Positions 1 through 41,310 of a DNA stretch of 41,310 bases are shown in pieces (position 1 is the first letter of the stretch; every line of letters begins with the position of its first letter). Source of the DNA: Mariprofundaceae bacterium (GTDB taxonomy: Bacteria; Pseudomonadota; Zetaproteobacteria; Mariprofundales; Mariprofundaceae); NCBI GenBank assembly GCA_030950905.1, contig JAUZQQ010000011.1, positions 1-41,310 on the forward strand. Direction: 5' to 3'. The notes beneath the pieces were generated by a model that made no database searches, was not told the DNA's origin, and saw only the letters and a program-made list of their open reading frames with translations. Position numbers and translations under genes: made by a program.

Positions 1-974
1 ACCAGCCCAAAAGGATCCACCAATGTTGTTGCTGCCGTTGTATCCATACCATCGCAACGATCTGTATAAACAGCCCTTAATTGCGAAGCGCCAGACACCG
101 ATATTGCGCCATTGTCACGAACAACCGCAACACCAACAACCGAAGGTATTTGTGCCGTGAATATGCCCGTGTCGATGCCTGTTTCTGTCAATGTAAGGGT
201 TTCGTTATCTGCCGTAACATTATCGCTCAGTATTATGGTAACAGATTGCGCGGTATAAACGTCTGTATTTTGGTCGCTGTCTTGTATTTTTAACCAAATC
301 GCTTGCCCCGCATGGTAAACACGGACGGCTTGCAGTTGTTGCGTTTGGGTGTTCATCTGCATAAATTCAATACGTGAAAGCGTACGCCCTTGGACAATAA
401 ATTGATTGCTTTGCGCGCTTATACCCGCTATGCCATTGGCGTTAAAACTTGCTTGTATCACTTGCGTACCCACAGGCAAGGCATTGTTCAAGCGCAAGGA
501 TGCTGTTAAAGCAATGCTTGCGCCTGCTGCTAAAGGTTGCGACAATACAAAACGAATGCTGCCATTTAACAAGGGTGTAATCGTGTATTGTGCTGCTGCA
601 TTTTGCGCACTAAGTCTACCATTGCTTGGTGGCAACAATTCAACAACACCCTGTGTTAGCGGGTTAATACCTGTGTTTCGTACCGTAATGGTTAGATGTG
701 CCACTGCCCCACCAACGATGCATGTATTGGTCGGCGTTGTACTGATCAATAAGGAAGCACGTTCAAAATTCCTGCCAAGAGCACGTATGTTGACGCTGCT
801 TTGCAGTTGTACACGCGCTACATTTGCAGTAGACGAATACAACATGGTCGCGGTATTGGTAATGATTTGTGCCTGCACGGTTTGCGCCAACAGAAGGCAC
901 AGTATTGTGCTGATAACACAGCAAAGGCCAGACGCAAAGCGTCCAGCCCATGGGGGGGAGGGTGGTTGGCGCAT
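1..974 (-). CDS. Secreted DUF11-like surface protein, partial (C-terminus beyond left edge)
   Basis: About 324 codons are visible, with no stop before the window edge. The N-terminus is a Sec-type signal peptide: a basic start, a hydrophobic run around residues 17-30, and a probable cleavage after VQA. The mature protein begins with IITNTATMLY, the same signature that opens the three neighbouring paralogues. Residues of about 85-200 resemble a DUF11/CARDB-like beta sandwich (LTITVRNTGINPL). The region after that (VWLK-type start, SVTIILSDN..) looks like a second Ig-like fold. The ATG lies 7 nt after the stop of the upstream gene and no good Shine-Dalgarno is visible, so translation is probably coupled to the preceding gene. 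The reading frame is supported by continuity and the signal peptide. The function is unknown; an extracellular structural or adhesive role is an inference from the fold type. Confidence 0.75.
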   Translation of the reverse strand, partial: MRQPPSPPWAGRFASGLCCVISTILCLLLAQTVQAQIITNTATMLYSSTANVARVQLQSSVNIRALGRNFERASLLISTTPTNTCIVGGAVAHLTITVRNTGINPLTQGVVELLPPSNGRLSAQNAAAQYTITPLLNGSIRFVLSQPLAAGASIALTASLRLNNALPVGTQVIQASFNANGIAGISAQSNQFIVQGRTLSRIEFMQMNTQTQQLQAVRVYHAGQAIWLKIQDSDQNTDVYTAQSVTIILSDNVTADNETLTLTETGIDTGIFTAQIPSVVGVAVVRDNGAISVSGASQLRAVYTDRCDGMDTTAATTLVDPFGL

Positions 975-981
975 AACGCGC

Positions 982-2094
982 TTAATCAATGGTGACCTGG
1001 AACTCCACTGACACTTCCGCTGCCAAGGCAGCAGTTGCGGCAATGGTTCCAGCCGCCTGACCTGTGCTATTCACTGCTAGTCCACCAGCCTGCACCAACG
1101 GCGTTGTGCCATTAATATCGGCAACGGGCGTTAATACAGCCGTGGTCACATGAGGACCATCGGTGTCGATACGTGTTGAATTGGCGACATAGGTCGTAAA
1201 AATAGGTATGGCATCTTGGAACACGACACCGTTGATGGTTGTTGCCATGGGAATGATGGTTAGCAACCGGTAGGTGATGGTGTTACCTGTGCCTACATTG
1301 GGCGTGGCTTGCGTAAAAGCACCACCATTGACACTGACCCACTTTTGAAAGGCGATGTGCAAAACAGTCATGCGCCCTGTCGCTGCTGCTGAGATCTGAT
1401 TGTTGCTTGAGCTTGCAGTTACAGTCACATCATTAATACCTTGGGTAGCACCAGCAGCAACAAGCCCCATGTTTTGGGCGACCGTAAACACTGCTTGCTC
1501 AGCCACCAAAGTACCGAGAACAAGCGCCGTTGGCACATGGGTGGTCAAGGTAATGGTGCTGTTGCCCGCAGCATTATCTATAACCGTTGCAACCGTATAG
1601 GTTTGACCCAGCATAACAATGGTGTCACCCGATGTGATCCCATTGACTTGACCATCGGCAACCCGATCAGAAGGAACGGTTAATGTGTTGCTGCCAGCGA
1701 CCATTGCCACAGCCAATGCAGTTGCACCCAAAGGAATAAAAGCAACACTGGCCACTGGTGTGCCGTTGATTGTCACATTGCTGGCAATATTTGTCGGTGC
1801 GTTGATGGTGTAATTATCAGGGCCATTGGCATTGGCAGTGATGGTATATTCAAGGGTTCCCGTTTGATTTTCTGCAATGGTCACATTCGCTGCGACCACG
1901 GTAACCGTAGGTGCTGCCGTTACCAGCGATACCCTAACATCAACACTGGCTAAAATAGGAGAAGCAAGACCCGTGTAGGTCATCGTTGCTGTATTGGTAA
2001 TCAAAGCGTTCGCTGGCGCGACAGCATGTGCTATTTCGGCACTCATGCAGATGAGCGCCATAAACGCGAGTGTTTTGATTGTCTTTAAGCACAT
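982..2094 (-). CDS. Secreted DUF11-like surface protein (370 aa)
   Basis: It starts with a signal peptide (MCLKTIKTLAFMALICM.., cleavage near AHA). The family signature follows: ITNTATMTYTG, then a TAAPTV block, then a repeat core reading YTITANANGPDNYTI. The middle carries a VNGITSGDTI..GQTYTV segment also found in the paralogue at 3513-4754. The C-terminal half is a DUF11-type module (IPIFTTYVANSTRID) ending in the beta strand FQVTID. It is rich in Thr, Val and Ala, and its only cysteines are in the signal peptide, as expected for a secreted beta-rich protein. The ATG follows a GAGGAAT stretch. It has its own promoter with an activator-like palindrome (2132-2180), and the partial gene at the left edge follows it by 7 nt. 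The role is unknown; a surface or matrix component is plausible. Confidence 0.85.
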   Translation of the reverse strand: MCLKTIKTLAFMALICMSAEIAHAVAPANALITNTATMTYTGLASPILASVDVRVSLVTAAPTVTVVAANVTIAENQTGTLEYTITANANGPDNYTINAPTNIASNVTINGTPVASVAFIPLGATALAVAMVAGSNTLTVPSDRVADGQVNGITSGDTIVMLGQTYTVATVIDNAAGNSTITLTTHVPTALVLGTLVAEQAVFTVAQNMGLVAAGATQGINDVTVTASSSNNQISAAATGRMTVLHIAFQKWVSVNGGAFTQATPNVGTGNTITYRLLTIIPMATTINGVVFQDAIPIFTTYVANSTRIDTDGPHVTTAVLTPVADINGTTPLVQAGGLAVNSTGQAAGTIAATAALAAEVSVEFQVTID

Positions 2095-2131
2095 GGGAAT
2101 ATTCCTCTTTTATACTACTGCATGTATACAA

Positions 2132-2180
2132 CAACGTGATAATAGACGATGGCATGCGATAAAGCCGTGACTTTTGCCAC
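2132..2180 (-). promoter_or_regulatory. Promoter with CRP/FNR-like palindrome at -41.5
   Basis: On the minus strand GTGGCAAAAGTCAC (2180-2167) is an imperfect inverted repeat of GTGRC-N4-GYCAC form. It is followed after exactly 22 nt by TATTAT (2144-2139), a -10 box candidate. Counting the box as -12 to -7 puts the start site near 2132 and the palindrome centre at -41.5, the class II activator position of CRP/FNR-type regulators. The same 14-mer with the same 22-nt spacing occurs at 5358-5406. No good -35 hexamer is seen, consistent with activator dependence. Confidence 0.6.
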
Positions 2181-2234
2181 GAAAAAACAAACAGAATAAA
2201 CAGTAGCGGCAGGGCGTGTGCTTTGCCTCTACTG
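2181..2234 (-). terminator. Rho-independent terminator after the 2242-3420 gene
   Basis: Just after the stop of the 392-residue DUF11-like gene, the minus strand has CAGTAGAGGCA (2234-2224) pairing with TGCCGCTACTG (2211-2201) with one mismatch. A T-rich tract follows (TTTATTCTGTTTGTTTTTT, 2200-2182). It lies immediately upstream of the activator palindrome of the next gene, so the next gene is probably transcribed from its own promoter. Confidence 0.65.
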
Positions 2235-2241
2235 CTAGCCA

Positions 2242-3420
2242 TTAGTTCAATGTTACCCGAAAAATAACCACTGCACTGGTACCTGCATTGATCACGCCTG
2301 CACCCGCACCTGCGCTATTGATTTGCAATCCAGCATTGGCATTGGTTAATGGCAAGGTAGACGCTGCACCATCGGGAACGGCGACACCATTAAGTGTTGT
2401 GCTGCCTACAACATAGCTGGTAAAGGCAGGCACCTCATCCTTTAGCAGATTGCCCGTGGCATTGCTTGCGCCTGTGGTCTCTGTGGCTGTTAAGCGGTAT
2501 TCCAATGTATCACCTGCTTGTGCATTGACATTGGCTGAGGCAAAGACTGCTGCGCCTTGGGTAATATTTCGCACCTCTTTGACCAAGCTCACGCTGGTAG
2601 ATAACACTGTCGTAATTGTTTGGTTGGCACTTGCGGCACTTGTTGCATAGGTTACAGCACCACCACCATTGGCAATGGTTTGGGTGGCTGTGGTTGAACC
2701 TGTCAAGTTCACTGTATGGCTACCATTGGCACCAGGTACACTGGGGGATGTTGCCGTAACCACCACGGTGAAGGTTTGCACTTCACCCAATTGCGTACCA
2801 GCAGGGACAGAGCCTGCGGTAATGACTGGCGAAGCACCAACCGCTGTCAGTGACACGGCTGTTGCTGTCTCTGCGGTGGTTGTATTGCCTGTGGTGCTGG
2901 CCACTGTGCCTGCTGTAATAGCACCAACTGTATACAGCTTACCCCCCAGCAATACTTGGTCGCCAACGGCAAGTTGTACTTCTGAACCCGCAGGGATGTA
3001 AACAATACCCGCTGTTGAAGCCTGGCTGGTGATTGAACCTGCCAACACCAAACTGCTGCTTATTCCACCAGTACCATTGACATTGAGTGCTGCAGCACCT
3101 GTAACACCAGCATTCGCTAAAGCCGCTGTGAAACTTAAGGTATCAGCACCATTGGCATTGTTGCTTACCGTGTAAGTGTAGGTGAACGATTGATTGGCAC
3201 TGACATTATTCGCCACAGAATTTACGGTGATGGTCGGTGCTGCGGCAATGGTGACTGCAGAAACATCGACAGATGCTGTGACCGTGCCACCCGCAAAGGT
3301 CAAGGTCGCTGCATTGTGGATCGTTGCCCCACCTGCGGTAATCACTGCCGTGGCCACCGTTGGCAGCATGAATGCGGCAAGCGCCAACAAGGGCAGTGTT
3401 AAACGTTTTGAAACATGCAT
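2242..3420 (-). CDS. Secreted DUF11-like surface protein (392 aa)
   Basis: The start chosen is the ATG at 3420, because AGGAG lies 6 nt upstream; an in-frame extension to 3450 has no such site. The signal peptide is MHVSKRLTLPLLALAAFMLP.. with cleavage near ATA. The mature protein begins with the family motif ATIHNAATLTFAGG. Next come IAAAPTITV and a YTYTVSNNANGADTLSF block matching its paralogues. A VGDQVLLGGKLYTV segment and a C-terminal DUF11-type module (PAFTSYVVGSTTLNG) follow, and the protein ends in IFRVTLN. It has no cysteine. A terminator lies both before and after the gene, so it may depend on read-through or on a weak local promoter (a TATAAA box sits just upstream of the Shine-Dalgarno). 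The function is unknown. Confidence 0.86.
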   Translation of the reverse strand: MHVSKRLTLPLLALAAFMLPTVATAVITAGGATIHNAATLTFAGGTVTASVDVSAVTIAAAPTITVNSVANNVSANQSFTYTYTVSNNANGADTLSFTAALANAGVTGAAALNVNGTGGISSSLVLAGSITSQASTAGIVYIPAGSEVQLAVGDQVLLGGKLYTVGAITAGTVASTTGNTTTAETATAVSLTAVGASPVITAGSVPAGTQLGEVQTFTVVVTATSPSVPGANGSHTVNLTGSTTATQTIANGGGAVTYATSAASANQTITTVLSTSVSLVKEVRNITQGAAVFASANVNAQAGDTLEYRLTATETTGASNATGNLLKDEVPAFTSYVVGSTTLNGVAVPDGAASTLPLTNANAGLQINSAGAGAGVINAGTSAVVIFRVTLN

Positions 3421-3452
3421 GATGAACTCCTTTTTATAGTATGGTAACACAG

Positions 3453-3493
3453 TAAAATAAAAATGGCTGCGGAGTTACAAACCAGGCAGCCAT
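3453..3493 (-). terminator. Rho-independent terminator after the 3513-4754 gene
   Basis: The minus strand reads ATGGCTGC (3493-3486), a 15-nt loop, GCAGCCAT (3470-3463), then TTTTTATTTTA. This is a perfect 8-bp stem plus a T-tract, 20 nt after the stop codon. It should cut the transcript of the two upstream genes (4816-5298 and 3513-4754) or attenuate read-through into 2242-3420. Confidence 0.7.
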
Positions 3494-3512
3494 TACGCCG
3501 TGTGATTAAAGC

Positions 3513-4754
3513 TTAATCAACTGTTACAGAAAATGTAACATGACTGACTTTTCCAGCAGGCAACGTGCCGCCTGTACCGCCTGCATATGCACCAGAGCCA
3601 GTTCCACCTGAACCAGCATAGATTGTTATCTCAGTGCTTGTTGCATTAAGATCACCAGGATCAACATTTAACGCATCACTTAATCCTACAAACCCTGTAC
3701 CTTCTCCTGTGTATGGATCAAGAACCATACTGGCTGCCACATAGGTGGTATAAGCAGGAATAGGATCGGTCACAATCACACCCGTGGCATCGCCTGCACC
3801 TGTGTTGGTTATGATGATTGCATAACCAATGGTTTCAGTCGGTTTACCAATGATGCCAGCGGGATAATAGGTTGTAGTATTAACAACAACCCCCGTACCT
3901 GTACCAGCAACCGCTGTTGTTAAGTTTGCAGAGTATTTATCCACTTGCAGGCTAGGACCTGAAATAGTGGTAAGTGTCGTATCTGTTGTTGGGTTCGCAC
4001 CATCGGTTACGGTCAATACAATACTGTGGGTACCATCTCCCACACCTGCCAACGTACCAACGGCAACAGCCATATAAATAACTGTTTGCTCTTCAACCAA
4101 TGTGCCAGCAGTTAATGCTGCAACTGTACCGTTACCATTTACGGTGATGGTTGAGGTTGCTACAGAATTAAGACCACCCGCATCCGTAACAGAAGCCACG
4201 GTGAAGATTACGCCACCAATGGATACCGTATCACCAGCAATAATACCATTAACCGAAGCATCAGCCGTTTGATCTGCTGGAACTGTAATGACTGTTGTAC
4301 CTGCTGCTGCAATAGTTACATTGGTGTAGACATCCGATGCACCCAACGTAACGGTTCCGCCTGCAATCAGGGTGGTTAAGCCCAAATCCGAATAAAAATC
4401 AACAGTAGGAGCGCCAATGTTGGTGTCCGTTGAAGCAGCCGTTAAGGTCACAATATCCGAACCATTTGCGTTGGAAGTAATGGTGTAAGCATAGCTAACG
4501 CTGGTGCCTGTGGTGGTTCCTTGATCTACTGGTGCAGAAACAGTGGGTGCTGCAGCAACGAGATCAACAATCACGTAGTTGGTGGCTGTTACGCTGGTGG
4601 TGAAACCTGCGCCATCACCATAAGAAACGGTCACTACGTTTTTAAGCGTTGACTGCGCCGCAGTCACGGCGTGCGCTGTTTGCGGGGCGGCAAGCAGCGT
4701 TGCCACAACAGCGAGTGTTGCAGCACCTCGTATTAAATTTTTTAAAATTTTCAT
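3513..4754 (-). CDS. Secreted DUF11-like surface protein (413 aa)
   Basis: The ATG is preceded by AGAGGAG. The signal peptide MKILKNLIRGAATLAVVATL.. ends at AHA. The mature start is STLKNVVTVSYGDG, a variant of the family motif, followed by VAAAPTVSAP and YAYTITSNANGSDIVTL. A VNGIIAGDTVSIGGVIFTV segment aligns by eye with the same segment in the 370-residue paralogue. The C-terminal third is a clear DUF11 module: IITNTGAGDATGVIVTDPIP, then AYTTYVAASMVLDP, ending HVTFSVTVD. It lies 61 nt downstream of the 160-residue member and probably shares its promoter, with a strong terminator behind it. I infer an extracellular beta-sandwich structural protein; nothing in the sequence indicates an enzyme. 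Confidence 0.87.
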   Translation of the reverse strand: MKILKNLIRGAATLAVVATLLAAPQTAHAVTAAQSTLKNVVTVSYGDGAGFTTSVTATNYVIVDLVAAAPTVSAPVDQGTTTGTSVSYAYTITSNANGSDIVTLTAASTDTNIGAPTVDFYSDLGLTTLIAGGTVTLGASDVYTNVTIAAAGTTVITVPADQTADASVNGIIAGDTVSIGGVIFTVASVTDAGGLNSVATSTITVNGNGTVAALTAGTLVEEQTVIYMAVAVGTLAGVGDGTHSIVLTVTDGANPTTDTTLTTISGPSLQVDKYSANLTTAVAGTGTGVVVNTTTYYPAGIIGKPTETIGYAIIITNTGAGDATGVIVTDPIPAYTTYVAASMVLDPYTGEGTGFVGLSDALNVDPGDLNATSTEITIYAGSGGTGSGAYAGGTGGTLPAGKVSHVTFSVTVD

Positions 4755-4815
4755 TTCACACTCCTCTTTTTTTTCAAAAATAAGGCCGAAGCCACCAACA
4801 AAACGCTGGATTTAA

Positions 4816-5298
4816 TCATTGAACACGTACTTGAAAGCTTGCCTCACCAGATTTACCAGCAGGGATTTCTTGCACTGTCCAACGAATATGGGTGTATTGC
4901 TCGGGACTGGCAACACGCTTTTCAGTTTTGCCCTTGCCTATATCAACTTGGTAGGTCAATAGACTTGCTTTTTTGTAGTGCTTGCCACCATCAATAGAAA
5001 AATCAATCGTGGCACCAGGGCCAAAAGCAGAACCGTCAATGTACAGGGTATTGTCAGGAATAGGATTAACCAACGCTGCACCGACAGCCACTGCGTCACC
5101 CTTGTTGGTATAATGCAACTGATAAATTAATATGCCACCAGGTGTTACATCTTTGGCTTCCATCAGTTTTACGATTTCTTTGCCATTTTCTTTGACGACA
5201 ACTTTCTGCTTTGCATCCACCGTGATAAGAACTTCTGGTTTAGCCCATGCCATGAACGGCAAGGTAAGTAAAAAAGTAAAGATCAGTATTTTACGCAT
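4816..5298 (-). CDS. Small secreted DUF11-like protein (160 aa)
   Basis: The ATG at 5298 is preferred over the in-frame ATG at 5337 because AGAAGG lies about 9 nt upstream of it and a compact signal peptide starts there (RKILIFTFLLTLPFMAWA, cleavage after AWA). The mature part is a single DUF11-type module: GGILIYQLHYTNKGDAVA, then NPIPDNTLYIDGSA, then FSIDGGKHYKKASLL, ending ASFQVRVQ. The FSIDGGKHY segment is typical of single-module periplasmic or secreted DUF11 proteins. It is the first gene of the minus-strand array, behind the activator-type promoter at 5358-5406. Being lysine-rich it differs from the Thr/Ala-rich paralogues and may be an accessory or periplasmic partner; that is speculation. 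Confidence 0.85.
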   Translation of the reverse strand: MRKILIFTFLLTLPFMAWAKPEVLITVDAKQKVVVKENGKEIVKLMEAKDVTPGGILIYQLHYTNKGDAVAVGAALVNPIPDNTLYIDGSAFGPGATIDFSIDGGKHYKKASLLTYQVDIGKGKTEKRVASPEQYTHIRWTVQEIPAGKSGEASFQVRVQ

Positions 5299-5357
5299 GG
5301 TAAACGCCCTTCTTAGAAAATAGTTAAGTCGCTTCATAAGTTATGAACAAGCAATTA

Positions 5358-5406
5358 GTGTGCCATAATAGGAGAAAAAGAATAGAATGTATGTGACTTT
5401 TGCCAC
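5358..5406 (-). promoter_or_regulatory. Promoter with CRP/FNR-like palindrome at -41.5
   Basis: The minus strand carries GTGGCAAAAGTCAC (5406-5393), then 22 nt, then TATTAT (5370-5365). The 14-mer and the spacing are identical to those at 2132-2180, while the 22-nt spacers themselves differ in sequence, which argues for selection on the two elements rather than recent duplication. The predicted start site is near 5358, giving a leader of about 59 nt to the ATG at 5298. Confidence 0.62.
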
Positions 5407-5610
5407 CAGTATCTCACATTAATTGGCAAAAAACGAATGGTATTCTACGAACTAAAAATAAAAAACACAACAGTAGCAAAGAATTTACTTGGGGGCTTGT
5501 GCTGATTTCGCGTTATTAAATAAGACTTTTACCTATTAGGCGATAGGTTTATTGTGGTTAAGAATTGCCCTTCAACAGGGAAGGATCCCGATCTATAGGA
5601 AGGAACCTAC
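5407..5610. other. Intergenic stretch between DUF11 array promoter and aas-like gene
   Basis: The whole gap 5299-5610 (312 nt) holds no convincing gene. Its left part is the promoter and leader of the DUF11 array. The rest is AT-rich and contains a small inverted repeat, ACCTAT-N6-ATAGGT, at 5531-5548. This is not followed by a T-run on the minus strand, so it is not a clear terminator for the aas-like gene. Confidence 0.5.
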
Positions 5611-7857
5611 TCAACGTCCGTGCGCAGCGTGGGTGCCTGTTTTGGTGAGTATGTTGTCATGGGTAACAATTTTAGCCTGTGCTGCATCAGAATCAGCAAC
5701 ACGCATAATGCGAAGGACCATGGCATGAACTTCTGGGTAATTCACTTTTCCTGTACCCATCAATGGAATCGCATCAACATGGTATAGAATGCGGGGAACT
5801 TGAATTTCACTCATGCCTTTTTCTTTTGCTTTGTCTTGCAATTCTTTGCGGTTTGGGTCTGGGTACATGGTCAACAAAATCAACTGCTCGCCTTTTTTGG
5901 CATCACTGATTGAAACTATAGCGTGTGCTTCTTCTGGCCAGCAATCGGATACCAATTCTTCACTGGCAGCAAGCGAAACCATTTCGCCTGCGATTTTTGC
6001 AAAGCGTTTAACGCGCCCTTGAATAAACAAAAAGCCTTCATCATCAATACGAACAATATCACCCGTATCGTACCAGCCACGTTCCGGCGGTGTTAAACGA
6101 CCCAGTCTGCTGCTTAATAAATAGCCCGCCATTATATTGGGTCCTTTGACCAATAAGCGACCAGCGCCACGGATGCCTTGTACACCAACCAATCGGGATT
6201 GAATGCTGGGCAACAATCGACCAACGCTGCCTTTTTTGTAATACAATGGTGTGTTGACAGAAAGCACAGGGCTGGTCTCGGTTGCACCATAACCTTCAAA
6301 GATACGAATACCGAATTTCTCCATCCATAACTCGCGGGTTTCATCTTGCAGTTTTTCTGCACCTGCGACCACATAACGCAAAGAATAAAAATCATAAGGG
6401 TGGGCATGTTTTCCATAACCTGCAAGAAACACATTGGTTCCAAACAATACCGTGGCATTTAAATCATAAGCTTCTTCGGGGATTACTTTGTAATGCAGGG
6501 GTGAAGGGTACAAAAACATCCGCATACCATTAAGCAAGGAGTTCATCGCTCCAGCCGTTAAGCCAAACGAATGAAACAACGGCAAAGCATTAAGGCACAC
6601 ATCAGCAGGGGTAAAGTTCGCCCGTGCTGCCATTTGCGCAACATTAGCCAAAACATTTTTATGCGATAATGCCACCCCTTTGGGTGAGCCTTCAGAACCT
6701 GATGTGAATAAAATAACAGCATAATCTTGTGAGCCAACACTGTTGATGTGACGGTGTAAGGTAAGACGCGGCATATAAGCACAAGCAAGGGCTTTTAACT
6801 TTCGCCCCAGTGTAGCCCGAGGTTTGATATCTTCTAAATAAATAACCGTAGCATATTTTTCTAAGGCGGCAACACGCTCGTGCAAATCGCCAGCTTCGAC
6901 AAATTTATGGGACGTGATCACGGTAGAAACTTCTGCTGTACGAATAGCAGACAACAAAGAAGAAGGCCCCATGGTGTAATTGAGCATAGTCGGCACATAA
7001 CCGCGACTGTGCAGCGCAAAAAATGAAACAATCACGGCTGACACATTGGGCAATAACAGACCAATATGCGCGCCCTGTTTATCATCCTTTAAAAAAGGTG
7101 CCATCAAATCAGCCAGTAAAAATGAACGGGTAAACAATTGGCGGTAACTAAGTGGGTTGCGCTCAACATCTTCAACGATCAAATGCTTGAACCCATGCGT
7201 TCGTGCGGCCTCTAGCAAGGCATCCCAAATGCGGCAGCGGTAGGGGGTAGACTCAAAAATCATTTCTGACATAATATCGGCTAGAATATTGCCCGCTTTT
7301 TCCCGACGCTGGCGAGGGGTCAGCCCTTCAGGGATGTTTAACCCTCTGGCAGGCAACACAGTCAAGCGGATTTGCGGGAACCAACGCAGACGCGCTTGTC
7401 CTTTGAGGTAAGAAAAACGGGTGTACTGCGCACCATCAATGCGCACAGGAACAATTTTTGCGCCCGCCTTGTCGGCTGCCATGCCAGGACCTGCGTAAAT
7501 TTTCATCAATGAGCCCGTGGCAGTAATGCGCCCTTCGGGAAAAATCATCACCCGGTTGTTTTCTTTGAGGTGAGTGATCAAGCTTTTCATCGCCATGGGG
7601 TCATTATTATTCATGGGAAACAGCTTAATAAAAGGTTTAATTAATGGCATCCACCATGTTTTCATGAAGGTGTTGTGAATAGCAAAACTAATGTCGTCAC
7701 CCAAAAACAAACCAAGCAATACGCCATCAAGCAATGAGGTATGGTTGGCGACAATAAGCACGCGCTCGCCAGCACTGTCTAAATTATCCATACCTTCTAT
7801 TTTAAGTCGGTAAGCCAGTTTAAAACAGGTACGGATGATCCAAACAAAGAACCGCAT
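5611..7857 (-). CDS. aas: Bifunctional acyltransferase / acyl-ACP synthetase (Aas-like)
   Basis: 748 residues in two enzymatic halves. The N-terminal PlsC-type acyltransferase (about 15-190) shows the NHTSLLD box (catalytic H39 and D44) and FPEGRIT (106-112). The C-terminal AMP-binding ligase (about 210-730) shows the P-loop-like signature LFTSGSEGSPKG near residues 382-393, FEGYGATETSP, and WYDTGDI. This layout matches Aas, which in the E. coli family re-acylates lyso-phosphatidylethanolamine at the inner membrane; length is close to E. coli Aas (719). The start has AAGGGG 6 nt upstream. Flanking genes are unrelated surface proteins, so a link to an acylated product is possible but unproven. 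An alternative is a closely related acyl-CoA/ACP ligase-acyltransferase fusion with another lyso-lipid substrate. Confidence 0.88.
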   Translation of the reverse strand: MRFFVWIIRTCFKLAYRLKIEGMDNLDSAGERVLIVANHTSLLDGVLLGLFLGDDISFAIHNTFMKTWWMPLIKPFIKLFPMNNNDPMAMKSLITHLKENNRVMIFPEGRITATGSLMKIYAGPGMAADKAGAKIVPVRIDGAQYTRFSYLKGQARLRWFPQIRLTVLPARGLNIPEGLTPRQRREKAGNILADIMSEMIFESTPYRCRIWDALLEAARTHGFKHLIVEDVERNPLSYRQLFTRSFLLADLMAPFLKDDKQGAHIGLLLPNVSAVIVSFFALHSRGYVPTMLNYTMGPSSLLSAIRTAEVSTVITSHKFVEAGDLHERVAALEKYATVIYLEDIKPRATLGRKLKALACAYMPRLTLHRHINSVGSQDYAVILFTSGSEGSPKGVALSHKNVLANVAQMAARANFTPADVCLNALPLFHSFGLTAGAMNSLLNGMRMFLYPSPLHYKVIPEEAYDLNATVLFGTNVFLAGYGKHAHPYDFYSLRYVVAGAEKLQDETRELWMEKFGIRIFEGYGATETSPVLSVNTPLYYKKGSVGRLLPSIQSRLVGVQGIRGAGRLLVKGPNIMAGYLLSSRLGRLTPPERGWYDTGDIVRIDDEGFLFIQGRVKRFAKIAGEMVSLAASEELVSDCWPEEAHAIVSISDAKKGEQLILLTMYPDPNRKELQDKAKEKGMSEIQVPRILYHVDAIPLMGTGKVNYPEVHAMVLRIMRVADSDAAQAKIVTHDNILTKTGTHAAHGR

Positions 7858-8082
7858 TTAATTCCCCCCTTTTCAGCTTAAAAATAAACAATGCAGAAAA
7901 ATACGCCGTAAGCATGCTTTATCTTCAGTCTTAAATCAATCAATAACGATGCTTAAAATCCCTTTGTTGCTTTCGCCCCATGCTTGTTTCTTCCTTTTTT
8001 ACCCGTAAAAACAAATTGTGATTGATAGGCCTATTTCCTAGGGTTAAAAAAGAAAAAATAAATATCGCCCTTGTTTTTTTAT

Positions 8083-8110
8083 TGCTAGCCCATGCTTTTT
8101 TGGCTATGGT
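8083..8110 (+). promoter_or_regulatory. Candidate promoter of the giant surface-protein gene
   Basis: TTGCTA (8083-8088) and TATGGT (8105-8110) are separated by 16 nt, each matching 4 of 6 consensus bases, about 30 nt before the GTG start. The 284-nt divergent gap 7858-8141 is otherwise AT-rich, with a 10-bp palindrome ATAGGCCTAT at 8025-8034. It lacks the GTGGC-N4-GTCAC site found upstream of the small DUF11 genes. Confidence 0.3.
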
Positions 8111-8141
8111 AAGCCTTTTTAAGCTAGGAGATTAATCTATC

Positions 8142-11100
8142 GTGGATTTGCGTTATTTGGCACGGCATCATTTTATTTTTGTTTTCATCATGCTATTGAT
8201 TTTGGTAGTCACTGTTTTTTCGCATACAGCCTTGGCACATAACGTAGGCCAAGCGCAAACTTCAAAATTCTTTGACCCTGACACCGTGCAAATGTTAAAA
8301 GACCGTGCTTCTGGCGCGGCTTCAGGTGGTCCTGGCTTGCGCCAAGGTGATATTATCTCATACATTGTTGAATCTGTACCCGCGCCGAATGGTGCGACAC
8401 TCGGGGCTGCGGGTTATATCTTGGACTATATCCCACCGGGTACAGAAGTCGTCGGTGCATCATTTGTCAACAAGATTCCTGATCCAACGAAATACGATGG
8501 CTGGGCATACATTGATGGTTCTATGCCCTACCCAGGTATTCTTGCTGATGGTTTTGGTCCTCGTGGACTGGGTGGCTATTTACCACCTTTTGGCGAAGGC
8601 TGTTTGGCTTGTGGTGTGCAAGATACAGGGGTTTTTTACTCCACTGATGCACGCACTGCACGATTGGTCATTCCCTACAACATCACCACTTGCACCAAAG
8701 CAAAATTATCGGGTACGCAATTGGCATTTTTGGTCTACAACCAATGGGATTACGATCAATTCATGGGTTTTGGTAATACCAAGAACTGTGCGCCTATCGC
8801 ACCAGCACTTTACCCAGACCCTGCGATACTAACGGGTGGTAGCGGACGGGGTAATCCTCCCCTGGTGGATTTAAGCGGCCTTGGCACAGGGCCTTGGGCA
8901 GGGCTTGCTTCGCCAGTGGCGGGTGCCGATACATTTTACAAAAACGATTTTAATCCCTTGGGTGATGGCAATGGTGCAATCAATTCACCGCTTGATTTTT
9001 CTGGTCAAGGGCCTTGGCATCGTATTCAACACCCTGGCTCATTGATGGGTAGCAGCGGCATTGTTTCACCTGTATTGGTATCAGGCACGGACACCATCAC
9101 AGGTGTACCCGCCACGGGCGGCTGGGCACTTTCTTCTGCCAATCCTTTGCCGCGCACCACCAATACCCTTCGCTTTGCCATTGGCGAACGTGTGGTTGGT
9201 GACTTGGAGCATGTACGTGTCAAATTGCGTATTTATGATTTGCCAGCGTTTGGCGCAGGCTCGCCTGCACTTTGCATACCCACCACCATGCCAGGGGGCA
9301 ATTGTGCCATTGACCCCTATACCAACCTATCGTCAGTCTTTGGTGCTGATGCCTCGGGTGGGGCACAGAATGGCAAAGATCACGCTTATGCCTACTTAGG
9401 GCCGTCACAAGCAAACAATAATGCGCAATTGGTCACCACCAAGGCGGTGGTTGCGGTGGCAGCAGCCGTTACTGGGCCGTGGATTGCATCCGATGGTGCT
9501 TTTTTGCAAATTGGTCAATTTGTTAAGTACCGACTGACCTATTTAAATGCTGCTTCAGCCACCTTAACCAACGTCACCATCAGCGATCTTATTGACCCAA
9601 GCTCGGCTACTTACGCAGGATCTGCTTCTACGGGTAATCCTTTTTTGGGTATCCCTACGGTATTAGGAAGCACCGTATCGTGGCCGATTATTGCCATATT
9701 GATGCCAGGCGGGGGTGGCAATGTTGAGTTGATTGTGCAAATCACGGGTGCGGGTGTGGGTGGCATCAGCAGCAATCAAATTTTTGGTACGGCAACAGCA
9801 CCAGATGGTGCAACCATTGTCGATTCTTATGCCGCAGCCGTATCAACCATTGGCACATCAAGTGTGCCGTTGATTAACCTGAGCAAAACAGCGACCCCAA
9901 ACGCTGTAGCCACGGGGCAAGCAATTCACTACACGATTGTATTAAACAACCCAGGTGGCGCGATCACTGCCGCTGCACGAGGCAACAACAACGCTGCAAA
10001 AGGCAATGTCTACCCCGCCACTGCCAGTGCTACGGCAGGGTTGATCATCGGCGATAATTTGCCAAAAACCTTGCTGGTTAACGATGTGACCTACAATGCA
10101 GCAGCATCAACGTTGATTACCTTTACCGATACCACAACAGGCATTCAGTACCCCTTGGCGGCAGGAGATTTTGCCGTTGATGTTGTCACCCGACCTGGTG
10201 ATGTTTTTTGGGATGTTCTTACCTTCCCAGCCTTGCACCCGCGTGCTGGGCTGGCTTTTGATTTTGTTAATACGTCGATACAAATTGATTTTTACGCAAC
10301 GGCGGCAGTTACAGCATTACCCGGTGTCTATTACAACAATATTGAAGCTTATGTTGGCGATGCTTTTTCAGGCAAAGACATCACCAAACTGGCCATTAAT
10401 CAAGCACCTGTCACCATTGGTGCAGCGCCCTCTTTTGCCAATTCAACCAAAATTGCCGTGGATCTTAACGGGGGAATACTCAAACCAGGCGAAGATGTTC
10501 GTTATGATTTCACACTGATCAACAATGGCCAAGCTGCCACCACCACCCTTAGCATGATCGACCCTATTCCCAATGGCGCAAATTTTGTGCTTGGTTCCGT
10601 GCTTGCGCCGAGCGCAACCATAAGCTATTTGGATCAATACAGCGCGGTTTATACCCCCGTAGGCACTGCCGGCACGGTTGATCCTTACGTTCGTTTTGTC
10701 AGATTAAACTATACCATTATTGCCATTGGTGCGTCCGTTACACCGTCGCTAACCGTGCGTGTGCCCATACCGAATATTAATGGCTTGCAACTCCTTAACC
10801 AAGGGGTTATGGACGTGTATGCAGGTATCAATTATTCGCGTTTTGTTACCGATGATCCCAATCAAACAGGCATACAAGATGTGACAAAAATCTCAGTCAC
10901 TGCTAAACCAGATTTTACTACCACCACCAAAACTGTGTTGGTGAATGGTGCGGCATCTACTCAAACCGCACCCGGTGATGCACTTCAGTACACCATTAAT
11001 TTTATCGACGCGGGTACATCCAGTAATGGTAGTACCAATGTAACGGTCAAAGACACGGTCGATTTAACCCGATTGGAAAATACCGTACTGGCTGTAACAC

Positions 11101-14100
11101 CTGTTGGTTGGGGCGTGCTTGGCCCTGATCCTTATACTGGCTTGATTGTGTGGACGGCAGCAACATTACCCCATGGTGCAAGCGCGACGTTTGGTTTTAC
11201 TGCGGATGTAAAACTCAATGTGGTGAATGGTGATAGTGTCAACAATGCGGTGGTGATTGCCTCAGATCAGACTGCCAATATCACCATCAATGCGCCCACG
11301 TTGACCGTCCCTACGACCAAAGTAACGGGTACGGTGTTTGACGATCAAAATAGCGATGGCACGCAACAGGCTGGCACAGAGGGGGGCGTGCAAAATGTTA
11401 CCGTGGCCTTGCGCGTACCTGGTTTTGCTGGCGATATTATTATTGCCAGCACCGATGCCAATGGTTATTACCAACTGATTGCTCCCATAGCTGGTGATTG
11501 GTATGTGCAAGTCACCGATGATTTTAGTGTGCTCACAGGGCGGGGTTTAACCACTGCCAACAACCCTATCGCCATCAACCTGCCCAATGGCATTACCACC
11601 ACCAATCAAGACTTTGGTTATGCCCCTTTGCCTACGCCTGCGGTCATCAGTGGCACGGTTTTTAACGATGCTGATGCCAATGGTGTTCAAAACGGGGGTG
11701 AAGGCGGGCATAACGGTGTGACGCTTACACTCAAAAATGCAGCCAATGTTATTGTTGGTAGCCGTACGACCAATGCCAGTGGTGCGTATGATTTCTCTGG
11801 TTTAAGTGCGGGCAATTACACCTTAGAAATCAGCGATACGTCAGGGATTCTTATCGACTATTATTTAACCACAGGGCTTGTTTCACCCTATTCTGTGGTC
11901 AACCTTACGACACTGGAAACCCGCACCGTTGATTTTGGCTATAACCTTGGCAAGACAATTGGAGACTTGGTGTTTAATGACCTTGATTCATCGGGCACAT
12001 GGACGGCAGGGGACTCGCCCATTGCTGGCATTGTGATGGAATTGCGACCACCTGGTGGCGGCGTAGGCACAGCCATAAAGTCAGCCATTACCGACAGTTA
12101 TGGCTTTTACCAAATCCACGGCATTGCACCGGGGTTTTATGATGTTTACGCCGATGCAACGGGCATTCTTGCAGGTTTCACACTGACGACGGGAATGCCA
12201 TCGCCCACCCCCTCGACGATCAGTGGCGGCGGAACAACAGGGCTTTTTGACTATGGTTATGTTGCCCTACCAGTCATCAATGTTACCAAGATCACCAGCA
12301 CGGGTGTGGTTGGTTTTTACGATGCTGCCGAATACACCATCACCGTCACCAATACAGGGGGGGCAGCAGCCAACTTTGTAGTCAGAGATATTCTACCCAC
12401 CACCACGCCGCCGCTTACTGTGCCGCCGTATACCATTTCTTCCAGTGGTTTCCTCTATTTAAGCACCAACAGTGTACGACTAAACGGTACAGCATTTACC
12501 ATCCCTGTGATGCCGACGCTCTACGGCACACAACCTACATGGTCGGGTTTTACCATGCCTGCGGCTTCCACATTGAGCATTCAGTTCACTGCATTTTCAG
12601 GTGCCAACGAAGGGGTCAACTACAATGGTGTACAAACCGAGTACAACAACACAGGTGTACCGCCAGCAACCGTGCAAAACTTTCCCGATCTGGCGCGCAT
12701 TCTTATCTCTGACGTTGGTGCTGTAACCAAGCGTGTAGCGGCCATCAATGGTGTATTATGGGCAGGAGCAGGAACCCCTGTTGTGGCAGGCAACGATGTG
12801 ATCAGCTATGAAGTGCAAATCACCAATACCCCAGCGGCACTGGCACATGCCATCCGTGCCATGCGCGATTATTTGCCGACAGGTTTTACCTACAAAGCAG
12901 GCACAGCGTTTGTTACCGATGCCATCAATTACCCCACAGGGGTAGCAGTGATTGGAACCCAACTTGGCAAGCAACTGGACTTTGCCATGCCCTTACCAAA
13001 CCCCTCTACGGGAGCGAGCTACCCTGGTACGGTCACGCTTAATTTTAATGCCTATGCTGCAACGGGTACCATGGGTACATTTACCGATAATGCAGGCATG
13101 TTGGTTTCTGTGAATGCACTGCCTGCTATTGATGTTTATTCTGGTAATACTGCAGCGGTTACATTAACCCAGTTCCGTATTGGCGACACCGTATTTTTTG
13201 ACAATGATGCCAATGCTTCGCTTACCGTGGGCGATACTTATGCTGCTGGCGTTACGCTTGAGCTACGGCCGAGTGGCGGCGGTGTTGGTTCAGCCATTGC
13301 CAGCACGGCAACCGACAACAACGGTTATTATGGTTTTTTAATCAATACTGCGGGTACTTACGATGTGGTGGTGACCGATACGGGCGGCATCTTGTTGGGG
13401 CATGCTTCTTCAACTGGGGGCAAGACGCAAACAGCCACGATTAATGCCCTTAACAGCAATATAAAAACCGTAGATTTTGGTTATATCCCACCTGCACTAT
13501 CGGCCGTGATCGAAGGCACGGTGTTTGCTGATTACAACAACAACACCACAAAAGATGCAAGCGAGCCAGGTATTGCCGCAGCAACCCTCGGTTTGTACAA
13601 TCTTTTTGGTACCTTGATCAACACTTACAGCACCCCCGCAGGTGGGACGTTTCGCTTTGCAGGCATTGCTGGTGGACTTTATCAAATCAATGTCATTACC
13701 CCACCTGTGGGTTATGGCGGTACTTCAATCGCCCTGCCATTAAGCGTTAATGTTGCCGATGGTACAAGCGCAACGGGTAACAATATTGGCTATCTACCGT
13801 TTGGTTCATTATCGGGCAATCTATTTAGCGATACCAACGGCGATGGCATCAAACAAGCAGGCGAGACAAGCAGTTTTGCTGGTGTGATCGTGCAACGTTA
13901 CAACGCGGCGATGGTGCTGATCGACAGTTACGCCAGTGATGCCAATGGCGATTATATATTCCCATTGATTGCCGCTGCTGATTATTATGTGCAGGTACAA
14001 GCAGGGACTTCACCTGTTGGTTACGGTGCAAGTACCACCCAGCCTATTGCAGTAACGGTGCAGAATGCGGTGATCAACAGCGGCAACAACATCGGCTATC

Positions 14101-17100
14101 AACCCAACGGCAATGTTGCGGGTATAATTTTTTTAGACGCCAATGCAAACGGCAACAAAGACGCAGGCGAGAACACTATTTTTGCCAATTTGGTGGTTGA
14201 TCGGTATACCATTGGCATGGGGTTTATTGATTCGTATACCGCTGATGTGAATGGGCAGTTTCAATTTAATTTACTGCCAGCCGGTGATTACTATGTGCAG
14301 GTGCGCATAGACCCTGTGGGTTATGGCCCAACCACCGTGCAAGCGCGTAAAGTCACAGCGGTAAATGGCATCACCAGCACGGGTAATGATTTGGGTTATC
14401 AAATATTTGGTAGTATTGGTGGTGCGGTGTTTTCTGATGCCAACGGCAATGCCATCATGGATGGTGGCGAAGCTGGCTTAACTGGGGTGGTGGTGGATCG
14501 TTACAGCGGCAGCCTTTATATTGACAGTTACACCGCCGATGCCAGCGGCGCGTTTCAATTTGGGCCCACCAACGCAGGCAGCTACGATCTTTATGCACAA
14601 ATCCCAACAGGTTATGGCGCAACAACAGGGCAACCGTTGATAGCGATCGCAACATTGGGCGGTAACAGTACGGGCAATAATATTGGCTTTCAACAAGCCG
14701 CAACTATTAGTGGCAAGGTGTTTGCCGATGTGAACAACTCAGGGGCATTTGATGCAGGCGATGCATGGCTTGCTGGTGCTACCGTCTATTTGAAAAAAGC
14801 AGGCGTTACAGTCGATACCTATACCACCACGGCAGGCGGTGCTTATATTTTTACAGGGCTATTGCTTGGTTCCAATCCCAGCGTTGTTTACACGGTTGAT
14901 GTAGACCAAACCTTAACCCCCATCAACAATGCCACCTTAACCACAGCCAATGATCCTTCCACCGTCACGGTGACCATCGGCAGCACCAATACCGTTGCTG
15001 ATATTGGCTATCTGATTCAAGGTTCTATTTCTGGCACGGTGTATGAAGACAAAAATGCTACCCTGATCTTTGATACCACGCCGCTCCCTGCAGATACCGC
15101 TTTAACGGGAGCCGTGGTCAATTTGTATGATAGTACCATGGCATTGATCACTGCAACGAACAGTGCTGTGGACGGAAGTTTTTCGTTTGCAGGCCTGATT
15201 GGTGCTGATTATTACGTGGAAGTGATAACACCCGCCACCTATTCTGCTGTTGCGCCAACCATTACTGCCCCTGCAACCCAGCCTATTCGCGCTATCACCC
15301 TTGCTTCTGGCACGGTGCTTACGGGGCAAAACTTTGGTTTTAGCTTACCCCCGAACTTGGTGGTCAGTAAAACAACGGCTTCTCCGTTTGTCTCCAGAGA
15401 TGTGCCCATCACCTACACCATCACGGTAAGCAATACAGGTGGGACGGCGAACAATGTTGTGGTCACCGATTGGGTGCCTAATCTTACTTTTGTGGGGTGG
15501 TTGGGGGTTCCTGTGCCAACGCCCTCGCCCGAAGGGGTGATCACCCCTTCGGTGACAGCAACCCAGTTATGGTTTAATGGTATACTCGTTAGCGCAACGC
15601 TGCCACTTGCACCGTACACGCAGACCACTGTGGCCAATACCACCACCGCTTGGTCGATGGCTCCAACGGGGTTCACCTTAAACAATGGTGATGTATTAAA
15701 ATTTATTTTCACCGTTGATTCGCTCGCCAATGGAACAGAGGGAACGTTTTTTAATGCTTTGCAAGTGGACTACCTCAATGGTGCGATTCCTGTCACCAAC
15801 TGGTACGCCGATATCAATACCGTTACCGCGACGCGAACCTACTTCCCCGATAAACAGGTGGTTGCAATTAATGGTGTTGCTTGGGGCGGTGGTGTGCCAA
15901 CGATTGATGTGGGTGATACCGTGACCTATGCGGTAACCATCACCAATTTACGTGGACGCGGACGCATCAACCGCGATGAAATCGCAGCCGTTTCGCTAAC
16001 CGATACATTACCCTTGGGTTTTAAATATGTGCTCGGCTCCACCAAGGTAATCTCGCCTGGCAATGGCATTACAATACTTACACCACTTGCTGTTGATGGT
16101 GTGGTTTTACCTGTTGCATCGGCATTGGTGCAAGAAGTAATCACCTACACCTTTAATGCTGGCGCAATTCCAGCAAAAGGTGGATTGCCCGTCGTTGGTG
16201 ATTCTATGATTACAGGCCCTAGCCTTAACGATACCGCGACCTTGCAATTTGATGCCTATGCCTACGATGCACTCACCCCCAATGCACCCTTGCCCGGCAC
16301 CTATACCAACCGTGCTGCCCCATCGGCGAATCGGCTAGGCAAAGGTGCAGGCATCGTGGAAACCATTGTCGGTGCAGCCGTCACTGTCTCGGCCAATGCA
16401 CATGTTTTTGGTACGGTGTTCCATGAATTAACGCTGGACGGTGTCTACAATGCAGCAACATTGGATACAGCGTTTAATGGCATTACCGTAGAACTGCAAC
16501 CCGCAGGCGGTGGTCTAGCCATTGATAGCTACACCACAGCAAGCAATGGTTTGTTTGATCTCATAGCCCCCGGTGCAGGCAGTTATCAGGTGGTGATTAC
16601 AGATACCGCAGGCATTTTGACGGGGTTTATCAACAGCATTGCACCTGCGGTGATGCCCATAACATTAAGCAATGGGCAACGGTTATTGGGGCAAGATTAT
16701 GGCTATGTGTTGAGCGCAGCACCAGCGACTATCAGTGGCACAATTTTTACCGATGCCAATGCCGATGGTATTCAAAATGGTGCAGATGCAGGTATCGCCA
16801 GTGCAACGGTGAATTTGACCTCGCTGGTTGGAACCATACTCGCCACGGCATTGACCAATGCTACGGGACTCTACACGTTCAACAATTTGGCAGCAGGCAG
16901 TTACAAAATCGACGTGCTAAATAGTTCATTGCCTTTAATTGGACGCTACAACACCCCCGCAGCCGCCCCCGTTGACCCCTACACCTTGACGATTGCAGCA
17001 GGTAATACCAGCAGCCAAAGTTTTGGCTGGGCACCCGGTGCGCAATTTATTGGTACGGTGTTTGATGATAACAACGATGGTATTTTCACCTTGGGTGAAC

Positions 17101-19151
17101 CAGGTCATGCCAATATCACCATGAATTTGGTTGATACCACATCAGGTACTGTGATTCGCACGGCGACAACCGCCTATTCGCCCACTGCCCCTGCAATCAC
17201 ACCCAAATTGGGGAGTTATAATTTTGATGCCGTTGCCCCTGGCAACTACCGTATTGATATCACCGATACCTTTGGTGGGTTGCTGGGTTATGCACTAACA
17301 ACGGCGAACCAACCCATGCCCCCGCTTGCCGTCACTGGCGGCATCACCTATACCAATAACTTTGGTTATTTCAAAGCACCGAGTATTTCGGTAGTCAAAA
17401 CAATGCTCTCGGGCACGTTGGATCGCGGCTCGAAAATGGATGTAACATTAACCGTAAGCAACACAGGCGGCGGCGTATCAGCGTTTAGTGTTGCCGATGT
17501 CATGCCCAGTCTTGCACCTCTTTCACCCTTTGTTGGTGGGCTTGGTGGCTTTACCCCCTCAATTGTCCCCTTTGTCTTTGATGCGCAATTCACCGTAAAG
17601 CTTGATGGCATCACCTTGGCTGTGGGTGTTGATTATACCGCGCCCATTGCGGCAAGTGCGACACCGACGTGGACGTTAAACAATGGACTACCCGGTGGTT
17701 CAGTATTGGAAATTCATTTTACGGGCATACAGGCAGGAGGCGCAGGTAATCGAGGATCACCCAACTACAATGGCGCAGCGATTCAATATGGCACGCCTGC
17801 AACGGTGGTGGATTACCCCAATTTAATTACCTTTTCAGTGGTGCGTGATTTAACCTTCAGCAAGCGAATATCGGCCATTAATGGTGTGGTTTATGCAGGA
17901 ACAGGCAGGCCAGTGATCTACCCTGGTGACAGAATCACCTTCCAACTGGCTGTTGCCAATACGATTCGTGGCCGACAGATTGATGTCACCTCTTTTGGCG
18001 ATACATTGCCTGCTGATGCCTTGGGTTATGGTCTGAGTTATGTGGCTGGAACCTCTATCTTGACCAATCCCTTTGGCGGCCTGCCACCCGCTATTATTCC
18101 TGACCCCACAATCATCCAATATGCAACACCAGGCATTGCACCTTACAGCACGCTTGCAGGCGCATCGCAAGGGTTGGCATGGGCAGCATTTGTTGCGCCC
18201 TTGCCCGCGACACTTGCATCATTCCCCAGTGAAGTCGTGTTGCAGTTTGATGCCTATGCCGACCCATCCTACTTACCCGGTCTGTATATCAATCAAGGCA
18301 CGGCCATGGCCGCAAGAACGGGCAAAGCTGTTGTTTTGATCAATGCATCGCGTGATTTTGAGCTGACCTACAATCTCACCATCAACAAAACAGTGAATCG
18401 CTCATCCACCCCACCTGGTACATTTGTTACCTATACCGTGAGCATCACCAACCATGCCGCAACAGGCAGTGTCGCAGGTTTAAGCCTGTTTGATCAATTA
18501 GCGAATGGCTTTAGTTATATGCTAGGAACCAGCAAATTTAATGGTGTAACCACGGCTGACCCCACGGGAATCAGTACCCAACCTACGTGGGCCTTGCCCT
18601 CTATTGCTGCAGGAGCCACCTTGATCGTTTCATTCAGTGCCGATGTTGCCAGTTGGATACCGCTAGGAACCTACAACAATACCGCAACGCTCAAAGATAG
18701 TCGCGCAGTTACGGTAGTCACCACTGGCGCAACAGCCCCTGTAAGCATCGCCGCACAAGGCTTGTTGACGGTCATCAAACAAAGCAATGTAGCCAGAGCC
18801 GCACCTGGCGGCGTGATTGCCTACACCGTGACTACGCAAAACACAGGCGTAGGCGTGGCCAGCAATGTGATTGCCACCGATCATTTGAGTGAATATGTCA
18901 TGCTCGCAACAGACCCTTGGGGCAATGGCACGCCCGTGCAGTTTACCGATGGTGCGAATGCTTCAGGTTTAACCCTTGGTGGTATCACTTACTCCAACGA
19001 TGGCGGTAGCACCTTCGCCTATTCGCTAAATATGGGCTTGACCTACGATCCGTATGTTACAGATTTTAAGGTGCAAATGTCAGGCATCATGAACGCCAAT
19101 CAAACGGCAAATCCCAAGTTTAATTTGCAATACAAGGTGCAAGTGAAATAA
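8142..19151 (+). CDS. Giant secreted SdrD B-like/DUF11 repeat protein (3669 aa)
   Basis: The start is GTG, with AGGAG 11 nt upstream. Residues 1-32 are a signal peptide (cleavage near ALA). Residues of about 40-440 form a cysteine-containing N-terminal region (six Cys: 154, 157, 184, 216, 378, 388; I see none later). Several DUF11-like modules follow to about 1058. Then come three composite blocks: SdrD B-like repeats at about 1059-1378 (3 copies), 1675-2404 (7) and 2752-3080 (3). Each block is followed by a DUF11-like module and a module starting with (K)xxAINGVxxxG. Two DUF11 modules close the protein, which ends in FNLQYKVQVK. Most B-like repeats begin with acidic loops such as DTNGDGIKQAGE, which in Sdr proteins bind calcium. 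There is no LPXTG, autotransporter barrel or recognisable outer-membrane sorting signal. A fibrous surface or matrix protein is likely; the function is unknown. Confidence 0.9.
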   Translation: MDLRYLARHHFIFVFIMLLILVVTVFSHTALAHNVGQAQTSKFFDPDTVQMLKDRASGAASGGPGLRQGDIISYIVESVPAPNGATLGAAGYILDYIPPGTEVVGASFVNKIPDPTKYDGWAYIDGSMPYPGILADGFGPRGLGGYLPPFGEGCLACGVQDTGVFYSTDARTARLVIPYNITTCTKAKLSGTQLAFLVYNQWDYDQFMGFGNTKNCAPIAPALYPDPAILTGGSGRGNPPLVDLSGLGTGPWAGLASPVAGADTFYKNDFNPLGDGNGAINSPLDFSGQGPWHRIQHPGSLMGSSGIVSPVLVSGTDTITGVPATGGWALSSANPLPRTTNTLRFAIGERVVGDLEHVRVKLRIYDLPAFGAGSPALCIPTTMPGGNCAIDPYTNLSSVFGADASGGAQNGKDHAYAYLGPSQANNNAQLVTTKAVVAVAAAVTGPWIASDGAFLQIGQFVKYRLTYLNAASATLTNVTISDLIDPSSATYAGSASTGNPFLGIPTVLGSTVSWPIIAILMPGGGGNVELIVQITGAGVGGISSNQIFGTATAPDGATIVDSYAAAVSTIGTSSVPLINLSKTATPNAVATGQAIHYTIVLNNPGGAITAAARGNNNAAKGNVYPATASATAGLIIGDNLPKTLLVNDVTYNAAASTLITFTDTTTGIQYPLAAGDFAVDVVTRPGDVFWDVLTFPALHPRAGLAFDFVNTSIQIDFYATAAVTALPGVYYNNIEAYVGDAFSGKDITKLAINQAPVTIGAAPSFANSTKIAVDLNGGILKPGEDVRYDFTLINNGQAATTTLSMIDPIPNGANFVLGSVLAPSATISYLDQYSAVYTPVGTAGTVDPYVRFVRLNYTIIAIGASVTPSLTVRVPIPNINGLQLLNQGVMDVYAGINYSRFVTDDPNQTGIQDVTKISVTAKPDFTTTTKTVLVNGAASTQTAPGDALQYTINFIDAGTSSNGSTNVTVKDTVDLTRLENTVLAVTPVGWGVLGPDPYTGLIVWTAATLPHGASATFGFTADVKLNVVNGDSVNNAVVIASDQTANITINAPTLTVPTTKVTGTVFDDQNSDGTQQAGTEGGVQNVTVALRVPGFAGDIIIASTDANGYYQLIAPIAGDWYVQVTDDFSVLTGRGLTTANNPIAINLPNGITTTNQDFGYAPLPTPAVISGTVFNDADANGVQNGGEGGHNGVTLTLKNAANVIVGSRTTNASGAYDFSGLSAGNYTLEISDTSGILIDYYLTTGLVSPYSVVNLTTLETRTVDFGYNLGKTIGDLVFNDLDSSGTWTAGDSPIAGIVMELRPPGGGVGTAIKSAITDSYGFYQIHGIAPGFYDVYADATGILAGFTLTTGMPSPTPSTISGGGTTGLFDYGYVALPVINVTKITSTGVVGFYDAAEYTITVTNTGGAAANFVVRDILPTTTPPLTVPPYTISSSGFLYLSTNSVRLNGTAFTIPVMPTLYGTQPTWSGFTMPAASTLSIQFTAFSGANEGVNYNGVQTEYNNTGVPPATVQNFPDLARILISDVGAVTKRVAAINGVLWAGAGTPVVAGNDVISYEVQITNTPAALAHAIRAMRDYLPTGFTYKAGTAFVTDAINYPTGVAVIGTQLGKQLDFAMPLPNPSTGASYPGTVTLNFNAYAATGTMGTFTDNAGMLVSVNALPAIDVYSGNTAAVTLTQFRIGDTVFFDNDANASLTVGDTYAAGVTLELRPSGGGVGSAIASTATDNNGYYGFLINTAGTYDVVVTDTGGILLGHASSTGGKTQTATINALNSNIKTVDFGYIPPALSAVIEGTVFADYNNNTTKDASEPGIAAATLGLYNLFGTLINTYSTPAGGTFRFAGIAGGLYQINVITPPVGYGGTSIALPLSVNVADGTSATGNNIGYLPFGSLSGNLFSDTNGDGIKQAGETSSFAGVIVQRYNAAMVLIDSYASDANGDYIFPLIAAADYYVQVQAGTSPVGYGASTTQPIAVTVQNAVINSGNNIGYQPNGNVAGIIFLDANANGNKDAGENTIFANLVVDRYTIGMGFIDSYTADVNGQFQFNLLPAGDYYVQVRIDPVGYGPTTVQARKVTAVNGITSTGNDLGYQIFGSIGGAVFSDANGNAIMDGGEAGLTGVVVDRYSGSLYIDSYTADASGAFQFGPTNAGSYDLYAQIPTGYGATTGQPLIAIATLGGNSTGNNIGFQQAATISGKVFADVNNSGAFDAGDAWLAGATVYLKKAGVTVDTYTTTAGGAYIFTGLLLGSNPSVVYTVDVDQTLTPINNATLTTANDPSTVTVTIGSTNTVADIGYLIQGSISGTVYEDKNATLIFDTTPLPADTALTGAVVNLYDSTMALITATNSAVDGSFSFAGLIGADYYVEVITPATYSAVAPTITAPATQPIRAITLASGTVLTGQNFGFSLPPNLVVSKTTASPFVSRDVPITYTITVSNTGGTANNVVVTDWVPNLTFVGWLGVPVPTPSPEGVITPSVTATQLWFNGILVSATLPLAPYTQTTVANTTTAWSMAPTGFTLNNGDVLKFIFTVDSLANGTEGTFFNALQVDYLNGAIPVTNWYADINTVTATRTYFPDKQVVAINGVAWGGGVPTIDVGDTVTYAVTITNLRGRGRINRDEIAAVSLTDTLPLGFKYVLGSTKVISPGNGITILTPLAVDGVVLPVASALVQEVITYTFNAGAIPAKGGLPVVGDSMITGPSLNDTATLQFDAYAYDALTPNAPLPGTYTNRAAPSANRLGKGAGIVETIVGAAVTVSANAHVFGTVFHELTLDGVYNAATLDTAFNGITVELQPAGGGLAIDSYTTASNGLFDLIAPGAGSYQVVITDTAGILTGFINSIAPAVMPITLSNGQRLLGQDYGYVLSAAPATISGTIFTDANADGIQNGADAGIASATVNLTSLVGTILATALTNATGLYTFNNLAAGSYKIDVLNSSLPLIGRYNTPAAAPVDPYTLTIAAGNTSSQSFGWAPGAQFIGTVFDDNNDGIFTLGEPGHANITMNLVDTTSGTVIRTATTAYSPTAPAITPKLGSYNFDAVAPGNYRIDITDTFGGLLGYALTTANQPMPPLAVTGGITYTNNFGYFKAPSISVVKTMLSGTLDRGSKMDVTLTVSNTGGGVSAFSVADVMPSLAPLSPFVGGLGGFTPSIVPFVFDAQFTVKLDGITLAVGVDYTAPIAASATPTWTLNNGLPGGSVLEIHFTGIQAGGAGNRGSPNYNGAAIQYGTPATVVDYPNLITFSVVRDLTFSKRISAINGVVYAGTGRPVIYPGDRITFQLAVANTIRGRQIDVTSFGDTLPADALGYGLSYVAGTSILTNPFGGLPPAIIPDPTIIQYATPGIAPYSTLAGASQGLAWAAFVAPLPATLASFPSEVVLQFDAYADPSYLPGLYINQGTAMAARTGKAVVLINASRDFELTYNLTINKTVNRSSTPPGTFVTYTVSITNHAATGSVAGLSLFDQLANGFSYMLGTSKFNGVTTADPTGISTQPTWALPSIAAGATLIVSFSADVASWIPLGTYNNTATLKDSRAVTVVTTGATAPVSIAAQGLLTVIKQSNVARAAPGGVIAYTVTTQNTGVGVASNVIATDHLSEYVMLATDPWGNGTPVQFTDGANASGLTLGGITYSNDGGSTFAYSLNMGLTYDPYVTDFKVQMSGIMNANQTANPKFNLQYKVQVK
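11317..12276 (+). repeat. SdrD B-like repeat block A (3 units)
   Basis: Three units of about 105 codons begin TGTVFDDQNSDG, SGTVFNDADANG and GDLVFNDLDSSG and end in DFGY or FDYGY. They are diverged in protein sequence and encode the first of three B-repeat blocks. Confidence 0.75.
13165..15352 (+). repeat. SdrD B-like repeat block B (7 units)
   Basis: Seven units occur here. The four in the middle (about 13500-14702) are the most alike: each has an acidic DxNxxG-type loop, a DSYxAD/xxY core, a PVGYG or PTGYG turn and a GNNIGY/GNDLGY/GNNIGF ending, at a period near 100 codons. This suggests expansion by more recent internal duplication than in the flanking blocks. Confidence 0.75.
16395..17380 (+). 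repeat. SdrD B-like repeat block C (3 units)
   Basis: Three units begin FGTVFHELTLDG, SGTIFTDANADG and IGTVFDDNNDG and end in QDYGY, QSFGW and NNFGY. The block mirrors block A in copy number and in what follows it (a DUF11 module, then an AINGV module). Confidence 0.75.
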
Positions 19152-19172
19152 AAAGGTGAATGCTTACGCCTT
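19146..19172 (-). terminator. Probable terminator of the glutaredoxin gene
   Basis: The minus strand reads TGAAGGC, a GTAA tetraloop, GCATTCA, then CCTTTTTATTT. The stem (one mismatch) spans the stop codon of the glutaredoxin gene, and its T-tract runs into the 3-prime end of the convergent giant gene. Confidence 0.45.
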
Positions 19173-19421
19173 CAACCAATCTTTTAATTCACCCTTACGA
19201 TCGAGCGCATACAAGTCATCGCAACCACCAAGATGACGATTATTGATGAATATTTGCGGAATGGTACGAACACCCGGCGCGCGTTTGGCCATTTCTTCTC
19301 GTCTTGTTGGTTCTTGTTGCACGTTGTATTCGGTAAAAGCAAGACCTCGCTCTTTTAACAATGACTTTGCGCGCATGCAATACGGGCAATAATTCCCAGA
19401 ATAGATTTCAATGGATGGCAT
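19164..19421 (-). CDS. grxC: Glutaredoxin 3-like (GrxC)
   Basis: An 85-residue single-domain thioredoxin-fold protein with the dithiol active site CPYC at residues 12-15, the cis-proline segment RTIPQIFIN and the glutathione-binding GGCDDL. It reduces disulfides and glutathione mixed disulfides in the cytoplasm using glutathione. AAGGAG lies 5 nt before the ATG. The size matches GrxC-type glutaredoxins (80-88 residues). It is convergent with the giant surface-protein gene (12 nt apart) and downstream of the fatty acid hydroxylase-family gene on the same strand. Monothiol GrxD is excluded by the CPYC site. Confidence 0.93.
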   Translation of the reverse strand: MPSIEIYSGNYCPYCMRAKSLLKERGLAFTEYNVQQEPTRREEMAKRAPGVRTIPQIFINNRHLGGCDDLYALDRKGELKDWLKA

Positions 19422-19443
19422 GTGAACTCCTTATGTAAAGTAG

Positions 19444-19469
19444 GGCTTCCCGTTTAAGACGGGACAGCC
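19444..19469 (-). terminator. Hairpin between hydroxylase-family gene and grxC
   Basis: TCCCGT-N5-ACGGGA (19448-19464), extended by GGCT/AGCC with one bulge, lies 9 nt after the stop of the upstream gene. No clear T-run follows on the minus strand (CTACTTTAC), so it may be a processing or partial termination site rather than a full terminator. Confidence 0.35.
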
Positions 19470-19477
19470 TATTATAA

Positions 19478-20290
19478 TCATTGTTTCCATGGTAGACGCA
19501 ACATCCAAATTATTTTTTCTGTGGGTGCGTTTTGGTAATCGGGTAAGCCAATGGACATCCCCAACTGCCCTTTTTCAGGTTGCGTTCTATAACTGCCAAA
19601 ACAGCGATCCCACCAACTGAGGTTGAAGCCATAATTGCTGTTGTATTCCTTTGCCATGGTTGAATGATGAATGCGATGGGCATCGGGTGTCATTAAAAAA
19701 TACCGCAAACGAATATCTATAACCAGCGGCAAGCGAACATTGGCATGGTTAAACATTGCCATGCCATTTAATACCACCTCAAAGATCACTACCGCCAAGG
19801 CGGGTGCGCCCAGCAACACAATCACACTGAGTTTAATCAACAATGACAAGACAATTTCCAGAGGGTGAAAACGCAAGCCACTGGAAACATCAAGGTTACG
19901 GTCAGCATGATGGACGCGGTGCAATCGCCATAACCAAGGCATGGTATGAAACAAACGATGTTGCCAATAGATCACCAAATCCATCAACAATACAGCCAAT
20001 ACCAAGTTAATGACGACGGGAAGATGAAGCAAAGGCAACAAGCCCCAGCCATACGATCCGACCCACCATGCCATCGCAATGGTGGATGTCCCCAAGGCAA
20101 TAAACAATACTCGCACCACCATAGTATTAAAAGCCACCAACGATAAATTTCCCCACCAGCGAAGGGCTTTGTTTTGATCCAATATGCGACGAGGGAATTT
20201 TATCTCCAACAAGGCCATCACCATAAAAATAGTAAAAAATGGTAACAATCGAATCATGCCTTCATATTCAATAAGTGTAACGTCAGTCAT
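19478..20290 (-). CDS. Sterol desaturase / fatty acid hydroxylase family membrane protein
   Basis: 270 residues with several hydrophobic segments (about 12-30, 50-75, 85-110, 150-175). The histidine clusters of the di-iron membrane hydroxylase family are all present: HRLFH (111-115), HRVHH (124-128), NHANV (182) and HRIHH (205-209). The family oxidises C-H bonds of lipids (sterols, fatty acids, carotenoids) using O2; the substrate cannot be read from the sequence. The bacterial members of this size are mostly uncharacterised. The start ATG has AAGGG about 11 nt upstream. It is divergent from the E2 gene, with a 100-nt intergenic region that must hold both promoters. Confidence 0.88.
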   Translation of the reverse strand: MTDVTLIEYEGMIRLLPFFTIFMVMALLEIKFPRRILDQNKALRWWGNLSLVAFNTMVVRVLFIALGTSTIAMAWWVGSYGWGLLPLLHLPVVINLVLAVLLMDLVIYWQHRLFHTMPWLWRLHRVHHADRNLDVSSGLRFHPLEIVLSLLIKLSVIVLLGAPALAVVIFEVVLNGMAMFNHANVRLPLVIDIRLRYFLMTPDAHRIHHSTMAKEYNSNYGFNLSWWDRCFGSYRTQPEKGQLGMSIGLPDYQNAPTEKIIWMLRLPWKQ

Positions 20291-20336
20291 ATATGTTGAT
20301 GCCCTTCATATTTTTTGGATCAAAAACGGAGACTAC

Positions 20337-20364
20337 TTGGTAAATTTAGAATAATCTCTATTCT
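20337..20364 (+). promoter_or_regulatory. Candidate promoter of the E2 (odhB-like) gene
   Basis: TTGGTA (20337-20342), 16 nt, TATTCT (20359-20364), followed 26 nt later by the ATG with AGGAG spaced 7 nt. The matches are partial, so this is a low-confidence call. Confidence 0.3.
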
Positions 20365-20390
20365 ATTGCCGAAGGTTCAAGGAGAAAGCT

Positions 20391-21491
20391 ATGACACTGG
20401 AAATCAAAGTCCCCAGCTTGGGGGAATCTGAATCTGAAGCGATATTGGAAAGTTGGTTAAAAAATGTCGGTGATCATATTATGGTTGATGATATTCTCGC
20501 CGAAATTGAAAGCGATAAAGTAACCATGGAAATTACTGCTGTGGCAGAAGGAACGCTGATTGCCGTGCATAAACAAGCGGGTGAAATCGTTGTTCCTGGT
20601 GAAGTAATAGCTGTTTTAGCAGAAGGAATAGAGGGACGAAGGAAGAAGGCAGAAACTTCATCGCTGGGCGTTGCTGATGTGAAAACTGTAAAGATCGCCC
20701 CTGCTGTAGATGAGTCAGTTGCCGAGGCTGTGGCTGATGTTGCGTCTTTTTTGGATTCGGATGTTTCTGCGGTAAAAGGGAATCAGCCTGAACGCATCGA
20801 AAAACGCGTCCCCATGAGTGCCTTGCGTCGCCGTATTGCCCGTCGTTTAACACAAGCGCAACACAGCACAGCCACGCTGACAACATTTAACGAAATAAAT
20901 ATGCAAACGATCATGGATTTGCGCAAGCAACAACAAGACGCGTTCACCAAGGCGCACGGCGTAAAGCTTGGTTTCATGTCGTTTTTTGTGCGCGCATGTG
21001 CTTATGCGGCGCAACAAGTTCCTGCCATTAACGCTTTTATTGATGGCAATGATATTCTCTATCACAATTACATGGATATTGGCATTGCCGTATCTACGGC
21101 CAAGGGGGTCATAGTTCCTGTATTGCGTGATGCAGGCTGCATGGACTTTGCAGCGATTGAACGAGGTATTGCAACACTGGCTGATAAAGCCCGCAACAAG
21201 CAATTGCAACCCGCAGATTTAATGGGTGGAACATTTTCGATCACCAATGGTGGGGTGTTTGGCTCCTTGCTTTCAACGCCGATTCTAAACCCACCACAAA
21301 GTGCCATCCTTGGCATGCATACCATTCAAAAACGCGCTGTTGTTGAAAACGATCAAATTATTATTCGCCCCATGATGTATGTGGCCTTAAGTTATGATCA
21401 CCGCTTGATTGATGGTCGTGAAGCCGTACAATTTTTGAGTGCCGTGAAAGCTTTTGCTGAACAGCCTGCCTTGGGGTTGTTTGCTCAATAA
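20391..21491 (+). CDS. 2-oxo acid dehydrogenase E2, dihydrolipoamide succinyltransferase-like, lacking the subunit-binding domain
   Basis: 366 residues. The N-terminal lipoyl domain (1-78) has the lipoylated lysine in ESDKVT (K43). The C-terminal catalytic acyltransferase domain (about 135-366) has [10 protein letters not shown] with the catalytic H337 and D341. The sequence resembles SucB/OdhB of 2-oxoglutarate dehydrogenase more than pyruvate E2. The linker at 79-134 (Lys, Ser, Ala, Val and acidic residues) shows no peripheral subunit-binding domain, which usually anchors E1 and E3, and the protein is about 35-60 residues shorter than typical OdhB. No E1 or E3 gene is adjacent. It may work with unlinked E1/E3 in an unusual assembly, or have a different acyl substrate. 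Confidence 0.85.
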
Positions 21492-21495
21492 TTGG

Positions 21496-21539
21496 TTAAA
21501 AGGTTATGTTGGGGATGAAAATCGGCCGATTCCCAACAT
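21496..21539 (-). terminator. Hairpin at the convergent ends of the E2 and DUF4438 genes
   Basis: ATGTTGGG (21506-21513) and CCCAACAT (21532-21539) form a perfect 8-bp stem, extended inward with a G-U pair. It spans the stop codon of the minus-strand DUF4438 gene; on that strand it is followed by AACCTTTTAACC, a short T-run. Confidence 0.4.
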
Positions 21540-22394
21540 GACCCCCATATTGGCCTGTGCATGAATAACTGGAACCAAGGTGTTATCGGAACTGCTCATA
21601 ATGGTCATCATACCAGGGCCATGACCCGCCAAAGGAGAGTCCGAATGAATAATCATACCAATGGTGATAGCACCACGTCGAAAGGTTCGTCCATAGCAGT
21701 TGTCATGATCCATAACTGCCACAAAATCACCAAAGCGTAATTGATCTAAACCATGTTCTTTAACCATCTCAGCATCATGGCACAGAATATCATAATCCCC
21801 CGTGGTGACTGACAACGCACCAATGCCTGAACCCATGGCATAATTCGGTACAATGGCATGGACGGGAACTTCGATATGCCCATCGGAACGTTCTGTTAAA
21901 CCCCATTTTTCAAACAAATCAGGGTCTATATTGTAAATAGCAATATCGGGGTAATCCAACAGTTTCAAACCTTGGCCAAAACCACGGATTAAAAAACGAT
22001 CGTCGTAGCTTAATTGATCCAGCACAGCATCAGAAAAATCCAGCATCAGATGTTCAACGCCACCATGGTGACCCAACACATGCCCCAAGCTTCCCCGTGC
22101 AGTACCGGTAATCACGCGCACTTGGTTGCCACAACAAGCCAAAAACTGGTAACCAGAAGAAGCTTTTTTGTTGCTGTGTTTGTAACTGCTGGAAACACCA
22201 GGTTCAATATGTTCACCTGCCCAGCCAAAAACAGAATCACCAATTTTTACATTGTAGGTGATTCCCCCTGTCGATGGCCAAGCAAATGTTTCACCTTCTG
22301 AGCCTACTTCAAAGGGAGCCCATTGATGGGCTGGGGCAACGCCGCCCTGCACCCCAGTCATCACCAATTGATGTTTGTTTATGCTAAGGCCCAT
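21504..22394 (-). CDS. DUF4438-like protein of unknown function
   Basis: 296 residues, no signal peptide or membrane segment. From memory the pattern matches DUF4438: IVPNYAMGSGIGAL, then TGDYDIL, then GLDQLRFGDFVAVMDHDNCYGRTFRRGAITIG and HSDSPLAGHGPGMMTIMSS. A structure from this family is known from Thermotoga, but no activity is established to my knowledge. It is rich in His, Asp and Gly in conserved-looking turns, which would suit a metal- or ligand-binding enzyme; this is an inference. Its start overlaps the end of ftsB by 11 nt, so it is translationally coupled to kdsA-eno-ftsB, an unexpected partner set. Confidence 0.72.
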   Translation of the reverse strand: MGLSINKHQLVMTGVQGGVAPAHQWAPFEVGSEGETFAWPSTGGITYNVKIGDSVFGWAGEHIEPGVSSSYKHSNKKASSGYQFLACCGNQVRVITGTARGSLGHVLGHHGGVEHLMLDFSDAVLDQLSYDDRFLIRGFGQGLKLLDYPDIAIYNIDPDLFEKWGLTERSDGHIEVPVHAIVPNYAMGSGIGALSVTTGDYDILCHDAEMVKEHGLDQLRFGDFVAVMDHDNCYGRTFRRGAITIGMIIHSDSPLAGHGPGMMTIMSSSDNTLVPVIHAQANMGVMLGIGRFSSPT

Positions 22395-22737
22395 CGTTCT
22401 CGCTCTCTTTTGTTTTTTTATCGTTCGGTACTGTCATCATTAAAATATACTCATCAGGATAAACATAACCCAACTCACTGCGGATAACCGATTCTAAATA
22501 CGTGTTGTTATGACGAAGCAATAAAATACGTTTTGCTAAATCTTCACGCTTCGCCTGAACCTCTTGTAAGTCTAACTTTAATAAGTCCAACACCTGTTTT
22601 TCTTTCCAATACGTGGGTAGACCATGCTGGGAAAGAAAAACACTGTACGCCAACCATAAAATAATCAGCCCACCCAAGACGGTAATCAACCATGGTTTTC
22701 GTTGAATCAGTTCAAGAAACACCAACATCTTGTGCAT
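22384..22737 (-). CDS. ftsB: Cell division protein FtsB (septum formation initiator family)
   Basis: 117 residues. A single transmembrane segment (about 15-34: WLITVLGGLIILWLAYSVFL) is followed by a coiled coil (about 45-80, heptad Leu/Ile). Then comes the ELGYVYPDEYI motif, typical of FtsB/DivIC where the E-xA/G-R/Y..PGE region contacts FtsL. FtsB forms the FtsQLB subcomplex at the division septum. The position directly after eno is the classical proteobacterial arrangement. Either the ATG at 22737 or the one at 22728 could start it; neither has a good Shine-Dalgarno. The C-terminal tail is acidic and lysine-rich and overlaps the next gene. Confidence 0.88.
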   Translation of the reverse strand: MHKMLVFLELIQRKPWLITVLGGLIILWLAYSVFLSQHGLPTYWKEKQVLDLLKLDLQEVQAKREDLAKRILLLRHNNTYLESVIRSELGYVYPDEYILMMTVPNDKKTKESENDGP

Positions 22738-22760
22738 AATTCAGGCGTATACGCAATCAA

Positions 22761-24032
22761 TCAGGAAAATGCAGTTTTACCTGCATAGCGAGCAGCAACG
22801 CCCAACTCTTCTTCAATGCGCAACAATTGATTGTATTTTGCCATGCGGTCAGTACGCGAAGCAGACCCAGATTTTATTTGCCCAGTTCCCAGTGCCACAG
22901 CAAGGTCAGCAATGCTGGTGTCTTCGGTTTCACCTGAGCGATGAGAAATCATACAGCGATAATTGGCACGGTGTGCCATGTTCACAGCGGCCATGGTCTC
23001 ACTTAACGTACCAATCTGGTTTATTTTAACAAGCAATGCGTTGGCGATATTTTTTTCAATGCCTTCGGCCAAAATAGCAGGATTGGTAACAAACAAATCA
23101 TCACCCACCAATTGAATTCGTTGCCCCAAGCGTTCGGTTAATTGTTTCCAACCATGCCAATCGTTTTCATCCAGCCCATCTTCAATAGAAACCAAGGGGT
23201 ATTGACGGCACAACGATTCAAACATATCAATCATACCAACAGCATCCAAGCTGCGTTTCTCGCCCACCAAATGGTATTCACCATCACGGTAAAATTCCGA
23301 TGCTGCAATATCAGAAGCGAGTACAATATCATCACCCGCCCGCAAGCCAGTCAAGGCAATGGCTTCTAAGATGACTTGAATACCTGCCTCATTCGAGTTC
23401 AAGTTGGGGGCAAAACCACCTTCGTCACCCACTGCTGTAATATGCCCTGCTTTTTTCAACACCGATTTAAGCGCGTGAAAAACCTCTGCGCTCATGGTCA
23501 ATGCATCAGAAAAACTTGATGCCCCGACGGGCGCAATCATATACTCTTGAAAATCAATACTGTTGTCTGCATGGGAACCACCATTGATCACATTCATGCA
23601 AGGCACAGGTAATGTGGTGGCTTGCACGCCACCAAGGTAGCGAAACAACGATAAACCCCGCTCATCCGCCATCGCAATAGCCGTTGCCATGGATGCACCA
23701 AGAATAGCGTTTGCACCCAATCGCTGCTTGTTTGGCGTGCCATCAAGGTCAATCATAATGCGATCAATATGTTGTTGGTTCAGTGCATCTTGACCGATCA
23801 AAGTTTTGGCGATTTCACCATTGACATGGGCGACCGCCTGACGTACGCCCTTACCGCCCAAGCGTGTACCACCATCACGCAATTCCACTGCTTCACGAGA
23901 ACCAGTCGATGCACCACTTGGCACAATAGCGCGACCAAAGCCGCCACTGTCCAAGCGTATTTCCACTTCTACCGTTGGATTTCCGCGTGAATCAAACACT
24001 TCACGAGCATGCACATGTACGATACTACCCAC
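22761..24032 (-). CDS. eno: Enolase
   Basis: 423 residues, full length. Recognisable are the N-terminal [13 protein letters not shown], the SGASTG loop that closes over the active site, [12 protein letters not shown], the metal-ligand region [19 protein letters not shown], the catalytic lysine in KINQIGTL, and SHRSGETED. It converts 2-phosphoglycerate to phosphoenolpyruvate. The start is GTG at 24032, with AGGAG spaced 8 nt; that Shine-Dalgarno overlaps the TAG stop of kdsA, so the two are translationally linked. PEP is also the substrate of KdsA, which makes the pair metabolically sensible. Confidence 0.97.
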
Positions 24033-24043
24033 GTTTTATTCTC

Positions 24044-24862
24044 CTATTTAATCAAAAAATCAATTTGTTTTAATTGTTGTAACAAGTCTGGAAGATCGGC
24101 CAAAGCCAAGGTGTTTGGACCATCAGACTTTGCCAAATCTGGGTTGGGGTGAACTTCCATAAATACGGCAGCCACGCCCGTAGCCACTGCCGCTCGCGCC
24201 AAACCAGGCACGAAATCACGGTTCCCCCCTGTTGCGCCGCCCAAGCCGCCCGGCTGCTGCAGCGAATGGGTGGCATCAAAGACCACTGGCGCAGCAAATT
24301 TGCGCATAACCAACAATGAGCGCATGTCTGAAACCAAATTATTGTAGCCAAAACTTGCACCGCGTTCGCATAACATAATACCCAGGTTGCCCGTAGCGCG
24401 CGCTTTATCCAGCACATATTGCATGTCCCATGGCGCAAGAAACTGCCCTTTTTTGATATTTACTGGCTTGCCTGCCTTGGCCACAGCGGTAATAAAATCT
24501 GTTTGACGGCATAAAAAAGCGGGGGTCTGCAATACATCTGCAACAGCCGCTACGGCGGCGATTTGTGAAGACTCATGGACATCGGTAATAACAGGCATGG
24601 CCAACTCATCTCGCACGCGCTGTAAAATACGCAAGCCTTCGTCTATACCAGGCCCGCGAAAACCATCTTTACTGGTGCGATTGGCCTTATCAAAGCTTGA
24701 TTTAAAAATAACGGGAATGCCCACAGTAGCCGCAATACGTTGAATATCTGAAGCTATTTGAAGGGTGAAATCTTCCCCCTCAATCACACATGGCCCAGCC
24801 ATAAGCACCAAGGGACAATCATTGCCAATGCTTATATCTGCGACCTGAACTTGCTGTTGCAT
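24044..24862 (-). CDS. kdsA: 3-deoxy-8-phosphooctulonate synthase (KDO-8-P synthase)
   Basis: 272 residues with the family motifs AGPCVIEG (23-29), [51 protein letters not shown] and VFMEVHPNP. It condenses PEP with arabinose 5-phosphate in lipopolysaccharide KDO synthesis, which places the organism among Gram-negatives. Cys25 in GPCVIE indicates the metal-dependent class; the metal-independent E. coli type has Asn here. AAGGG precedes the ATG by 8 nt. Upstream, two direct ATTGACC copies (minus strand, 24909-24903 and 24892-24886) may belong to its promoter. It heads the kdsA-eno-ftsB-DUF4438 unit. Confidence 0.96.
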
Positions 24863-25044
24863 GTTGTATACCCTTATTTAGTAACGGTCAATATAGAAGG
24901 ATGGTCAATAAGAATCTTTGCCACAAAAAAGCGCGCACCGTAACAGAACCCATGATGCCTTACTAGGAGGCTGTTCTAGCAAGAAAAGGTGAATGGTTAT
25001 TTTAAATAAACGGAGGGGAGCATACGGCAATGGCAGTGGTGAAT

Positions 25045-25230
25045 AAAAAAGAAATCCCCCGCCCTGACGATGTGATAGTGCCTAACCGAACCCTCATTAC
25101 GAGGTGGGCACTTCACCTGAGCATTAGGTTTACCACAAGAGTGGTTACACACAACCCAAGTAGGCAGTTCCCTGTCGGCACGTATCGGCTCGGGAAACAG
25201 CAAAATCGCTCGCTCAGGGCAGAGGAACTT
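25045..25230 (-). ncRNA. ssrS: 6S RNA
   Basis: On the minus strand, 15 nt after the zapA stop, the segment opens with CTCTGCCCTGA (about 25225-25213). It closes with TCAGGGCGGGGG, pairing into a long terminal stem. The 5-prime side of the central region holds CCCGAGCCGATAC, matching the conserved E. coli 6S CCUGAGCCGAUA element. GTGCC and GGCAC arms pair further in. The closing stem is followed by ATTTCTTTTTT, a terminator-like T-run (to 25045). Location directly downstream of zapA is the usual one for ssrS. 6S RNA binds sigma70 RNA polymerase and damps transcription in stationary phase. The 5-prime end is approximate; 24863-25044 shows nothing else I can assign. Confidence 0.88.
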
Positions 25231-25244
25231 TGATCAAAGAATGC

Positions 25245-25565
25245 TCAATTTAATGTTTGAACACCCCTTAATATTTCTGCTTGGGATACTACATCATTCA
25301 ATGCAGAAATCAAGACTTTTGATTGGGTTTTTTCAACATCAAGGTTTACATGGCCATTATGGGTAAGCAGCTCTCCTGCAAGGTTTAATGCAACCAAGGC
25401 CATTAAACGATCGCTTCCTGCGGTGCTACCCAAGCCGCGAACTTGGTCAAGCTTTTGTTGAACCAAATCAGCAGCCGATTGCACCTTGCCAGGGCTATCT
25501 TCTGTTTTGATTGAAAAAGTTCGCCCCGCAAGGGTTACTTCAATTTTTTTCCCCATACTTTTCAT
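25245..25565 (-). CDS. zapA: Cell division protein ZapA
   Basis: 106 residues. The N-terminal ZapA domain KKIEVTLAGRTFSIKT, then SAADLVQQKLDQVRG and DRLMALVALNLAGELL, is characteristic; a C-terminal coiled coil follows. ZapA bundles FtsZ filaments at midcell. The first ATG overlaps the stop of the upstream small coiled-coil gene as ATGA, favouring it as the coupled start. GGAG is only 2 nt away from this ATG and 11 nt from the next in-frame ATG (residue 4), so that one remains possible. The 6S RNA gene follows it, as in many proteobacteria. Confidence 0.9.
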   Translation of the reverse strand: MKSMGKKIEVTLAGRTFSIKTEDSPGKVQSAADLVQQKLDQVRGLGSTAGSDRLMALVALNLAGELLTHNGHVNLDVEKTQSKVLISALNDVVSQAEILRGVQTLN

Positions 25566-25843
25566 GACTCCGCGTTATGATCCATCATTTGATCCAGTCT
25601 GGCAATGGCATTTTCGACACGACCTTTGGCTTCGTTTTTATCCATTTGCATGGCTGTGATCTCTTCTTCCAACTCTTGCATCTGATTGCGGCATTTTTGT
25701 GCTTCAAGTTCACCAAGACGGATCACTTCGCGCAAGCGTTGGTTTTCTGCTTGCAATGCATGGTGGTTTTCATCAATTCCATCCAGATGTATGCGCAGGG
25801 CATCAATTTTTTTAACACATAATTGATAATCGGATTCTTCCAT
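25562..25843 (-). CDS. Small coiled-coil protein, ZapB-like candidate
   Basis: 93 residues from the ATG at 25843 (MEESDYQLCVKKIDALRIHL). Nearly the whole length is a predicted coiled coil with leucine/isoleucine heptads (ALQAENQRLREVIRLGELEA.., ELEEEITAM), rich in Glu, Gln and Lys, without membrane segments. An in-frame extension to 25924 would overlap the preceding gene by 50 nt and looks less coil-like; no strong Shine-Dalgarno decides the start. Its ATGA junction with zapA suggests a ZapB or ZapA-partner role, or a TIGR02449-type short coiled-coil family. That is context-based inference. Confidence 0.65.
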   Translation of the reverse strand: MEESDYQLCVKKIDALRIHLDGIDENHHALQAENQRLREVIRLGELEAQKCRNQMQELEEEITAMQMDKNEAKGRVENAIARLDQMMDHNAES

Positions 25844-25874
25844 CGGGCTATTGAAACAGCAAATGCTTTGCAGG

Positions 25875-26510
25875 TCAACCAGACTTATGTTCAGACTGCA
25901 TGTATCGGCGTTTAAATTCTTCATCTCTTATAATAATAGGCTTGCCCACGCCCAATGCTTGGAGCTTTTGCCACAATGTATCTGCCTTTGGCCGCGACAT
26001 CGGCGGAAATACAAAACGCATGGCTGGAATACGAACCACCCGTTTGTCACGTTTGTAGGGTAAACCACTGCGGCGCAAGCGTTGTTCTGTGTTGCGCGCA
26101 AACTCCATGATATAATAGCGACCTAAACCAAGCCCATAACCAGAATTTTTCACCACCACATCGACATCCATAATACCATGCTGTTGCCATGCTGCTTGTG
26201 CGCCTCGTGCTGAAGCCACGCTGATAAATGTTCGCGCATCGTCAAAAGTATACAATTTTACGCGTTCTTTGCGTGTGATCAACTGGGGCGTTAATCCTAT
26301 GCTTGCTAATTTTCGTTGTAGATCATGCACCCCTTGCTTCCACACCATGCGGTGGGTAAGAACACGCCATAAACCATCGGTAGAAGCGGGTGGTGCGGTA
26401 ATGTATACATCAACGGCAGCAGGTGTTGGTGCTTGCTGTGGAGAAACCCAAACCATCCATGTCGCCCAACTTAAGGCAATCAGCAATAGGCTCACCAACA
26501 AGTGACGCAT
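25875..26510 (-). CDS. Membrane-anchored protein with SPOR-like character, function unknown
   Basis: 211 residues. An N-terminal hydrophobic segment (3-24) would anchor it in the inner membrane with the rest periplasmic. After a Pro/Ala linker, two alpha/beta halves are visible: VHDLQRKLASIGLTPQLITRKERVKLY, and later GRYYIMEFARNTEQRLRRSG plus DTLWQKLQALG. Their pattern resembles degenerate SPOR domains (peptidoglycan-binding, septum-targeted), but I cannot confirm this without a profile search. The start ATG shares one base with the coaX stop (TAATG), so it is coupled to coaX and lies in front of the ZapB-like and ZapA genes, which fits a cell-envelope or division role. Confidence 0.7.
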   Translation of the reverse strand: MRHLLVSLLLIALSWATWMVWVSPQQAPTPAAVDVYITAPPASTDGLWRVLTHRMVWKQGVHDLQRKLASIGLTPQLITRKERVKLYTFDDARTFISVASARGAQAAWQQHGIMDVDVVVKNSGYGLGLGRYYIMEFARNTEQRLRRSGLPYKRDKRVVRIPAMRFVFPPMSRPKADTLWQKLQALGVGKPIIIRDEEFKRRYMQSEHKSG

Positions 26511-27295
26511 TATACTATGAAATGCTTTTTAGCCAGAAGATGAAGTCCACATAGGGTTAAATCGGGGATTCGTGCTGTGATCTCTGGAATTTCATCTTCA
26601 ATACACAAGCTCAAACCACCTGTGGCAATCAAAGGCGCTTCAGCGTACAAAGGCAAGGATTGCAGGCGATGAATAATTCCGCGCAAACCATCAACTGCCG
26701 CCCAATAGCTGCCTGCTTGCATACTGCTTACCGTATCACGGCCAATCAGGGTTTTAACGGGGGCGATAGAAACTTCAGGCAAGCGGGCTGCATGTTTGCA
26801 TAAGGCTGAAAGTGAAATCTCCATACCGGGTACGATCAAGCCGCCCGCATAACGCCCCTCAGGAGAGACAATATCAAAGGTCGTCGCCGTACCACAATCC
26901 ATAATAATTACTGGCGAACCCCAGCGGTCTCTTGCTGCTATTGCTGCAGCCAGACGGTCGGCTCCCACTTCGCGTGGGTTTTTATAATCAATAGCAATGC
27001 CTGTTTTAACAGAGGAAGAGCCAACAAACATTGCCGCTTGTTTGCAAACACTGGCGCAAGCATCGTGCATCACGGTATCAAGATGGGGAACGACACTGGC
27101 AACCATGATACCATTGATGGTTAAAGGGTCTTGTTGGGCGCGGCTAAACATGCCGATCATTTTCCAAGCCAATTCATCAGCAGTGATCCGGCTGTAGGTA
27201 GAAAGCCGCCAACTGTTGGTCAGTGTTTCATCGACATACAAGCCAAATTCCATTTGCGTATTGCCCACATCAATACAAAGCCAATGATGGGTCAT
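26510..27295 (-). CDS. coaX: Type III pantothenate kinase
   Basis: 261 residues. The ATG at 27295 overlaps the birA stop (ATGA) and begins right before the phosphate-1 motif CIDVGNTQMEFGL; a further upstream in-frame start at 27328 is unlikely. Other family motifs are KNPREVGADRLAAAIAAR, IIMDCGTATTFD and GGLIVPGM. It phosphorylates pantothenate in the first step of coenzyme A synthesis. The birA-coaX pairing is the common bacterial arrangement (historically annotated as Baf). TAATG coupling to the following SPOR-like gene. Confidence 0.95.
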   Translation of the reverse strand: MTHHWLCIDVGNTQMEFGLYVDETLTNSWRLSTYSRITADELAWKMIGMFSRAQQDPLTINGIMVASVVPHLDTVMHDACASVCKQAAMFVGSSSVKTGIAIDYKNPREVGADRLAAAIAARDRWGSPVIIMDCGTATTFDIVSPEGRYAGGLIVPGMEISLSALCKHAARLPEVSIAPVKTLIGRDTVSSMQAGSYWAAVDGLRGIIHRLQSLPLYAEAPLIATGGLSLCIEDEIPEITARIPDLTLCGLHLLAKKHFIV

Positions 27296-28044
27296 AATGA
27301 CGGCTCCATGACAAATACCTCGCCACAAATAACCCGTTGCATGCCGTCTTTTGTGTTGATCAACAATGCACCATCATGCGCTAATCCACAGGCAATACCT
27401 TGGCATTCTTGCGCTGCCATACGAACAGTAATGCATTGACCATGTGCGATGTGGGCTTCTTGCCAGGCCAGGCGGACGGGTTCAAAACCATCACGCAGCC
27501 AGCAATCATACCAATAATTCAAACGCTCTAAAACCATTGCCATGCAGGTTTTTCGTGATAATCGTTGCGTGGTATAATCATTGACACTGCATACAACACG
27601 GTTGATAGCCGTAGGCCAACCTTTGGCTGGTGTATCGATGTTTATACCAATACCAAGCACCACCCCCAATAATTTTCCTTGGATGATACGACTTTCAGTA
27701 AGAATACCACACATCTTTGCACCATGGACTAAAATATCATTCGGCCATTTGATACCCACGGAGGGAACGATAGGTGCAAGTGCCTGCCAAACAGCCACCG
27801 CTGCCAACAAGGACAAGGCAGGAATAGATGATAATGGGGCAGTAGGTTTTAACAGCACACTGCATGCCAATCCATGGTCTGCGGTAAACCAATCGCGCCC
27901 TTGTCGGCCTCGGCCTTTGCTTTGCTGGTCAGCAATCACCGTTGTGCCTTCGCTTAAACCTGGGTTTTTTTCAAGCATTTTTAACAAGGTAGCGTTGGTG
28001 GAATCAACAGAAGCTAAATGGATCAACGGTTGACCAAGCTGCAT
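27292..28044 (-). CDS. birA: Biotin--[acetyl-CoA-carboxylase] ligase (no DNA-binding domain)
   Basis: 250 residues from the ATG at 28044, which has GAGGG 5 nt upstream; the longer frame would need a TTG start inside nadC. The catalytic domain is clear: SVDSTNATLL, the ATP/biotin loop SKGRGRQGRDW, GIKWPNDI and GVVLGIGINI. A C-terminal SH3-like domain (about 205-250) follows. The N-terminal helix-turn-helix of bifunctional BirA repressors is absent, so it is a class I ligase that attaches biotin to the AccB carrier without regulating biotin genes. It overlaps coaX by ATGA. Confidence 0.95.
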   Translation of the reverse strand: MQLGQPLIHLASVDSTNATLLKMLEKNPGLSEGTTVIADQQSKGRGRQGRDWFTADHGLACSVLLKPTAPLSSIPALSLLAAVAVWQALAPIVPSVGIKWPNDILVHGAKMCGILTESRIIQGKLLGVVLGIGINIDTPAKGWPTAINRVVCSVNDYTTQRLSRKTCMAMVLERLNYWYDCWLRDGFEPVRLAWQEAHIAHGQCITVRMAAQECQGIACGLAHDGALLINTKDGMQRVICGEVFVMEPSL

Positions 28045-28051
28045 ATTGCCC

Positions 28052-28894
28052 TCAGTTATCAACAACAATCAACAATGAGACATCCAGCACAGGGGATGAA
28101 TGGGTCATTGCACCAATAGCCAAACGATTGACACCCGTTGCGGCATAATGCTTTGCATTGTCCAAGTTGATATTGCCTGATGCTTCTAAAAGTATCGAGT
28201 CTGGTACCAGCGCACGGGCTTCTTTAACCATTGCCACCGTCATATTATCCAACAAGATCATATCTGGAGCGACCAATACAGCTTCAGTAACTTGTGCCAA
28301 GGTTTCACATTCTACTTCAACAAAACAACGGTCATCCCATGTGTAACATGCACCAACAGCATCGCTAATACTACCACATGCGGCAATGTGATTTTCTTTG
28401 ATCAACATCGCATCGGCCAAGTCCATGCGGTGGTTCACACCACCACCATGCTGTACGGCTTGTTTTTCTAGCTGTCGCATACCAGGGGTGGTTTTCCGCG
28501 TATCGACAATTTGACAGCCTGTACCATCCACACAGCAAACAAAAGCATGGGTTGTCGTGGCAATGCCTGATAAGTGTTGTAAAAAATTCAAAGCGGTACG
28601 TTCAGCCGCCAATAAAGAACGCAACGACCCAGAAACATGGGCAAGCACATCGCCAGCTTGCACGGTATCACCATCATGTTTGAACCATTTTTTGCTAAGG
28701 CTTGCATCACGGCTTTGAAAACAAGCGGCACTCACATCACAGCCCGACAATACCCCTGTCGCCTTGGCTACCAATTTCGCAGTGCCTTTGGCATGCACGG
28801 CAATGCAAGCGAGTCCTGTAATATCTTGAAAGGCCATGTCTTCTTCTAATGCTGTGTGAATCAGTTGCTGTACGTTATCCATCGCTATACCCAT
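28052..28894 (-). CDS. nadC: Nicotinate-nucleotide pyrophosphorylase (carboxylating)
   Basis: 280 residues of the type II phosphoribosyltransferase family. Visible are ALEEDMAFQDITG near the N-terminus, AERTALNFLQHLSGIAT, the substrate-binding stretch DTRKTTPGMRQLEK, HGGGVNHRMDLADAMLIKENH, VEVECE, ILLDNM and LEASGNIN. It makes nicotinate mononucleotide from quinolinate and PRPP in NAD synthesis. An ATG at 28894 or 28882 may start it; both are in frame and lie close to the tatA stop. It is followed after 7 nt by birA. Confidence 0.95.
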   Translation of the reverse strand: MGIAMDNVQQLIHTALEEDMAFQDITGLACIAVHAKGTAKLVAKATGVLSGCDVSAACFQSRDASLSKKWFKHDGDTVQAGDVLAHVSGSLRSLLAAERTALNFLQHLSGIATTTHAFVCCVDGTGCQIVDTRKTTPGMRQLEKQAVQHGGGVNHRMDLADAMLIKENHIAACGSISDAVGACYTWDDRCFVEVECETLAQVTEAVLVAPDMILLDNMTVAMVKEARALVPDSILLEASGNINLDNAKHYAATGVNRLAIGAMTHSSPVLDVSLLIVVDN

Positions 28895-28897
28895 CGT

Positions 28898-29149
28898 TTA
28901 TTTGTTGGCAGTATTTACCGTTGTTTCTTGGTCTATTTTTTGATTGCTATTGACCGTAGGGTTTATCGTTTGCGTGAGGTTTTTGGTCTCGGTCTCATCG
29001 TTTTTCGTGCTATCATCTTTCAAATTCTTTTTGAAATTTTTGATGCCTTTTGCTACGCCAGCACCGACTTCGGGCAGTTTCCCTGCGCCAAAAAAAATCA
29101 CCACAATGGCAAGAATTAAAATCAATTCTGTTGTTCCCAGTCCGAACAT
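28898..29149 (-). CDS. tatA: Sec-independent translocase component TatA
   Basis: 83 residues from the ATG at 29149, chosen because AGGAGG is 4 nt upstream and the protein then begins canonically with [26 protein letters not shown]. Features are the N-terminal transmembrane helix, the FG(A)GKLPEVG hinge, an amphipathic helix ([13 protein letters not shown]) and a polar acidic/Thr/Asn tail. TatA forms the pore-like assembly for export of folded proteins. tatB and tatC are not in this window. It lies between the solute-binding lipoprotein gene and nadC. Confidence 0.93.
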
Positions 29150-29212
29150 ATTGCCTCCTAAAAGCACAATTTTGTGCAATGCTGCTGTACGAATGTGGCT
29201 TCGTCACGTTGC

Positions 29213-30712
29213 TTATCTCAGTTTTGCATTCATCAACGGTGTCAAAGCACCATTCATCTGTGGAATAAAACCGCTAATACGTGTTCCCATCACTGCAATT
29301 ACCGGTTCATACCATAACGGTATATAGACTTGGTCATGGTACATTTGTTGTTGTACTTGTCGGTAGAAATCAATGCGTTGCTCTACAGATGTGCTATGCA
29401 TCGCTGCCATCAACCAATCATCAACGTGTGCATTGTGGTAACGTCCACGGTTGGCTCCTTTGGGTGGCCACATGTCAGAGTGTAAAATCCAGCGGTAAAT
29501 ATCAGGGTCAGAAATCCCCACCCATGACAATGAAAACAATTGAAAGTCACCCCGTTTAATGCGCGCATAAAATGATCCCCATTCCAGTGATTCAATACTT
29601 ACATCAATGTTTAAATCGCGCCAGCCAGCAGCAATGGCTGTTGCCAAGCGCAAGCGTTCGGGATTGGTGCTGGTGCGGTAGGTCAAATGAAAACGCCACC
29701 CATCAGCACGCACTGGAAAGCCTGCATTATCCAACAACACCATCGCCTTGGCAGGGTTATAAGCCATAGTTGGGAGCTGCGCTGCTGCCCAATGATTTTT
29801 TCCAAGTATCGTTTCAGCTAAAACTGGCGCATCCAAAAACAAGGCCTTTTTTAGTTTTTTGCGATCAACACCCAATGCCAAGGCATGACGAACTTGCACA
29901 TTGGCAAGGTATTTATCTTGTAAATTGATACCAATATATGCAAAAGTGGTCGATGCTGTGCTAACGATTTTTACCCCTGGCTGTTGGCGTAAATAAGGCA
30001 ACATATGCAATGGAAAATCATTTTGCATCATATCAATTTCACCACGCGCTAATTTTAAGCTGCGGGTAACGGCATCTTTCACCCGAATAAAAGCGATACG
30101 TTGCACTGCGCCTGTTGTATTTTTTTTATTTTTCCGTTCCAGTAGGATGGTGTTTTTTTGCCAACTTTTAAAGACAAAAGCACCACACCCCACAATACCA
30201 CGTACTTGCTGTGATTGCCTGGCTATTTCTTGCGGTAAAATACCGATGTTTAAGCGTGTCAACAATGCGGCATCAGGCTCGCTTAAGTGCAGGCGAATAT
30301 GGTGATTATCAAGCACTTCCATGCTTTTTATGCTGGCAAAACTGGCGCGCAAGGGGCTCGCTTGTTCAGCATCCATCACGCTGCGAAGGGTTGCTACAAC
30401 ATCATCGCCAAGCACAGGCCGTCCATCATGAAAAAAGACATCATTGCGCAAAAAAAAGTCCCATGTTAAGGGGTTCTTTTGCAGCCAATGCGAAGCAATA
30501 TCAGCTTGGGGTAAGAAATGTTCGTCTTGACGGGTTAAGCCACGATGGATAAATGCTTGAACTTTTTGTGAGGCTGCATCCGTAGCATACCGTGGGTCTA
30601 GGGTGATGGGTAATTCCGCAACGCCCACGCGAACCAAGCCTTGTGCTGGCTCACTCTGGGTGCATGCGAGCATGGCAAGCAAAAAAACATAGAACAGTAT
30701 TCGTGTGATCAT
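29213..30712 (-). CDS. Peptide/nickel-type ABC transporter substrate-binding lipoprotein
   Basis: 499 residues of SBP_bac_5 (DppA/OppA) type. A lipoprotein signal ends in LLAMLAC, with Cys17 the lipidated residue. Family features are LPITLDPRYATDAASQ, LTWDFFLRNDVFFHDGRP, DVVATLRSVM, a central ALGVDRKKL block and the C-terminal SLEWGSFYARIKRGDFQL and PDIYRWI. It should deliver oligopeptides or a similar ligand to an ABC importer, but no permease or ATPase gene is adjacent, so the ligand and partners are open. It sits between pyrK (53 nt upstream) and tatA, with no clear Shine-Dalgarno. Confidence 0.9.
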   Translation of the reverse strand: MITRILFYVFLLAMLACTQSEPAQGLVRVGVAELPITLDPRYATDAASQKVQAFIHRGLTRQDEHFLPQADIASHWLQKNPLTWDFFLRNDVFFHDGRPVLGDDVVATLRSVMDAEQASPLRASFASIKSMEVLDNHHIRLHLSEPDAALLTRLNIGILPQEIARQSQQVRGIVGCGAFVFKSWQKNTILLERKNKKNTTGAVQRIAFIRVKDAVTRSLKLARGEIDMMQNDFPLHMLPYLRQQPGVKIVSTASTTFAYIGINLQDKYLANVQVRHALALGVDRKKLKKALFLDAPVLAETILGKNHWAAAQLPTMAYNPAKAMVLLDNAGFPVRADGWRFHLTYRTSTNPERLRLATAIAAGWRDLNIDVSIESLEWGSFYARIKRGDFQLFSLSWVGISDPDIYRWILHSDMWPPKGANRGRYHNAHVDDWLMAAMHSTSVEQRIDFYRQVQQQMYHDQVYIPLWYEPVIAVMGTRISGFIPQMNGALTPLMNAKLR

Positions 30713-30765
30713 AATGAATAAAACAAGTGCTTAAATTTCCATGGCTTACTGTGATTGAAAAACGA

Positions 30766-31632
30766 TCACCAACGCAATACCGTTGCATCAAACACAGGGC
30801 CATCGACACAAACACGGCGGTAATGCGTACCATCATGCTCATGGGTTTCAACCACGCAACCAGCACAAGCACCAATACCACAAGCCATGTATTCTTCTAA
30901 CGAAACAAACGTAGGCACATCAAAACGCAGACCCAAGGCTGCAACAGCTTGCAACATGGGAAATGGCCCACACGATAAAATCGTCACTTCTTGCAACGCT
31001 TGGGGTGGCAATGCAGCCAACCATAAGGCTGCCAAATCAGCAACATAACCCGCATGGCAGCCAAATAATTCACTGTTATTCGAAGCCAATCGACACGGTA
31101 TATTCCTTGCTTCAAGCGATTGAATGGTCATCATCGCTTGTGCAGGAATACCTGGCAGCAAGAAGTTAGAGCTTGCTAAGGCAAAGGGAAAGGGAACTTC
31201 AGAGCCTGCAAAAACAATGGGGCGAGCACCTGCTGCCACAATACGGTCGGCGGCAAAAATCATCGGCGGAATACCTACGCCGCCACCGATACACAAATAA
31301 CGCCGCGATGTATCAGTGATTGAAAATGCTACACCAATAGGCCCGCAAAGTTGTAGGGCTTCACCCGCTTTTTTGGCAGCTAGCAAACGTGTGCCTTCGC
31401 CCACCACCTTGAACAATATATCAATCGTTCCTTTGATTGGGTCACAAAGCATGAGTGAAATAGGTCGCCTTAAATAAGGCCCCTTGGCCACCTGAATATG
31501 CACGAATTGCCCAGGTTGTGCTGTCTTGGCGATCGCTGGTGCGTGAAGGCGCATCACGTGTTGCATGGCAGGGTGCGCCACATTGATCAATATTTTAGCG
31601 GACACCTCATGAATGTTGTGGTCATCATGCAT
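30766..31632 (-). CDS. pyrK: Dihydroorotate dehydrogenase electron-transfer subunit (PyrK)
   Basis: 288 residues of the ferredoxin-reductase-like family. The N-terminal FAD domain has YLRRPISLM. The NAD-binding domain starts near RYLCIGGGVGIPPM. The C-terminal 2Fe-2S motif reads CGIGACAGC plus a distal Cys (C251, C256, C259, C275), diagnostic for PyrK. It passes electrons from PyrD (class 1B dihydroorotate dehydrogenase) to NAD. pyrD is not in this window although pyrR, pyrB and pyrC lie directly upstream, so its partner must be elsewhere. It starts 5 nt after the pyrC stop. Confidence 0.92.
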   Translation of the reverse strand: MHDDHNIHEVSAKILINVAHPAMQHVMRLHAPAIAKTAQPGQFVHIQVAKGPYLRRPISLMLCDPIKGTIDILFKVVGEGTRLLAAKKAGEALQLCGPIGVAFSITDTSRRYLCIGGGVGIPPMIFAADRIVAAGARPIVFAGSEVPFPFALASSNFLLPGIPAQAMMTIQSLEARNIPCRLASNNSELFGCHAGYVADLAALWLAALPPQALQEVTILSCGPFPMLQAVAALGLRFDVPTFVSLEEYMACGIGACAGCVVETHEHDGTHYRRVCVDGPVFDATVLRW

Positions 31633-31637
31633 TAATT

Positions 31638-32936
31638 TTACAATCCTTCATTGCTTGTTTTTTCAAACACAATGTTTCCTGCCATAATCGTATAACATAC
31701 TTGCCCTTGCATGGTTTTTCCATGCCATGGCGTATTGTGGGATTTTGAACGCAATGTATCACGGTTTAACAACCAAGTCGCATCAGGGTCAAACACACAC
31801 ACATCAGCCACTGCGCCTTTCGCTAAACTTCCAGCGGGAAGGTTTAATAATTGGGCTGGGTTTATCGTCATTTTGGCAATCAGTTGGGGTAATGTAAGTA
31901 CGCCATCTCGCACCAACATCAATGATATTGGCAACATGGTTTCAAGCCCAACAATACCAAAAGCTGCGCATTCTAAGCCACAGCGTTTGTCATCAATATG
32001 ATGAGGCGCATGATCCGTTGCTATAACAGTAACCGTGCCATCGCGTAGGCCTTCAATAACCGCCAGTCGGTCTTTTTCGGTGCGCAGTGGTGGGCTCATT
32101 TTTGCATCACTGCGGTAGCCAATCACTTCTTCTTCGGTCAAGGCAAAATGGTGGGGGGCTGCTTCACAGCTTACCAGCAAACCTTCGGCTTGCGCGCTGC
32201 GTACCTGTGCCACCGCACCTTGGGTGGAAATATGGGCAACATGGTAGCGCGCACCTGTTAAGCGGGTGAGCATTACATCGCGGGCAATGATGCTATCTTC
32301 ACTTTCCACTGGCATGCCTGCGACACCCAATTGGGTAGCAACCCAACCTTCATTCATCACCCCGCCATCGGTTAGCGTGGGTTCTTCGGCATGTTGAATA
32401 ACAAGAAAACCAAAACTAGAAGCATATTCCAATGCTTTGCGCATCACACCTGCATGCCAGATGGGTTTACCATCATCCGAAAAGGCCACTGCGCCTGCGC
32501 GTACCAATTCGCGCATTTCAGTCAGTTGTTTGCCTGCCAAATGCCGCGTTACCGCAGCAATAGGGTGTAAATGACAGAGTCCAACTTGTTGCGCCCGCAT
32601 TTTAACTTGGGTAATGACACCCGCGTGATCCAATGTTGGGTTGGTGTTTGGCATGCAACACATGGTCGTTACCCCACCTGCGACTGCCGCACGGGATCCT
32701 GATTCTATATCTTCTTTCCATTCAGCACCGGGTTCTCGCAGATGAACATGCATATCAATCAAACCGGGGCAGACAATCAAACCTTGGGCATCAATTGTTC
32801 GTTGCGGTTTGCCATCATAATCACCCATGGCAACAATATGACCATCATGGATCCACACATCATGGATCGCATCTATATGATGGGCAGGATCAACAACATG
32901 ACCCCCTCGAATCAATAATTCAATCTTCATCGTCAT
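31638..32936 (-). CDS. pyrC: Dihydroorotase
   Basis: 432 residues. The start is the ATG at 32936: GAGG lies 6 nt upstream, and this start overlaps the end of pyrB by 17 nt; a longer in-frame start at 32981 is deeper inside pyrB. Motifs are the metal-binding DMHVHLREPG, GGVTTMCCMPNTNP, HVAHIST, SCEAAPHHFALTEEE and the DHAPH near the C-terminal side. It closes carbamoyl-aspartate to dihydroorotate in pyrimidine synthesis. The retained DHAPH and HLREPG ligands suggest an active type I enzyme rather than the inactive PyrC-prime partner of some PyrB proteins. Confidence 0.94.
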   Translation of the reverse strand: MTMKIELLIRGGHVVDPAHHIDAIHDVWIHDGHIVAMGDYDGKPQRTIDAQGLIVCPGLIDMHVHLREPGAEWKEDIESGSRAAVAGGVTTMCCMPNTNPTLDHAGVITQVKMRAQQVGLCHLHPIAAVTRHLAGKQLTEMRELVRAGAVAFSDDGKPIWHAGVMRKALEYASSFGFLVIQHAEEPTLTDGGVMNEGWVATQLGVAGMPVESEDSIIARDVMLTRLTGARYHVAHISTQGAVAQVRSAQAEGLLVSCEAAPHHFALTEEEVIGYRSDAKMSPPLRTEKDRLAVIEGLRDGTVTVIATDHAPHHIDDKRCGLECAAFGIVGLETMLPISLMLVRDGVLTLPQLIAKMTINPAQLLNLPAGSLAKGAVADVCVFDPDATWLLNRDTLRSKSHNTPWHGKTMQGQVCYTIMAGNIVFEKTSNEGL

Positions 32937-33885
32937 CTTCGTCCTCGTTATTGTGTGCCAGCATCGGTGGGTTGTTGGCATTGATCAGGTGGGTCAACAA
33001 AGCCATACGAATAGACACCCCATTTTCAACCTGATGCAAGACCCGACTGTTCAGTGAATCGGCAACATCCGAGCTGATTTCAACACCACGGTTCATCGGC
33101 CCTGGATGCATGATCAAACAATGATCACCAGCCATGCGTTGGCGCGCACGGTGCAAGCCATAGGCTTCGTGGTATTCACGAATGGATGGAAAACAGCACG
33201 CTGATGTTAAGCGTTCATTTTGTACCCGTAACATATAAATAATATCACTGCCAGGAATCGCTGCATCAAAATCATGATAAACGGAACAGCCATAACGCGC
33301 CACATGCAATGGTAACAAGGTTTTGGGGGCAACCAAACGAATATGGTAGCCCATGATTTTCGCTGCCAACAAATGTGAGCGTGCCACGCGAGAATGGGCA
33401 ATATCCCCAACCAAGGTCATTATCTTGCCTTCAAAACTTCCCAAAGACTGTTGAATGGTCAGCAAGTCGGTTAAAATTTGCGTGGGGTGTTCGTGTGAGC
33501 CATCACCAGCATTGATGATGGCTGTGTTTTGTAAGTATTCAGCGAGAAATGCGCAACTTCCAGCGAGTCCATGACGAACAACCAAAAGGTGGGGCTGCAT
33601 AGCGGCCAGCGTTTGCCCCGTATCGAGCAGCGACTCCCCTTTTTTGGTGGCACTGGTTGAGGCGGAAATATTGATCACATCTGCGGACAAGCGTTTGCCT
33701 GCAATCTCAAAGCTGGTGCGGGTGCGGGTAGAATTTTCAAAAAATAAATTGATGATGGTTTTGCCGCGCAGTGTCGGTGCTTTTTTAATGCTGCGGCGAT
33801 TAATATCCAGCATGGACTCACCGAGTTGCAACAACCACATGATGTCATCCGAGGATAAGTCAGCAATGCCCAATAAATGCCTCAA
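32920..33885 (-). CDS. pyrB: Aspartate carbamoyltransferase, catalytic subunit
   Basis: 321 residues. The carbamoyl-phosphate site FFENSTRTRTSFE, the mobile loop SASTSATKKGESLLDTG, the HPTQILTDLLT helix and HPGPMNRGVE are all present. It makes carbamoyl-aspartate. No pyrI regulatory subunit is nearby. The last ten residues are almost entirely acidic (NNEDEDDDED), an unusual tail encoded by the same bases that carry the Shine-Dalgarno and start codon of pyrC. ATGA overlap with pyrR upstream. Confidence 0.95.
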   Translation of the reverse strand: MRHLLGIADLSSDDIMWLLQLGESMLDINRRSIKKAPTLRGKTIINLFFENSTRTRTSFEIAGKRLSADVINISASTSATKKGESLLDTGQTLAAMQPHLLVVRHGLAGSCAFLAEYLQNTAIINAGDGSHEHPTQILTDLLTIQQSLGSFEGKIMTLVGDIAHSRVARSHLLAAKIMGYHIRLVAPKTLLPLHVARYGCSVYHDFDAAIPGSDIIYMLRVQNERLTSACCFPSIREYHEAYGLHRARQRMAGDHCLIMHPGPMNRGVEISSDVADSLNSRVLHQVENGVSIRMALLTHLINANNPPMLAHNNEDEDDDED

Positions 33886-34436
33886 GGTAAGTGTTCCTCG
33901 CTACACGCTTTGCGCTCGGAAAGCCGCCTAGAAATCGACCAAACGGCTTTCCCCGCCGCATTTTTGCACATCGTTAAATCGACCACATGATCCGCTGGCG
34001 CGCTAAAGCTAAGGCCAATCACGTTGGGTTGAATGGGTAATTGACGGCCACCCCGATCTACAAGAACAGCCAGGGAAACCGAAGCAGGACGACCATAATC
34101 AAACAGCTCACCGAGGGCTGCACGAATCGTTCGACCACTAAAAATAACATCATCAACCAACCAAATATGACGATCATTAATATCAAAGGGTAAATCACTG
34201 CCATGCACCACAGGGTGTAAGGGCGAGCGGTCAAGATCATCACGGTAAAAGCTAATGTCTAGGTTGCCTCGTACCACATTGCACCCTTCTTTTTTCAATC
34301 GTTTTTGCAAGGCATTGGCCACTTGTGAGCCACCACGTTGAATGCCAACCAAATACACGCTTGTATCAGTCATGGATTGTGCCATCTTTTTTAATGACTT
34401 TCTAATTTGCTTGTTTTCAAAAATAATACCATTCAT
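33882..34436 (-). CDS. pyrR: PyrR-type pyrimidine operon regulator / uracil phosphoribosyltransferase
   Basis: 184 residues. The PRPP-binding motif is IWLVDDVIFSGRTIRAAL (91-108). Other PyrR features are YLVGIQRGGSQVA, the DISFYRDDL segment and PNVIGLSFSAP. PyrR converts uracil to UMP and, in Gram-positives, binds pyr mRNA to control attenuation. I see neither a PyrR-binding anti-antiterminator nor a leader terminator in the 90 nt upstream, so only the enzyme activity can be inferred with confidence. AAGGGG precedes the ATG by 6 nt. It heads pyrR-pyrB-pyrC-pyrK, directly downstream of the suf operon. A small inverted repeat TGCGA-N7-TCGCA sits at 34482-34498. Confidence 0.93.
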   Translation of the reverse strand: MNGIIFENKQIRKSLKKMAQSMTDTSVYLVGIQRGGSQVANALQKRLKKEGCNVVRGNLDISFYRDDLDRSPLHPVVHGSDLPFDINDRHIWLVDDVIFSGRTIRAALGELFDYGRPASVSLAVLVDRGGRQLPIQPNVIGLSFSAPADHVVDLTMCKNAAGKAVWSISRRLSERKACSEEHLP

Positions 34437-34526
34437 GCTTGCCCCTTTGTATTTTAAAAATCATGTGCTTGAATCGGCATGTGCGATGGGGGGTCGCAGT
34501 AGGTCTTTCTATTCTTGGGCAGCGTC

Positions 34527-35093
34527 CTAAAACATCCCCAATTGTAACTTCGCCAATTCAGACATCATGGCTCGATCCCATGGTGGGTCAAACACCAATT
34601 CAACATGAACATCCGTTACATTTTTTACAGCGAGCAATTTGTTTCTTATATCATCAATCAGAAAAGGCCCCATACCACAACCTGCTGCGGTTAAGGTCAT
34701 GGTTATCTCCACTGCATTTCCACCTTCGTCGGTATCCACGCAATGCACGTTGTAAATCAAACCAAGCTCAACAATATTGACTGGAATTTCTGGATCATAA
34801 CAGGTTTTTAATGCATCCCAGATATTATCTTCATTCACGGGCCCATCCACCGTTTTTTGTTGAAGATCGCTGTCGCCAACAGCTGTCTTTTCCTTGGCGT
34901 GCATACCCAAGGCATCGGCATCATGGTTTTCAATCCGCACCAAATTACCGTTCACACCAATGGTGAAAAAATCACCCAATTCTTGTGTCACCCGAACCAG
35001 AGACCCTTCAGGAACCACCACAGGGGTTCCCATCGGAATAAGCACCCCATCCACACTGCGACTTACCGTAATCATAGCACCTGATGTCATCAT
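34527..35093 (-). CDS. sufT: Fe-S assembly protein SufT (long form)
   Basis: 188 residues. The C-terminal half (about 88-188) is a MIP18/DUF59 domain: WDALKTCYDPEIPVNIVELGLIY, then LTAAGCGMGPF, then VELVFDPPWD. The N-terminal extension (about 1-80, SRSVDGVLIPMGTPVVVPEGS) is the hallmark of the long SufT family found in SUF operons (TIGR03406-type). SufT supports maturation of Fe-S proteins. The first ATG overlaps the sufU stop (TAATG); GGAG spacing would favour the second ATG three bases on. It ends the suf operon. Confidence 0.92.
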   Translation of the reverse strand: MMTSGAMITVSRSVDGVLIPMGTPVVVPEGSLVRVTQELGDFFTIGVNGNLVRIENHDADALGMHAKEKTAVGDSDLQQKTVDGPVNEDNIWDALKTCYDPEIPVNIVELGLIYNVHCVDTDEGGNAVEITMTLTAAGCGMGPFLIDDIRNKLLAVKNVTDVHVELVFDPPWDRAMMSELAKLQLGMF

Positions 35094-35545
35094 TACTCCG
35101 TTTTAGCCACGCCGCTATCGGCATGCATGGCTGATTTTAAGGTATGCCAACACAATATGGCGCATTTAACACGGGAAGGAAACTCGCGCACACCAGCGAG
35201 CACAGTAAGCTTGCCCATGCCATCATCTGCCACAGGTTGATCCACAGGTGCGGTAACCATTTGTTGAAAACGATCAAACAAGGCCTCAAATTCACCCAAT
35301 GTTTTGCCTTTTAGTGTTTCACTCATAATGGATGCCGAAGCCACAGAAATGGCGCAGCCATCGCCTTCAAATGATAGGTCATCAATACACCCGTTTTTAA
35401 TATGCAAGTAAACATGCAATTGATCACCACACAAGGGATTGTGGCCATCCGCCTGATGGGTACACGGATCAAGTTTGCCAAAATGCCGTGGTGATTTGCT
35501 ATGGTCAACAATCACTTCTTGGTAGAGACTGCGTAAATCAAACAT
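35093..35545 (-). CDS. sufU: SufU, Fe-S assembly / sulfur-relay protein
   Basis: 150 residues with the three conserved cysteines and aspartate of the IscU fold: C39 and D41 (PLCGD), C64 (GDGCAIS), C128 (RVKCAILCW). Between C64 and C128 it keeps the insertion typical of SufU (KLTVLAGVREFPSRVKC) and not IscU, so it most likely binds zinc and accepts sulfur from SufS. SufU replaces SufE here; no sufE or sufA is present in the cluster. AGGAG lies 11 nt upstream. TAATG coupling to sufT. Confidence 0.93.
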   Translation of the reverse strand: MFDLRSLYQEVIVDHSKSPRHFGKLDPCTHQADGHNPLCGDQLHVYLHIKNGCIDDLSFEGDGCAISVASASIMSETLKGKTLGEFEALFDRFQQMVTAPVDQPVADDGMGKLTVLAGVREFPSRVKCAILCWHTLKSAMHADSGVAKTE

Positions 35546-35559
35546 GGTTGCTCTTGCTC

Positions 35560-36777
35560 CTAAGAAAACATGGCATAGGCTTGTTCGATGGCAACAAACA
35601 AGGTATCCACATCATCTTTTGTATTATAAACAGCAAACGAGGCACGGGCCGTTGCTGGCACGCCAAAAAATTTCATGACGGGCATGGCACAATGATGGCC
35701 TGCACGAATCGCCACCCCGTCACGGTCTAAAATTGTTCCCAAATCATGGGGGTGAACGCCATTGACGGCGAATGATAGTACACTGGCTTTGTTTTTTGCA
35801 GTGCCAATCAAACGAATATAACCCGTTGATTCTGCCTTGTCCGTGGCATACGCAAGCAGCGATTGTTCATGCTTGGCAATGGCATCCATACCCAACGATT
35901 GCAGGTAACGAAGTGCTGCACCAAAACCAATCACCCCTGCAATATTAGGTGTTCCCGCCTCAAATTTATAAGGCAAATCATTGTATTCACTGCGTTCGAA
36001 ACTGACCGTGCGAATCATATCGCCACCACCCTGATAAGGCGGCATGGCTTCTAACAAGGCCTCTTTGGCATAAAGCATACCAACGCCTGTAGGGCCATAC
36101 ATTTTATGCGCACTGGTTACATAAAAATCGACATCCAATGCCTGTACATCCACTGCCATATGCGCCAATGCCTGTGCGCCATCGAGCAAAACTTTTGCCC
36201 CCACAGCATGTGATTTTTGAATAATCTCGGCCACAGGGTTGATGGTTCCCAATGCGTTGGATTGATGTACTACGGCAACCAAACGTGTGCGTGCATGAAG
36301 CATGGCATCAAATTGATCCATCAACAACTCACCACGCGCATTCATGGGGGCGATTTTTAATGTTGCCCCTGTCCGTTCACACAACCATTGCCATGGTACA
36401 ATATTAGAATGGTGTTCCATCGCAGAAATGATAATTTCATCGCCTGCTGCAACATTTGCATTACCCCAACTCTGTGCCACCAAATTAATGGCCTCGGTTG
36501 CCCCGCGAACAAAAACAATTTCACGTCGATTGTTGGCATGAATCAAACCCACAAGATCATCGCGTGTTCGTTCGTAGTTCACCGTAGCCCGCTCCGACAA
36601 GGCGTGAACGCCACGGTGTACATTGGCATTGTCTTGCCTGTAATAATTGCACAAAGCATCAATCACTGTTGTTGGCTTTTGGGTTGTTGCAGCATTGTCT
36701 AAATAAACCAATGGTTTACCATAAACTTGTTGCTTTAAAATAGGGAAGTCGTTGCGAATATCAATAAAAGGGTTCAT
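35560..36777 (-). CDS. sufS: Cysteine desulfurase SufS
   Basis: 405 residues, group II cysteine desulfurase. Visible are YLDNAATTQKP near the N-terminus, ATEAINLVAQSWG, SAMEHHSNIVPWQ, HQSNALGTINPV, the PLP lysine K225 in TSAHKMYGPTG and the catalytic Cys363 in RAGHHCAMPVM (short-loop type). It removes sulfur from cysteine and passes it on to SufU. AGGAA precedes the ATG by 6 nt. The genes on both sides are suf genes, excluding kynureninase-like or CsdA roles as the first guess. Confidence 0.96.
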   Translation of the reverse strand: MNPFIDIRNDFPILKQQVYGKPLVYLDNAATTQKPTTVIDALCNYYRQDNANVHRGVHALSERATVNYERTRDDLVGLIHANNRREIVFVRGATEAINLVAQSWGNANVAAGDEIIISAMEHHSNIVPWQWLCERTGATLKIAPMNARGELLMDQFDAMLHARTRLVAVVHQSNALGTINPVAEIIQKSHAVGAKVLLDGAQALAHMAVDVQALDVDFYVTSAHKMYGPTGVGMLYAKEALLEAMPPYQGGGDMIRTVSFERSEYNDLPYKFEAGTPNIAGVIGFGAALRYLQSLGMDAIAKHEQSLLAYATDKAESTGYIRLIGTAKNKASVLSFAVNGVHPHDLGTILDRDGVAIRAGHHCAMPVMKFFGVPATARASFAVYNTKDDVDTLFVAIEQAYAMFS

Positions 36778-36792
36778 GCAGATTCCTAAATA

Positions 36793-38055
36793 TTATTTGG
36801 CTAAGAGACCGAGCAAATCAGTGCCATGGGGGATTTTATTAAAGGCGATACTTTCAATATAACGACGAATATGCCGATCAGGCAATACTGCGAGCAATGC
36901 ATCTGCAAAGGCAAACACCAGTATATCGCGGCTCATGGCTTCAGACAAACCGCGTGAACGCAGGTAAAATAAATGATCGGCATTTAATTGTCCCACCGTT
37001 GCGCCGTGGCTGCACGTTACGTTATCATGGTCGATTTCGAGTTCAGGCTTGGTATCAATTTCAGCATTTTTTGATAACAATAAATTATCGCTATGCTGCT
37101 CGGCATCCGTTCCTGAGGCATGGCGATGAACGTGAACCTTGCCGTTAAATACACCGTGGCTATGGTCTGCCAATACGCTGCGGTACACTTGGCGGCTGCT
37201 GCAATCGGGGGCATAATGGTTGATATGAATATGGTGATCTACATGCTGCGCATCATGCAGTAAAAAAAGACCATGCACGGCACAGTATGCCGAGGCTTGC
37301 TGCAATTGTACGCAAATATCCATGCGAATTTTTTCGCCGCCCAACTCTGCTGCATGGGCATCAAAATGACTTGCCTGCTGTTGTTCAACATGAAGACGGC
37401 CAAAATGCCAATCGTTGGCAGCAAATTCTTGCACACGGGTGTGGTCTAACGTCGACGCTGTTTCTAAGTAACAATGATAATGGCTGGTGCGTAGGCGGGC
37501 ATGTTCACCCGTTAATGCCACATCATGGTGAATAATGCTTGCCTTTGAAGATTCCCCCAAATGCACCCGGTGACGCACATGGCTATGCGCGGTATCATCA
37601 TGCAAGTGAAGAATATACAAAGGCTTATCCAGCAATACCCCAGCAGCAACACGCAGGCACACGCCATCATCCATCAGACCTGCATTCAATGCATCAAAGG
37701 CATGAAACAATGGGGCATCAGGCTGGACTTTAGGCAAATCCTCGCAGGCTGTTGTTTGATCCATCGTTGACCAAGGAACAAGATCAACACCAGCAGGAAG
37801 TGCCAGCCCCAGAACATGGATTCGACCTTGAAAAAAGATGATGGTATAAGCATCCAGCCCATCAATTTTTGGATAGAATTCAGGTAAGAAAGGAGCCGCC
37901 GCTGGGGCATTTTCTTTTCGCCAATCGGCTCCCATGCGTTGATGAATAGCTGAGACATCGGTGTATTTCCACGCCTCTTGGCGATCATGGGGAAGGCCAA
38001 CAGCACGGAATGTTGCCATTGCCGCATCACGCCATGTTTGCATGGTATCAACCAT
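36793..38055 (-). CDS. sufD: Fe-S scaffold subunit SufD
   Basis: 420 residues. The N-terminal helical part ([15 protein letters not shown]) and the C-terminal beta-helix core are typical: [49 protein letters not shown] is the conserved UPF0051 region (only key stretches cited: ELEIDHDNV and CSHGATVG). SufD forms SufBC2D with the neighbouring subunits. AGAGG lies 7 nt before the ATG, which overlaps the sufC stop by 8 nt. The protein is notably rich in His and Gln. Confidence 0.94.
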
Positions 38056-38803
38056 GGGTCGCCTCTTCTTTCACCCAGTCATAACCGCGTTTTTCTAATT
38101 CCATTGCCAAGTGGCGATCACCTGATTTTAAAATACGACCATCGGAAAATACGTGCACCACATCAGGCACAATATAATCCAATAGGCGTTGGTAGTGGGT
38201 AATCATCACAATAGCGCGGTCTGCACTACGGAATTGGTTGACACCGCCAGCAACCACCCGCAAGGCATCAATATCCAAGCCTGAGTCTGTCTCATCAAGC
38301 AAGGCCAATGTTGGTTCCAGCACTGCCATTTGAAAAATCTCATTGCGCTTTTTTTCACCGCCAGAAAAACCTTCGTTCACCGAACGTGATAAAAAACTTT
38401 CATCCATATCAACCAGCTTTGCTTTTTCTTTGACCATTTTTAAAAAATCAAAGGCATCCAATTGACTCAAGCCTTGGTGCTTTCGTTTTGCATTCAACGC
38501 TGCTTTGAGCAAATAGGTGTTGTTCACGCCGGGGATTTCTACGGGGTATTGAAAGGCCAGAAAAACACCTGCCCATGCCCGTTCTTCAGGTTTCATTGCC
38601 AGCAAATCTTGACCATGAAACAAAACAGTGCCAGTGGTTACTGTATAAGCATCACGCCCTGCCAACACGTTTGAAAGCGTGCTTTTTCCTGCCCCATTTG
38701 GCCCCATAATAGCATGGACTTCACCCGCTTTTACATGCAGATTAACGCCACGAAGAATTTTCTTACCCGCCACGCTTGCGCATAAATTTTCAATTTTCAA
38801 CAT
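38048..38803 (-). CDS. sufC: Fe-S assembly ATPase SufC
   Basis: 251 residues, ABC-type ATPase. Walker A is GPNGAGKST (34-42), the signature motif [11 protein letters not shown], Walker [13 protein letters not shown], and the H-loop MITHYQRLL. SufC drives structural changes of the SufBCD scaffold during cluster assembly. It lies between sufB (71-nt gap with a heptanucleotide repeat) and sufD (8-nt overlap). AGAGGA is about 12 nt upstream of the ATG, longer than ideal. Confidence 0.96.
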
Positions 38804-38826
38804 GGTTTTCGACCATCCTCTTTTTT

Positions 38827-38868
38827 GATTTGCGATTTACGATTTGTAGTTTGTGGTTTATAATTTAT
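38827..38868. repeat. Six tandem degenerate heptanucleotides between sufB and sufC
   Basis: On the plus strand the units are gatttgc, gatttac, gatttgt, agtttgt, ggtttat and aatttat, each 7 nt with a central ttt. They fill most of the only sizeable gap inside the suf operon. No stem is formed, so it is not a terminator. Confidence 0.7.
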
Positions 38869-38874
38869 CATCTG

Positions 38875-40332
38875 CTAACCCACCGCACCTTCAAGGCTTA
38901 GTTCCATTAAGCGATTGGCCTCTACGGCAAATTCCATGGGTAATACATCAAACACATCTTTGCAAAAACCGTTGACAATCGTGCTTGTGGCATCTTCTTC
39001 GGATAGGCCGCGTTGCTGGCAATAAAACAATTGATCTTCACCAATGCGTGAGGTGCTAGCCTCGTGTTCCAGTATTGCCGTTGGGTTTTTTACTTCAATG
39101 TAAGGAAAGGTATGCGCGCCACAACGGTCGCCAAGCAGTAAGGAATCGCACTGGCTATGGTTTCTCGCCCCTTCGGCTTGCGCCTCAATACGCACCAAGC
39201 CACGGTATGATTGTTGCGAACGCCCTGCTGAAATACCCTTGGAGATAATCGTACTGCGGGTGTTTTTTCCAATGTGAATCATTTTTGTACCCGTATCCGC
39301 TTGCTGACAATGGCTGGTAACGGCAACCGAATAAAATTCCCCTACCGATTCATCACCCAATAATACACAACTGGGGTATTTCCATGTGATCGCGGAGCCA
39401 GTCTCCACCTGTGTCCATGAAATACGTGCGCGTTTACCCCGGCATTCGCCACGTTTGGTCACAAAGTTATAGATACCACCCACGCCATTTTCATCACCAG
39501 GGTACCAGTTTTGTACCGTAGAGTATTTAATATAGGCATCGTCGAGGGCGATCAATTCCACCACGGCCGCGTGCAGTTGATTTTCATCACGCATGGGCGC
39601 AGTGCAACCCTCTAGGTAACTCACTGTTGCGCCTTCTTCAGCAATAATCAATGTGCGTTCAAATTGCCCCGTATTGGCGGCATTGATGCGAAAATAGGTT
39701 GATAACTCCATCGGACAACGCACCCCTTTGGGGATAAAAACAAATGAACCATCGGTAAAGACTGCGGCATTGAGCGCTGCATAAAAATTATCACTCGCTG
39801 GCACAACCGTACCCAAGTATTGCTGAATCAATTCAGGGTATTCCTGCACTGCTTCAGAGAAGGGGCAAAAAATAACCCCTGCCTTTTTCAATTTGGATTT
39901 AAATGTCGTCGCCACAGAAACAGAGTCAAATACCGCATCCACCGCAATTTCTTTCACCCCTGCCAGCATTTCTTGTTCACGCAGGGGAATGCCCAATTTT
40001 TCATAGGTGCGCAACAGCTCAGGGTCAACATCAGCCAAGGTTTTAGGGCCATCGCTATTGTCTTTTGGTGCGGAATAATACGAAATGGCTTGGTAATCAA
40101 TGGCTGGGTAATCCACCTTTGGCCAATGGGGTTCGATCATGGTTTGCCAGTGCTCAAATGCCTGCAAACGCCAATTAAGTAACCATTCTGGTTCTCGTTT
40201 AATATTGGAGATATGACGAATCACCGAAACATCAAGCCCCGGAGCAAGGGTTTCTTGTTCAATATCAGTAACAAAACCAGCCGCATACTCGTGCTTGTTT
40301 AATTCATTCTGTAATGCTTCATTGTCGCTCAT
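38875..40332 (-). CDS. sufB: Fe-S scaffold subunit SufB
   Basis: 485 residues. Family segments are [97 protein letters not shown] (cited in parts) and the C-terminal [22 protein letters not shown] with its conserved Cys. SufB is the scaffold on which clusters are built. AGGAG sits inside the last codons of the regulator gene, and the ATG immediately follows that gene's stop, so the two are co-translated. Confidence 0.96.
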
Positions 40333-40833
40333 TTATACTCCTGTGCAAGCATGGCATGGTGGCTCTGCCACCACCGCAAGTGGCGGTGAAAATTGCGGTT
40401 TGCTTGCCAAACAAAACTCTGCCGAAAAATCATCTGCCATCATATCGCTTAAAGAAATATGATGCAGCACACGAACAATACTGCGATTAATACCTTGCCA
40501 ATTGTGGCTGATGGTGCAGTTATCCTGTTGTTCGCAGTTTAACGCATCAGTATTGCATGCGGTCAAAGCCAGCTCATGGTCAAAACAAAGCAAAATATCA
40601 GCCACGGATATATCGCTGGCAGCACCCACTAACGAATAACCACCTTTTGCCCCCCGCACCGAAGACAATACCCCGCCAGCCAATAATGTTTGCAAAATTT
40701 TACTTACCGTTGGCGCAGGAATATGTGTCATGCCTGAGAGCTCTACGGCAGCAACGCAGGGCTTCTCTGAAGCGGCAACTTTGGCCATAAGCAAGACACC
40801 ATAATCTGCAATTCGTGTTAATTTCAGCACCAT
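40333..40833 (-). CDS. Rrf2-family SUF operon regulator
   Basis: 166 residues. The winged helix-turn-helix (1-68) shows LTRIADYGVLLMAKVA, HIPAPTVSKILQTLLAGGVL and SVRGAKGGYSL, typical of Rrf2/IscR. Three cysteines C93, C100 and C106 (CX6CX5C) could hold an Fe-S cluster as in IscR. Another pair (CHAC) lies near the C-terminus. It corresponds to the Rrf2-type SUF regulators found at the head of suf operons in Xanthomonas relatives. GAGGTGG precedes the ATG. A 17-bp palindrome 10 nt upstream of the ATG is a likely autoregulatory operator. Confidence 0.92.
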   Translation of the reverse strand: MVLKLTRIADYGVLLMAKVAASEKPCVAAVELSGMTHIPAPTVSKILQTLLAGGVLSSVRGAKGGYSLVGAASDISVADILLCFDHELALTACNTDALNCEQQDNCTISHNWQGINRSIVRVLHHISLSDMMADDFSAEFCLASKPQFSPPLAVVAEPPCHACTGV

Positions 40834-40842
40834 ACCACCTCG

Positions 40843-40859
40843 TAAAGTGGAGTACTTTA
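40843..40859 (-). promoter_or_regulatory. Palindromic operator upstream of the suf operon
   Basis: TAAAGTggagtACTTTA is a perfect 6-bp inverted repeat with a 5-bp centre, located 10-26 nt before the start codon of the Rrf2 regulator. Rrf2-family proteins bind palindromes of this general size near their own promoters. The position would let the dimer block RNA polymerase. Confidence 0.6.
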
Positions 40860-40881
40860 GTCTTGTTTAATGACATGGCAA
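40847..40881 (-). promoter_or_regulatory. Candidate promoter of the suf operon
   Basis: On the minus strand TTGCCA (40881-40876), 16 nt, TAAAGT (40859-40854). The -10 candidate is one half of the operator palindrome, so bound regulator would occlude it. Predicted start near 40847, leaving a 13-nt leader. Confidence 0.4.
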
Positions 40882-41058
40882 GATAATTTTTTTCTGCGCT
40901 CTTTATTGCAAGGGGGTTCTCAACGCTAAGCAGCAGTTACTAACATCCACATTTTATCCCAAAGTGATGAAGCCGTGCGGCTTTGCCGTGATGTCCGTGG
41001 ATTTTGAGCGTTTACTTTGGTAAAAACCCGAGGCATAATCAGGGTTAATTATAGGGGT

Positions 41059-41089
41059 AAAGTTGTGCCCGTAAGGCACAAAACTTTTT
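41059..41089 (+). terminator. Hairpin with T-run, possible terminator
   Basis: TTGTGCC-CGTAA-GGCACAA (41063-41081) is a perfect 7-bp stem, extended by AAAG/CTTT with a 2-nt bulge and followed by TTTTT (41085-41089). No plus-strand gene lies upstream in the window, so what it would terminate is unclear. Confidence 0.4.
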
Positions 41090-41116
41090 AAAAAGGTGAT
41101 TCAATGCCACACATTT

Positions 41117-41149
41117 AGTGTTCGGGTCAGTGTTCGGGTCAGTGTTGAC
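41117..41149. repeat. 12-nt tandem repeat, 2.5 copies
   Basis: agtgttcgggtc occurs twice head-to-tail (41117-41128, 41129-41140) and is followed by the partial copy agtgttgac. GGGTCA-rich repeats of this kind are often seen beside REP-associated or IS200-like elements; that link is from memory. Confidence 0.75.
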
Positions 41150-41215
41150 AAATGGGTGTTTTATGGTTCAGACTAGTACCACGCCCCAGAAGTTCGTGAA
41201 AAAAAGGTGGTCAAA

Positions 41216-41278
41216 ATGCTGATAAATTATAATAATCCGCAGGATGAACAATGTAAGAGTTATTTTAACAACAGATGA
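41216..41278 (+). CDS. Short reading frame with strong ribosome site (20 aa), possible leader peptide
   Basis: The ATG at 41216 has AGGTGG 5 nt upstream, the best ribosome site in this stretch. It encodes MLINYNNPQDEQCKSYFNNR and then stops. It overlaps the open frame starting at 41244 in another frame. It could be a leader peptide, the first frame of a frameshifted gene, or chance. Confidence 0.3.
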   Translation: MLINYNNPQDEQCKSYFNNR

Positions 41279-41310
41279 GATGAATGCCTTGAACAAGATC
41301 TGCTCCAAAC
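41244..41310 (+). CDS. Partial open frame running off the right edge
   Basis: From the ATG at 41244 the frame stays open for 22 codons to the window end (MNNVRVILTTDEMNALNKI.. continuing). The ribosome site is weak (GCAGG adjoining the ATG), but translation could be coupled to the overlapping 20-residue frame. The product is too short to identify. Confidence 0.35.
   Translation, partial: MNNVRVILTTDEMNALNKICSK

Follow-up and report, generated by a model that had tools for sequence, protein, structure and literature searches.

Two identical 14-bp palindromes were found ahead of surface-protein genes in the window (the whole stretch of DNA analysed, 41,310 nt, contig C13 of the genome assembly of a marine, iron-oxidising member of the Mariprofundaceae). 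Both are quite probably class II sites of a cAMP-dependent CRP-type activator, which would drive the operon of genes 1–3 from one site and gene 4 from the other; judged from sequence, the surface proteins are likely to be switched by cyclic AMP. The four genes are consecutive and encode exported proteins of the DUF11/B_ant_repeat kind. Repeat proteins of the DUF11 type occur widely and are little understood.

All four genes lie on the minus strand. Gene 1 (4816..5298) encodes a small exported DUF11-type protein that scored just under the cut-off of TIGR01451. Its likely start is the ATG at 5298, with the ribosome site AAGAAGGG; the listed ORF begins at 5337. Gene 2 (3513..4754, exported DUF11 protein) and gene 3 (2242..3420, exported DUF11-type protein, ORF listed from a GTG at 3450) form a putative operon with gene 1. 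The exported protein of gene 4 (982..2094) is homologous to those of genes 2 and 3 and has no family-model match of its own. A terminator-like hairpin with a U-rich tail (2181..2246, minus strand, −20.7 kcal/mol, z −2.53) separates genes 3 and 4; it was missing from the list of the strict terminator scan. The palindrome of gene 4 sits directly after this hairpin, as expected of an independent promoter. In the sister species G003, the order of the four genes was kept, with 64–71% identity. An acyltransferase + AMP-binding fusion (Aas-like, 5611–7857, minus strand) lies between the DUF11 operon and a giant gene (8142–19151, plus strand), whose 3669-aa product contains 12 SdrD_B stretches and DUF11 domains. 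In five other genomes (G004, G069, G072, G073 and G076), a frame of ~2000 aa was located directly 5′ of the small DUF11 gene.

The palindrome GTGGCAAAAGTCAC occurs on the minus strand ahead of gene 1 (5393..5406) and again ahead of gene 4 (2167..2180), matching 8/10 and 7/10 bases of the CRP consensus TGTGA-N6-TCACA, respectively, with flanks counted. The first-pass annotation had described it as followed by 22 nt and TATTAT, and this was exact to the base at both places (2180–2167 and 5406–5393). The two 22-nt spacers are unrelated to each other. TATTAT is the putative sigma-70 −10 hexamer of gene 1 (5365..5370, minus strand, predicted start ~5358) and the putative −10 hexamer of gene 4 (2139..2144, minus strand, predicted start ~2132). 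If this assignment is right, the palindrome centre would lie at −41.5. The class II placement proposed earlier is supported: 22 nt separate the core from the putative −10 box at both sites, and the placement recurs in relatives. An ordinary sigma-70 −35/−10 promoter was found at neither place by a promoter scan, and no Rfam elements were detected within positions 1–9000 of the window.

The assembled genome (1.60 Mb, 81.75% complete) was searched for further copies. The exact 14-nt word was present only at the two promoters. Likewise, only these two sites were recovered by a scan for GTGRC-N4-GYCAC-N(20–24)-TATNAT, and the reversed control pattern gave 0 matches. Among the best 20 matches with up to two mismatches, the 18 other than the two sites were all within ORFs, and none of these near copies had a good −10 box at 21–23 nt on inspection. 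A wider regulon defined by GTGRC-N4-GYCAC and TATNAT was rejected for this genome, only the two known sites being present. Several of the matches to the same pattern in relatives had one coding-like sequence in common (GTGACCAT[TC]GCCACCAATATGGC...). The looser core GTGR-N6-YCAC was not enriched in the genome (108 versus 100 in the control), which counts against the CRP reading. So does the identity of the palindromes at all 14 bases, including six that CRP reads weakly, for which the CRP consensus alone would be insufficient. The identity of all 14 bases, the middle included, could stem from a short stretch having been copied recently or from a narrower preference of the host's own CRP.

A 14-bp geometry is common to sites of CRP (GTGA-N6-TCAC) and of FNR (TTGAT-N4-ATCAA). 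It is therefore the letters of the half-sites, not the 4-nt centre, that separate them, and the earlier description of an FNR-type centre with CRP-like outer bases draws no distinction. FNR half-sites of the TTGAT-N4-ATCAA type were found neither in the window, where the half-sites are GTGGC/GTGAC, nor in G003, where GTGAT is present; the half-sites are those of CRP. Upstream of gene 1 in G003, a perfect site, TGTGATAATCATCACA (10/10 bases of TGTGA-N6-TCACA), was found at the orthologous place, followed by TATAAT 21 nt past the 14-bp core. The promoter reads TGTGATAATCATCACA-TACGCAGGTTTATACATTGC-TATAATGGCAC in G003 and GGTGGCAAAAGTCACA-TACATTCTATTCTTTTTCTCC-TATTATGGCAC in the window: the palindrome, the ATAC flank, the −10 box and GGCAC were kept and the spacer had diverged. 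Among relatives, the −10 box of gene 1 is TATAAT in G003 and TATTAT in L190. For the gene 4 palindrome, no counterpart was seen at the corresponding position in G003; the best match there was 7/10 with the wrong spacing. The earlier proposal of a regulator that switches on the DUF11 proteins is therefore not supported as a single rule. Because of this absence, the identity of the 14-mers and their spacing carry the whole of the gene 4 half of the argument.

Homologous DUF11 operons were then compared by scanning the 300 nt 5′ of the first gene of each operon (n = 44, operon heads chosen by script). At least 9/10 CRP consensus bases were present in 18/44 regions (shuffle control: mean 0.33, maximum 3; reversed motif: 1), and a perfect 10/10 site in 8/44 (shuffle mean 0.01); as the loci are partly non-independent, these counts are indicative. 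The assignment of the sites to the CRP/FNR superfamily made in the first-pass annotation is supported, and such sites do stand before homologous operons. According to the taxa given in the records, the 18 regions belong mostly to Zetaproteobacteria and Gammaproteobacteria. The window's own sites (8/10 and 7/10) fall below the threshold of at least 9/10 and outside the 18, which weighs against the CRP reading. No site of at least 9/10 was found in the 36 lower-scoring loci L209–L244 (Campylobacterota, alpha-, beta- and some gammaproteobacteria, cyanobacteria and others), which serve as a comparison and not as a matched control because their homologs are more distant as well. When 18 chosen sites were profiled, similarity to TATAAT was maximal at a distance of exactly 22 nt past the core; these sites include the window's two and that of G003, to which part of the peak is due. 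The hexamer at 22 nt is TATTAT in L190, AATTAT in L199 and TAGGAT in L196. A recognisable CRP site was absent from some homologous operons of the same family, and a −10 box at 22 nt was missing after several strong CRP sites; both observations also speak against the CRP reading. Over 37 genomes of the family, TGTGA-N6-TCACA was enriched (142 versus 30 in the control, summed from the table).

Tandem CRP-type sites 23 bp apart were seen in several distant operons (upstream of L190, L192, L193, L199, L202 and L208). A recurring word resembling ACAGTCG/ACAGTTG was located further downstream in several of these tandem-site loci (L190–L208 set). Ahead of the giant gene, L158 and L161 each have CRP-type sites with TATAAG/CATAAG at a distance of 29 nt, a spacing that fits neither of the two classes, I and II.

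The genome was searched for a matching regulator. It encodes 23 cyclic-nucleotide-binding domains (PF00027), many paired within one frame, and a single HTH_Crp_2 protein was detected, a 218-aa product with a cNMP_binding domain on contig C77. The best PDB matches of this protein were to E. coli CRP (E 4e-10). Its recognition helix (CQRETVSR) and pocket residues (GEL..RTA) agree with CRP in a comparison with E. coli CRP and FNR as references, and the PDB alignment is in agreement. Because its score was far under the cut-off of the NCBIfam CRP equivalog, the protein is called CRP-type here, its identity as CRP being unproven. Orthologs were present in G001, G002 and G003. A second CRP-type paralogue, nearer to the E. 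coli protein, is also present in these three genomes and was not detected in the incomplete assembly that contains the window; either paralogue may be the acting CRP. Class III cyclases are encoded in this genome and were found in 11/11 genomes checked; in G020 and G033 such a cyclase gene lies next to the ortholog of the C77 gene in convergent orientation. A CRP-family gene beside the DUF11 operon was considered and rejected, since a tblastn search with the C77 protein, covering the loci collected by then, returned only its own locus. At another locus of the genome (L076, G000:C99, 156–4211), two genes run divergently from a gene 1 paralog (~46% identical). One encodes a double cyclic-nucleotide-binding protein and the other a 732-aa fusion of receiver, class III cyclase and calcineurin-like phosphoesterase, possibly a cyclase and a phosphodiesterase in one chain.

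A feature of the gene 1 promoter was missed by the first-pass annotation. A perfect sigma-54 −24/−12 element, TGGCACACTAATTGCT (5350..5365, minus strand, predicted start ~5339), overlaps the end of the −10 box, and its counterpart in G003, TGGCACGATATTTGCT, is also perfect. Both contain TGGCAC-N5-TTGC with GG and GC 10 nt apart. Strict matches numbered 6 in 347 kb of family sequence on both strands, and two of the six were those of window gene 1 and G003. RpoN is encoded in this genome (C35:75913–76386), as in 8/9 genomes, together with three strongly scoring sigma-54 activators. No such element was found at gene 4, where the best match (16 of 21.5) was far upstream. Sigma-54 as a common rule for the homologous operons was rejected, as only the window and G003 matched in context. 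GGCA also follows the −10 box in L190 and L199, both of which have no −12 box, so part of the sigma-54 match may be coincidence. The chances that the element at gene 1 is in use are put at about even, and a sigma-70 and a sigma-54 promoter may overlap at gene 1. More tentatively, gene 1 could carry a compact dual promoter in this Mariprofundaceae genus, in which the −10 box of a class II CRP/sigma-70 promoter shares one base with, and directly adjoins, the sigma-54 −24 element, so that one stretch of DNA is contested or shared by cAMP-CRP and RpoN. This would come in addition to control of DUF11 surface operons by CRP, recurring across Zeta- and Gammaproteobacteria.

Activation by cAMP-CRP from class II sites is the best reading because of the sites in related operons, the peak of −10 similarity at 22 nt, the CRP-like regulator and the class III cyclases. 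Cyclic AMP would rise through the class III cyclases; CRP bound at −41.5, substituting for a −35 box, would recruit sigma-70 RNA polymerase to TATTAT; and transcription would increase for the DUF11 operon (genes 1–3) and, separately, for gene 4. The gene 1 operon would possibly be read from two starts, via the overlapping sigma-54 promoter. It is unlikely that the gene 1 promoter is chiefly an RpoN promoter with an incidental TATTAT, in which the palindrome, ~−60 from the sigma-54 start, would be bound upstream by a sigma-54 activator or would be a modulating, perhaps inhibiting, CRP site. Such a promoter would fit the perfect TGGCAC-N5-TTGCT in the window and G003 despite diverged spacers, the rarity of strict matches and the presence of RpoN and its activators, and inhibition of a sigma-54 promoter by CRP-cAMP is possible in E. 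coli (PMC3900584). However, palindrome and spacing are the same at gene 4, where the sigma-54 element is absent, no −12 box is present in the distant operons that have CRP sites, and the GGCA of L190 and L199 indicates that part of the match may predate any use of sigma-54.

The dedicated CRP/FNR-family regulator suggested in the first-pass annotation, sensing oxygen or redox state and specific to DUF11 promoters, is very improbable. The confinement of the exact word to the two promoters would suit it, some relatives have other superfamily members with FNR-like features, and the MAG is only ~82% complete; yet the sites of relatives are CRP consensus sites, the sole regulator found has cyclic-nucleotide-pocket residues and a CRP-like recognition helix, and TGTGA-N6-TCACA is enriched across the family genomes as for a general CRP. 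Least probable is that the shared 14-mer arose by chance or is the relic of a duplication, without a function in regulation. Apart from the giant gene, the window has fifteen 14-mers that recur within it (overlapping ones counted) and the gene 4 site was not found in G003, but the longest word common to the two upstream regions, 14 nt, was reached by 0/3000 pairs of dinucleotide shuffles, the distance to TATTAT is equal at both places and the gene 1 site is conserved in G003.

A conserved CRP-type site before DUF11 operons would provide a first testable signal, cAMP, for the production of these proteins, and the overlapping sigma-54 element leads to the precise prediction of two start sites, which could be mapped. 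No report of cAMP/CRP control of DUF11 genes in iron-oxidising Zetaproteobacteria was found in a limited literature search: class II CRP-type promoters are a well-known kind, and it is their proposed link to DUF11 operons that was not found reported. Like class II CRP promoters of the E. coli galP1 type, those of the window have the palindrome at −41.5, no −35 element and a −10 box 22 nt past the core; they differ in a weaker consensus (one GTGG half), in two identical 14-bp cores within one locus and in that activation is predicted. The 14-bp geometry and the −41.5 position are shared with FNR/ANR class II promoters (TTGAT-N4-ATCAA), whereas the half-sites are GTGR instead of TTGAT and the detected regulator is CRP-like. 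Finally, the perfect −24/−12 element of gene 1 with a CRP-type site upstream recalls sigma-54 promoters (TGGCAC-N5-TTGCW) near CRP, such as Pu in E. coli (PMC3900584); in contrast to Pu, the sigma-54 element of gene 1 overlaps a putative sigma-70 −10 box.
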